DNA of 64,000 nucleotides, taken from the NCBI GenBank assembly GCA_019787685.1, contig JAHNUO010000012.1, forward strand, positions 1,582,688-1,646,687, read 5' to 3'. Shown here piece by piece: positions 1 through 64,000 of the stretch. How positions within the stretch are numbered: the first letter of the stretch is position 1; every line of letters begins with the position of its first letter. The translations under genes and the position numbers were made by a program. The stretch comes from Chiua virens. Taxonomy: Eukaryota; Basidiomycota; Agaricomycetes; Boletales; Boletaceae. The notes below the pieces were generated by a model, which worked only from the letters and a program-made list of their open reading frames with translations, ran no database searches and was not told where the DNA came from.

Positions 1-1217
1 TCATCTGAGCTCTACCCAGGCGACCCTTTTCACAATTTCCTCGTAGCTGATACTGTCCACGCACACATTCTGCTTCAGCACGGCAAATGCTACCACCTTC
101 AACTCACGTTTTCTGGCCATCTGACATCAATTACGGCAATGGATTAGTCTCGCCAATACAAATCAGACCAATGAAACATCGTGGAATGGTAGACGTGTCA
201 CCTTAACGTCTTACATGATATTGATAGACAGCTACAGAATGCGCATGACAATAACCTACGTCTGGCCTGGATGGTGTGGTATGCCCCGAAGGCTCGACTG
301 TGCGTTCTGGAGGCTTCCTTGTCTCTCATATTCTACTCCCATTCGTGGGAGCCAGCTGTGAGGTGAAAAGGACAACCAACAGATTCACAGTGAATCTCAC
401 CGTCAAGTTGACGTGAGGTCTTTTTCGCCCGAATCCACACTATATCCTGATGCTCACTCTACCGGGACCCAACTTTGGCGAACGAGGTGGCCTACCTTCA
501 GCATCATAACAGCCCAGCAATGGCGGATGCGAGTGAACCTTCATATTCAGGCATAGCATCATTGAGATTCTTCAGCCCGTAACATTCATATGCCTGGTTC
601 GTCACCCCCAGAACTTTTCACGCTGAATGATCGACACACGCCTCAGTGTCGATTGGCGTCCTCCCCCATATTCAGTCGTTGATAAAATACCTGATATCGG
701 TCAACTCAAAGTCGTTTACTATCTCAAAAATAAGATGGGTACTCTCAATTTATCCGTACAATGCGATCCTGTGATTAATCCAACATTGACCAGTCGATCA
801 TCCCTGAATCTGGATAATCTAAATTTGATCAATGTGGAGGGTAAGATGACTTACGACTAGGATGTGACGCTTCTAGAGATTGAATCCCTTATGTAGGCTG
901 AACTGACCGTGAATTTGAAGAGCCTGCATGGGCTTATCTCGGACCTTATTCATCAAGCTGTCAATGGGTGACCCCATCCCGATTTCCGTCGTGAATGATA
1001 TAAGTTACTGAGGAACGACGCCACATCCAGGGCTCCGGGAACGGTGTCAAGATACGTTTATGATCGGTAGTTGTAAGTATTTTGTATGGATTGCATTATT
1101 TAACGTGAAGCAAGTAACTGGTAAGTAGTAGCGAGTTTTTCTTAAGGATATATGATGTCCCTAGTTCAAATAGATCGAGGGATGAGTCTGAGCAGTGCCG
1201 GTTCACAGTTCGCAGAG
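1..1217. other. Intergenic stretch without a recognised gene
   Basis: I see no supportable gene here. A 39-codon reading frame on the minus strand (ATG at 118-120, stop at 1-3) and a 77-codon frame at 627-860 on the plus strand are open. Neither resembles a protein I know, and neither has a convincing promoter, intron or paralogue in the window. The minus-strand frame contains a GTGAGT donor a few codons after its ATG, so it could be the first exon of a gene running off the left edge, but this cannot be tested here. Confidence 0.4.
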
Positions 1218-1219
1218 TA

Positions 1220-1472
1220 CTGCAGTATTTCACTCGATTCGTTAGTCACGCGTCACATCGACCGGGAATGACGAAATTTTTGGTTCCTGTCACGCCTAAT
1301 TTCGCGTCACAAGCCCGACTGACGAAAATGTCCAGTGAATCAACTTTGTCTCAAATCTATGGTTGACGAAAAATTTCGTCTTCGTAACGTGTCACAGCCT
1401 GACGACGAATGAAAAATTTGGTCAAGGTTGTCACATGTCACACCCCCTGACGAATTGAGTGAAATACTACAG
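1220..1472. mobile_element. MITE-like element with terminal inverted repeats and TA flanks
   Basis: A 253-bp non-coding segment is bounded by inverted repeats of about 27-29 bp with about three mismatches. Both start with CTG(C/T)AGTATTTCACTC when read inward. The dinucleotide TA lies directly outside both ends (1218-1219 and 1473-1474), the usual target duplication of Tc1/mariner-type elements. The interior has further short inverted repeats built on GACGAAATTT and no coding capacity. This fits a miniature inverted-repeat element moved in trans by a mariner or pogo-type transposase. No source element for these ends was seen in the window; the pogo element at 24.3 kb has different termini. 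Confidence 0.7.
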
Positions 1473-1474
1473 TA

Positions 1475-1946
1475 CCACGGTAGGATCGCACCTCATCGAG
1501 TTGTGCCGGGCCAGACTGTCAGGCGGAAACAAGAACGGGTCAGGGCTAGCCTAGAGTCAAATGGCGTCAATAAAGGTGATGGATTTCGAAAGACTCGTGG
1601 TTCCACCACCTGTGAGAAATATGACACCAGCCGTCTGGATACGACGATTGGGGATCGATAAGCTCCAGAAAGAGCGAATCATAATGTTGGAGGTGATTAT
1701 GGTTGATAATCGATCAAGAACGAGTCAGTAGATCAGTTGTTCACAATCGTTCAAGCATTTTCATGTACTGAAATATCTTGTAAGTTGTAGGTGCTCTTCG
1801 GTTCAAAGATGATTCCCAGACGAATCAGATGTGCATTCAGCAAACGACTACATCCAGAACAAACATAATAACCACGGGTAATCCAACGCTCCACGACTCT
1901 CCTTGACTAGATCTCCTTTATTAGATATAAATATTCGACGGGAAAA
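1475..1946. other. 3' flank of hyd1
   Basis: There is no gene here. On the minus strand this is the sequence downstream of the hyd1 stop. It closely matches the sequence downstream of hyd4 (about 11,851-11,975) and, less well, hyd2. It includes an AATAAAG-like polyadenylation motif shortly after the stop and a conserved stretch reading GTTGGATTACCCGTGG. The shared flank shows that the duplication unit was larger than the coding region. Confidence 0.5.
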
Positions 1947-2416
1947 TTAGGCCTTGGTGCACCCGAACGCAGCGATGCCGCCTAGTGTGCATAGTAGGAA
2001 GGTAAGTATCGGTGTCTCAGTCAATGGAGCATCGGAGAAGATCCGTATCACTCACCGAAGGCGCTGAATTGACAGCAAACCGCCGGTGTGGCTGCGGCGC
2101 TATTAATGTGGTCAACAATGAAGCTCTTAATCATGATAATAGAAATGATAACCCACCAAGCACCGTTGGAACCAACAGAGGTACAGGCATATGCGAAAGA
2201 GCGGGCGAGGCCCTCAAGGTTGGTGCGAGACACTTCGGGGACGATAGTACCCTGCGCGACTGACGAGGCAGCATCGACGATACCAGCGACCTGGTTATCT
2301 TGTAAGATCTGACAGCACTTGGGGGTTCCAGATGCACACTGGAGATTGGTAGGCCCTGCAAGAGTGGTGGCAGCAAATGCGAGCACGATTGCGACAATGT
2401 TTGCTTTGATAAACAT
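1947..2416 (-). CDS. hyd1: class I hydrophobin, subfamily A
   Basis: Secreted small amphipathic protein that self-assembles at air-water and wall surfaces (established role of class I hydrophobins). Exons are 2157-2416, 2056-2099 and 1947-1981, giving 112 aa. A signal peptide covers about residues 1-20. The eight cysteines lie at about 27, 34-35, 78, 87, 95-96 and 109 (C-X6-CC-X42-C-X8-C-X7-CC-X12-C). Intron 1 (2100-2156) splits the fifth cysteine codon as TG|C; intron 2 is 1982-2055. Intron 1 is 57 bp with no in-frame stop, so retention keeps the frame. The gene is very similar to hyd4, including the 3' flank, and diverges head to head from hyd2. The exon total is a multiple of three, which supports the model. 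Confidence 0.9.
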
Positions 2417-2498
2417 GATGGTGTATGATGATTATGAGACTGGAAGTGATAAAACTGGCTGAGGTTGTGTTGGGTCGATCATACTGCGAGGTAGGCCG

Positions 2499-2506
2499 TA
2501 TTTATA
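2499..2506 (-). promoter_or_regulatory. TATA box of hyd1
   Basis: TATAAATA on the minus strand, within AAGGTATAAAT, about 85 bp before the hyd1 ATG. The same AAGGTATAAAT block precedes the other hydrophobin copies, followed in most by CAACACAACC about 25-35 bp downstream (probable transcription start region). Confidence 0.7.
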
Positions 2507-2559
2507 CCTTGGCGGGCTACTTGAGCCTTCCTGAAAACTTGAAATGGTAGGTCGTGCAG

Positions 2560-5250
2560 TGGGTACATGCCACTGGCAGTTAGGCTGAATCGGACTCGGT
2601 TCTTAGGTCCCCGCACCCGCCTGCGATTGATAACATTTACGGTTAGTCTCGGTGTCAGAATCTATGTGGTGTAGGGTACCTTTGATATCGCATTCGGATT
2701 TTAGGAAATATTACGGTCCAGTGACCGTGACGGCGGTCTCCAGTCCAGTCAGAATCCATTCCTCGGTTCACCGGAATGAGCCTGTGGACAGTCCCTCCGT
2801 TGCCAGTGACAGGCAACCCTGCAACGACAAAGGCACGTTCAGTTGATCCCTAGCATCGTGAAGCTGATTTATCTGGGTTTCAGCGATGACTCGAACAGTC
2901 GTAGATGCAGCGGACAGTTTCTGGTATGCTAATAAAACAACAGCGCCACGATCACCTACATACATCTGCGATTCAGGCCTCAGGTCTAAGGCATCGTAGA
3001 ATATAACAGCAGGTCCGGATTCCGAGATTGAGTTTCACATGCGTCAATCAAAGTGGCATCAGCATTTGTTTCCGATGCCTGTCCGGCGGCCTGTGCGGAA
3101 GTTGGATTTGACAGCATGCTCAAACCTAGTAAGACGGCGAAACGGCACTTAATGCTGAGCGAATCGATCCAAAGTGGCCCTTACAATGATTCCGAACGAG
3201 GCATTCATAGGGTGGATACACTAATAAGATTTCATTATGCCAATCCTAAACTTGTTTCGCGGTCCTGGGATTTTTCAACGAATCAAGATTCGGATTAATT
3301 ATGTGCTGTGAGCATCATCAGAATGTGTCTCTTGCTCATCACATATCCAACTGTGCTCGGAGTTGGACAGCCTGACATAGGGTACGTAACTTAAAATAGA
3401 TACCATCGATGAGCTTCAAACAAATAAGGCTTTATACATACATGTGATAGCCTCTGATAAGGAGCGTGGTAGAAGCCCGGAATAGAGGAAGATTTCTCGT
3501 CCCTCAGCCTTCAGGTTGCTGATGGACAGGTCAGAAACATCAAGGTCGTGGTCACCAGGCCTGCCAGTGGTGGCGTAGAAGTTGGACCAGCCGCTCTCGG
3601 AAGTATTCGAGTTATCAATCAGGTGTGGTGTGCACGGGAAGACAAGCGAGTGTTCCCTGCTCTATCCGCGCAGCTACTAATTCACTGCGTTTGTGCCTCT
3701 GGTAGGTCATTCAATTGCCACGGCACCGCGAGAGCCTTACATCGTAACTGTTGTGGTGTCCAATATCTTTTGTCCCCTTCATTATGCTATAGTAGTACGC
3801 AAGTTTCCGGTGGCTTCGAATTCTCTAAATGCACCTTAGATAGGGTCCGAACATCCTACCACTGCTGGCGCATTGACATAGTAGTAGACTATGTCAGAGC
3901 ACATACTCGAAAATTGAGACTTTTTTGATTTTGTGTTGATTCGATATCTTCATCTTCCCTACGTAAGGATAGAATGTTCGCACGGGTCGCACTCTTTGCA
4001 GTTCCCACATTGAGCCAGGTGAACGCAAGCGGCCGCGCGTTGACAAGACGTTGGATCTAGGCGGACGATATCTTCCTCTGTCATCATTGCGTACAAGAAA
4101 CCTCTCGCTGAGCGGTTCAGCGGTGATTGAAAGGGCTCAAAGGGACTCGGACAACAGCGGCGATATTGAACACCGCACCAGCTGGGATGTACCATCGCAG
4201 TACACTGAATGTACAACCAGAGGCACAACTGTGAGTACCTGTTCTAGAGCAGAGAGTACTCGCTTGTCTTCCGGGGCACAACAATAATAATATTTCCGAG
4301 AGCAGTTGGCCCAACTTCTACGCCACTGGCACGACCTCGATATTCCTGACCTGTCCATCAGCAACCTGAAGCCTGAGGGACGAGGAATTCTTTCCTCTGT
4401 TCCAGCTTCCACCGCTCTTCTTCAAGATCACAAATACTATCACAGGTATGCACAAAGGCTTACTCACTTCAAGTTGGCACTCATCAATGGTGCCGGTTTA
4501 GGTTACATACCCTATGTGATCATCACTGAGCCAGGCCGTCTAACTCCGGATATATGGTGAGCAGGAGTCACAGTGACATTGGTGATGTCGGAACACATAA
4601 TGGGAATATTGGTTCATTGAAGTGCTGGCGCTCCCCGGATGAAGCTTAACGTCTCAAGGCTAATCGACTCACTGGCAATGAAACATCACCACTATATCCG
4701 CTCATAGGTATGAATACCTTATCAGTAATTGAGGGCAGCTTGAATTCTTCTCAGCGTTTTGCTCGGCATGCTGTCGGATGTCACCCAGGCGCATGCCACT
4801 GGATGGCTATCTGAAGCACATACTGACGCCATTTTGATTGACGCCATGCAGAACTCGATGAATACAGTCCTGCTGTTATGTTCTACGATGCATGAAGTGA
4901 TCGCTACTAAAGGTGATCGTGCTGCTGTTGTGTTATTAACTCACTCGAAACATGTTGTATCTACGATTGTCCGCATTGAAATTAGCGGAAATCATTTATC
5001 AGAAGCAGGAGATCAATCAAACGTTCTTGTTGTCATTGCGAGGTGACCTGAGGGTCCGTCCAACGCTCATGTGCCTATTAGCGGAGCCGGATTGGACCCT
5101 AATGTTTCCTAAAAACCGATTCATGGAGAATCTGGTACCAAGACTAACTCTAATGTTGTTAATTGTAAGGCACTGCGGTGGAGTGAGTTGCCCCTCGTGA
5201 CATGAATGAGCAGACGATCCGTTGTTTTTTTTCCGAACGTTCAGGCAATC
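2560..5250. repeat. Head-to-head duplicated upstream modules of hyd1 and hyd2
   Basis: The spacer between the two divergent genes is a diverged inverted duplication. The segment about 2,780-2,965 matches, in reverse complement, about 4,915-5,060. The segment about 3,600-3,760 matches the reverse complement of about 4,160-4,300; both contain GGAAGACAAGCGAGT and a following GTGCCTCTGGT. The axis lies near 3,950. The same modules recur before the other hydrophobins (for example 8,170-8,330, 31,440-31,680). Several short reading frames here (for example 3,548-3,928, 4,759-5,046) are not conserved as proteins between copies, so I do not call them genes. Confidence 0.6.
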
Positions 5251-5258
5251 CGACAAGG

Positions 5259-5266
5259 TATAAATA
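5259..5266 (+). promoter_or_regulatory. TATA box of hyd2
   Basis: TATAAATA inside CAAGGTATAAATAC, 77 bp before the hyd2 ATG, followed by the CCCAACACAACCTCAG block shared with the other hydrophobin promoters. Confidence 0.75.
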
Positions 5267-5342
5267 CGCCTACCCCGCAGCATTGTCGACCCAACACAAC
5301 CTCAGTCATTTTCATCCTTCACTAGAATCCTCTCACTCCATC

Positions 5343-5782
5343 ATGTTCGTCAAAGCAAACGTCGTCGCAACCGTACTGGCACTTGCTGCCACCGCTCTTG
5401 CCCAGTGCACAACTGGAACCCCCCAGTGCTGTCAGACCTTGCAGGACAGCCAGGTCGCTGGTCTCGTCGATGCCGTCTCGTCCGCCACGCAGGGTACTAT
5501 CGTCCCCGATGCGTCCCGCACTGACCTTGAGAGCCTCGCCCGCTCTTTCGCTTATGCGTGCACCTCTGTTGGTTCCAATGGTGCTTGGTGGGTCACCTTT
5601 TCCATCATCATGGAGATCTTCATTGTTCATCATACCAATAGCGCCGCATCCTCGGTCTGCTGTCAATTCAGCGCCTTCGGTAAGTGATTCAAAGAGCTCT
5701 TCTCCGCTGCTCCATTGATACCGATACTTATCATCTCATGATACTAGGTGGTATGGCTGCGTTCGGGTGCACCAAAACCTAA
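5343..5782 (+). CDS. hyd2: class I hydrophobin, subfamily A
   Basis: Secreted hydrophobin of 105 aa. Exons are 5343-5587, 5642-5679 and 5748-5782. The signal peptide ends near residue 20 (ALA|Q). Cysteines lie at about 22, 29-30, 73, 82, 88-89 and 102. The fifth cysteine codon is split TG|C by intron 1 (5588-5641, 54 bp, no in-frame stop). Intron 2 (5680-5747) is in phase 1 and splits the glycine before the conserved GMAAFGC end. The mature N terminus lacks the GPTNL stretch of hyd1 and hyd4, giving the shortest A-type protein. A TAATAAAG polyadenylation motif follows about 25 bp after the stop. Confidence 0.92.
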
Positions 5783-8520
5783 TTTTCTCCCGTCGAATAT
5801 TTATATGTAATAAAGGGGGGTCGTGGAAAGTTGGATTACCCGCGGTCACTATTATGTTGGTTCTGGATGTAGTGCTATTGAATACACATCACATCTCGGA
5901 AGCCCTTGTGAACCGCTGAAAATCTAGAAAACATTTGAGCACTCGCAAAGCTCTGAATCTATGGCGAACAACTCAACCGCTTACTACTTAAGTATGATCA
6001 TCAGGGGAACCTGTGAGGTAGATCATTCTGTAGGCACGCTGGAAGATCAAGTTGGTGATGCACTTGCACCTCGGATGAACGCGCACGGGCAACACCAGCG
6101 TGACAAAGGTAAGAAACTTCATGTTCAAGTTAGCATATCATGATACAGTCGGTCAAAAGTAAAAGAGCCACCCTTGTCCTCCGTAGCTCACATCGCATCC
6201 TCGCGGACATATTCACGGGCTGACATGAGTGAGCGGTGTATGGTCGGCTTGATACGACTGAAAAAGTGTTGGCATTGGGACGGTCATGACTCATGATTTG
6301 TAGGTCAGAGGGTTGAGAGGGCTGGTGACCGCTGAGATCGAGAGATGATCACAATAGTGAGCCTCGAATCTTGTGTGCTTGGATGTTTGGATGGTGTATT
6401 GCTCCGAAGCATGTCATGGTCGCGCAATTCTGTATGGTTTCAAGTTTGTAGTAGAGATGGCTGTGATGTGGCTGTGCCTTCTAAACCCACGTGGCGGTGG
6501 TTTCTTTCGACTCCAATTCATCATCGATTCATCCTTCTTCCGAGTCTCCTACTTACCGACGAGTCGTGCTCTGCCCCCAATATTAATACCCATCTGTGAG
6601 ATGTGAAGCTGCTGCTACACCACTGAAGCTTGAAGCTTGAAGTCTTAACCTAAGTGACTTTGCCTGTGCCTGACTCGAGTACCCTCCAGCTGATGTTGAT
6701 ATTATGCACATTAGCAACCAGGCCAGCACGAACCTACTGTCGCCTATCAAACTCCCTGAATCATTCTCCTCCTAATGTAGGGGTTTTCTCGCTCGCTTCC
6801 TGCATCGTTGTTGTCATCCTAATGTCGAGGTTCACCGCCCTGGTGCCGTTCGTGGCCAGAAAGCGCTACGTGCTTTCACCCACACCACTCCCGCACTTTG
6901 CCAGTACTCACGGCTCCCCTGTTCGTCTCGGATCTCTACCAATAATCATGCATTGTCCGAGCCGAACAAGGGTCCCAGACAGCCTGTACGGACGCTCAAT
7001 GTGCCGGGTATTCACATCATTGGCCGCATCCATCGGCAAATTTGCTGATAGTACCTTACAATGAACAACATGACGAAGAGAGACGTGTTTATTGGAGAAA
7101 GGGGCGGAATGAGTAGGCGGTCGCACACAGTAAGACAATTTCCTGGAATGGTCAATCCGACTTTGAGTTCTTCTCCTTAATATCATCCTGATTCCTGACC
7201 ACCGGACCTGGAACTCATCGGGGATATCGCTTTCGCCATCGACACTGAATGTTCATATATACAAATATAACATTCCATCACTTGCAAGGTCGCACAAGGT
7301 ATAGTGCAGTATTGCAGTGCATTGAATGAACGTTTGAACCGCCGGTTGAGCGCTCCGGCCTGCTGAGGGACAGGCTCAGTTCCAGTAGCCGAGCTGGTAT
7401 CGGAAGCATCGGCTCAGCTGTCGTCTGGTCTACAGCAAGTTAATGTTTCCTGGAGCAGTTAGCCTACTTCTGCTCCTCGAAGCGTCCCTGGCCTATCCAT
7501 CAACACTGGCAATCTGAGAGAGGAGAAATCTTATTATCTTTTCGAGTTTCCCCTGCTCCTTTCACCAGAGACCTTCACGCATATGTATATGAAGCCTCGT
7601 CCACCTGGTATTCACCAGTGGTACCTATCAAGTTTACCCACTCTCCCAGGCCGCTCGTCCAAGTCCGAGCACAACATTACAATTGGTGAGTCTTACTCCA
7701 ATACGGTGAGCAAGAAACACCAACATTGATGATGTCACAGCGGATACTCGGAATTCTGATCCGTTGAGATTGTGGCGCTCTCAGACACCGCATCAAGCTT
7801 CACGGAGCACTACGATGAACTTTATTGATGTCGACATATCCACTTATCAATGCCTGATTTGGCATAGCGGTGTGACGGCGACATTCTTCGCTAGTTTCTG
7901 CTCATCGTTGCATTGCTCCACGATGAGAAGTTTAACTTTGAACCTTGAGCTTGAATACCATGTCAATTCCCCTCTGACTATTCTAGGTGTTCGCCGCAAA
8001 TGCAGGTTGCCGGACAATCAAAACCGTAATTTACAAATGTGTCGCCTCGATTGACGCTATTTGAGGTTGGCCCTGACCCACCCTTGTTTCGGCTAGTCTG
8101 GTTTGGGTTGGTTACGCAAAATTCGGTTGAATTCTGCTATGGTGATAACTGACAATGAGTAATATGTATTACGCGTATCGCTGTTGTGTTATAAAAACCT
8201 TGGTAGCGTCTATAATTGTCCTCGTCGGAATTCGTGAAATCTCTATGATGCAGGAGATTAATTGAACCTCCTTGTTGTCATCGCAATGTGACCTGGAGGG
8301 ACCATCCATTTAAGCGCTAATGTAGACTGGCTATTTTAGAGGCACGTCTGAGACGAACAGCTAGACGTACCCTGGACCGTGATGCTGTTCTATTGCTCAA
8401 TGACAAGACCGTGGGGAGACCTGAGTCGCTTGAATCTGAGTCGCCTGAATGACACCTACCATGGTTGTATGATCCTTCACTTATGACCTATTTTTCGGCA
8501 AGGCTCAGGGGATGCATCGA
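5783..8520. other. Spacer between hyd2 and hyd3
   Basis: There is no recognised gene. The first 100 bp is the 3' flank shared with hyd4 and hyd1. The stretch 7,320-8,340 is a diverged copy of the hydrophobin upstream modules: an AGCAGTTAGCCTACTTCTGC block near 7,450 matches 4,300 and 10,240, and a block near 8,260 matches 5,005 and 31,570. Open frames at 6,345-6,606, 6,654-7,064 and 7,764-8,054 have no paralogues or recognisable motifs. A minus-strand frame at 6,908-7,186 might be a decayed coding remnant, but I cannot assign it. Confidence 0.5.
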
Positions 8521-8526
8521 TCAAGG

Positions 8527-8534
8527 TATAAATG
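8527..8534 (+). promoter_or_regulatory. TATA box of hyd3
   Basis: TATAAATG inside TCAAGGTATAAATGC, about 91 bp before the hyd3 ATG and followed by CCCAACACAAT. Confidence 0.7.
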
Positions 8535-8617
8535 CAGCCCACCTTCGCGGCATTGTCTACCCAACACAATCCTAGCCAGTTTAATCAGCTTTCGCATCTT
8601 AATCATCCTTCGCTGTC

Positions 8618-9101
8618 ATGTTTGGCAAATCAACCATTTTCGTCACCGCGCTCGCTCTTGCTGCCGCCGCTCTTGCTTACCCCGGGCCTGGGTTTAAGTG
8701 CCCCGTTGGATCCCCCCAGTGCTGCCACAGCTGGCGGGACGTCGGTACCTTTGAACCCGGCATGATGCCCCCGCCTGGCCTGCCGGGTTTTGACCACGGG
8801 ATGCCGGACGGCCTTGTCGGGTTTGCTTGCAAGACTGTCGATGATGGCATGACTTGGTGAGTCACGTTTTCGCCATGAAGACCTTCGCTTCTGATCAATT
8901 TCATAGCAGCGGGAACGCATCACCACTCTGCTGTAAGCTGAATGACTACGGTAAGTGATACGAAGGCCTCTTCTTCGCTGAGCTATTGAAACCGATACTT
9001 ACCATTTTATAACAGGAGGCATCCTTACATTTGGGTGCACCGAAGTCAAACCCGCGTATTACCCACCCAAGCCTTATTACCCACCCCAACCCACATATTA
9101 G
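8618..9101 (+). CDS. hyd3: class I-like hydrophobin, subfamily B, with Tyr/Pro-rich tail
   Basis: Predicted secreted hydrophobin of 122 aa. Exons are 8618-8856, 8907-8950 and 9016-9101. A signal peptide covers about residues 1-20 (ALA|Y). The core between the CC pair and the fourth cysteine is unusual for the family: rich in Pro, Gly and Met (FEPGMMPPPGLPG, then FDHGMPDG), where subfamilies A and C have aliphatic/Ser/Thr sequence. The fifth cysteine codon is split TG|C by intron 1. The acceptor is ambiguous (CATAG or CATAGCAG, a 3-nt choice that keeps frame). After the last cysteine the protein runs on for about 20 residues with repeated YYPP motifs and ends in PTY. Its closest relative is hyd7, which lacks this tail. 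Confidence 0.88.
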
Positions 9102-11290
9102 TTTATTTCTGCTTGATATTGTTGGTGAAGAGTCGAATTTGGTAGAGAGTCGGATCACCCGTGATTATAGCACTCGTACGTGGTGGACGTGATGGTTTGC
9201 GTGAATTACTTATGTAATTGACACGTCTTGAATCTTTGAACTGCTGAGTGTCTGAATGACGACGGGGTACTTGTGAAGGCCGTAATCCATGACGAACAAG
9301 TGATCTGGGATCCTCGTGTCTGGAATAGACCGAACTGAGACCAGCAACACATACATCAGTGTAAAAAACACACCTCAGTCGCCGCATGGTCTGTATATAT
9401 TATGAGTGGCTTGAAACCTCAAGTCTGTCTTCGCCGACAGCTTCAATGACACTGTCAGCCATTTCGTCGCCACCCCATCCATGCATGTGTGGCCTACAAG
9501 GTAACCATTCTACGCTGCGTATCGCACTTTAACAAGTCGCCATTTCTTACGCGGGAATCTCGTCCTCGGTCAGCATGATGGACGATACTGAAACGTATGG
9601 TGAAGGCGAATCCTGAGGGCTTGAATTGCGAGGGCATCCGTATCGGCAGTGCGACGAAAGCGAAGGAAGATGTACGATTTGTTGGCACGCACGGCGTCCA
9701 CGACCTAATAACAAGAGTATATGTTAACCAACAGCAATACGAGGATTTAAGTGATGCATACCTCATAAGACTCGATACATCCGTGTAGATGGTCTGGACG
9801 TGCCAGTGTGCGATGAACTCTGAGATCTGGTGTCCGAGTCGAGCCCCTGCCGAAGCCGTGCCAAGGAGCGTGAGAAGTATACGATCAAAATTGAACCAAT
9901 TTGGGTGCAATTGAATCACTTGCAACCATAGACATTTTTTGAACAACAAGATTTTTATCCTGACATGCGCGTCTATTGATGCTAATCTGTTTATATGTAG
10001 ATGCAGTGCTCGCAACCTCGTTCGCACCACGATAGGTTCGAACCTGAATGACATGAATGGAAGGCGGGTGTTTCAGATTCTTCCGGTACTAGAATCCCTG
10101 TTTGAACGGCTCAGCCATGATTGGGAGGGGAAACAGACACAGCACCAGTTATGTCGCAGCACCCGAGTGCATTCAATCAGCCGCACAGGAACAGAAGCAG
10201 TGCTGGAACGGCTTCATCGTCTTTGAAACGGTTTGTCCAGAATAGTTGGCCCAATATCTGCTCCTCAATAAGTTCCTGACCCATCCATTAGTTGCCTAGT
10301 AAAGGATGTGGAATCCCACTCCTTTTCTACATTTGCCGCTGTTCAGGGACTATCGCATATGCACAAGGCCGCCTTGCTCACCTTACAATCATCAATGACA
10401 CCTGGTCAAGTCTACCGTATGTGGTTACGACTCTGCCGAGTCTCTTGTCCACCCAGAACAACCTTGCAATCGGTGTCCTGAGACAATATGGTGAGCGAGA
10501 GACACACGTCTTCAGGATCCTGGCCCGCTGAGATCGCGACGTTCTCAGAATCCACAGTAGGCCCCAGGCCTCAGGGATCGGCACTATCAAATCTTATCGA
10601 GTGTCAATATACCCTATCGATGGCTTATTTGGATTGATTGTGTGAGCTAGGGGGGATCTCACTTGAATCTTCGCAAGATTTGGCTTAACACTGCCCCGGT
10701 CACCTTAGCATCGACCATTGTAGGGATCTACCGCTGGTCCAGGCCGTGGAACGGTGACCAGAAACCATAAGTTGCAGATTTGCCACCTTGATTGACGCCG
10801 TTTGAAATCACTCCTGACGTCTGTTGTACCTTTCCGATCGGGGCTGGTCATGGGAACTCGATGGGTGTGTCCTACTGTTGTGCTCTGAGATGCCTGAACC
10901 ACAACTAAAAACGAGTACTGCTGAGCGTCTCGACGTGTTCTGAACACACCTAAAACTCTTCATGCGTCAATTCAAAATATTATAATTTTCATTGAAACTC
11001 GTATGAATCTCCCGCATGATGCGGAAGAACCTGGTTGTTGCGAAAAGTCTGGACTCCGGAACTGTTCGTTCACAACCACCCATATGCAGAACTAATATTT
11101 CCCAAAAGTAGATTGCGATATCAACCCCTGCTAGTTTGTAAGTAATCCACATACAGAATCTGTACCGAGACTAACCACATAATGCATTGTTCAACGGTAG
11201 GTATTCGGGTATCAGAATGTCCCTAAATGCTGCCTATTACTACGCGAGCGCTCAAAATTATTGTTTTTCTGAGAGGCTCGGGCAGACCGT
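9102..11290. other. Spacer between hyd3 and hyd4 with duplicated segments
   Basis: No complete gene was recognised. The segment about 9,300-9,370 matches about 33,040-33,115. About 9,595-9,870 matches about 33,245-33,540 (shared CACGGCGTCCACGACCTAAT-type block), and 9,940-10,060 matches 36,215-36,300. About 10,070-11,050 is a further copy of the hydrophobin upstream modules. On the minus strand the 9,494-10,054 reading frame is open for 186 codons and includes a short IYTD motif also visible in the 33.4-kb copy. It may be a remnant of a spliced coding region, but I cannot name the protein. Confidence 0.45.
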
Positions 11291-11295
11291 CGAGG

Positions 11296-11303
11296 TATAA
11301 ATA
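11296..11303 (+). promoter_or_regulatory. TATA box of hyd4
   Basis: TATAAATA inside CGAGGTATAAATATGG, 80 bp before the hyd4 ATG, with the CCCAACACAACCTCAGCCAG block following. Confidence 0.75.
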
Positions 11304-11382
11304 TGGCCTACCGTGCAGATCGTCAACCCAACACAACCTCAGCCAGTTTCATCACTTCCTATTCTACTCATCCCACACCATC

Positions 11383-11850
11383 ATGTTTATCAAAGTAAAC
11401 ATTGTCGCAACCGTGCTCGCATTTGCTGCCGTCACTCTTGCCGGGCCTACCAACCTCCAGTGTGCAACTGGAGCCCCCCTGTGCTGTCAGACCTTGCAGG
11501 ACAACCAGGTCGCTGGTCTTGTCGATACCGTCTCGTCCGCCACGCAGGGTACTATCGTCCCCGAAGTGTCCCGCACCAACCTTGAGGGCCTCGCCCGCTC
11601 TTTCGGATATGCGTGCACCTCTGTTGGTTCCAACGGTGCTTGGTGGGTTACAGTTTTTATCATCGTGATGGAGAGCTTCATTGTTGACCATATCGATAGT
11701 GCCGCTGCCACACCGGCGGTCTGCTGTCAATTCAGCGCCTTCGGTAAGTAATGCAAAGAGCTTTCTCCGATGCCCCGTTGACTCAGACATCGATACTTAC
11801 CATCTGTGATACTAGGCGGCATCGCTGCGTTTGGATGCGCCAAAGCCTAA
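11383..11850 (+). CDS. hyd4: class I hydrophobin, subfamily A
   Basis: Secreted hydrophobin of 112 aa, almost the same as hyd1 (same length, same cysteine spacing, GPTNLQC start of the mature protein). Exons are 11383-11642, 11700-11743 and 11816-11850. Intron 1 (11643-11699, 57 bp) splits the fifth cysteine codon as TG|T and is open in frame, coding a hydrophobic stretch if retained. Intron 2 is 11744-11815. The last exon ends IAAFGCAKA. Similarity to hyd1 extends at least 120 bp past the stop, so the two are a fairly recent duplicate pair in opposite orientation. Confidence 0.92.
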
Positions 11851-12532
11851 TTTTTTCTCGGATATTTATATGTAATAATGGAGGGTCGTGGAGAGTTGGA
11901 TTACCCGTGGTCATTATGTTTGTCCTGGATGTAGTCGTTTGCTGAATGCACATCTGACTCGTCTGGAAATCATTTGAGTCGCATCTACAAGATATTTGAA
12001 CACTTGCTTGAAATGTCTGTTCGGAACTAGGGTGAACCGTAGCTGTTCAACTGGTGGCACTGCTGACGGGCATGAGTTATTATCAGTATCTTCTCATTCT
12101 GAATCACGATCTCCGTACCTGAGACGATACAATCACTGGAACGAGCTTGAATGCCGTTCGAACCCGGCTTGGGCAACTCGGAGTCCATACACCTTTTGCA
12201 AGGGTGTTAATAGTACTCCGCATCTACAGCTAAGAGAGTGGATGTCCTCGGTACAGTGCATACCAGAAACCCGAGTCGTTGAGCGGTTCCAACATGAACG
12301 AAAATAATGATAGTAGACGCTGAACGTAAAGTGATATGATATGGCATAATGGCATCGCAGTGCATTGAATAATCTGCAGGACGGACGGACGAACTCGAGT
12401 GCGTCGACATCGTGTAATCAACTCATCAAGACTTTTTCTGTGTCCACAATTACAATTAGTACTTGCGGAAATCTCCTTAACAACGTGGAGATTAAGGCGT
12501 CACCGAGATTGTTTTCGTCGCAAGGGGCCGTC
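11851..12532. other. hyd4 3' flank and left half of the interrupted hyd5 upstream module
   Basis: The first 130 bp is the shared hydrophobin 3' flank. From about 12,100 the sequence is upstream-module material: CCAGAAACCCGAGTCGTTGAG at 12,260 resembles 36,336 and 4,094. From about 12,415 to 12,540 it matches, block by block, the module seen at 31,510-31,640 and inverted at about 34,200-34,350. It breaks off exactly at the KDZ element end. No gene was seen. Confidence 0.55.
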
Positions 12533-12540
12533 CAACTGAC
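12533..12540. repeat. Left 8-bp target-site duplication of the KDZ element
   Basis: CAACTGAC, repeated exactly at 28,084-28,091. Eight-bp duplications are reported for the Zisupton branch of the KDZ superfamily. Sequence on either side joins into a continuous copy of the hydrophobin upstream module. Confidence 0.75.
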
Positions 12541-12554
12541 ACCTGTATCTGACA

Positions 12555-12860
12555 CTAACTTGCAGAATTCATGGTAACTACCGTCACCATGCTTGCAAGA
12601 TATACGACAAAATATGCTACGGTGATCCTGGTGTGCATCTGCCCGCCGCATCCTGCAAGATGAATGAGCCAAACTGTTTGCAAGATCCCCGCATGCACTA
12701 GATTCGTCTTGCAGGATGAATCAGCCCTGGAGCCTGCAAGATTAATCGCGCATTACTGGCGTGCTATGCTAGACATCCACTCTGCATCTTGCAAGATGAA
12801 TTTAAGTCACATTCAAGTTGTGCAAGACTCGGATGCTAGTGCCACGGCCACGTTTTGCAA
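12555..12860. repeat. Left subterminal TTGCAAG motif array
   Basis: About nine copies of (C/T)(C/T)TGCA(A/G)(G) in roughly 300 bp, on both strands because the full form TCTTGCAAGA is palindromic; several are followed by ATGAAT. This is the density expected of transposase-binding subterminal repeats. The matching array is at the other end of the element. Confidence 0.7.
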
Positions 12861-12959
12861 GACCCCCACAAGCAGGGAGGGGAGACGCGCTGTGTTCGTC
12901 TCCTCCCTACAACTCCGAGTCGCCCCTTCCTACACTACCCTTGCCCTCCCTTCAACTCT

Positions 12960-13310
12960 CCCTTCACTCTCTCTTCGCCTCACATGACGACCGTGACGAC
13001 GACGATATCGTCGTCATCATCCAACGCCGTGCCTCGCCTCGCCTACTTAGTACAACGACGCCACTTGCCCTCGCGCCTTCACCACCCTTCGCCTTCCCTT
13101 CACCCCTCCACTAACCTTCCGGGTTCTCCCTCCCCTCCTGATGACAACGACAACAACAATGCGATAACTGTATAACACAGATATCGTGTCGTCGTTATCG
13201 TCGCATCCACGGACTCGTCCCTTGCTCTTTCCTCGCCTTGCCTGACGACAACGACGATGACACGATATAACTGCGTTATATCGTGTCTTCGTCGTTGTCG
13301 TTGTCGTTGT
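12960..13310. repeat. CGA/CGT triplet-rich tract with a long hairpin
   Basis: Low-complexity tract of repeated GAC/GTC triplets inside the KDZ element. It contains a near-perfect inverted repeat at 13,245-13,271 and 13,275-13,301: 27-bp arms, one mismatch, 3-nt loop, with CACGATATAAC at the tip. A shorter palindrome, GACGACGATATCGTCGTC, lies near 12,997. Reading frames through the tract (for example 12,818-13,175) are Ser/Thr/Pro low complexity and I do not call them genes. Confidence 0.6.
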
Positions 13311-13545
13311 CACTCGGTCTCGTCTTACATCTCGCCTGGCCTCACCCTTCTTCGCCCTCGTCTCTCTCGCCTGACGATGACCGCGACGACAACGCGATTA
13401 TGACGCGTTCGTCTGTGCTTCCATCTCACCAACCTTGAGCACACGCAGGAAAAAATATTTGAAGGGAGAGCAGTCGAAACAGGGTATACAATGCAGCTAA
13501 TTTCTAAGTATCATGTTGCATGTAGAATTACAGATGTAGTAAGCA

Positions 13546-14490
13546 CTAATCCTCCTTCTTGAAGCTCTGAACCAGCTGAGATCTAGATGTCTTCTGACGC
13601 TTTGCACGCTGAGGTTGGCCTGAGGGTCCAGCAGCATTTATCAGTTTCGAGTCCGCTGGTCGCTTAGATGGCAGCGGGACTCTCGTTCTTAATTTCATTC
13701 GAGCCTGACATAGATGAAGAAATTTAAGTGTTATATCACGACCGTCAGTAGTTGGTAATACTTACTGTCGAAATATTAACATCTCTGTTGTTCGCTCCCG
13801 CTGGCAAACCCGGTGAGGGGTCCGAGTCTGAGGAGGGAAAATCAAGTGGTGGCGAGTCCTCAGGCTCCTTGATGTTGTCGTGAGCAGAAGGGTGTACCAT
13901 ATCACAAGCAGTGACACGTACGCGTTGATCCGAGCCGGTAGTAGCTCTGTTTTCAACGGTAGCAGCCTGTGCCGGTGACCCGGATTGAAGGGACAATCGT
14001 ACCATTTAGTACATTCTACATAATCGCTATACATTAGTCTACTCACAGGGCGTGCCAGTGCCGGGATTGCAATATTCCCCGGGGTAGAGGGTATTGAACC
14101 CGGCGGGCCAGAAGATGGCAGACTGGAACTGGGATCGTGAAGGGACGGTGTTGGCATTTGGGCTGCTGGGTTGCGCACATTCGGTGGCCTTCCCGCCGGC
14201 GTGTGGAAACGGAAAGTCTACGTAGTGCGGGTGGGTTAGCTACAGTAACAGAGAGTGCTTCACTCACCACTGGTCCATTGTGACTGTAGTCACAGGTTAA
14301 GGAAACGGAGTGAAGGCAAACGCTACGGGGTATGATAACATCAATTACGGGCCCGCCAGGTGTGTAGGGAATTGACATGGTTAGTGCTCTTACAAAAGAA
14401 ATATGACGGATTGCACATACCGGCAGGGATCTTGATGCGGTAGAATAGATATAGCATTGGAGTTTCGTTTTCGTTGTTATTGGATACCAT
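13546..14490 (-). CDS. KDZ-element accessory protein, nuclear-type, 239 aa
   Basis: Five-exon model: 14421-14490, 14268-14386, 14047-14217, 13766-13966, 13546-13704; total 720 nt. The start is MVSNNNENETPML. An N-terminal region of about 90 residues includes VIDVIIPRSVCLHS and is followed by a Pro/Ser-rich middle (GPPGSIPSTPGN), an acidic stretch, and a basic tail (PQRAKRQKTSRSQ) that looks like a nuclear localisation signal, ending SFKKED. The first intron is short (34 bp), so that junction is the least certain. The gene lies directly downstream of the KDZ transposase on the same strand, inside the element. I do not recognise the family; the position suggests a transposition or regulatory accessory role (inference). 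Confidence 0.55.
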
Positions 14491-14664
14491 CGCAGCTGGT
14501 CCATCACGATACGTACCAATACAATGTCTTGCAAAATTATCAGTCGAAGCTTCTCTTCTGCATTTACATACAATCTACTTCTCCCGCCGAAGCACTCACA
14601 AATCACAACTTCAACCTTGAGAAGCAACTGAGGCGAAATGAATTAAAATTGGAAGAAACTTGAA

Positions 14665-17600
14665 TCATGTCATCGACACGTCACTACTGGTAACAGGATC
14701 AACGCCACTCCCAATCTCGATGTACCTGCGTGTGTTCCGCCAGACATGCACAAAATGCTGTGCCAAGTCAGCCCTGAGTGCGGCCTGTCGCAACGCATAC
14801 GCCCTTAAGCCCTCCACGAGTGCCATATCCTCTGTTGTAACAAGGGACTGCTTCTCTGACCACCATTTCGACTGCCATCTAAGGAATTGTAAAATGCACT
14901 GCTGTTCTTCCGCCAACAACTCAACCTCCTCTGCCCAACGATGTGCACGAGCACGGGCTTTTAACCACTCAATGCGGAGAGCTAGATCAATAACAGATGA
15001 GTGCAAACTAGCAGATAAACGACCGGCATACCATCTTGAAGCCCCTCTTCTCCATCCTCTTCTCCTTCTCCACATGTCAGCCAAATCCAGGAGACTCGCC
15101 TGCGACCCTCACTTTGCCGTTCCTCAGTTCTGGCCGTCATCGAGCGTATGTCTTCATCAGCAAGAGGGCGGAGAGAGTTTTGCCAACCAGTGTGAGTCTT
15201 CTCTAATAACGGCGACAGTGTAACCATCGCTTTGTATGCCGTGCGGTACTTCATAGCGGCAGCCTTTACCTTAGAATCTACGACTTTCAGAGAGTTTCGG
15301 GCACGTGTATTAGCACCTTGACCACGTAAGAAACGATCTTTGAAGCGCAGCATGTACGCGCGAGAGCGCAGTGCCTGGCGGAGTTCTGTAAGTGCGTCAT
15401 GAGCTTGACCATAACGAAGATTCCATTCGATATCTTGGAGTCTAGTGTCGCATGAAACTTTGCGTGGAAGAGCGGATGGTAGCCAGAGACGAAATTGCTC
15501 TGGCTTTCGGGCAATTACGGGATCCGAGTCGAGTGATTCTTGGGCTCGAAGGGAAGTGACAGCTGGAATATACAGAGTCTGAACAGCTGCCCATGCGTCA
15601 ATGCGATTCCTTAGGCCATTGCTACGCTGTTGGAGTCTTGTATTCTGTTGGTCTGTACCGCGGAGACGAACTTCTTCAATATCACTGTGAAGTCGGCGTC
15701 TTTCAATCTATGTATTAGGCTGACAGACGTAGTGAAAAAAAAGAAAGAGAGCAAACTCACTGTTGTCCCTCTAATTCGAGCCCTGTACTGATAAGAACAC
15801 TTGGCGAGATGTCAGTATGGATAGGTGGTATGTCCGACGCAGCGGCTTCAACGGCTTCGTCCTTTGCAAGCCGCAGTTGTACGCTTGCTTGCGTTACCGC
15901 TAGCACAGAGTTAGTTAGGATAATTGCTTGCCTGAAATGCACGTACAATTAGACTTGACCTCAAATGGGTTAGGCTGCGACGCATCCTGCTCCCATGCCT
16001 CTACCTGCTCTCTCCATTTGGCCAATTGTCCACCGTATCGCCCAGTGAGAGAACTTTCGAATTCTTCCAAGTCTTCTTGATGTTCATTTCGTTCTGGAAC
16101 AGCTTCGACGAGCTTACGGAGAATGGTGGTTCCTGGGTTCGGATCATCATCACTATCTTGCAAGACGAGCTAAACTCTAATTAACTTACCCAAACCAATG
16201 ATTTTTTTCCAGTTGCTATCTCCGATCAGGTCGTCAAGGGTGTCACGACGATGTCCGGGGCCCATTTCCTTCGTACTTGACGCCACTGGGTTCAGTGTTG
16301 ACCAGGCACGCTCGGGTGCTTCACCGTCTGTTCGAGCGACCCCTCTGATATAGTTAAACGAGTATTTCCACTGACATTCTGTGACATGGGCGGGGAGATG
16401 AAATTTTGGAACAAATGACCTAACTTCGATGTCGTGGTACGGCAAGTGGAGTGGACGTGGGAGTGTTTCCATGCGTTGCCACAAATGCCGCATCCATTGG
16501 CATACGATATCATATGAGATGTTGAGTACCTTAATAGAGTTGTTATTATGAACTGCAGAAAAAAAAAGATAGTCCATGTTAACGTATCTTAAATGCCGAG
16601 GGAGTTCAAGTTAATCGGTGATCTGGAACATTTAAGAAGGTTCTCACCGTTCTCCTTTCTGTAAATCACCTACTGCTCCCGGTAGCTTCATTTCATGACG
16701 GGCACAGCAGACGCTGCCCACTCCAGTGGATGCGAGTCCCACTACCGACTTGGTATCTGCATTATTGACGGCGTTGTGGCTCATGCAAGTGCTTTTCTAA
16801 AGAGAGATTCAGATATTAAGTATTTCGAGCCTGAAGGAAAGCAGAAATACCTCTTGTCGTGTATCAGAGTGTTCTGAAATATATAACTTGTATGACAACT
16901 CTTCGACAAAATACGCCCATCCTCGGCTGAGACTGGGATCAATTGCATCCTTGGACACCGACCTACGCTTGAGACGGAAGTTGGCATCAATTGCCACAAA
17001 AAGAGCGTAGAGCCACCTAAAGGACTATGAATTAGACGAATGAATTAATGGGTAGGAACTTACTCCTTGTCTTTCGGAACCTTATCCCAGTTTTCGGGAA
17101 GATTCTTTCCAGGCTGTGGGCATGCAGGACAGAGAACCGCACAATCGCCCTCCCGTGTGCCCTCTGACCCTGTAGGATCATGCCCACGCCCACTCCTCTT
17201 CAACATCTTGAGGTGGCGCCATTCGCGAACGATACGCATAAATTGCTCGTAACGATCCTGTGAGATGAAATCATAGAAAAAACATTCAGAGTAGAAAAAC
17301 CGAGACTAACCTTCACGGGATACAAGCCTGTGTTATCAGTATGACGAGCGAGCGAGTTATAAAAATGATATGCGGATGCCTTGGACTCGAGCGAAAGGAT
17401 GTGATATTCCTCTAGAACCCTGAAGGTAGCCACCGTGCGTGGCTTGTCTGCACTTGCAGGGAATAACCGGCAACGAAGAAGTTGCTGAACTACGGTACCA
17501 GCTGATTCGCAGCCGCAGAAACGGAGCATAACGGAATGTATCCCGTTGCTGTCGATGATGACGAAGTCGTCCGAGTAGGGAGCTCTGGGCAGACAACACA

Positions 17601-18380
17601 GTTGTCCACTAGTGTGTCCCAGTTGTATGACCAGCCCAAGGGTCTTGAGTGGAACCCGAACCCAATAAGACCCAGACCATTCCTATGTGCAAGTCAGAGG
17701 TGTCAAACGAGAATTACCGTTGGCTGAACAGCCCTAACCTTCACTATATGGAGCGCCTGTGTCTCGTGCCTTGCCAGAAGACATGGCTTGCAGTACAGAT
17801 CTAAAGTCAGACAGTCGTCGCAACAGTAAAGTGCCGGTTTGCTTTTGCAGAGAGAGCAGACCGTCACACCCCGCCGTCCTTCTAAACGAATTAGTTCGTG
17901 AAGGAACGTGTCACGATGGTGCTCCATCCAGACGAGGAGAGGGAAGTCCTGCATAACAATTTAGATCAGCAGAGAATGTGCGCGAGGCCCGAACGCGACG
18001 CAAACCCTCACTGATGCAGTCCGTTGCCTTGGTACATCATCCGAGTCAAGGATAGAGAGATCCACATCATCCGGGAGGCGATCAATGCAACTAGGATGAT
18101 TATCGGTGGCATCCAAAGCGAAAGTGGGTGGTACTTCTTCTGGTCCCAGGCCAGTTGTCGCATTAGTGGGTACATGGTAATTTTTCTTCACAACGCGTAA
18201 TGTCCCAGACGTATCTGACTGGATTTTATGGTGATTCCCGGTATGTATGTGAGGTTTTCCATAGGATTTTCCATGGAGCTTGAAACCACGAAGCCGCTTG
18301 AACTGTGGTCCAGCGGTTTCTGAGTGCGTATGGTTGACTAGTACGAAGGCAGCAGGAATCAATCGATCACTCACCACCAT
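14665..18380 (-). CDS. KDZ transposase with N-terminal CxC2 zinc-binding region
   Basis: Multi-exon gene. The order of recognisable blocks matches agaricomycete KDZ transposases: an N-terminal segment (18,380-17,961); a cysteine cluster with HRDTFLHELIRLEGR, CSLCKSKPALYCCDDC and CKPC (about 17,700-17,950); GLYPVKDRYEQFMR (about 17,270-17,340); LYALFVAIDANFRLKRR (about 16,960-17,010); MDYLFFSAV and the hallmark YDIVCQW (about 16,500-16,580); FHLPAHVTECQ and KYSFNYIRGVARTDGE; then a coiled C-terminal part ending near HFVHVWRNTRRYIE. Introns include 14982-15031, about 15712-15770, and a 33-bp one near 16,157-16,189. Every junction I resolved keeps frame, so the protein looks intact. The first exon may lie further upstream. 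It cuts and inserts the element (established for the family by homology). Confidence 0.85.
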
Positions 18381-18489
18381 CCTGTGATCCTGTGTGAGAT
18401 AAACTCATCGTATACTGGTGGTAGGCACAGAGTTATGGTCCTTACGGATCAGGCTCTTTGAAGTTAGAGTCGAATATCTTAGTTTTGCA

Positions 18490-18810
18490 AGAAACTTACG
18501 AGCTGGGGCAAACGCCGACATTAAACACGATTGAGGGACATCATGATAGGCCCTCCCCTGCAGAGCTGAAAGCCATGACAAAGCCGCTGTACAGGTTAGA
18601 AGCTTGACGCACTTACTAAATGTGCCGTCACGGTTATCAGACTCGGTCATCGTAGAACTGGGGGGCAAACGCCGACATTAAGCATGATTTGGGGATATCA
18701 TAGGTCCCCCCTTGCCGAGCTGGAAACCATGGAAAAGTTACTATACAGATCAGAAGCTCGACTTACTAGAAGTGCCGTTGGTATCTGACTTGACTTGGTC
18801 ATTGTATCAT
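18490..18810. repeat. Tandem duplication of about 165 bp upstream of the KDZ transposase
   Basis: The segment about 18,499-18,660 and the segment about 18,657-18,810 are diverged tandem copies; both contain GCAAACGCCGACATTAA and end in GGTCATCGTA or GGTCATTGTA. On the minus strand each copy carries an ATGACC start followed by a GTAAGT donor after about a dozen codons, so each could supply a short leader exon for the transposase. I could not join either cleanly to the next exon. Confidence 0.55.
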
Positions 18811-20150
18811 TGAACCATAATTTCGACTCAGACATTCTCCTCTTGCAAGACTTCGCTGGCTGCCAGTGGCTTGGTCATCATGCCGGCACTGAGGAGTCTT
18901 GCACAACTCGGTGTCGACCATGATACTATGTAATGTGTAGAATCTCACATATGATATAGCGGTGTTAACTACCTTTCCTTGCACAGAAAATTTTGCTCCA
19001 AGTTCAAATGCCACTTTCATACAACATACCGACCACAGCTTGGAATAATGAGACAAACCGCCGGACAGATTATCTCTGTGTCACTGTTGATTGTAAGTGT
19101 CTGATCACCGTGACAGTCAATTCTGAAGTACTACCCTATGCATGTAGCTCTTCTTACTGACATACGTCGTGCAAGCATTCCATTAGAGTATGCAAATGCT
19201 CTTGTGGCCGCGATCCGACTTCGTGCAAATTATCCCAACCAAACTCTCGGAGGTATTTTCCTTCCTCTCATGTCTTTGTATGGGGAATGTTCTCACCCAT
19301 AGCTCCTACTAACCAGCTCAGCATCCGCTCATTCCCCCATGGAATATGAATATAGCTGTGCCGTCTGGCCATGAGCTCATACAATATAATGGATTCACGT
19401 ATGTCCAACCGAGTATAACCTACTCCCACTCCAAATGCTACATAATCACTCGTGGGAGGGTTGTTGGTGTATTCGTGCATTGGTGAGTCTCTGTTCTTCA
19501 TAGTACTTACCAGGTCCGATGATCTGATTCACGCTTAGGACTAACACGGCGCCTTTCGTTCTTGGTGTTAGCGGAGCTGTCTTTGAGAAGGTTGAATCGG
19601 TGGAAGTGGGCTGCTGCCTCATATTGGATGCAATCGATAGTAACACTGTCATGTATATCGACTCGGACCAACATGTCTCGTAGTTATACATTGTTCAATT
19701 GACACCAACTCATTCCGAAGCTCCTCCTCGTTATTGTGACTTGCACTGAGTGAATCTGGGACCTTGGATTGGTGCGTCCTCAGTATTGTGCTCCTTCCAG
19801 TGAGTATGTGCATCTTGGCGATTCGGAATTTCCTACACCATGCACATAGTACAATTACACTGGCATGCATTCCTTGCAACACCCAGGACCTAACAAGTGT
19901 TCTTATCTGCGACAAAGTGTGCTAAAGTGTGCTAGGAGTAAATCTCCTATGACATTGTGCATAAAGAATCCAGAAGCTCCACCACGGTTGGTACGGCCGC
20001 TTACTTCCCAGCCTTATTCTCCCATTTCGAACTTACATTAACTCACTCAAACCTGTACCTTTGTATCCACCAGTTCCAAAGTCCAACTCCCCTACGAGTA
20101 CGACTCGGCCCAAGTTGAATGGGAAGGCCAAAGCTGTATGTCACTCCTGA
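18811..20150. other. Probable coding region of unresolved strand inside the KDZ element
   Basis: Both strands show open, intron-punctuated stretches. Plus: SIPLEYANALVAAIRLRANY (about 19,175-19,235), IPPWNMNIAVPSGHELIQYN (about 19,330-19,388) and FVLGVSGAVFEKVESVE (about 19,555-19,605), each bordered by plausible splice sites. Minus: a frame at 19,268-19,501 with VAFGVGVGYTRLDIRES and one at 19,649-19,915. I could not build one complete gene on either strand and do not recognise the protein. I looked for a TET/JBP dioxygenase, which some KDZ elements carry, and saw none. Confidence 0.3.
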
Positions 20151-20160
20151 GGAGAGAATA

Positions 20161-20990
20161 ATGGCTGCTCGTTCATACCGAGCAAAATATTATGAAAAGT
20201 ATGTCTTCACCCTCTTACACTTCTGCCAATGACTTATTCGTATTTCAGAAATAAGGATGCGATCAACAAGAAGCTTGTGGGAAAGTGTAAAAAGGACAAG
20301 TTACCTAACAACACGGTGGGCTCAGGCTTGAACTTATCCCTGCTCCGTGATCAGATCAGCTCATAGGCCATTGCTCACAGGGAACCAGACATGCGACACA
20401 TCCTACCGAGATCATTGGGGAACCTACATCAAGAAATAAGATGTTACTGCGCCGGTATGTGCAACATCTTCCGTCAACTTCTGCTCTATCTCATTGCTTA
20501 TATTCGACTTTCCAAGTGCTGGGCGGCCAAGGAGCAACCTCAGAAATGACCAACCGACTCATTCAAGTTCGTCAGTCAAGTATCAGTAAGTTCCTACTGT
20601 ATTTACACATTGTTAAATTAACCCACATACATACTTAGTGATTCAGAGACTAGTATCGAAGTAGCGCTCAAAGAAATCATTGGGGGGTCCTCTCGTGAGC
20701 GGATGCATGTTCTCTGTCAGCGTTTCATTGCTTCAGGGGACTATCATGAGATCTCTCACACTCATGACCTAGTTCAAGCACTCGATAAACGTATTCGAAG
20801 TTTATCATCTCCCAGGTGGTCAGAAAGTGGGATTGATGTCCCTGACAGTCCGATCACCCAGGCCGTTCAAACAGTCGTTAAGGCCTTGGAGGACCTTCTG
20901 CTGAATGCCATGGAAGGCAACAATCTGAGCGAGTTCGTACAAAACCACCGTTTATTGTACCAAGTCGCTCCTGATGTTATGTTACCATAG
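20161..20990 (+). CDS. KDZ-element cargo protein, hypothetical
   Basis: Spliced gene with a basic N-terminal block (MAARSYRAKYYEK, then NKDAINKKLVGKCKKDK after an intron) that looks like a short DNA-binding or nuclear segment. The middle contains SHCLYSTFQVLGGQGATSEM, and the C-terminal exon (ending 20,990) contains RERMHVLCQRFIASGDYHEI and a helical tail. The true start is probably upstream, because YVTPEERI precedes the ATG in frame. The splice at about 20,586-20,639 is one nucleotide out of frame with the most obvious donor; a weaker donor a few bases upstream would restore it, or the copy is frameshifted. The function is unknown. Confidence 0.45.
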
Positions 20991-21730
20991 TAGAATTTGA
21001 TCCAATGAAGGACAAATGAACGTCATCGTACAATCAATTAATCAACATCAGATACAAAACCACCTAATCAGAAGTTTGGAATTCACTCTTATGGGTTAGT
21101 TTAATGCTGAATGCCAGTGTGTCACAGGCCTCATATTCTTGTGCTGAAATCACATCTCGTCACTTCACGAGATCTTGACTCGATTGGCATGGTCAGTTCG
21201 GACCAGCGTTGTCAAGGTCAGTTCGGATCGGCGTTATCATGGATGGTTCGGATCGGCGTTATCATGGACGGTTCGGATCGGCATTATCATGGTCAGGTAA
21301 GGAATGTGTCCGGTTTGTTATTGGGACTTGTTGAAAGAAGTCAAATGATCTAGCTACCATGTCGTTGTCACTCTGAGAGATTGGTTGATTGCCAAATAGA
21401 TCCTACATCCTTTATAGTCATGGTATGTGTGGTTCCTTCTCAATCTCCCGTTCATTGTACTTTCAATTTATGCGCCATTCTCTTGCAGTCCCACCCAACA
21501 CGTTCAAGTTGTTCTAGTCACAGTGACCCTTCTTGCTATCTTGCTATCCTACGTGTCGTTCTTCACCCCACATTCACCACACGCATTATCCTTGTTACTC
21601 TACGCGTCATCTTCCCCCTATTTGATTGGCACATTCTCCACTGGCGTCTGGAGCTCAATTCCCTGTACGAAAAAAATGTAAGTATTCTGGAGAGCTTTGT
21701 GGTACATAGACAAATCTTATGTCAGAATAG
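20991..21730. other. Spacer with four 25-bp tandem repeats
   Basis: No gene was seen. 21,191-21,290 holds four 25-bp units based on GGTCAGTTCGGATCGGCGTT with a few differences. The rest is T/C-rich sequence leading into the next gene and probably serves as its promoter. Confidence 0.55.
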
Positions 21731-24104
21731 ATGCCAATAGAATGGACAACGAAGGAGCAGAAGGCTTTTCTCATCGAGGAATTGCCTACCTTCAAGAAAA
21801 TCGGTGGACGTCAATACGCCCTGCAGTGGCCTGACCTCTATAACCGGTGGTTCAAGAGGTGGTCAGAGTGCACACTGGCACTACCAAACGTTCCATTAGA
21901 TGCGACACTAACTCAGCAAGGTGACATCCTTGCCAAGGCTATCGAACGACGTCAGGCACAGCTTCGCCGCTGGTTGCAGTGGCGTTCCGGGCGATACACC
22001 AACCGTGCTGCTAACAACAAGACTATGAAGATTATCGATCGTCTTGTGAAGCCGAAGACTCGTACCAAGAGGCCATGGGAGATCTATTCAAAAATCTATT
22101 ACTCGACACGCGTCCAACCAAAAATTACAAGTGGTATGGCTATTGCTGATGTTACTCGAAAGATTCGCGAGTCGTACGAAAACGAGGCGCTCGAGATCAA
22201 AGAAGAGATATGGAAAATTATGACCGAGAACAAAAAGGTCAAGAAGAAGCGAGGGAAGGCAAGTGCGAAAGATACTAAACAAGGGGACGGCGACTCTGAG
22301 AGCGATGCGGACGACGACGACCCGCTCTCACGTCGCAAGTGAGTCCTGTATATCATAATATTGCTACTAGCTAATGGCATTGTAAACAGTTACATTGAAC
22401 AATGTGGTCCTGCACTTCAACGCATCCTTGAGCACCTCAGTAGCCAGACCGGTGGGTGGCATTTCAGTGTCTTGATGGGGGGGCCCGATCCTTTGGACAC
22501 TACCGGCAATCTCATTACGAGGTCAGTGCTTTCACTTTAGTGTTGACTGTTATTACTCATCTTAGGCCACTCATATAGCCTTCACGTCGGGAAGACAAAT
22601 GATGGTCGTGACTTCTCCGACGTCTACACTGACTTCGACACGATGGTTGTAGCAATGTATGGTGAGTACTTGGGGAAAGCTTTAAGTGAGCCTACGTCTC
22701 CCCATATGATAGCGATCATTCCCTCACCATCGCTACTCAGACAATATGTCCTCTCTGCCTGTGCAATTACCCAGTGCTGGCGGCGGAGTCGATGGAGAAG
22801 ACATTGACAGGGATGACAAAAAGGACGACAGAGCGGAAAAGGATGATCAAGACCACAACGACGATAGTGAAGGAGAAGAAGAACCTATCGAGCAGGAGAC
22901 AACAAAGGTCATTGATGGAGGAGAGAGTTTCCATTCAGATGGAATTTATACCACTGCCCCTCCGATGACGCCACCTCATCTTGCAAGCTCCCCGACCGCT
23001 CGTCTTGTAAACTCGGTCCTTTCCACGACACCACCCACCGCACATCTTGCAAACCCGTCCATTTCTTCCATGCTCCCGACCGCTCATTTTGCAAACTCAG
23101 CCCCTTCCGTGACATCACCGACCGTGTATCCTGCAAGTTCGCCTGTTTCTTCTGAACTTAATCATCTTGCAAACCTAGCCGTTTCTGGGACACCACCCCA
23201 GCCAGCTGCATATCTTGCAGACTCGTGCGGACCTATCACACTACCAGCCATTCCGACTCGCTTCGAAAGCTCATCTATTCCTACGGCACTACCGACCATT
23301 CATCCTGCAAGTTCGACTGTTTCCGTCGTATCGCCAGTCGGTCATTTTGCAAGCTCGCCTAATTCGGTTCCCGTGGATCTCGCAACATTGGGTTTTGCGT
23401 CAACTATCCCAGAACTTGCAATGTACTCTGGTTACCATGATGTGACTCCGAATTCCACAGCCACCGTGACATCGATTGATCCCACACTGTCTATCCAATC
23501 GGATCCATTCTGTGGCTACTTTTCGGCCATGCTCAACAATCCTTCCCTGGAATCTATTCTCAATGACCGCTCATTGGAAAGCTGGCCCGGAGTGTTGGTG
23601 GGCACAGGATTAGGTACGGGTCAACCCATGACGTACAGTAATCAAGGCCTCATCTTTAATGACGCACACGGCACTCAAGTACAAGACAATTTTGCGATTC
23701 CTATGAGTGTGTCCGGGCCCATCGCTGCGTCAATGGAACCACTGCACCCCCTGTCCATACTAGATCCACGTTCAGCACCCAATTCTCCCCAAACAGGACG
23801 TCTTCCACCGATTCCGGACACCATCACCAACGTTACTCTAGCTTCACCCGGGCGATCGAAACGAAAGTCAAGGCCTTCTCAGCGTGCACAGCGTGACAAT
23901 GCTATCGGCGACTCTTTCAGTAAAGAGAACAACGTCCTGCCACCAGGAATCAATGGTTTGAAGAATGCGAAAGTCAAACAAGGGAAGGGCTCACAACATC
24001 CTGCGGATCGTGGGTCGCCGAAAAAGATGACAGTGAGGAACAGTAAACGGTCGGCCAATGCTGTCGAGAATGATGCCGATTCAGCACCACTGAAGAACAA
24101 GTAA
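21731..24104 (+). CDS. KDZ-element cargo protein of about 728 aa, nuclear-type
   Basis: Exons 21731-22338, 22390-22521, 22579-22661 and 22741-24104 give 2,187 nt in frame. The N-terminal part (QYALQWPDLYNRWFKRW; ARRQAQLRRWLQW-like) is followed by a Lys-rich and acidic stretch, then a conserved block (YIEQCGPALQRILEHLSSQ, GGWHFSVLMGGPDP, LHVGKTNDGRDF). I recognise this type as a hypothetical family common in agaricomycete genomes. The long C-terminal half is acidic, then Ser/Pro/Thr-rich with an approximately 15-residue repeat (HLAS, HLAN, HFAN) and ends with basic patches (SKRKSRPSQRAQR). A further splice at 24,101-24,143 is possible and would replace the last residues. The function is unknown; it was probably carried by the transposon. 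Confidence 0.65.
22978..23360 (+). repeat. In-frame TTGCAAG-type repeat inside the cargo gene
   Basis: About nine copies of CAT(C/T)TTGCAA or a close variant, spaced roughly 40-60 bp, all in the same reading frame and coding variants of H-L-A-N/S. The core is the same TTGCAA motif that fills both element ends. The coding repeat is therefore either a chance use of the element's own binding motif or an internal extension of the binding array. Confidence 0.6.
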
Positions 24105-24254
24105 GTTGTTCAGCTCCCCTTGTTATGTCCGTTGTTCACTCAGAAGAAAAGGAAACGCAAGGTTTAGACTTTGTGCGGATAGTCGCCCCCTCCTTGTGAC
24201 ATAGCCACAGATACCTGTTTGTGATGTAGTTAGGATTTTTCGTGCTACGGAGTA

Positions 24255-26769
24255 CAGTCGACTCCCTTGTAACCCATACCCCTTATAACCCATACTCCCT
24301 AATAACCCATACATTTTCCTGACTCCCGAGTTTGTTCGCAGTAAATTCTGACCAAACCCCATACCCCATACCCCATAGCCATTTGGATGGTGATAACCCA
24401 TATGTCACTGTATCAGAAAGTGCCAGGATTATATAACCAATGTATTTTCTTCATCCCAACATGGCAATAATGACCCAACTCTTCAACATGAAACCTCACG
24501 CTGTCATTCAGCTTCTAAAAAAAGGCCTGAAGAAGCTTCGAGATCAGACCCAAGACCGTAAAGTGAAACTTGAAGCCAATTTAAAAGCCAGTCAACCCAT
24601 TTCAGAAGCTGACGAAGAATGGCTTGATGGTGCTGGGAATTTAGTGGACGAAGAACGACTGGTTGACAAGCTGGAGAAAGCTTCAGATTACGAAGGCACT
24701 CTTGAAAAACTAGGTCCACAAGACCAAGCCATCATGCAAAAGTTGACAGAGCTCAGCAATGGTTCTGTTGCTCCTTTGAAGAAGCGCCAGCGTAGGCTTG
24801 ATGAATTTCAGCCTCCAGATTCTAAGTGACTCAAATTATATTTGCTACAGGTCCTGGACAGGCTACTGACACGACGGACGACAGGGCAAAGCCCACACAG
24901 CCCAAAGTACCCCTGAAAAAAGAAAATGCGACTCTTGAACAGCGCATTCAAATTTTGGACTGGCATCACAAGAATGGCAGGAATCAGACCCGGACTGCTG
25001 TGCATTTCGACAGGACCTATCCTTCCCTTCAACTCAAGCAGCCAAGGATATCTGCATGGTTGAAGCAAGAGGCTGTGTGGCGAGCAGAGTATGAAGCTAC
25101 TGGGAGTCTGTCTCGTTCAGCCAAACGAGTCCGTCAGACACTCCATCCGGAGGTTACTGAAATGTTAGACCTTTGGGTCTCAAAGGCATTGGCAGACGGT
25201 CTCTTACTCACGGGTGAGGTGCTCCGCCAGAAATGGAAGACATTCGCTGATCTCGCTGGCGTGCCAACGGATGAGCAACTCAGTCTCAGCGATGGGTGGC
25301 TGAGTCGATACAAATCACGAATTGGCTTGAAGCAAATTAAACGCCATGGCGAGGCAGCTTCTGCACAGCCAGATGTTGTCAACAAGGAGAAATTACGCAT
25401 TCAGATGTTGGTCAAGGATGGTGGCTATGTACGTCGTGACATTTTCAATGCAGATGAGACTGGATTGTTCTATGCGTAAGTTCTCTTCCCTTCTTTGTCA
25501 AACATCAGCCTCAATTGTAAACTTGAACAGTATGCCCCCTGATCGAGGACTCTGCGACAAACAGCAGGCAGGTGTCAAGGGGAAAAAGAACAGGTTGACC
25601 TACTTGTTCACGGCGAACGCGGAGGGTTCCCAAAAGCTCCCCCCGCTCATTATTGGCAAAGCATACAAACCACGAGTGTTCGGAAAGAAGACAGGAGCTC
25701 AGCTTGGTTTTGACTATCATAGCAATGGAAAGGCATGGATGACGTCGGCCATCTATCAAGAGTGGCTGAAATCTTGGGATGCAGAGCTCAGACACGCCGG
25801 TCGCAAAGTCCTTCTTTTACAAGACAATTTTTCGGGGCACATTGTGCCTGATACTCTCACCAACATCCGCGTCGAAAACTTCCAGCCGAACCTGACAGCA
25901 CACGTTCAGCCCAACGATCAAGGTATTATCCGGTGTTTCAAGGCCCACTACCGCGGGAAGTTCATTCACCGTGCCATTGACCTCTATGAGGCTGCTGTCA
26001 CGCCGTCGCAGGTTTACGAGATCGACCAGCTGGAGGCGATGAAGCTTGCCAATGAAGCCTGGAATGAGGTGGATACGACAGCGATCCGGAATTGCTGGCG
26101 CAAGGCGGGGATCTTGCCTGAAATGAACACAGAAGTCCACTCAAGCCCTTCGATGCCTATTTCGTCACTCGTGCATGCTGCTGCTGATGCAGACACTCTC
26201 GACAACCCCGTTTTACAAGTCGAGAAGGATGTGGAAAGTGCACTTGATGCCCTCGAGTCGACTGGAGTTCTCCAACGCTTTAATCGAATGGACCTTTCCG
26301 AGCTTCTCAACCCTGCTTGCGAGGTGCACAACATGTTTGACGCAACCGACCAGGAGATTTGCGATGCTGTCATGGAGGCGAAGAAGGCTCACGAGGGTGA
26401 AGACAGCCCCGGCACCGACACGAGCGCCCCATTTGATACACCTCCGACACGGAAAGAAGCTTTGGAAGCAGTTTATGTGTTGCGCAGGTACTTGATGGAG
26501 ATTGACACTCACTTTGCTCGCATGTTGGAGACGATGTTGGGTAGGTTTGGTCGCGAAACACGTACGTCGGGCATGCAGAACATGAATAATACCAAGATTA
26601 CTAGCTATTTCACTCGTACATAACACCCTTGCATTATCACTAAGCTAGCAGAGATACATATACGAAAATTTGTCCTGTAATTAGTGACCTGTCGTATACC
26701 CCATACTCTCCCATAACCCATGACTTACGACGACTCCCGAGGGGGTATGGGTTATAAGGGAGTCGACTG
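24255..26769. mobile_element. Complete pogo-type transposon nested in the KDZ element
   Basis: 2,515 bp, flanked by TA on both sides (24,253-24,254 and 26,770-26,771). Terminal inverted repeats of 28 bp (24,255-24,282 and 26,742-26,769) differ at one position and begin CAGTCGACTCCCTT. Subterminal sequence holds further ACCCATA repeats at both ends. The transposase gene inside has an uninterrupted reading frame after splicing. Near-identical ends and an intact gene indicate a recent insertion, later than the KDZ element it sits in. Confidence 0.93.
24440..26623 (+). CDS. Pogo/Fot1-type DDD transposase
   Basis: Exons 24440-24791, 24851-25475 and 25531-26623 give 2,070 nt, 689 aa. The N-terminal part is coiled and charged. 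From about residue 140 there is a CENP-B/pogo-type helix-turn-helix (TLEQRIQILDWHHKNG, RISAWLKQE), then a second CENP-B-type DNA-binding region (LDLWVSKALADGLLLTGEVL, WLSRYKSRIGLKQIKRHGE). The DDE catalytic domain shows the expected acidic residues: FNADETGLFYA, LLQDNFSGH and QPNDQGIIRCFK, so the triad is DDD. The first intron uses a weak GTAGGC donor but restores frame. The C-terminal tail is not conserved. It catalyses cut-and-paste movement with TA target duplication (established for the family). Confidence 0.92.
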
Positions 26770-26771
26770 TA

Positions 26772-27064
26772 TACAGTACAATGGTGATTTAGCTACAGAT
26801 ACCCACTGCCTTGATGTAGCTACAATGGTTTTATGCTATGGAATGTGCAGCTGTTACCCGTCTGAAGCGAAGCTACGGACTCTATCACCATGTCCCTATC
26901 CCACATCCACGTGCCACTGAATGAAAGAAATCAATATGTTAGCAACAGAAAAGCGGGAGTGATACGGAGAAACATAGGACTTAAATACCAGTAGGAAAGC
27001 AAGTCGTGATAACGATAGATGGTGGTCTGACGAAACGTGCGATAGCGAGAGCAAGGTGTCAGAT
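26772..27064. other. Right-hand KDZ sequence between the pogo element and the motif array
   Basis: About 290 bp without a gene, resuming the KDZ element after the nested insertion. I see no repeats or sites beyond a few short palindromes. Confidence 0.4.
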
Positions 27065-28075
27065 GATGGGGCGGAATCTTGCAAGTTTTCATCTTGCAAG
27101 AAGCGTGATAGTGAGGGTAACTGGGAGGCGAGCGGCCCATGCAATCCTGCAAATCGTGCGGTAGCAAGACATAGTATGGTAGTATCTTGCAAGAAGCACG
27201 GCAGTGATGCGCCGGCTGGGAGCCTGGGAGCAACTGGGGGGCATCACGGGTCTTGCAAAATCGCGAGGGTACGGTATCAGTCGTCGAAACTTGTAAGTTG
27301 CATCTTGCAAGAAATACGGTAGTGAGGGCGCCTGGGGGAATGACGGATCTTGCAAAGTGTGCGAGGGGCGAGGTAGTATTGGTCGTCGAAACTTGTAAGT
27401 TTGCATCTTGCAAGAAACATGGCGGTGAGGGCGGCTGGGAGCCAGGGAGCAGCTGGGGAGCATGATGGAGTCTTGCAAAATGGACGGTAACGAGGGCAAG
27501 TTATCAGATGGTGGCAACTTGCAGGTCAGGGTCTTGCAAGAAACGTGACAGTGGGCGACTGGAAAACGACTGGGGGTCCGGGGATATGACGGATCTGCCA
27601 AACATACGGTAGCGAGGCCAACGCGTCAGAGGGTGGCATTATGGCGGCTGGGTTTTGCAAAACGCGCGGTAGCGAGGGAGAGAGCAGTAGCTAGGGCGAG
27701 ACATCAAGTAGTGTGGCGTGCCTTGCAAGTTGGGGTCTTGCAAGAAGTGCGACAGTGAGGGCGGTTGAGAAACGATGGGAGACGTGATGGATCCTGCAAG
27801 ACATGCGGTAGCAAGGGCGAGATGTTGGATGGTGTGGTGTTGTCTTGCAAACTAGTGTCTTGCAAAACGTGCGGTAGCGAGGACAAGACGTCGGATGGTG
27901 TTATCTTGCCTTGCAAATTAGGGTCTTGCAAGAACTTGCACGACGGAAGGCGGTTGGGGAGGGATGTGATGGACCTTGCAAAACGTGCGGTAGCGAGGCC
28001 TCGAGGTTGATTATCGTTACTCTTGCAATCCTTTCTTACGATGACCACCGAGATAACCTGCAGGATACTTCCAGG
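27065..28075. repeat. Right subterminal TTGCAAG motif array
   Basis: About 25-30 copies of TCTTGCAAGA or close variants over 1 kb, commonly followed by A(A)(A)CGTGCGGTAGCGAG, with a loose higher-order period of roughly 90-120 bp. Open frames on both strands run through the repeats (for example 27,089-27,601), and their repetitive Ser-Cys-Lys content follows from the motif; I reject them as genes. Together with the left array this marks the ends of the 15.5-kb element. Confidence 0.75.
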
Positions 28076-28083
28076 ATGGCCTG

Positions 28084-28091
28084 CAACTGAC
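28084..28091. repeat. Right 8-bp target-site duplication of the KDZ element
   Basis: CAACTGAC, identical to 12,533-12,540. The sequence that follows (TCAAATAGAGTAACC) continues the hydrophobin upstream module broken off at the left side. Confidence 0.75.
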
Positions 28092-28408
28092 TCAAATAGA
28101 GTAACCATTTTTTACCATTTTAGATGCCATGCATGCCCGTGAGCCGAACGAGTGTTATCCCGGACCGTGGACGGTGATACATATTTTGTAAAGGCGGCAT
28201 CAACGTTTCAACCCCTGATAATTGCAAGTAGTTCGCCACATGAGAATCTGGCATGGAGATTCGAGACTAACCATAATGTTGTTCTATTGCTCTAGGCCAC
28301 AACATACGGTGCCTGAGATCTGAGATCTGAGAGTCCACAAATGACATGTAGCACTGCATGATCTTTCAAAGTTATTGCTTCTAGTGAGGCTCAGTCACTC
28401 CGTCAAAG
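28092..28408. promoter_or_regulatory. Right half of the hyd5 upstream module
   Basis: Copy of the module also found before hyd6 (about 29,575-29,800) and inverted at about 34,050-34,180. Shared blocks include AGAGTAACCATTTT, CGAACGAGTGTTA and CAACCCCTGATAATTG. It is the promoter-proximal part left attached to hyd5 after the KDZ insertion. No transcription-factor site can be named. Confidence 0.5.
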
Positions 28409-28416
28409 TATAAATG
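28409..28416 (+). promoter_or_regulatory. TATA box of hyd5
   Basis: TATAAATG inside GTCAAAGTATAAATGC, about 95 bp before the hyd5 ATG and followed by CCAACACAACTCC. Confidence 0.7.
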
Positions 28417-28503
28417 CGACCTACCTCAGCACGTCGTTCCAACACAACTCCAACCAGTTTGATCAATTCCATATTATAATCCCTTCTCCTTGTCTTGTCC
28501 GCC

Positions 28504-29017
28504 ATGTTGATCAAATCAAACGTGATCGTGATCACGCTCATGCTTGCTAGCACTATTCTTGCCCGGACCAAACCTGAGTGTGAAACCAATTCCTTCCTGT
28601 GCTGCGAGACCTTGCTGGCTGTCAACACTGTTGAGAAGATTATCTCGCTGGTGCCGGGTCTCGGCATGGCCCTTTCCGGCCTTACTGGGCTTGGCGGGAG
28701 TGTTGGCATTACTTGCAAACCTGCTGACGGCAAAATCTGGTAGGTCTCATCGTCCACCATCAAGATTCTCGGTTCCGATCAAATCCATAGCGATGCACCT
28801 ACAAAAGGTGTCTGCTGTAAAAAAAACAGCTCCAGTAAGCACTCTTCAATGCTCCATTGACGCTGGTGCTTACCATTTTGTAATAGAAGGCATCATTGCC
28901 TGGGGATGCACCCCAGCCAGCGCCAGACCCGCCAACCCCACCACACCACTCGCCGAGAAGCCTGCACCTTCCCAGATCATTTCCGTTGAATATATTGGAG
29001 ATTTAGTCTATCCGTGA
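28504..29017 (+). CDS. hyd5: class I hydrophobin, subfamily C, long C terminus
   Basis: Predicted secreted hydrophobin, 136 aa. Exons are 28504-28739, 28791-28834 and 28887-29017. A signal peptide covers about residues 1-20. The core reads CCETLLAVNTVEKIISLVPG and GLGGSVGITC, the aliphatic/Gly-rich pattern usual for class I hydrophobins. Intron 1 splits the fifth cysteine codon as TG|C; unlike the A-type copies it has an immediate in-frame stop (TGG TAG) if retained. After the last cysteine (AWGCTPA) the protein runs on about 40 residues, Pro/Ala-rich, which is long for the family. The KDZ element lies about 420 bp upstream and separates this gene from most of its ancestral upstream region. 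Confidence 0.88.
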
Positions 29018-29879
29018 TTATTCGTGGCGAATGTAGTCGTCATCTGAATCCCCACATTTGATATGACTTTCCCCTCTGAACCGCCGAGTGCCTCAACGAA
29101 GGTTGGGTACCAGAAGGCCTGACTTGCGGTACACAAGCGTGCCACTGATCTGCGACCGGAACATAATCATTCTTACCCTGCTAAAGTTTCCTATTCACTG
29201 AGAGTCTGAGACTGACCTCCATAATATTGATGATCAACTACCTTGTCACGTTCGCAACTACAAGAAGTCATTACTCTCCTTGCCGCTCGCGGCTTTGTCA
29301 TTGATCCTAGCCACATAGGCACGGCCTCATGTAGATACACCCACTCCGAGTTACAGGCTCGTAAAGAGGGGTAGCTAGATAATATCAAATGTCAGCGCTT
29401 CAGCTAAGCCCAGGTCGCCGGACTGCATTGGCACTCTGATTGGTGCCATTTGAAACTTGCCCCTCAATGACCCCATCTTAGTTTTACCGCTCTAGTCAGA
29501 GCTGTGGCTAAGTAAAACTCGATAGGTACGGTCCTGCTGTTGTGCTCTGCGACGCTTGAACCACAATGGCTCAGATAGAGCAACCATTTTAGGTCGTGTG
29601 GATGCTCCACAACGAGCCGAGCAACGAGTGTTACCCCGGACCGCATGAATCATACTACATAATTCGTAAAGGCAACCGCATCAATGTCTCAACCCCTGAT
29701 ATCTGTGAGTACGGTACACGGAGGATCTAGTACCTGGACCAACCATAATAGTGTTCTATTGCTCGACCGTAGTAGGCCACTGTGATGACTGAAACCCTGA
29801 GACTATAAATGGCATATATCACTGCACGGTTTACTGAAGTTAAGTATTGCTTCCGCAAGGCTCAGGTAGTCGATCAAGG
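29018..29879. other. Spacer between hyd5 and hyd6
   Basis: No gene. About 29,500-29,800 is a copy of the hydrophobin upstream module, including CTGTTGTGCTCTGCGACGCTT, found also near 10,870. The rest is diverged spacer. Confidence 0.5.
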
Positions 29880-29887
29880 TATAAATG
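29880..29887 (+). promoter_or_regulatory. TATA box of hyd6
   Basis: TATAAATG inside ATCAAGGTATAAATGC, about 82 bp before the hyd6 ATG. Confidence 0.7.
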
Positions 29888-29961
29888 CAACCTACCGCAG
29901 TGTCTTCATACAACCTTGGCCAGCGTGATCAGTTTCAGTACTATAATCTTCTTTTACTGTC

Positions 29962-30391
29962 ATGTTGATCAGATCAAACGTCGCAACTACGCTCGCAGTT
30001 GTTGTCACCACTCTTGCCCAGATCAGTCTTCAGTGTCCAACTGGTTCCCCCCTTTGCTGCGACAACTTGCTGGATGCCAACACCGTTAACTCGATCATTA
30101 TCTCGCTCGCGCCGGGTCACGGCCCGTTCCGTGTCGGCGGCAGTGTTGGCATTACTTGCAACCCCATCGGTGCCAACGTCTGGTAGGTCACAATTTTCAT
30201 TAGTAAGAACTTCATTTTTCATGAAATCCGTAGCACTGCACCAGCAAAAGCTGTCTGCTGTCGAAACAACAGGTTCCGTGAGTGATACAAAGATCCCTTC
30301 TCAGATGCTTCATTGACACGGTACTTACCTCATGATAGAGGGTATCGTTGCCTTAGGATGCACCCCAGCCACTCCACCCACAGCGGGATAA
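29962..30391 (+). CDS. hyd6: class I hydrophobin, subfamily C
   Basis: Predicted secreted hydrophobin, 105 aa. Exons are 29962-30182, 30234-30277 and 30339-30391. A signal peptide covers about residues 1-19 (TLA|Q). The core is CCDNLLDANTVNSIIISLAP, then GGSVGITC; it is shorter than in hyd5 and lacks the second Gly-Leu-rich turn. The fifth cysteine codon is split TG|C by intron 1 (30183-30233), which begins with an in-frame stop when unspliced. The C terminus is GCTPATPPTAG. It is the closest relative of hyd5 and lies next to it in tandem, so the pair probably arose by local duplication. Confidence 0.88.
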
Positions 30392-31848
30392 GTTCCATCA
30401 ACCCCATACACATAATCATAATTTCCATCGAATATTGATGGAGATTTGTGGTTACAGTCTTCGGCTGAATTCCTACATCTGATGTCTATTTTCCTCTTGG
30501 AACTAAGTACAGCGTGTCTGAACGAAAATTCGGACTGGAGATGGCCTGAGACTGTGGCATCATCATGCCTGGATCACACGGAATCGAGAAAGAGAGAAAA
30601 GAGGAGATAACTCACTTTGCTAATCTCCATGGGCTGATACCTACCCCAACTTGCTCTTCGTCGATGGAATCAACAATCTCCCTTGAAAATCTCGCAGTCA
30701 CGTTCGTTTCCACCCCATCTAAGCATCCGTTCGTGTCAGACACGGTCTGAAGGAACGAGTAACGGTTCGGACCTTGTGTTTCCACCCCATCAATGTGGTA
30801 CTGTACAGGCAATATTCTCCTCGACTTTGCCCGTGGTTCAGTTAGCGGACGTGGAACCTTCGACTTGCTGGTAAATGCACGATCTGACGAGGCTATTGTA
30901 GTGTAGTGAAAATCGACGGCAACCGAAAATGAGCACACCTTTTCACTAACGACTGCTGAGAGATGATGTGCAAGAACGATAGGGCTCCCAGGCCGAAGCA
31001 CGGAAAGGGCAATAAGCAGAGTCAACTTTGAAGAGTATCTGCCGTTTTGCCGTCACGAGTACTAGTACGAGACCGGGATGGCAAAGCTTTCTGTGATGCG
31101 TGCTCTGATAACGTTAAGACCGAAGCCTTGGGAAGCATCCTACGTATGAATACGATGGGCAAAAGACAGTGACATTATCATGTCGCAGCGCATCCTCTAT
31201 CCTCAATCCTGATGTCACCCTTCATGACAATAATTATGTAGTCTTTTGTAATGATAGCACCTTATTCGGAATAATTGCGTGGGAGATTTCACGATATTTA
31301 GCTCAGCATTGTATCAAAACGTCTGATAGGCCCAGGTCGCTGGACAGCAATCAAAGACACAGTTTGCAGACACAGTGGCCCGTTTTTGATCCAAGCGGGG
31401 CCTGGCCACACAAGACTCGATAGCTACAGATTCAGACTTGCTGCTGCACTCTGCAATGCTTCAGCCATAAGAATGAGACAGACTGATCGTATCGTTGTAC
31501 ATTGTGATCATAACTCACTCAGGACTTTTGCCACATTCCCGACTGTCTTCGTTGAAACTTGCAGAAATCTCCGTGATACAGGAGATCAATCAAACGTCCT
31601 TGTTGTCATCGCGAAGCAGCCTGGAGGCGCTATCCAGGACAATGATACATATTTCCTGAAAGCCGACTGCCGTGTCAATCACCTGCTAATTGTGAGAACA
31701 CAACAGAGAATCGGGTGCTGAGACTAACCGTAAAGCTGTTCTGTCGCTCCATCAGACAGTGACCCAGAGTGTACCTAAATGACACGTATCACTGCACGAT
31801 CTTTCAGCATTATTATGCAAGGCTCAGGCAATGCGTTCAAGATCAAGA
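30392..31848. other. Spacer between hyd6 and hyd7
   Basis: The right part (about 31,400-31,750) is a well-preserved hydrophobin upstream module. A minus-strand frame at 30,612-31,025 (137 codons) is open and includes two DGVET repeats, but it has no paralogue elsewhere in the cluster and no motif I know, so I leave it uncalled. Nothing else was recognised. Confidence 0.4.
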
Positions 31849-31856
31849 TATAAATG
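31849..31856 (+). promoter_or_regulatory. TATA box of hyd7
   Basis: TATAAATG inside GATCAAGATATAAATGG, 94 bp before the hyd7 ATG; the following CCAACACAACCTCAGCCAG block is conserved. Confidence 0.7.
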
Positions 31857-31942
31857 GCCTACCTTGCGTATCGTCGACCCAGCACCCAACACAACCTCAG
31901 CCAGTTTACTCAGTTCCAGCACCATACTCCTCCTTCACCGTC

Positions 31943-32394
31943 ATGATTAGCAAACCAACCGTTGTTGTCACCGTGCTCGCACTTGCTGCTGCCGTCCTTG
32001 CTCTCCCCGAGCCAATGTTTCAGTGCCACGTTGGATCCCCCCAGTGTTGTCACAGCTGGCGGGACGTCAACACCTTTGAACCCGGCATGATGCCCCCGCC
32101 TGGCCTGCCGGGTTTTGACCACGGGATGCCCGACGGCCATATCGGCTTTGCTTGCAAGGCTGTCCAAAATGAGATGAGCTGGTGGGTCACCTTTTTACCC
32201 GTGAAGGCTTACATTACTAATCGTTTTCATGCTAGTGGTGACTCGCACACACCACCTCTCTGCTGTGAAATGAATAACTTCGGTACGTGATATGAGCACC
32301 TCTTCCCCACTGCTCCACTGAAACCGACACTTACCATTTTATGGCAGGTGGCATCCTTACGTTTGGGTGCACCCAAGCCAAACCAGGGTATTAA
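31943..32394 (+). CDS. hyd7: class I-like hydrophobin, subfamily B, tail truncated
   Basis: Predicted secreted hydrophobin, 110 aa. Exons are 31943-32181, 32236-32282 and 32348-32394. A signal peptide covers about residues 1-21. It shares the Pro/Gly/Met-rich core (FEPGMMPPPGLPG, FDHGMPDG) with hyd3, almost residue for residue. The fifth cysteine codon is split TG|T by intron 1 (32182-32235, 54 bp, open in frame). The protein ends QAKPGY. In hyd3 the same point reads on into a YYPP tail, and here the next codon is TAA where hyd3 has TAC. The non-coding sequence after the stop still resembles the hyd3 tail, so hyd7 has lost the extension or hyd3 gained it by readthrough. Confidence 0.9.
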
Positions 32395-34049
32395 CCACCC
32401 AAACTCACATATTAATTTATTTCCGTTCAATGTTGTCAATGGGGAGTCTGATTTGGTGGAGAGCGTATTTATATCATTCGTTCCGGATGTTGTGATTGCC
32501 TAAATATATATGATTGAGGTGTCTTTCTTCTCCGAGTCCTGAGTGTGCGAATGACAAATGCAAGGGCTGGAATGCGGGGTGAACAAACGTACCGTTGATT
32601 TTTATCCATAGTAGGGGGCTTCTTGGTTACTCTGCAAATCATGCTGCGATCATTCAAACAGCTGCGGGGCCTCTCCATAAAAACTCTTGCCATCATTCCA
32701 GTCACTGCGAATGATCTCCTGTCGCCCAGGCTGGCCATCCAAGTCGTGTGAGCACAGGACATGGAAAGACAGAAGCAATAAACCTCACGTTTTGCGTGTA
32801 CAGTCTCCCGAAGGGAATAAGCCCTCATCCTCCAAGGTGCGTACTAATGCAGTCTCGCAAGTATATCCACCAGCTTATATGAATGTCCTCTCTTCGCCAC
32901 TGTTGCTGCTACTCCATATTTCTTGTAAGAGGCTGTCGCTCTCCTCGACGCCAGGTTCAGTCACATGTAGATATGCCAATCTGGAATGTTTGTCACGAAG
33001 CGCGCTGAGTAGTAGCAAGGAATGCGAAGGTTGGTCGTGAGTCCGACATCCTCATGTCTGGGAGACTTGGGTTTAAGCCAGAGAACATATACATCAGCAT
33101 AAAAAACGTACCTTGCCAGTCACTCCATGATATGAACCGCGAATCGTTCTTATCCAACGTCAACAAGATCAATGAGCTCCTTCTGAAATTCGTGGACCTC
33201 GTGTGACCGTGTTTGTCTTCACCCAACCATTGGTGTGTGTTAGCGAAGGTGAATCCTGACTAGGACTCTCGAGGAGATCTATATCTGCAGCGCAGCCAAG
33301 TACCCAAAGCTGAAATACATCCTATCCAGGCACGGCGTCCACGACCTGATGATATGGTTGTAATTATAAGATATTAAACCACAGAGAATCAAATAATCAT
33401 CGGCGTACCTTATTCCAACCATGGATTGATGCATCTGTGTAGATTCCCGGAACATGTGCATATCCGCCTGCATCGTCGGAGATGAGCGTAGCTTCTCTGT
33501 CTCGGATGAGCAGGGACCTGGTGTCGAGCCCGGTTGAGCATAGCAGGATGTTTGCTCCCAGCCTCAGTCATAGAGCCTGCGCGGATTATAATGCGCTTGC
33601 TTGGCTCTGGTACTTTCAACATCGCATATCGCCGCTCCAGATCCCTTGGGCCATGCTTCTCCACTCATGAACATACAACGTGTGAGATTTGATTCAGCTC
33701 ATTTTGTGGCGGAATGGTGCGACTTGAAGATGGCAATCAAAGTGACGTGGTCGTAAATGTTAGGACCAAGGCCAAATATAAACAAATACTCTTGCGGAGC
33801 GGACACACTAGACGTGAGGCCAGCGCTATCTTCACTGCATTGTCACTTTGCGTATGCCTACAAGCTCATCACCTGTATAGCACTCCAGCATCGTTCTTGC
33901 ACGGTCCTGATAAGTACCTTCCCTTCAAGCCTATACCTCCCATGTCCTGAGGCCTCAAAGAAGAGCACGCGGAGCGTGACACCACTGGGGGTCCATGTAA
34001 CAGGTTCATATCCCATAACGCAGGAGAATATGCGCAAGTCCCGGGCATC
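32395..34049. other. Spacer after hyd7 with segments duplicated from the hyd3 3' side
   Basis: No complete gene. About 33,040-33,115 and 33,245-33,540 correspond to about 9,300-9,370 and 9,595-9,870 downstream of hyd3, so a unit of at least 1 kb beyond the gene was duplicated with it. On the minus strand the second block can be read as short exons around VPGIYTDASIHGW, with counterpart HVQTIYTDVSS in the hyd3 copy. A lost coding sequence is possible but not assignable. Confidence 0.4.
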
Positions 34050-34400
34050 TAGACCAATCCTCTATTTGACGTACTTATAATTGTCAGGGGTTGGGATGTT
34101 GATATCACATTTAGCCCGCAGGACATTTGTATTGCAATCCAGATAAACTCGTTGCTCGGCTTGTCGGCATGCACACAAATGGTTACTCTGTTGAGCCAGT
34201 CCATGGTCCCTCGCGACGAAAACAAGTATAGTAACAGTATAGTGACGTTCAGTTCATATCCTGCGTCATGAAGGACATTTCCGTGAGTTTCAGTGAAGAC
34301 AACGTGGATAGATGCAGCAAAGGTTTTCAGTGAGTTACTTAATAACACAATAAGCTGCGAAGTGATCTGTTGCACTCATTCTTAGTTGTGGTTCAGGCAT
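34050..34400 (-). repeat. Orphan inverted copy of the hydrophobin upstream module
   Basis: Read on the minus strand this is a continuous copy of the module seen before hyd2, hyd5/hyd6 and hyd7: AACTCACTGAAAACC, CTTCACTGAAACTCACGG, TTTTCGTCGCGAGGGACC, AGAGTAACCATTTG, CAACCCCTGACAATTATAAG. It keeps the order of all blocks and spans the site where the KDZ element interrupts the hyd5 copy. No hydrophobin or TATA box follows it on the minus strand, so its gene has been lost. Confidence 0.7.
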
Positions 34401-34869
34401 CGCAGACTACAACAGCAGGACTGTACCCATCAATTTTTTCTCGGCCATAGGGCCCTGACTGGATAGATAATTTAAGAATGAGTCACTGAGGTCGAGTTTC
34501 GAAGCGGCGGCACCAATCAAAGCAGAATCTGCAAACTATATTTCTGATTGCAGTTCGGCGGCCTGCCAGGGACCCAGATGACATTTGACACTGGGACATG
34601 GCTGGCAAGAACATCGTTCGCGCCGAACGAGACCAAAGGAGTGATCTTGAGTCTAGCGATAATGGCAACGTGCCAGGCCTCAGGCTGGCCTATCTCCCCC
34701 GCGTGCCTCTTCTTCCTCATCCCCAAAGCAACCAACTTTTACATCAATGTGAATCGACACACAGGTCAGGTTTGAGAATTTCTCAGCGTCTTACTGATCC
34801 TAATCACGGTAGGGACGCTTCTTGGTACACTCACAAGAACGCTTAAAAGACATTCAAATTCGCAGGGCA
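34401..34869. other. Spacer without a recognised gene
   Basis: Overlapping short frames on both strands (34,483-34,846) with no motif or paralogue. Nothing can be called. Confidence 0.4.
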
Positions 34870-35880
34870 CCTGTTAAGACCGGGTCTACTCGGGGTATGA
34901 ACTCCGGAACTCCGGAGTTATTCTTGCGGAGGGACTTGGCTTCACCGTGTGTGGTGCGCCCTTGTCACGAGTCTGTCCTTTATTTCGGGGAACGGAGAAC
35001 GGAGGTCGGGGGTGAGACTTAACACCGAAGTGAAGTCGAGCAGAGTTAAGACCGTCGAGGTCTTATGGAGTTCGGAGGGAATAGAAGGTAAAACTAATAT
35101 TCAGACTGAGGGTACAAAGTCGGAGTACTACAGTTTATATACTCGGAGTAGAATGGAGATTAGTAACGGGGTTGGTAAGAAACTGAGTAAGACGGAAATC
35201 GGGAAAGTATGTAACCGGAGTGGAGCCGGGTATGTACAGAGGCCGGAGCTGTGCTGTTAAGCGAGACACAGGTTATTACTAATGTAACACTAGTACGAAA
35301 AGAGACAAGAGGAAATCAAGAAGGTTCTAAGTGAAGTCCGGAGATCAGGAGTTGTGTCCGGAGAGAGATCGTACCTGTTAGAGACCGTGCGACTCGGAGG
35401 TAGTCAACTCCGGATCTCCGGAGTTGTAATGTCGGACGGGACTTGGCTTCACCGTATGTGGTGCGCCCTTGTCACAGTCTGCCCCTATATTTCGGACGTG
35501 CGGAAAACGGAGGTAGATATATGACTCAACACATAAAGTGGAGTCGAGCGGAGTAAAGACCGTCAAGGTCTTACGGAGTGTTCGGAGTGAGTCGTACAAT
35601 AAACTAATATTCAGACTAAGGGTACACAGTCGGGGTACTACAGTTTATATACTCGGAGTGGAATGGAGATTAGTAACGGAGTTGGTAAGAACTGAGTAAG
35701 ACGGAAGATCGGGAAACTACATAGCCGGAGGTAAGTCGGGTACTGAGAAAGCCGGAGCTGTGCTCATAAGCGAGACACAGGTTATGTACTAAAATAAAAG
35801 AGGAAACATATATACGTAACGGAGGTCCGGGGTCGCGGAGTTGCGTCCTGAGGGAGATCGACCCGGAGTTATCGTCTAAG
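34870..35880. repeat. Two tandem copies of an LTR-like repeat of about 500 bp
   Basis: Copy 1 begins near 34,870 (CCTGTTAAGACC) and copy 2 near 35,367 (CCTGTTAGAGACC); matching landmarks such as ACTTGGCTTCACCGT lie 507 bp apart. Both have a palindromic CTCCGGAGTT near the start, a GTGGTGCGCCCTTGTCAC block, and AAGCGAGACACAGGTTAT near the end. The composition is dominated by CGGAG repeats unlike the surroundings. The TGTTA start suggests solo or tandem retrotransposon LTRs, but no internal retroelement genes lie between them. A third, more decayed partial copy may follow up to about 35,980. Confidence 0.55.
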
Positions 35881-35980
35881 AGAAACGGAGTTATGTTCGG
35901 AGGAACGGAGAACGGAGCGGTATATGACAGTACCGGAGTTATGAAAGAGTAAGCCCGGAGATCTCGGAGTTGGATCGATG

Positions 35981-38967
35981 AGATATACGGGATATGACAG
36001 CACCCACGATCAACCCAGTTGTGTCCGTGGTTGACGGGGATATGCTCAGTGAGCCCGGTCTGCAGCGGTTTCTTCCAGACTCAGATATCAATGTGCTCAG
36101 TTTTGATGGGATGTTGGTTGCTCTGATTGCTCTCGGGTTGTTGATATTGCCATGGACGAACCAAGCTCGCCCGTGGAAACGAATGACCTGCAATCACGGT
36201 CACGCCTGACCATCACGATTTTTATCCTGACATGGGCATCTATCCACATGTGATTTCAGATGCACGCTCGCACCTCGTCCACACTTCGATAGGCGAACCC
36301 AATAGATATCTTCTCTACCGCGCTGCGTACCAGAAACCATGTTTGAGCGGTTCAGTCGTGATTGAAAAGGACGTTGAGCACCAGTGATGACGCATTGATG
36401 TGGCACATGAGTGTATTGAATGAGCCACGACGGGACGTTACTACTTAGCGAGCTTAGACCCTGTGGCGATCGAGTATAACGTGTCACTGTCACCACTCTC
36501 ATAAACCAGGAGAGGAACAGCCTATGCAGTGCTGGTAGCAGCGCTGGAACTAGGAGATAACGGCTGTATTGTCTTCCGGTGCGCACAGCAATGGCAATAT
36601 ATATTCGAATTCCCTGGAAAAGTTGCTACAATATATATCTGCTCCTTGATGCACCCTGACCTGTTCATCAGTAGCCTGAAGGATGGCGACTCTGCTTTTC
36701 AGACCACCACATAAACACATAAAGGCTTGTTCTCAGGCCTGGCACTCGTCAATGATACCCGTTCAAGTCTTATTTATGCGATAATGAGTCTGCCAGGTCC
36801 CTTGCCTACCTACAGTTGACCTCCTATAATGACAATAACTTAAGGTGAGAGAGTCTGACACCTTCGGGATCTTGATCTGTTGAAATGGCAATCACAGTGG
36901 CGTTCTCAGAAACCCGGATTCACTTGAAGCTTCAAGGATCGACACAACTTCAATGAGTTGCACCTTGACGACTATGAAGTAACAACTCGCCGCACTGACA
37001 ACGTTCCCCGAATAGGTTGGTCCCTAAAGCCTGAGGCCTGAGGCTCGAGGGACATTGTAGGAGACCTCTCACGTCCAGTCTCTGCTGCTCTTCTTACGAC
37101 AGGCTACTAATAGTATCGCATATATATGTACGTCATGCTATAAAGCCTTGTTTACCTCCTACATATGGCATGATGGCAATACGGTGAGCAAGAGACTGCG
37201 CAGTGACGTCAACGATGTCACGGCGCTACATTGCGACATCCTCAGAAATCCTGACCCGTTGAAATATTGGCATTCCCCAGCATCAAGCTTCAAGGATCAG
37301 AAATCAGAGTCTTTTTAATACACATAGGGCCACTTGTACTAGTTCCCACACTTACAACCAATCGAGAATCGATCTCTTTGGACACCACACAGCAATCCGT
37401 TCAGACACCCTGACATAATACCACACAACACCTGCCACTAGTAAGGGCTCTTTCCAACCCAAATACTTGTCATTTGGTTTGACGTGGGCATTGACTATGG
37501 ATATCCCATTGTGGAATACGACAACTTGAAGAAGTCACGGTACCTATTTTCATCTGGGAAACGTTAGGGAAACGATTTGGTAAGTAATCACTCGGAGGAA
37601 CGCGTACACCCTGAGGTATATGCCTCAAACTGTGCAGTTGAATTAAGGCGACGGTTAAAATGAGTTATGGATGACTCGGACCGACCAACGCGAGTGATAG
37701 TACTGCGAAAGGCAAGGCAAAAGCATGGCGCAAGTGAGGAAAGCAAAAACTAGTAGAATAGAACGACACAAGGTTCCCTACAGATTGACAGTGGTGGTGG
37801 CAAATCCATAATAAAAGGAAGCATACGGACAATCGGCCAGGGTTCCACCTTCTCACGAGCATCCTTGTTGAGACCTGGTGGCCTGATGTTTGCGGTTGGT
37901 TCAATGGGTAGCGACAACGGACAACGGTATTTTGGATGGGTGCTATTCATGGGATTGCTTGGAGCAATGGCTGAGGGTATTGTCAAAACGTCCACATAAG
38001 ATGTGGCCAAAGGTCAATCCAATCATTCTCTAGGAAGAGCAGCCTGAGGACGTGGGAACCATGGTTGCGGACGTGCAAGAATGGGCGCGTGAGGCTGACC
38101 AGGTAGAGTGGCAAGGATGGGACTGAGAAAGTTTTAACAGCTTCTGGAGAGCTCTATTATATTTCATACCTACTAGAATCCCAGTATATGTTATGACCAG
38201 CTCACGAGAGCAGGTGAAGCTTTGAAGGACGCGCTTTTGTCATATTGTGTCCGATGCGAAGATTGCATCACAAAAGGGAGCGCTTACATAATCGTAGGCA
38301 CATGATCGTTCACTGTACCCCAGTTTTGCCAATTGCTAAGGCAGGGATCTAGGATACCATCAATCGTTTTCCGATTTGCACAGTCCAACTTGCACTGACA
38401 AAGTCCGATGCATGAGGCCTTGAGGGCCAAGGTCGGTCTGCCGCACAACCTGCCGCTCCTCTTATGACAGATCAATATTACATCCATATACTATATAGTA
38501 TACGTGTAAAGCCTTGTGTACCTTGGTATGTACAGATTGACAGTGCCTTCAAGTTTCAGGTTTACGCTGCCAGTGTGCCAGTAATCGCGACTCCCGAGTC
38601 TGCCATGCCCCTCGTTCAATTCCAACCACAATATTGTTACAATTGAAATATGGATCAGTGAGCAAGACACACACACGGTGTGTGACATCCGAGTCGACGG
38701 GCGTTACACATCTGATCCGTTGAAACGCCGGCGTTCCCGCATCAAACTTCAAGCCTCAGGGATCGGCACACTAAAGCCATTTTAATGTAATATACTGGCA
38801 GATCCACTTTATTGATACTTTCTTCGGAATAATTGTTTGAGAACGACTTTAGTAAATGAAGTTCTTCACGAGATTTCAGCTCTGTGTCGCATCACCATGT
38901 CAGGCTAAACTGTGAACACCGTGCCAGCCTGAGTGTTTTTCCGTAAGGCTTGGCAGTCCGTCAAAGG
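35981..38967. other. Gene-poor spacer between the LTR-like repeats and hyd8
   Basis: About 36,215-36,380 and 36,600-36,680 are copies of the module blocks seen at 9,940-10,110 and 10,236-10,290. Two further degenerate repetitions of the same series (AAATATTGGCATTCCC- and CTGATCCGTTGAAA-type blocks) occur at about 37,240 and 38,705. Short frames (for example 35,994-36,209 plus, 37,665-38,010 minus) are unsupported. I see no gene. Confidence 0.45.
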
Positions 38968-38975
38968 TATAAATG
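38968..38975 (+). promoter_or_regulatory. TATA box of the hyd8 pseudogene
   Basis: TATAAATG inside TCAAAGGTATAAATGAC, 96 bp before the first ATG and followed by CCCAACACAACC; the promoter core is intact although the gene is broken. Confidence 0.65.
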
Positions 38976-39063
38976 ACCTACCTCGCAGATCGTTGACCCA
39001 ACACAACCTTCAAGTTAGCCAGCCTCATCAGATCCAGTATTATAATCACCCTACACCACCATC

Positions 39064-39400
39064 ATGATGTTTGTCAAATCAAACGTTATCGCAATCGCGC
39101 TCGCGCTTGCGACCACCACTCTTGCCCTACCTACTAAGCTTGAGTGTGCAACTGGCCGCCCCCTGTGCTGCGAAACTTTGCAGGCCGCCAACACTGTTAG
39201 CCCCCAAGCGATTATCTCGCGTGTGCCGGCTCTCAGCGGAGGTGTCGATCACCTTACCGGCCTTGGCGGCGACGTTGGCTTCGCTTGCGATCGTATTGAT
39301 GCCACCGCCTAGTGGGTCACCTTTTTCACCATCGCGAGACTCATTTCTGATCAAATCAACATCACGGCCAATACCCTATCATTATATCTAACTTGCTGAG
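39064..39400 (+). pseudogene. hyd8: broken class I hydrophobin, subfamily C
   Basis: The first exon is well preserved: tandem start codons, a signal peptide, cysteines 1-4, and the C-type core (CCETLQAANTVSPQ, GLGGDVGFAC). At the place where intron 1 should split TG|C of the fifth cysteine, the sequence reads TAG TGGG, so the usual TGG TGG has become a stop. Even if the following GTGGGT donor were used, the joined codon would start TA and code tyrosine. The exons with the second CC pair and the last cysteine cannot be found downstream. The gene therefore lacks cysteines 5-8 and should not fold as a hydrophobin. Confidence 0.85.
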
Positions 39401-39771
39401 AGTTGCTTGTGTAATCAATATCATTCATCATTGGAGATCTTACCGAGGTCTGAAAAGGAATTACACATATTATAAGATTGTTGCCATACTATGAGGATCG
39501 TTGACATCATTATCGCGGAATATACATATTGGCAAGGCATTGGCACATTTCCCGTACGCTACTGCCATTGTGGTAGTTGCTGATAATATCTTTCCTAAAA
39601 ATTTAGTGCTTTCAAAGTTTCTGCAATCATTGCAAGGAGTTGTGAGCCCTTGGCATCATGACCAACACCGTATCATTGTTTCTATTTAAATCTGGTCATT
39701 CTTTCACAAATTGGTAGGTAATAACTTCGAATGTACCACAGAACTACATTCGTGTTTATAATAGCTATATT
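39401..39771. other. AT-rich spacer before the Plavaka gene
   Basis: No gene. This is the 3' side of the Plavaka transposase; I looked for a terminal inverted repeat shared with 44-45 kb and found none I would defend. Confidence 0.4.
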
Positions 39772-42700
39772 TCAAGCGTCGTGATCGCTGTCGTCATAGC
39801 CGTCACTCATACTACTCTCGTCACTATCAACATCTGATTCATTTTCTTCTTCTTCTTCTTTGTCGTCGTCGTCGTCGTCGTCGTCGTCCTCATTTTGAGA
39901 TGTGTGCGCTGTCTGAGTATCTTCAATACCTGGGCCGTCGACATCTTCATCGTCAGCAGCTAATTGCTCGTCGACCAGGCCATGGTTGTGTCGTACATGC
40001 ATGGTGTCATGACCTACACCAATTGCCGCATAGCGGGTGAACATGTCTCTATCAGCAAAACTGATTCCTGTTAGCATGTAAGACGTCGAAATATGTGAAA
40101 TAAAGCCCACATATTTACATAATACCTTGCCCAATCATCAGACTCCCCAGGTAGTCTGGCTACTGACATGCCGCCCCGTAAGAATTGATCGGTACGACCA
40201 TCTATGAATGCTGGAATGAGGTGACACCCACGGATCACCAGAGAGGGATCCAAAAACCCGAAAGCAGGGCTGTCTCCACCTTCAGGCACAAATCCAACCT
40301 TTGGAAGAGTACACTGCCGGAAACCCCCCTTATGGTCCGGATCAGTTCCGAGCCAACGGACCCACAGAACCTCCATCGTCTCCTTTGAACCACTAACACC
40401 TCCGGGAGAGTATGAAACGTCAATACTGAATGCTTTGAGTAGCTGGCAGTACCAGAAGGGGTGACAATTGGCTTCTTCTTCCCTCGATAGAGTCATGAGG
40501 AAAGAAGAACGGTCTGTCCGCAGGCAATCATGAGCTCTGCGGATATCATAGCTTGTGTAGTTGATGCGAACAATTCTTGATTCCACGATTCGGTCTGGGT
40601 TTAGAAAACGCAATTCATTTCGTTCCTCTGGGGTGAATACTCGCTCGTCACCGTCAAAGTCCAAGCGGAGTAGTCTGGACAACAGGTGGTCCTTGAGACA
40701 CGCGATGAAATCGGGCTGGAAGACATGTAAGCATATATGTGCATCAGCCAAAGTCGCTCACCTTGACGGCCGGGTCGTCAATATGGTTGAGAAGGAACCG
40801 AGACAGATTAAGAACGTTGTCCTTTCGAGCTTGGCTTGCCATCGAGTGATGCAGCATCGGCGAAGAGTCAACATCATCTGCAACTTGGTCCTGCTCGTGC
40901 TGTCGCCTCAGGAGAGTGCGGCGACGCTCTTGCCTCGCAAATTGATCTTCGACGTTCTTCTTGTTCGAAAGTCCATACATCCTCTTGATTTGACGGTGCG
41001 CCAGCTCTCCCTGAAGGTAACCGTACGTCAGAATGCAGTAAAAGAAATGAAATTTTAGGTATAAAAAAAAGTTTCAGACTTACAACTTGGGTTGAGAACG
41101 AGTCAGTCGTCCCGAACGTCTTGATCATTGAGACGTAATCACCCAGAGCATGGAACTTGTATGTGTTGAGATTGAACATTTTTGGGAGCGAGCCCGCCGA
41201 GCGTACTTCTTTCTTTCGACGTCCAGCCTTGACATCAGCTAATTCCCTCCTCTGCCGTTGTGCAGCTTCCGCAGGTAATTCGTGAGTGATGAAGGCGGCG
41301 CAGGTGACTCGTTGAAACTGGCGAAGCTGATCACAAAGGGTCCGTAACGACTGCTGAAGGAGTATGAGCGAATCGTCCGTGTGAATTCGAAGCTTGGCTA
41401 GTGCGTGCCATTCGGAGAGTCGGAATAAGAGGCGCTGAATGTTTGAGTCGTGCGCAGGAGGAAAAAGTCCTTCAAATACGGGGATGGAACACTGTAGTAA
41501 AGCCCCTTAATCACTACGAACTGAGACGAAACATGCAAAGACCCTACCTGTAATACGTGCTCAAAGAACCATGCCGGTCGCTGGCTGGTGTTCGCTACAT
41601 CTGGAGGGAAACGGCGGATTCCGTTCAATCCAAAGGATGATATTTGCGTGAATCTATCAGACCACTTTTCAGTAACCACATTGTTGGAAGAATGTCAAAC
41701 GCACCGTTCATTAAGTATGTCGATCTTACGTGGATCAACAGCATAAATCAATCGGAGAAGATGCTTGAGAACCGACTTGAGAATGCCAAGCTCGAATTCG
41801 TGGAGTAAATCTACAACAAGAATCGGGTACAATTTGAATCCAAAGGGAGAGAGTCGCTCGCAAAAAGAATTCTGGGAGGGGTAGTTAGCTGGCTCCCGAA
41901 AAGTTAAATATGATTCTTACCAAAGTCGGAACCAGTGACTGGTCCTTGAGAAGAGTTTCCACAGCTGTACCCTTCAACTGGCCGGCCAAGGACATAAATT
42001 TTCCGTCGCGCAAGTTCGATCTTATGCGCCAAGTATGTTCTTGCTTGAGAAAATCTTGCAGCGATGTCTCTGAGAAATCCGGTGCAATGGAACATGGATT
42101 TTGGGATGAGGCAACGAGGACAAGGGCAATAACCTTTGTCCCGGATGGTAGCAAGGAGAACTCTTCCAAACAATCAGTCGTAAATTTGCACCAGGATACG
42201 CACGCAATTCACTCACTTTTCTGGATAGTCGGCTGAGTAAGTAAATATCCTGGGGTATACCCTCCTGGTGATGCCGTCGAAGCATTTCACGACGATTCCA
42301 TTCTTGTAAGCCTCGATAAAATCATCGTCGAGCAATAATGTCCAGATCGCATGAATGAGTTCTCGCTTGCAATGAACGAGAAGGTCAGTGGTTGTGTTTC
42401 TTGCCAGACACCGAGGACAAAAAATTTTGATGGACTCTGGAAGCTGAGGGTTTGGGTGAGACTTCAAGAGCAGCGCAAGAAAGAAGAAAATCAACCTACA
42501 GAAGGGATAAACGCAATCGGATGACAGCACCCCGACTCAGGATTGGACCGAATGTATTTGGAGAGATTTCCAAAAAAAAGATAGATGGGCCATGCAGACG
42601 CATGCCCAAACTGTGCGAGCCGAGTCGAATCCGACCAGAACATGAGACCGGAAACTACTCTTTCCAACTTGCAGCCGTTGTCTCTTCTCTGCTTCATCAC

Positions 42701-43951
42701 TTCGTCATGGGCTTGGTTCCAGGCGTCCAAGGTGTACAGTTCATCATAAACGCGTTGGTGGTGACCGGTGACTGGGGATTTCCAAATCCTTTTGAAAGGG
42801 GTGAGATGGAAATTCTTCAATGATGCCTCTGCAAATACTGCTCGCACGACATCTAGGATTGGCCTGTAGCGAAGACTGCCCACCGAGAACGTCAACCCAT
42901 TGCCCTCCACATTCTTTTCCCTTGTAGGTACTGATATGTCGACCGATGCACGTTTCCATCTGTCAATCCCAAATATGTCTTCTGGTGGTATCTCCTTCTC
43001 AGCAGCGTCAAACCGAGATGTCTCTCTAGAAGCATCAAATCTCGACAGATCCTGGATGTTGAAGTTGGGGGCTTGGAGGACCTCGTGAACCAGTCGTGTG
43101 AGTTCTGAATCGGATTTATGACTACTACCAGTATTTTTCCAGTTCATGATTCGCCAGATAGACATGTTTGCCCATGGCCAGGGCAGGGAGTAGTTTCCGT
43201 TGACCGAGCTAGGGAGAATGTCCTGGCTAGGCTGAGACAATTCATCCATGGAAACGAATGAGTCGGGATCGTGCGACGGGCGATGGCGATATGCACGAGC
43301 GATACCGAAGTTATTGAACCATGTAGTGAAGGAATCCCACACGTGCAGAAAGACACGAGGGATAATCGAAGTGGTTGCGGGGGTAGGGTGGGGATCAACT
43401 GCTGGTAACGGTGGCTCAGGGAGCAAGTCTCGATACCTTGCAGGTACCCGTCGATTACGAGGGGGAAGGGGCTGCAATTCAGTGCCTGTGATGTCAGGGG
43501 CATCAGGTATTTGTTGTGAGGAAGGTTCAGTTGTAGCCTGCGAGGGTGCTGGGACTTCTTGAGTATGGGACTGTGGTCTCTGCTGACTCGAAATACTGGG
43601 TCAGGGTGAGAAAAGCACGAAAATGGTCAAAACCTTACCTCAGTAACGTCTGAAACCGTGATCAACACCAAAGGATTCGAGGACCCTGGAAGATTTACTT
43701 GCCTACCGCCCTGGAATCCATCTGAGTGGTACGAATTCAAAGAATCCAATAGAAAGCCATACCTCATCAGCGTCAAGTCTGACCCGCTTGTTGGGAGGCT
43801 CCTCCGTCAATAGAAAGGTTGAGTTGGCGCGTGCGAGTCGCTCAGCCTGCGCAGGCCCGAAAATGTCACATGTAGCTCGATGCTGCGCCAGGCCTCTCCG
43901 GGATAAGAAGGTGCGAGCGCAATTGGGGTGGCACCTGAAAGCAGAGGCCAT
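39772..43951 (-). CDS. Plavaka-type transposase (CACTA-related)
   Basis: Multi-exon gene with the full block order of agaricomycete Plavaka transposases. It has an N-terminal C2H2 zinc finger (FRCHPNCARTFLSRRGLAQH), then WADLLPEPPLP-like linker sequence. Further blocks are DRWKRASVDISVPTRE, LMFWSDSTRLAQFG and SAWPIYLFFGNLSKYIRSNP; CKRELIHAIWTLLLDDDFIE and FTYSADYPEK (exon 42,285-42,480); GYCPCPRCLIPKS; LLHEFELGILKSVLKHLLRL; FNLNTYKFHALGDYV; YTSYDIRRAHDCL; MEVLWVRWLG; FGFLDPSLVIRGCHLIPAF; and DRDMFTRYA. The end is a long Asp/Glu tail with about nine consecutive Asp. One +1 frameshift is needed at about 41,970-41,972, where GRPVEG must join GTAVETLL. It moves the host element by cut and paste (family knowledge). 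Confidence 0.88.
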
Positions 43952-44978
43952 CTTGACACAACGGAAGTTGTGATACGGAAGCGCGAGATAGTGGGAAGCT
44001 TGAGATTTTGATGTTAGAGGCTGGGAGTGTTCGAGTTTTGAGCAGCGGAGACCTAGTTGCTTCAATCTCAGAATTTGAAAAGAACAAGAGAAAACGTTGA
44101 GAAAACGAGGCAATGATGTCTGTGAAAGGATTGAGAACATGTTGCAATCAAACGAGCAACCACTCACCGCATGTCCTGATGTCATAGTGATGTCACCGAA
44201 AACACTGAAAGCACGTTGGAATCGAAGCACTCGATGTTCTGGCACAATCCAAGCTGAGAGTCGACATAACGGGTGAATGGATGCCAATGGGAGAAACGAG
44301 GCTAAAATAACGCTCAGAGTCACGCCGATCTGATGAAGGATGAAGAGGACGATGAAGGAAAGCACGCACCTGGGAGGGGACGAAAGTCTGACAACGATTC
44401 GGAGGTCCAGGAGAGGGATTCCAAGTCCTTAAACTGAACCTAGATGAAAGCACTTCAAAAGGTCTTTAACCCCACTGTCGCTCGATTCGAGGCGACAGGG
44501 CGACCTATGGACACAAAGTCCAAAAGCGTTCTCTGTGTGACGCAAAGTCAACACGAGAGATTTCGAGCGGCGCAAAGCCAACTCTGAGAAACAAGAAAAT
44601 TCGGGCCGGGTCTTGAGGCAGAAGGATTCAGACGAGGAGAAAGCTTGAGTGATTGATCAATGTCGACGAGGCGGGACGAAGGTGGGCGGCAGTGTCAACG
44701 TCCGTCTGGGATGCATGATGCATGATGGCTAGGTCCAAGATGAATCGATGTCATTGACAAATATGCGTCGCGTATCTGTCTACGTTTCATAATCTAATTG
44801 TAATTATTTGTTTTTGTCGTCACGTGGTGTCAATAAGCGGACATTCAAAGTTACACTACATTAATTTAATGGCGTAGGGCTGAAATCCCAGGGTTAACCG
44901 CACAATGTCGCAAGTGAAAACGGATTGCATAAATTGAGGGGAAAGCTACATTATAATCATACATCATACTGTTAAAAA
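43952..44978. other. Spacer between the Plavaka gene and the next hypothetical gene
   Basis: Upstream region of the Plavaka transposase. It contains an open minus-strand stretch (43,952-44,453) contiguous with the transposase first exon; it may be 5' UTR or decayed coding sequence. An AT-rich 150 bp near 44,770-44,960 may hold the outer end of the element. No clear inverted repeats were found. Confidence 0.4.
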
Positions 44979-45872
44979 TTATACATCATGATAGTCGAAG
45001 GGAAACCGGTGGGGAAGGAGAGGGGGACGACCAAAGTAATCATAAAACGTCTGGATGTAAAAAAAACACGCCCGCGACATGACCTCGTATACTTCTACAT
45101 ATTTCGATCCCGGTATCAAATTGGTGTTCGAAAAAGAAGGGTGAGCATCCGGCCAGGTGGAGAGAAGTAGACAGAATGCGTTGAGGACCTGCTCGTTGTC
45201 AGAGAAACTGTCCGTGAATCCATGATTGCTAGCTTTGGATGGCAGAGGCTCTGACCAAAGCATGAGCCCAGAGCTGCCCGGGAAAATACCACAGATGAAG
45301 CTCAGTCGTTCGGAACGATGTTCAGCCCAGAGGCGAGGATTAAGAGCTTGGTCGAGAGCACAAAGCTCGTATCGCCAGCCAGTCTCGTACAACTCCCATA
45401 AAATAGCTTTGATGAGACGGGTCGGGGGGTTGGTCAGCGAGGCAATTGGAATTAATTTGCCCCGCCATTCCACCTGTTCCTTGGGTGCAAGATTCGATCC
45501 TTGCGATGTCAGGGCAGCGAATTCTTCCCCAAACGCTTCCAGCACGGCCAGCTTACTAGATTTGCTGCTCATGGCTGCGCCTTCCATGTCCTCCTTGAAG
45601 GGCACGCCATTGAGAATCTCCCTCCACTGTTGGGGAGATGGGAAGCGGGCGGGGGGGCTGTGATCGAGCCGACTAATCCACAGCGCACGAATCACAAGCC
45701 AGTTCGTCATGAAGCGTTGGCGACATTCGGGGGACGGTGACGAGATAAGCAGAGGTGGTTCGGGGACACGATACCCCTGATCCACCAAACCTTTCTTCAC
45801 CCTGGACGGGTCTTTGTCGATGCGTTTCAACGCGTCGACCCAAACCTGGAAGGCTAGCGGCATCTCGGGCAC
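44979..45872 (-). CDS. Conserved agaricomycete-type hypothetical protein, 297 aa
   Basis: Single uninterrupted frame from MPEMPLAFQVWVDAL to FPFDYHDV. Recognisable stretches are LIKAILWELYETGWRYELCALDQAL, LSFICGIFPGSSG and ACFFYIQTFYDYFGRPPLLPHRF. Proteins of this kind occur in many copies in mushroom genomes, often near transposons; I know no function for them. There is no signal peptide or obvious membrane segment. It faces the helicase gene head to head with 74 bp between the two starts, so the two may share a promoter or a mobile element. The plus-strand frame that overlaps it is a shadow. Confidence 0.6.
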   Translation of the reverse strand: MPEMPLAFQVWVDALKRIDKDPSRVKKGLVDQGYRVPEPPLLISSPSPECRQRFMTNWLVIRALWISRLDHSPPARFPSPQQWREILNGVPFKEDMEGAAMSSKSSKLAVLEAFGEEFAALTSQGSNLAPKEQVEWRGKLIPIASLTNPPTRLIKAILWELYETGWRYELCALDQALNPRLWAEHRSERLSFICGIFPGSSGLMLWSEPLPSKASNHGFTDSFSDNEQVLNAFCLLLSTWPDAHPSFSNTNLIPGSKYVEVYEVMSRACFFYIQTFYDYFGRPPLLPHRFPFDYHDV

Positions 45873-45946
45873 CTGCAGCTCTACCCACTTGTTGCGACCT
45901 GCGGAAATTGCTTCACAGCAGGTTAGCCCACGCCGTATCGATAATG

Positions 45947-48900
45947 TCGGTAGATCAAGATCGATTGAGCGATGCTTTCTTCACAAACTCACACACAGCA
46001 TCTGAGTTTGGGGTCATTCGTGACGGTGAAATGATCTGGAACATGACAGCACTACGAAACTGGCTACGAGACTATGCTGAGTTTCAAGGTCACTTGCTGT
46101 TACGATGTGCTACGCTCACGGGCGCTCCTGGACGAGGAACAGAGCTCACTGGCCTAGCTTTATGCAATACTCCATATCGACGTCAACGCAATTTGGTCAT
46201 CCTCGGTTCTCATCTAGTACTTCTTCGATCCTATCACAAGTCTGGATCTGTCTCTGGCTTGGATAAACTCATCCCTCATGCGCTGGACGCTCTCACGGCC
46301 GACCTCATGATTCAATCCTTGGCTTTGGCTCGTCCATTCGCGGAATTGGCCGTTCATCTGTGTTATCCTACACAACCCGAAGTTGCTCGATTCTATCAAA
46401 CTCAACTCTTCGTCAATCACACCAACTTGTTCACCACCGACCAACTCAGTGGATTGCTTGGTCGACTCAGCTTACGACACATGCCGCTTCAATTGACCGT
46501 CAGCTCTTGGCGACATATCAGCATCGCTTTTCGACGTAAACATGGTCAATTCTTTGAGGACATCATGGAGAACGACAAAGAAAACGAAACTGTCGACGCT
46601 TTGCAAGCTGGACATGCGCGAACGACAGAAAATCGTATCTATGGTCTAAGCACGGATGCTCTCGCCGGCGCTGGCGAAGATGTTCTTCCCTTGTTCTTGA
46701 ATGCGAGCAAGCGATGGCAAGCAGTCTTACGTCTGGTACCTGGTGGCATCGAAATACCACACACGGAGGTCGACTCAAACAAGTTCGAAGAACTCATGAA
46801 AGCCGATCAACTTGGTATCAAATTTCGATCGACACTGTCGAAGGAATCATCGTCATCCATATCAGAAAGTCGTATCGCTGATCTCGTGACCAAGCAACTT
46901 CAAGACAGTCTCATACAAAACTTGGAGACACGAATTGCAGACAAGGTCTTAGGAGCACTGGAAACAACGATGCACACGGCGATCGCTAGCGCACTACGAC
47001 AGATCACAGTTCCTGTATCACGAGTGAACATCGAAGGTTCTATCGTACCTGACTCGAACGAAGGATCAAGACCAAGATCAAGACCGACCAACGAGATGGA
47101 TCTCGATGGACTGTATGATGACGATGACGAACCAAGAGAGAAAGGTGAATTTTAATTCATGACTGACATGAATGACATGTCGAATTCACTGACGTCATTT
47201 GTTTCGAATCAAGCTAGGGAAAGGGAAGTATGTCGAGACGAAGGCGACGTAATAGATGCATGCATGAAAGACATCGAGCATGTGCATTCGTCAGATGGTA
47301 ATTTCATTCGTTTGTTCCTTCATGGTATATGTCACACGTGCACTAAATCATTCTTTAGATTCGAACATCTCTGTCATCATGACGCCACCACCACCAAATC
47401 AACTTGTACTACAACAACGGACGGATCGCTCTGATGGTATAAGTTGTATCACATTATAAGTCACACGTGCACTAAAGCGATATCTGACTGTAGTCTCCTC
47501 TACTACCATGATGGCTGTCATGTCGCCATCTGTGAAGCAAGTGTCCGTGACTGAAACGCTTGAACGAGTATATTTGCTGGCATTACAGCAGCTCTACAAG
47601 GATTCAAGCAAGACTTGGATCTCGATGGAGCAAAAAGAAGCGATGCTTGCGATAGCCAACCATCAAACCGACGTGATGGCGCTACTCAAGACTGGCGGTG
47701 GCAAGTCTTTGTTGGCCATTCTACCCTCGTTGGTGGAGCCAAAGTGTAGCACGATCGTTGTGCTACCTCTACGTTCTCTGATCATAGATTGGCAACGCAA
47801 GTTGACAGCGCTTGGAGTTCAGCATCAAGTGTTCAATCCATCGGTCGACCAAGGACGGTTAAATGCCAACGTCAATCTTGTGTTGGTGTCTGTGGACAAG
47901 ACTCAATTCAAAAGTTGGCGTTCAGCCGTGGTTGAATATCATCAGAAGACTCCCATCAAGCGTCTTGTATTTGATGAAGCTCATCTGGTTCTGTTCTCTC
48001 AAAGCTTTCGAGAAGTACTTTGTCATGTGAAAGAACTTCGTCAGTTCGCTTTTCAAATGGTACTACTCAGCGGTACGGTTTCACAGGAGAACGAAGAGGT
48101 CATGAAGGAATGCTTTGGTCTACTCTCGAATGCGATCGCCATCAGACAATGCAGCAACCGACCTGAACTGGAGTACATTGTGGATAAAACACACGGATCG
48201 CCTGCGATCTTACATCGAACGATTTACTTGGTAGAAAAGCATCGAAAGGGTTGGAGATCAGAAGACCGAGGACTTGTGTTTGTGACCTTTTTAGAAGATG
48301 GACATGCGTTGGCTGTGAAAGTGAGTGAAAGAATGATTGATAAGGTGACATTGACATTGATGATGATGGACGATTAGACTGGTTGGCCTTTTTATAACGG
48401 AGACAAGAGTGTCACGGATGAAGAACGGATTGCAGCATACACTCGATGGCACGATGGATTGTCTCCGATAATGATCTGTACCTCAGCGTTCAGCACTGGG
48501 AACGACTACCCTCACGTTCGACTGATTGTTCATGTGAAGATTCCATATGAAATGAGCGAACTGATTCAAGGACAAGGACGAGCTGGACGAGATGGAAGAC
48601 CAGGACTATGTGTTGTGATTCCATCGCCTGGAATACCATCTTTTGATGTGACGAAGAAAAGTGACATTCAAGGAAAAGAATGGATGGCGATCAAAGACCT
48701 GGTATATGGAGAATTGAAAGGACGATGCATACGATATGGGTTGACGAAGCATATTGATGGAAAAGGAATGAGATGCTTGGAGAAGGATGAGAACGTGAAG
48801 TGTCAAGTGTGTGACAGTGAGTGTCTAATGATTGATCTGTGGAGTAAAACTGATTGAGAATAGATGAGAAAAGCAAGGAAATTCTAGGAGGAGTGAGTGA

Positions 48901-49612
48901 AATGAAAAGGTTGAGTGAGTAAAGAAAGGAATTGAAATGAGAGATATGATGACGATGGTTGATTGCAGATGCAGAGCAGGGAAGATTGGGAAAACGAAAG
49001 CACGAGGAAATGATTGGTGGAGACTCAGAGAGAGAGGAAAAAAAAGAAGAGCGTGGAATGGAAGAAACAGGATTTGTGAGTGCGGCTCATGTAGCGAAGC
49101 GAGCGCGACAAGAGCGACAAACGATGGTACTGAAGAAGGTGGACGAGATGCGAAGACATCTGAATGAGATGAAAGAGATGGGTTGTGGGCCATGTGGAGT
49201 GGTTGGAGTGGAGAGGATTTCAAGACATGGACTTCGAGAATGCAAGAGTCTGATAGGACTTGGAGGAAGCTTTCGGAAATACCTGGAATGGAAGAAGACG
49301 ATACGATATGGAGGAAGACACAAGGGAATATGTTGGCGATGCCATGTGCCGAGTTGTGGGGATGAACTTCATGGGGCGTTTGAGAGTGAAGGAGCTGGAT
49401 GTGAATGGGAGGACATAGTATTACCGGTGGCTTTGACGGTATGGTTGGATTTGGAAGCGCGATTGGAAGGGGAAAAGTATTTTGAAGTGTCATGGAAAAC
49501 GATGGAAGAGATGGGAAAGTGGTTGATGAAGGTACCAGAAATGGGAAGGTACAGCAAAGGAATGGACTTGCTAGAGTGGGTAGTGGAGAAATGGATAAAT
49601 AAAGTAAAGTAA
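45947..49612 (+). CDS. RecQ-like helicase with N-terminal tyrosine-recombinase-like domain
   Basis: Exons 45947-47144, 47359-47436, 47494-48320, 48378-48816 and 48969-49612 total 3,186 nt in frame (1,061 aa). The first 250 residues resemble the recombinase-like region that precedes the helicase in fungal telomere-linked and dispersed RecQ proteins (RGTELTGLAL, then YHKSGSVSGLDK, then SSWRHISIAFRRKH). Helicase motifs: KTGGGKSLLAILP (Walker A), VFDEAHLV (DEAH), LLSGTVSQ, GWPFYNGD, and QGQGRAGRDG (motif VI). A C-terminal Cys-rich module has CGPCGV, HGLRECKS, and CWRCHVPSCGDELHG. The N terminus looks short for the family. The ATP-dependent helicase role is established; the mobile or telomeric role is inferred. 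Confidence 0.78.
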
Positions 49613-49903
49613 AGTAAAGTAAAGTAAATGTTGGAGAGAATGTAAATAAAGAAAGAAGGAAGGAGATTGTTGATTGAGATTAGGATTTGTATAGGAATGA
49701 AGTACAGTAGAAGTTCTCATAATGCATGACCTCACAATGGATAAATCTAGTATTGCATTGTGTTTGGACTGTAACCAACTTGGGTATACTATAAAATCAG
49801 ACATTTTTGCATAACCAATAATGCATCACATTTTTGGGGAGTATATGGATTATGAGAACATGCACTTTGGTGGGCAGGAAATTATCTAAGGATGGGGTTC
49901 TAA
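49613..49903. mobile_element. Possible small inverted-repeat element
   Basis: GTTCTCATAAT at 49,713-49,723 and its inverse ATTATGAGAAC at 49,849-49,859 bracket about 150 bp of AT-rich non-coding DNA that also holds a second pair based on AATGCAT. The left side starts ACAGTAGAAG, like pogo/Tigger-type ends, but the right side does not extend the match. A short AAAGT microsatellite precedes it at 49,600-49,627. Confidence 0.3.
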
Positions 49904-50305
49904 ATGCACCCTAGGGTACCAGCAAAGAGCACTCATAACCTAATTAATACCGGATTTGATGCTAATGGATTACTGACTGTGTTGCAGGTTCGTTTCACCC
50001 TGTCCTCTGCAGGTTCTTGGGCGATCGTCGATGGTGTATTTGACACCCACGAGTTCTATGAAGCCATAGTGGAGTGGTTCGAAGAAACCAAGACTGAAGA
50101 GGACAAAAATTTCGTTGACGAACTTCTGTTATGGTGGAACAGGCGAGTCCCTCAGTTACTTCGCTTCACACATGGCAATAATGAGAGCTGCCGCAGCAGG
50201 TCGGCACTCGGGCCCACCTTTTCTTTTCGAATTGAACGAGATAATTCCGCCCAAAAGTCTGTGGCAAAGTCACTGAAGAAGCGCCGTATTTCTAGTAGTA
50301 GTTAA
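49904..50305 (+). CDS. Partial hypothetical protein (basidiomycete transposon-associated type)
   Basis: Frame of 133 codons with VRFTLSSAGSWAIVDGVFD, FYEAIVEWFEE and ELLLWWNRRVPQ, followed by a basic Ser-rich end (KSLKKRRISSSS). The Trp-rich pattern resembles the C-terminal part of a family of uncharacterised basidiomycete proteins that are often found as scattered fragments. An upstream exon boundary is possible at the TTGCAG just before VRF. No promoter or upstream exons were recognised, so this is probably a fragment of a larger gene. Confidence 0.4.
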   Translation: MHPRVPAKSTHNLINTGFDANGLLTVLQVRFTLSSAGSWAIVDGVFDTHEFYEAIVEWFEETKTEEDKNFVDELLLWWNRRVPQLLRFTHGNNESCRSRSALGPTFSFRIERDNSAQKSVAKSLKKRRISSSS

Positions 50306-53300
50306 ACTCGTTTGGGTCCGATTCGAACGTTGTACTAGGCTATTCGAAATCACGAAGCAGAATAATCTGGTTATCTATTTGCTATCATTCGTTTGGTCGA
50401 TCAAAATGATGACGACATGAAAATGTTTCCTTCAGTTGCCGTTACTCCCGGGATGATCCACTTTGCCTGCCATAATCATGCTACAGGTAATTATTCACTG
50501 TCGCCACCTGGTTGATCGTTCGAAAGTCTTCCTATACATGCATATCTGACCCACTTTCACCTTCCTGACACTTATTTGAGAATGCCATCGGAGTGGTACT
50601 ATTGATGAAGCTCGAGCATGAATGAAAAAGTTGGCCAGAAATGTGTGTTGGACTCGGGTTGGGAACGTTGCAAGCATCGATATCTTTGCTTAGTAAAGAT
50701 ATGTTTGGTACACATTTTCGACTACCCTCAAATTAATTGGCCTTGCCCTTTACCGACTTGTGTGATAGTAGTACGTCTTTTCTAACTGTCCGACACTTGT
50801 TTTCAACTGTAGCTACCATTATGAGGAATATGTAAACTGTATAATTGGTATCTTCACTGACAGTCTGACATTTGTTATGCACTCAGCCTACTGTTATAAA
50901 GAATATATAAAGCTGTACCAGACTGGTCAACATTACCAAATCCCATGATGTGTGTCATTACTGACTGTTTGATACTTATTCTTCACCAGACCTACTGTTG
51001 CAAAGTAATAATAAGACCTTTTTACCATTATATAATTTAGCTTTCTTCAGAATGTATTATAAGGCATTGTCAGAAAATCTGCGGTCTCGTGATAAGGGGG
51101 TTGTTGGCCGGTTGGGTTTAAAGAACTGTAGTCTGGAAAACCAGGGATTTGGAATTTTCGGGATGAGCTGGCACGAAGATGCTGTTGCGACTACTCACAA
51201 GGTGGGTTCTTTGGGGTGAGGCCGGTGAGGGGCCAACAAAACTTAGATGAATGCGTTGATTTTTGGTCAGGTTTTTCTTGTTTCTTAGTGTCAAACATGA
51301 CCGTGGATATAGCTCGTTGGGAAGGATTTAGGAGCTGCGTCCGTGCGTCAGAGACTGGCGGTGGTGGGGTGGCCATGATCACGATTCAATAAGAATCTAT
51401 GTATGTTCAGCGACTTTTTATCATTACCAGTACCATCTACACCATGACGAACACAAAACTAGCTCGAACGATAAACTTCCTGTCTCGAAACTTCCAAGAT
51501 AAGCTTAAACTATAGCCAAATACTAACGAGAAGCGCAGAATGTGGAGCAAGAGGCTCTGTGAAACAATAGGCTGTGGAGAGGTGTTGAGGGCGTTTTCTG
51601 ACGTGCGTTACCTGCCTGGTTCAAACCTGCTACTGATTTACAATCTTCAGGTCTCCAACGACATTTGGACGAATGGAACGGCTGATATTATCGCGAAGAT
51701 CGCCGTGTTCGCGATGTTCTGACGGTCTCGGATTGGTGTCGGATTGGTGTCGGATGGGGGCGAGCGTGCGCATGAGCAGGTGGGTGGGGTTTGTATCAAG
51801 CCTGTGTCCCATAGCATCACATAGCTATGATTATATTTGCTAGAAAGCCATAGAGTGGCATGTGAATGTGACCATAGGGGTAGTGCGGCAAATTTGGACA
51901 CCCGATCGGGCATATCAAACTCGACACTGACGACGCAAGCTCACCAAAAAAATCTCGACATTTATAACTCCCTCTTCAGATCGAGTATTACAATGCCAGC
52001 ATATCGACGATCCTTCAAGTTGAAATGCACTTGAGCGTGATAAGCGGAGTCGCCGAGAGCATCGTGTTGGTGACAGCTAGAAAACCAAATTTTAACTTCT
52101 GATGACGATTGGGCTGGGACTTTTTTTCCCCCGATCTTGCCCTAAGAGATGTACTGAGAACGCCACACACCTTGTAAGTTGTACCAAAACTCTCACAGTG
52201 GTTTACCTGACCAGCACTTGCGCCAGACTTTGAGGACACGGCACGGATCCTACGTCCGAGCCCCTGCGGAACATGTATTTTGATGCCTTCCCATCGCTTC
52301 CCCGCCTATCCTACCCCGCCAAACCATTTTCATCTTGACCTCCATCGTTGAACAATGCTTCCTTTTTTGTTCCCGGTGGGAATCCACAGCAGTCACCGAT
52401 CAAGTCACAAAACGGGTTTGGCCGCACGGCGCTTATAGCACAGAATACAACCATCGCACGCTTCTTAATGGTATCGCCGATGTGGGTCCAGCTGTCTTCC
52501 GTGTCTCCATTCGTGCAGACAACAATCAGTTCCCCTTGATCATGAATCACGAATTCCTGTAAGCTGATCGTATAGATCGAACCTTTGGTATTTTCAAAGT
52601 GGGTTGGACCATCGTGTTTTTTCTGCTCTCTGGCTCCCCTCATTGACGGTCACACTGCGTTCGAAATACGTGCAACTGCCACTCGTGGATCCTTCTAATC
52701 CATCTTCCCTCAAGCAAACGTCGTGCACCACGGAATTCAGGAGGATATCAAAGAAATACTCATGTACTCGGGAATTTTTATTGGGAGCATCGAAGATTCG
52801 AAGATGACGCGAGTACTGCGTGAGGTAAACGCATCAACCCTATCATATAGTCGTATAAATATGTCCTGATGCGACAATGCACAGGCTGCTGGAGGTCAAA
52901 CACCTTGCTGTGAGGTTCCTAGAAATGAAGCTCAAGACCCATTCTAATGTAAATTAATTTCCAGACATTGTCATCGGGTGCTCCGTCATGTTCACAATTC
53001 AGTTGATTCGACCCCTGCGGCCTCTCAGATGCGGCCACAAGCACATTCTACCTCGAGATGAAGGGCTTATTGATCTATACGTATCAGCCCGGAGCCATGA
53101 CCACCACTTCCAAGTTCAATGACTCATTCATCATATGGATATGCATTCGCCCATGCACCCTTCCTCAATCCTGTCTGGATTCTGTAAACACGGACGGGGA
53201 CGGCTTCGTAGACTTCGCGAGTACGAACGTAGCCTCCAACTGTCCTGAACATTATCTCCGCTACTCAGCGGGACTATCCCCACGGCATCGGATTATTTAG

Positions 53301-53898
53301 TATGGCCGAACGTCGAATGGAAGATTCGTTGACGGATCTGATCTGTCTTCTTTTTCCGTTCGGGGTGGGTCTGTATTATGTATGTGGATCTTATGGCCGC
53401 CAACGCCACTTAATCAAACTGAAAGTTGCCACCCCAATTTCTCAACACCAAATCTGGTCTCGGCCTAGAAAGGTGTGCCTATTCTGTAAGATCTGGCACG
53501 TCTCACGGCTGTGGAAGCACTCAGTATTAGCCGAACATTGCCCGAGTCTGTTCTACAGGTACGCACGCAAGACTATTGGGCCCGCAGCCCTTCTTCAGGA
53601 GATGGCAAGTCAATATGTATAATCAAAGCCGCGAAGATCTGGATCGAGGAATGGAACCTGATGAGTCGGGCCGACGTCATCACCTCTATCATAAGGTTCA
53701 TCTTTACCGAACCCTGGCCACCACGAAAGTCGAGCAGTGTACAGCTCACCATTCAATCACCGAAGGCCGCGCATAGCTATTCTGTGTATGAGAAGTGAAC
53801 GTTCTCACAAATATTTATATGGCCTGACGTTTCCCTCCATAGCCAATCGTGCAACTCAAGCCACCTCAAGCAGTCTTATCACTTATATCTTTCACGCC
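50306..53898. other. Gene-poor region with weak repeats
   Basis: No gene can be called. 50,780-51,010 holds about three degenerate repeats of roughly 90 bp (GTCYGACAYTTGTT, then a CCTACTGTTR block). 51,720-51,760 has a short GTCGGATTGGT tandem. The stretch 52,335-53,800 has several open frames on both strands, for example VVHHGIQEDIKEILMYSG near 52,715-52,770 and AERRMEDSLTDLICLLFPFG near 53,305. They may be pieces of spliced or decayed genes, but I could not assemble or identify any. Confidence 0.4.
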
Positions 53899-54204
53899 AT
53901 GTCTTCCTTCCGACTCGCGAACCTATGTGTCACGTTCCTTGCAGGAGGCTACATCTTCCCCATTGCAATTGGTATTGGTAAGTAAGTCAGACCGTTCTAG
54001 ATAACAATTTCCCTGACATTCTCAGTCCTTCTTGCGTTTTTTGCAGCTAGATTTTTGCCACGGAGATGGGTCCCTGTTGATGGTCGAGCTCGTCGTCCAC
54101 AACGCATGGGTACGTATCTTGCCATACTCTCCTCACAAATTGTATATATTGATGAGGTAATGCAAGGTCAAATCCGCCACACGAATGCGCCCGTGGCAAC
54201 TTGA
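53899..54204 (+). CDS. Small predicted single-pass membrane protein
   Basis: Three-exon model 53899-53977, 54026-54109, 54167-54204 (66 aa). The N-terminal half is one long hydrophobic segment joined by the first splice (GGYIFPIAIGIG + VLLAFFAARFLPRRW), then a basic segment (DGRARRPQRMG). Layout and intron position resemble the gene at 56,271: splice inside the membrane segment, second exon ending in RPQR. The last exon is short and uncertain. The function is unknown. Confidence 0.4.
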
Positions 54205-56270
54205 TGCGGTATCGTTTGTGATGTTCAAGTTGGGTTTGAATTCCCGGGGAGATCGCAAAGTTCCGGAGAAGCGGTGATAAGCGCAGCTCATATACCCAGA
54301 TTCAAATGCGTTTTCGATGGAGAAAATACTAAACGCAGTATGGCTGCGGCGGTGGGGTGCCCTGCATGACATAGTACAGTGCCACTAAATGCGGTGCAAT
54401 TTACAGTTCTTTTTTGTCTTCGCATTGCAGCCATGAACAGTATGACACACTCCCTGGCAAGGGACCGACCACACGTCCCCGCACCGTGCACAATAGCAGT
54501 ATGACATTGCATTGACGCATGGATCAAGTGTTCTCGGCCGCTAGACTTGTCAATGTCAACTTTGCAGTGGCTCGTACTATGAATAATGATAATGATAATA
54601 ATCAAGATGATGAGTTTCATAGACCCACTGAACATCCAGTCTTAGAGATGGCGGATATATTCAGGCTGACTCGGAGCAGCATATGCCAGTGGTTCATCAA
54701 GTCGTCCCATACTCCAAGTTGTGGCCTGCCCGTGGATTGAGCAAGACAAACCTCAGGCTGTCGATGCACCCGGGACGATAAAGAAGATATCTTCGTTGCC
54801 GACAGCCTAAGAATAGGTAGGAGGAGAACTTGCCACTATTGGGTGGAATATCGGCCCGGGATGTGTCATTACTGAAAATAAAACCCAACCCGCCGCCTCA
54901 GGAGGGCTACGGTGGAGTTGCCTCAGGTTTCGGCGTGTCACTAACCACAATCCGCCAGATCCGACCGTGATCGCTCTGTGTGACGGTTCAAATGTTCAAT
55001 CCCTGGCAGGGATCCGAGTCCGATTTCGTAGATCCGACGGCTTCGTCGTCATTTAGAAATTAGAACATTCCTTTCTTTCTTGTGGATAAACTTGAACAGG
55101 GCAAACTACGCTCTTCTTCATTCCCGGCTACAATGTACCGCCGGGCTCTACTGGCCGTGCCGAGGTGACGGGATCTCGGGACCCCGCCGGTCATCTTATA
55201 TTGTCCCGCCGCCGTACTACAACTTGAATACTTGTATCCGGACAGCAATGGTTACACTTTTTACCCATATGATCATGATCCACCCAGTCATTTACGAGGG
55301 ATGGCTTGACGATCTGCTGACGCCTCTGTCACACAAGCCGCTGCTACCACAGGCCAGCTGAGCCAATCATGATGATCGGAAGGTCAAGATTCGCACGCCG
55401 AGGTGTGTTGGGGGTAGTACGCGCAAAACTACTTTACTGTCGACTGTAAGGGGAGGGGAAACTGGGACGGATCTTCTCCAGATGAATTGTTCCATCACCA
55501 GAGGTCTACAGCACTAGATCTGGGGTTGTATCCTACTTGCGTCGTGATTCGCTAACTCTCAGTACCGTGATGTATTAATAGCAGTAAGATTTCCCACTAC
55601 GTAAAGTCAATCCAAGGCTTTGAAACCAGATTCATCATGGTCAGCACAATATTATGGCAAATGCACCAACATTATCCGAGCCAGGCTGATGCAGAGTCAA
55701 ACTTTGCGTCGGAGTTGCGCGCGGAAGTCGTGGAACCTCAAAAACACTATATCACCAAGCTTTATTATCAATTGCGGCGTGCACGAGAATTCTTAGCAAG
55801 ATGTAATCTATTCGATTCTATTGGTGTGTCCTACGCAGTTCCGCAGACGCAGCCGCATGAATGTAGATGGGAACTGCGCTCAGGATGAATCATCGAATCA
55901 TTTTGGACTGCCTCACGGCCAATTGGCAGTGCTTCGGATTTCAAACACAGCCGCGAGCCCCGACCCCAACGTTTTCATCTACACCCCGGGTTTACTTCGC
56001 ACTGGCAGCGATCCGGGTTGTCCTAGATCCGACAGGTCTGCGGTGGACTTGCCACTCTCAAGGCTATCAAAATTTCGAACGCAATAAATCCGGGTCAAAC
56101 GCGTATTCGTATCCGAGTTTTCCCGTCGCCGAGCCGAACGGAGGACGGGATGGAGGCACTATGCGCAGGGCCCGGCGGTAGGACTCGTATCCTTTAATTG
56201 TCTAATATGTTATAAAGCGATTCGTGCGTGAGCGATCGTTACTCCGCAACCCCATACTCCTTCACATGTG
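54205..56270. other. Spacer without a recognised gene
   Basis: Short overlapping frames (54,288-54,740, 55,080-55,361, 55,637-56,181) have no motifs or splice structure I can defend. A small AATGATAAT repeat lies near 54,585. Nothing else was seen. Confidence 0.4.
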
Positions 56271-56863
56271 ATGCGTCCCGGCACGTTGCCCACCTCATCT
56301 TATGAGCCTGGTCTTCTCATCGCATCTCTTAGCACGTCCGTGCCCTCGTCGACTTTAAACCCGCCACCACCACCTCAGGCACCTGCTGGTCCACCAACTG
56401 GAGCCCTCCAGCCTCTTACCATTCTTGGGATGGTCGTCGGCTTGGGTGGGTGTCGTTATGTCACTTTGCAGACTGTCTCGTGAATGACAAGATTCGATCC
56501 GCAACCCCGCAGTGTGCTTCGTTCTTCTTATATTCACGGCCTTATGCATATCCAGGCTCGCCTGCCTTCGTCCACAACGTACGCACTCCACCATGTGTTC
56601 TGGTCCTATGACCTCTTAGTTGTTCTCCAAACATAGGCCGCACCGTTCGCTATCCCAACCAAAATATGAACAGACCTCGTCTCCGTCCTATCCGCCATGC
56701 GGAGTCGACGATTTACCCTGATTTCCAGACCACCTACGATGCCCTCCCGCCGTATTGGGGACCAAGCCTTCCCACATATCACGAAGCTATGCAACACCCC
56801 CCCGGTCTACAGCCATTACACCCTCCCCCAAGGGCTGTTCACGCCGCGACGCGTATACCCTAG
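56271..56863 (+). CDS. Single-pass membrane protein with Pro-rich flanks, 155 aa
   Basis: Exons 56271-56445, 56513-56578 and 56637-56863 total 468 nt in frame. A Ser/Pro-rich N-terminal region (PPPPPQAPAGPP) is followed by one membrane segment completed by the first splice (LTILGMVVGL + VCFVLLIFTALCISRL). A basic stop-transfer stretch (RPQRRTVRYPNQ) and a tail with Tyr/Pro motifs (LPPYWGPSLPTYHEAM) come next. PPYW and LPTY resemble PY motifs that recruit WW-domain ubiquitin ligases, so it may be a regulated plasma-membrane or endosomal protein (inference). No signal peptide precedes the Pro-rich region. I do not know a named homologue. Confidence 0.55.
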
Positions 56864-57537
56864 ACCAGTTCTCTTTACGATCCTGACGACCATTACACGA
56901 CACTTTGAAGCGAGTAGCCATTCCCTTGGACCCTCTCCCTTTTGTTTGTCTACATGGACTGCCGACGATTCTTTTTCGTCGGCACGATACCACTTTTGCG
57001 TTATGTATACTTGAAGACGATCTAACACGGCACGAGCTGCTTTGTTGACGAGAGATTTGCTTGTTGTATCTATACCTCGAACAAAACACGACCTTTACGA
57101 GCTAGACGTGGTAGATTGCAGATGCGGAACATGATCTTGTAGTGTAGCTTTTGAAGTTAGCTCTGTAAATTATATTTTTCGACTTACCTCTGTCAAAGTT
57201 CTATGGCAGAGATTGAGGAGAGAATCGTCAAACGAGCGAGGATGCACTCAATCAAGTAGTATATTGTTTACAGAGCAAAAAGTGAACAGCGTCATCAAGC
57301 TATAAAGAATCTGTGAGTCGTGTATAAGGAGTCCGCGAACGAGAGTAATTGGTGTATGCGGGTGGTAGCTCGTAAACGAGTGGGTGGAGTAGGGAAGTAT
57401 CCGGTAAAATGAACATACCCATATGCGACGAGTCCTTGCCTAGAAATCCATCAAATGTACCAACAAGGAGTAACGACAACAATCACAATGGGAGAATTGT
57501 GCAACGAGAAAAGAATAGGTCCAGAAAAAAGTTAGGA

Positions 57538-58998
57538 TTAGCACGATAGAGGTAGAAATAAGTATCCAAATAATATCGGCGAGCGAAACATTCCAAGGGG
57601 ACCACTTTTCATGCGCTGGTTATGGACAACTCGATGGGGCATGCCCCAGAACTCACCGACGCGGACGCCGTAGTCGTCGAGAGTAGTCCTTGGATGCTCA
57701 TGGTCAAGATGATCTCGAAGCCTACACCTGAGCATGAAGGTTACATATTAGACTTTGAGCGAAAGGAAACGGAAGGAGGGTAAAACGCACCTGGCCTGAC
57801 TCCATCTGTGTATGTCCCTGGATTTTTGCACGCATTATACCATGCTACCCAGGTGGGATCTGTGTCATTTGACGCGACATATGAAAAGTTGAGAGGTATT
57901 GAAATGATAGGGTATGAGTTCGCAGGAAGTGTTGCTTTGCCAAAGTAGCCGGATCCGATCTGGAAATTACTGGAGGGATACCATACTTGAGCGTCGACGT
58001 GATTGAGAACAAGCGGGATGATATTGCTGGACGTGTCCATTTGAATCTCGGCCATGGCTGGGAAGGAAAAATTGGCCGGGGAACGTGAGAACTCCGTGGG
58101 TATCGATGCATTGAAGTTGCCAGTAGCACCGACTAGCGGGGAATTGCTGTAGAATGAAACTCCCGGTACACGAGGGATGGTAATAGCAAGTACGATTGCA
58201 ATACTATCGATGTGAGGTATTCCAGCGCGGTATAAGTACGAGGCCAACGACAGGGTTGAGAAGAGATGGTACTTACATTGCACACCACGCGAAAATGAAG
58301 AACACAAGAAACTTCTTGGTGAACCATTTGGTACCGCAAAGACCTATTTCGCCTCTGTTCCAAGCTCTCCACTGTGCACGACGCTCGTCGCTCTTCAGTT
58401 CTCTTCTTCCTGATCGAGTCATCTTTTTCATCTCTGAACGCTCCCATTCAGGCCCAAGAGCAGGAACTGTGACCAGTTCAACCTGCGCCAGCGAACTATC
58501 GTTATCACCACCTTCTGCTTTGCTGGCGGCAACAGACATTGTGGGTGGTAACTGATGATAACTTTTCCCGCGGTATACACCATGAACGAACATGCACAAA
58601 ACGCAAGCATCGACCACTTACGCAGGTTCCGTATGTTTTCCGATACCAAACGTAGAGCTGTACTTCGGACCCGTGTTGTTGAAATCCGCAAAGACGTCCC
58701 AGTTATCTTGTTGTCCTGCCTCTTCTTCTTCGTCACGACCACCTTTGAGTGGCTCTTGTCTGCCAGCAGCGAAAAAGGATGAAGCATTATAGCCTGCGGA
58801 CTGAGTATTGAGGAGATCTTGCGACGTTCGAGATTGGCGATCAGCGTAGAAGGAGGACTGAGACTCTGCACGGGGCCGAGCAGCGCCGCGAGGAAGGATG
58901 TTACTCTGGCCAGCTGGCGTTGGTACGTCGTTCAGGACATCTATTGACCTGCGTGCGCCATAGAAAGAAGAAACAGTGGATTTTCTGTCGTATTCCAT
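57538..58998 (-). CDS. Conserved fungal LEA-like type II membrane protein, 407 aa
   Basis: Exons 58622-58998, 58277-58561, 57791-58203, 57657-57727 and 57538-57615 total 1,224 nt. A cytosolic N terminus starts MEYDRKSTVSSFYGARRS and contains ARRS/SSFFAAGRQEPLKGG and NWDVFADFNNTGPKYSS. It is followed by VELVTVPALGPEW and a basic run (KKMTRSGRRE). One membrane segment (FLVFFIFAWCAIIAIVLAITI) leads to an extracellular domain with PTEFSRSPANFSFPA, ILTMSIQGL and several N-glycosylation sequons, of the LEA-2-like type. I recognise the overall pattern from a basidiomycete family. The last exon (RMKSGPLGMFRS) is the least certain. It is likely plasma-membrane located. It diverges from the thioredoxin reductase gene across about 625 bp. 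Confidence 0.75.
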
Positions 58999-59623
58999 GC
59001 GGACGGGTAGTCGTTTATACTAGAGGAACTGGAAAGCGCTGGTTGGTGGGAAGACAACTTGGCGTGGGTTTCGGGTTAGGGTTTGTATCTTGGGCTGAAA
59101 CCCGACAAATCACAAAATTAGGTTGATTTTCAATGCAAAAATCGTACTTGGACGTATCGAGCGCGCCCGTCGAGATTATCACCGACGGAGACTATTTCTG
59201 ATGATTTTTCGTCCCTACTGGTCACTGGCAACGAAGCTAGCCGTCACTGATACATTGACACGGCCAATAGCGAGATCATGTGACAGTGAGATGCGATTGG
59301 CTGAGTGTGGGATCACCTTCGCAGTGACATGGGGAAATCCGGTTGATCGGAACGATGGTGTGAGGGGATTGTGATTGGTTCAGTGACAGAGTTTATTGGT
59401 CACGTGGTCCCGTGACTACATTTGTAAGTAATTTCTATTCGCGCGTTACGTGACGGTCCGTCAATAAATGTTCATCCAGTGCCTGCACTGATCTTTCTCC
59501 GGCATCCTGTTTTCTCGCACCTGGACCCTTACAAAAGCCCTCCGGGCATCCTTGTTTCCAGCAGCATCTACTTCTCTTCTCGTCCTCAAGAAAGACCCCT
59601 CTCGATCTCGAAATCTGTCTCTC
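58999..59623. promoter_or_regulatory. Shared divergent promoter region
   Basis: Intergenic region between the minus-strand membrane protein and thioredoxin reductase. It contains repeated ATTGG/CCAAT boxes (for example 59,297, 59,373, 59,395) and a CACGTG at 59,401-59,406, which are common fungal promoter elements. No TATA box like those of the hydrophobins is present. Confidence 0.45.
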
Positions 59624-60943
<1,320 letters not shown>

Positions 60944-61085
60944 ATCAGCAAACTAGATTATTGCAGTGTTTTGTCCGTTTTATACCGTTCGCACAATTTT
61001 CTCGGCATTCATCATGGATACTAAGTATGTACTACACATTGGAATTCCGCATCATCCAACCACCGGCCAGGGCCCAATAACACGA

Positions 61086-62579
61086 TTACTGTACGAAACA
61101 CCAATTAGAGTCTTTCTGCTTCTGCTCTTTCTTGGCGCTTCCCGCTTCTTCCCTCCTCTCGTCTTTCTTCCTACCATCTTGTTTTTGCGTCATGCTGTTC
61201 TGCTTTTCTCGCTCGTTCTTTCGGGTCTCTTGAGGTCCGCGCTGTTTCATACCACGTTCATGCTCTTGCCTGTGGTTGTCTTTCTTCTCGCGTTCCTGTC
61301 TATCGTCTCTTTCCCCCTGCTCATACCTCAGCCTCTCGGGCTCCCCTTTTTGTGGCTCGGGTTCGGCAGCGAGCTGCTCACGGGTTTGTGTCAGGTTGTT
61401 GGCTTCTGCTGGTTCGCGAGCCCTGCATTCCCGTTCAAGCAACTGCGCATTGCGTTCAGCGATCGCCTTCTGCTTTGCAAAGTCTTTCTTGTATCGCCGG
61501 TTTTCGTTCTCAAGTCGCGAATTCTCCACCGCAAAATTCGTCACCATTTGCTCAAGACCCACCCGAATCCGCTCTATCTTCTCCCTGGCCTGCCTTGCCT
61601 CTTCCTGGAGTATCTCCCTTGTCTCTTCGTCTTCCGCAAGCCTTGCTCCCTCTATTCCTAGGCATAAGTCTTCCAGCGCCTGAGCGTGACGTTCACCCTG
61701 TTCTTTCAACTCTTGCATAATGTCGGCCCCGGCAGTGGTGTGGGCGAGATCCTTCTCCTGGTTCACCATTTCATCTTGGATAAGAAGTGTCGTTGGCTTG
61801 CGGTCGAACAAGTGGTGAAGGATTGCGTGTGCTGACGCCTGCGATCCATCATGGCGAAGCATCCGAGCGCCCCTATCAAGTGCTGGTTTGAAAAACTTAT
61901 CCTTACTTGAGAGCTCCCGTTCTCTTGCTTCCCCGTCTTCCAGACCCACTTTCGACCACATGTTGGTCACAAGGAGGACGTTGCCGAGACCAGCGTCTCC
62001 ACAGAGATTGCGAAGATGTGAAAGTTCCTCCTCGATGGACCTCCCATCTTGTTATCGGAGATGCGGTGGATATACACCAGGCCAGCGAGTCTGGCTCCTT
62101 GGCTATACCTGGGTACAAATGTACGATGACTGGTGCGTCGTCTAGACGATAGGCGTGTGCTTACGATCTGGACAGGTAGTCTGTTATCAGCTTGAGGATG
62201 TCGGTGTCACTCCGCGTGGTGTCGTCAAACCCGGAGTATCAATTAACGTGACGGTCCGCCCATCGAGGAAAAATGTGGATTTCATCACGTCCACGGTGCA
62301 GCTCTCGAGGGAATCGCTGACAGGTAAGTTCGACCCACTTGCGACATTGATGAACTGACAACATTTACTCGGTCACAATGTTGCATTCTCTGGCGAAACT
62401 ACATACGGTGGATTTCCACTGCCGGTTGCTCCCATGACACTGGACAGAAAGCACTTAGAGAAGGCACTTTTGAAGAACGACAACCAGCGTACGCAATCCT
62501 GATCTTTTCCTCGCACAGCGCCATCGATGTCAGGGTTACTGAATGCGTCGATACTGAAAATCGTGGTGGGGTCTAGCAC
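61086..62579 (-). CDS. AIG1-like P-loop GTPase with coiled-coil tail, three apparent deletions
   Basis: Predicted G protein of about 462 aa. Introns are 62355-62406 and 62109-62164. The Walker A region reads VMGATGSG then, after a missing base at about 62,412, KST|FINVASGS. DSLESCTVDVM, FFLDGRTVTLIDTPG and, after another missing base at about 62,227, FDDT follow. Then LAGLVYIHRISDNKMGG, a third missing base near 62,012, and NLCGDAGLGNVLLVTNMWSKVG. The C-terminal 290 residues form a long charged coiled coil (Glu/Arg/Gln/Lys) ending SNWCFVQ. I recognise this architecture from basidiomycete GTPase families related to AIG1/TRAFAC proteins. Function unknown; membrane or immunity-like roles are only inference. 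It is divergent with the intact paralogue at 63,518. Read literally, the gene is broken. Confidence 0.72.
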
Positions 62580-63517
62580 AGGGTATTTCGAGCGACTAGT
62601 ACTAAGCTGGTCGAGCGTCCTGCCACCTTTTATTGTTTGGGGTCATTGCCCGCGCGCACACCCCATGTTGTAGAATGTATGCCATGTGGCTCGATCCCTT
62701 TTATTCCACCTTCCTCTTATAGCAGGGTTCGGTGCTGCCTTGGCACGAGGTTTTCTGCGTTGTTTGGATCATAATGCTGATTTTAAGGGGACCAGCCGCC
62801 ATCCGAGTCGGTACTTCCGCAGCATGTCGTTGGTCAAAAGGCAACGCTGGAATGAATTGCTGCCCTCGCCACGATGGATTTTTTTCCCCTCTAGATCTAA
62901 TGCTCGGAGCCGACTTTTGGACGGTCGCCGCTATGGTCCGTGCACTACTCTCGATGAACTGGAACCAATGTTCATTTCTGATCGGTGTTCTGGCAAATTG
63001 AAATCCGCGTTGTCCCACTATTAATTAAATGGATTGGAACCTTTCCACCTGGCTTGGGACAAGAGATATTCGAGCCAGACTACTGCGGTGGACATTGGGT
63101 GGCGGATTCGCATAGCGCGGAATTCGGAAGCGGGGCTCTCGACCTTCGAACACAGCATGGCAATGTGCAAATGAAGACCACATCCCCTGGATTGTATGAC
63201 GGATTTTAAGTAAACAAACCAGACTCGAGCAAGCAAGTCAACCCATCTGCATTCCTAACGCCTAACGGGACTGCGCCCCGCGCCTTCCAGTACAGTAACA
63301 CATGATGATGTCGCACATCTTCTGCCGGATCTCCGGTCAGCCTGGACCTCACGATCAGGTTTAATTCACTGAAGCCACGCCCAAAGATGCCAGGTCTTCT
63401 ACGCAAGGCAAGGCAATGTGATGCACCACGTCGCCGTTAACACGCAGCAGAGGAGTGGTTCCAAGGCCTCATTTAACGTTCACCTTGGTCCACCTCCAAC
63501 GTCGCTATCGATTCACC
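62580..63517. other. Spacer between the two divergent GTPase genes
   Basis: Contains open frames on both strands at 62,686-63,024 and 63,206-63,406 without motifs or conserved structure. It probably holds both promoters. No gene called. Confidence 0.4.
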
Positions 63518-64000
63518 ATGGGTCAGATTATTTCGGCCATTATGCAGTGTATTTCTGCACTTTTTGCTCTGATGGGAGGGCGAAGAGCAGGGAGTGTGAG
63601 GTTGTCAGACCACGACGAGGAATCGGGTGTCTTGACTCCGTCCGTAGCTCATGCCACTGGTCCGGAACGTCCAAAACCTATCTACATTGCGTATGTGGAC
63701 ATCACTTATGCTTGTCGCGCCGCAATTCTTATCGTCGCACAAGGGTCATGGGCCCTACTGGGAGTGGGAAAACGACGGTCCGCTCTAATTCACCTACCCG
63801 ATGAACCACATTCTCACAAAGTGTTGATAGTTCGTCAACTTGGTATCGGGATCTTCACTCGGCGTAGGGCGAGGATTGGAGAGCTGCACCTCCGAAGTCC
63901 AAGCATCGCCTCCGTTCAGCATCGGCGAGAAACAAGTAATTTTGGTCGATACGCCAGGTTTTGGTGACACTACCTTGACCGACAGCGACATTTGGAAGAT
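63518..64000 (+). CDS. AIG1-like P-loop GTPase, 3' end outside the window
   Basis: Exons 63518-63690, 63744-63777 and 63831 to the window edge, all in frame. The N terminus MGQIISAIMQCISALFALMG is hydrophobic and could be a membrane anchor. After RPKPIYIA comes the Walker A motif VMGPTGSGKTT, then FVNLVSGSSLGVGRGLESC, SIGEKQVILVDTPGFGDTT and LTDSDIW. These match the broken paralogue at 61,086-62,579 position by position, with the same two intron positions flanking or near the P-loop. No frameshift in the visible part. The coiled-coil end would lie beyond 64,000. Confidence 0.78.

Follow-up and report, generated by a model that had tools for sequence, protein, structure and literature searches.

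The window analysed here is a stretch of 64,000 nucleotides of the Chiua virens genome (C12:1582688-1646687). It contains a 15.5-kb element with a KDZ transposase gene on the minus strand, a divergent partner gene (gene B) on the plus strand, arrays of a short palindrome near both ends, and a second transposon nested within it. The features are as follows, by window position.

12533-12539, unstranded: left target site duplication CAACTGA (7 bp)
12540-28083, unstranded: the element in full, 15,544 bp from CACCTGTATCTG to CAGGATGGCCTG, with ends common to its relatives
12563-12862, unstranded: left subterminal array of CTTGCAAG-like palindromes (first 1.3 kb: 2 exact, 7 with at most one mismatch)
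14668-18404, minus strand: KDZ transposase gene of several exons, with Pfam KDZ and CxC2 matches; exons kept in five relatives
16173-17024, minus strand: KDZ catalytic region (Pfam KDZ)
17203-17682, minus strand: open frame with the CxC2 cysteine cluster, a candidate DNA-binding part (PF18803, E 3e-43)
20622-20990, plus strand: short conserved reading frame with third-position bias against two relatives
21731-24103, plus strand: partner gene B, 728 aa, conserved in five relatives and a second family, with homologues in Chiua and Pisolithus
21731-22338, 22390-22521, 22579-22661 and 22741-24103, plus strand: gene B exons (our own splice model)
22979-23421, plus strand: cluster of TTGCAAG motifs within the coding sequence of gene B
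24255-26769, plus strand: nested pogo-type transposon, 2515 bp, recognized by Pfam hits, inverted ends and relatives that have no insert
27077-28029, unstranded: right subterminal array of CTTGCAAG palindromes (last 1.3 kb: 9 exact, 22 with at most one mismatch)
28084-28090, unstranded: right target site duplication CAACTGA (7 bp)
28504-28740, plus strand: initial portion of a hydrophobin-like gene, whose ATG is about 420 bp past the element's right end
34177-34225, minus strand: uninterrupted paralogue of the insertion site, from alignment of the joined flanks

An earlier, sequence-only reading of this DNA had placed a KDZ transposon at 12,541-28,083, between two copies of the 8-mer CAACTGAC, and had proposed as a check a search for further copies that share its ends but differ in their 8-bp flanks. 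The 8-mer is indeed present on both sides (12533-12540 and 28084-28091). We searched the organism's own assembly (48.3 Mb, 136 contigs) and found, at unrelated sites, six copies with two ends (the window copy included) and a seventh left end; copies are named below by contig. The left-end DNA query (12541-12900) matched seven genomic places, each from the first base of the query, and the right-end query (27701-28083) paired with six of these left ends, its matches stopping at base 383 or, in one case, at 382. Flanking DNA was unlike at each copy's place. A KDZ transposon with definable ends and copies with seven left and six right ends in differing flanks were thus borne out by the relatives, but the left end and the length of the duplication were not. 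The base preceding ACC(T/C)GTATCTGAC is C in all seven copies, so that the element starts at 12540, not 12541, with CACC. The final C of the supposed left repeat is therefore part of the element, which leaves a duplication of 7 bp. The base following the right 7-mer is C in two of the six copies (the window copy and C3b) and T, G, T and A elsewhere. The 7-bp duplication is exact in five of the six two-ended copies, as follows.

Window copy, 15,544 bp: CAACTGA/CAACTGA
C3a copy, 20,744 bp: CATGTAG/CATGTAG
C1 copy, 14,048 bp: GCTTGGA/GCTTGGA
Second C12 copy (minus strand), 15,389 bp: GGATTGC/GGATTGC
C30 copy (minus strand), 18,167 bp: AGGAAGC/AGGAAGC
C3b copy, 35,584 bp: ACAACTG/ACGACCG, 5/7, both mismatches being CpG transitions

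The termini are CACC..CCTG in five of the six copies and CACC..CCTC in the C30 copy, whose 3' end, TC rather than TG, counts against the reading that we favour. The seventh place, on C32, has about 536 bp of the left end followed by a gypsy-like stretch to the contig end. No clear terminal inverted repeat was found in the window copy, in agreement with the earlier reading: the best local alignment of its 60-bp ends scored 13, and 500 shuffles had a median score of 12.

The earlier proposal that an empty insertion site can be read from a paralogue in the same window also held. When the flanks were joined, they aligned across the junction with the minus strand at about 34177-34225, scoring 53, whereas none of 300 shuffles exceeded 23. 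Outside the site, a 200-base scan of the window gave this paralogue as the best place, with a score of 34 near 29401-29501 as the runner-up. An empty allele would read as a single CAACTGA followed by CTCAAATAG. A second and independent empty-site case is provided by a related element, F3 (C12:1045740-1057495), which sits within a repeat whose copies on C6 and C16 are uninterrupted at the site. F3 is flanked by GTCCCAG on both sides, and both 7-mers map to the same seven C6 positions, as judged from match coordinates rather than letters. Read with this duplication, F3 runs from CACCCG to GCCTC. Its exact ends are uncertain to within one or two bases, so that the duplication could be shifted or 6 bp long, which counts against the favoured reading.

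The KDZ gene carries a KDZ domain (PF18758, 137.7 bits against a cut-off of 26.6, E 5.8e-40), an N-terminal part of KDZ (28.4 bits, E 1.7e-6) and a CxC2 cysteine cluster (PF18803, 146.8 bits against a cut-off of 27); its outer limits and splice joins are inferred. We take the codons at about 16986-16988 (IDANF), 16509-16511 (SYDIV) and 16311-16313 (PER) to be the putative catalytic D, D and E. Among the relatives, the five single-exon KDZ peptides contain one stop in each of C1, C12, C30 and C3b and none in C3a, and longer frames that reach into introns contain at least one stop in every relative; the pieces of the window copy were picked as open frames, and are hence open by selection. The core of two divergent genes, CxC2-KDZ on the minus strand and B on the plus strand, is common to all six two-ended copies. 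A stretch of about 360 bp at 18440-18800 is present in the window copy and C3b, is unaligned in C1 and C30, and is not in the C3a and C12 matches; it holds an imperfect 120-bp direct repeat (18505-18628 / 18662-18778).

The sequence-only reading had also attributed cargo genes on both strands to the element. The plus-strand DDE_1 gene proved to belong to the nested transposon, which has 28-bp inverted ends (CAGTCGACTCCCTT...) with one mismatch, a TA duplication at 24253-24254 and 26770-26771, and frames matching HTH_Tnp_Tc5 (4.5e-11) and DDE_1 (5.9e-39), that is, the TA duplication, inverted repeats and DDE_1 domain with Tc5-type HTH of a pogo (Tc1/mariner) element. The site is empty in five of five relatives compared, which read GAGTATAC; in the window, the insert lies there with TA on each side. 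Since pogo is absent from these relatives, the claim of cargo on both strands falls, and the candidate cargo transposase was rejected as a later nested insertion. Once the nested pogo and one TA are subtracted, the native unit measures 13,027 bp; it consists of the KDZ gene and its divergent partner, perhaps with the short third frame, and has no cargo in the usual sense. Differences in copy size were likewise considered as cargo and rejected, the extra stretches looking retrotransposon-like: by a reading of their translations, made without a Pfam run, they are Ty3/gypsy-like in C3a and Ty1/copia-like in C30, with gypsy-like pieces in C3b and C32. The extra stretch of C3b is 21 kb long, and its gypsy-like pieces account for part of it only.

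The KDZ domain above its curated cut-off and the CxC cysteine cluster place the element in the KDZ superfamily. Kyakuja elements have been described as lying between 7-bp duplications and ending in CA..TG without inverted repeats, and Zisupton and a Dileera family as having 8-bp duplications (Kojima 2025, PMC12730594, in the portions available to us). The 7-bp duplication, 5'-CA..TG-3' termini (5/6 copies) and lack of terminal inverted repeats found here are those of Kyakuja, and the eighth base, which agrees on both sides in only 2/6 copies, departs from the 8-bp duplication of Zisupton and Dileera. Kyakuja membership is argued from these three structural features and, indirectly, from the transposase, three of whose five KDZ frames match a TET+ KDZ element of the same genome at 42-47% identity. 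Very probably, then, the 15.5-kb element is a KDZ DNA transposon of the Kyakuja type, with no TET/JBP gene detected. The correction from 8 to 7 bp matters since one chance base can misplace an element's lineage if a single copy is read. The precise bounding of such an element had been thought rarely documented; its ends can be fixed here, but base-precise Kyakuja ends had been published before, for TET+ families at least, in the text and Figure 1 legend of PMC12730594. Membership of this family would be ordinary, and what appears to be new is the family-specific arrays and the partner gene, with a putative role in recognition.

No TET/JBP gene was found in the elements: none of the 23 genomic PF12851 matches lies inside the six copies, and TET/JBP cargo was rejected as far as this profile shows, a far-diverged TET type being able to escape it. 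Many of these 23 matches lie within a few kb of KDZ matches. A TET+ KDZ family has copies on C5, C10, C12 and C25, and the two that were read (C10:938697-953857 and one on C25) measure 15.2 and 17.1 kb, with exact 7-bp duplications (TTTGTAG; GTCCCGT) and CA..TG ends. These ends agree with the report, in the available part of PMC12730594, that Kyakuja alone was found among the TET+ transposons of Boletales.

The TTGCAAG arrays noted in the earlier reading are real, with 62 matches in the window against 10.3 expected and none of 100 shuffles reaching 62. A count of all 256 palindromic 8-mers over the terminal 1.3 kb at either end put CTTGCAAG first in six of six copies, with 11-20 occurrences (window 11, C3b 11, C1 19, C3a 17, C12 20, C30 20) against at most one for any other. 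In both copies read of the TET+ family, TGGTACCA came first, with 18 and 22 occurrences against 6 and 5 for the runner-up, and CTTGCAAG was absent; the length of the TGGTACCA array differs between these two copies. In F3, whose protein B is 57% identical to that of the window element, the terminal 2.6 kb contains the core TTGCAA 20 times (12 left, 8 right) and the full CTTGCAAG twice, both on the left. An exact-pattern test worked for TGGTACCA, with 110 forward matches against 1 for the control; among the matches listed, all but one (C5:189015) fell within TET+ copies, on C5, C10 and C12. An extended 12-bp array motif was left unused, as it was symmetrical by construction, both strands having been counted. 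A 57-bp imperfect palindrome, 91% identical to its own reverse complement, lies inside the element near its left end (13245-13301).

Gene B was modelled with four exons, the third junction differing from the public model of a relative. The first exons show third-position bias against the C1 and C30 relatives and the long last exon shows little; the latter is poorly conserved, at 55-63% in four relatives. Protein B, scanned in pieces, gave no Pfam match above cut-off, and its predicted structure was unusable (AlphaFold pLDDT 33, pTM 0.19). The first exon of gene B has 17 matches at 16 loci genome-wide, and a divergent KDZ match was found within 15 kb at 13 of these 16 loci, against about 1.3% expected per random locus. 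The loci are not all independent families, six coming from the window element's family and three from F3, and the 83 KDZ loci used for the pairing were merged by eye from 124 KDZ matches. Of the B loci without a close KDZ match, one has none within 25 kb and two have one at 15.1 and 22 kb. Outside Chiua, homologues were found in Pisolithus only (4/6 hits), by searches that used short exact words and scored part of the candidates, which makes the absence outside Boletales weak. The short frame at 20622-20990 has no Pfam match at E 0.1 and may be the final exon of a small third gene. The TTGCAAG motifs at 22979-23421 recur in HLANS-like coding repeats of gene B, and this internal cluster is possibly an internal binding or autoregulation site.

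From these sequences, we infer that the subterminal palindrome arrays, and not inverted repeats, are the recognition sites of the element. Each Kyakuja family would mark both ends with an array of its own perfect palindrome (CTTGCAAG here, the TTGCAA core in the sister family and TGGTACCA in the TET+ family), to be read by the CxC2 part of the KDZ transposase, the divergent partner protein or both, and the palindrome would change as families diverge. We give this reading a probability of roughly 0.5. As a DDE-type nuclease, the KDZ protein would cut the element out and insert it elsewhere; the subterminal palindromes, in place of inverted repeats, would direct either this protein or protein B to the ends, and protein B would be a factor of transposition or regulation rather than cargo. 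To our knowledge, end recognition by KDZ elements without inverted repeats has not been described. Pairs of a family and its palindrome would offer a directly testable answer to how such elements find their ends.

The arrays might instead be transcriptional control sites or passive satellite expansions, an explanation that we regard as distinctly less probable, though the strongest of the alternatives. Right arrays vary in length among copies, being longer in several relatives, a behaviour resembling that of tandem repeats, and TTGCAAG clusters also occur inside the coding part of gene B. In addition, the pattern CTTGCAAG-N40-70-CTTGCAAG has 27 hits genome-wide, of which 7 lie in the C30 copy and none in the other five copies; the remaining hits comprise 16 in a further repeat family, for which no KDZ match lies within 15 kb, and 4 single ones. 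The exact-pattern specificity test thus failed for CTTGCAAG (7/27), and the occurrence of its pairs beyond the window element's family speaks against recognition by arrays as well as for a regulatory or satellite origin. What argues against such an origin is that each copy read has the same palindrome at both ends, that an internal array of the TET+ family uses another unit, and that the TTGCAA core is common to F3 and different in the TET+ family. In the other repeat family, the CTTGCAAG pairs lie about 7.6-10 kb apart (C24:314250-321898, C25:136900-144568, C28:360334-370800 and C45:30413-38140), and this family also occurs on C30.

It is somewhat less likely again that protein B serves the host as captured cargo and stands outside the transposition machinery. 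The lack of an above-cut-off Pfam match in the pieces scanned, the fast-evolving last exon, the TET+ copies on C10 and C25 without a B match and the B locus without KDZ within 25 kb would suit captured cargo. These points are opposed by the divergent pairing of B with KDZ in two families and several weaker loci, by the third-position bias of the first exons, which is consistent with purifying selection, and by the finding of homologues in Boletales only (Chiua and Pisolithus), in searches of limited sensitivity. Finally, a KDZ element at 12,541-28,083 with a Zisupton- or Dileera-like 8-bp duplication and cargo genes on both strands is highly improbable, since, although CAACTGAC does flank the window copy and 8-bp duplications are reported for Zisupton and a Dileera family and for Cryptococcus KDZ1 (accessible text of PMC12730594 and PMC12810828), the relatives refute it in these details through the constant C ahead of ACC, the eighth base agreeing in two of six copies, and the empty pogo site.

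Returning to the probable Kyakuja-type element with its palindrome arrays, the history of its copies can be partly read from their divergence. Over 12,953 aligned bases, 321 of 384 substitutions between the window copy and C3b (C3:2427956-2463539) are CpG transitions, the CpG being kept by the window copy in 302 and by C3b in 19; the other 63 differences amount to about 0.5%. The bias is weaker in other pairs (C1/C3a 160/222; C1/C12 234/335; C3a/C12 220/303; TET+ pair 80/151). With C3b as the decayed copy, the divergence of the window copy and C3b suggests that decay is linked to methylation in an Agaricomycete. At the CpGs that C3b has lost, the 5' neighbouring bases roughly track their background, so that this decay does not look like the TCG pattern described for Pucciniomycotina in the available text of PMC12730594. 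Section 4.2 of that article states, citing another paper, that hypermutation is not detected in Agaricomycetes, and the pair is of interest as a largely CpG-confined divergence in that group. Because its CpGs are nearly undecayed, the window copy was probably inserted recently.

The window copy would have landed about 420 bp upstream of the hydrophobin-like gene, and pogo would have inserted later, between gene B and the right array. The hydrophobin-like piece at 28504-28740 matches Hydrophobin with 17.1 bits, below the 23-bit cut-off. Repeated diverged blocks occur on both strands of the window (1809-2537, 5222-5890, 8490-9149, 11258-11954, 28141-28919, 29614-30371, 31809-32463 and 38934-39184) and, by eye, look like a hydrophobin gene cluster; when three single pieces were scanned, Hydrophobin matches below the cut-off were obtained for two and none for the third. 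A direct duplication of about 420 bp, 83% identical, was also seen at 34869-35282 and 35373-35792.

KDZ elements were reportedly first described by Iyer et al. in 2014. Plant En/Spm (CACTA) transposons resemble the window element in that a short motif forms dense arrays near their ends, to which a protein of the element binds, and in having two element proteins; they differ in the length of the duplication (3 bp), in their short inverted repeats and in their transposase, which is unrelated. The TET+ KDZ family of the same genome shares the 7-bp duplications, CA..TG ends and a palindrome array at both ends with the window element, from which it differs in its palindrome (TGGTACCA, with CTTGCAAG absent), its TET/JBP gene and its lack of a B match. 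Kyakuja-1_LB and Kyakuja-2_LB of Laccaria bicolor, as presented in the available portions of PMC12730594, have the same 7-bp duplications, 5'-CA..TG-3' termini, absence of inverted repeats and KDZ transposase, but carry TET/JBP genes, whereas the window element has no PF12851 match and has protein B. In the main text of that article, the word "subterminal" is absent and the single use of "palindromic" concerns the borders of TET/JBP genes; a literature search that covered few subscription papers yielded nothing on subterminal arrays in KDZ elements. In Pleurotus, CxC2 precedes intact KDZ elements, according to the accessible text of PMC7641404. The Cryptococcus elements KDZ1-KDZ3 resemble the window element as large fungal KDZ elements of about 9-11 kb with a cysteine-cluster domain, but differ in their inverted repeats of 139-241 bp, their 4-8 bp duplications and a CxC1 rather than a CxC2 cluster (PMC12810828, available text).
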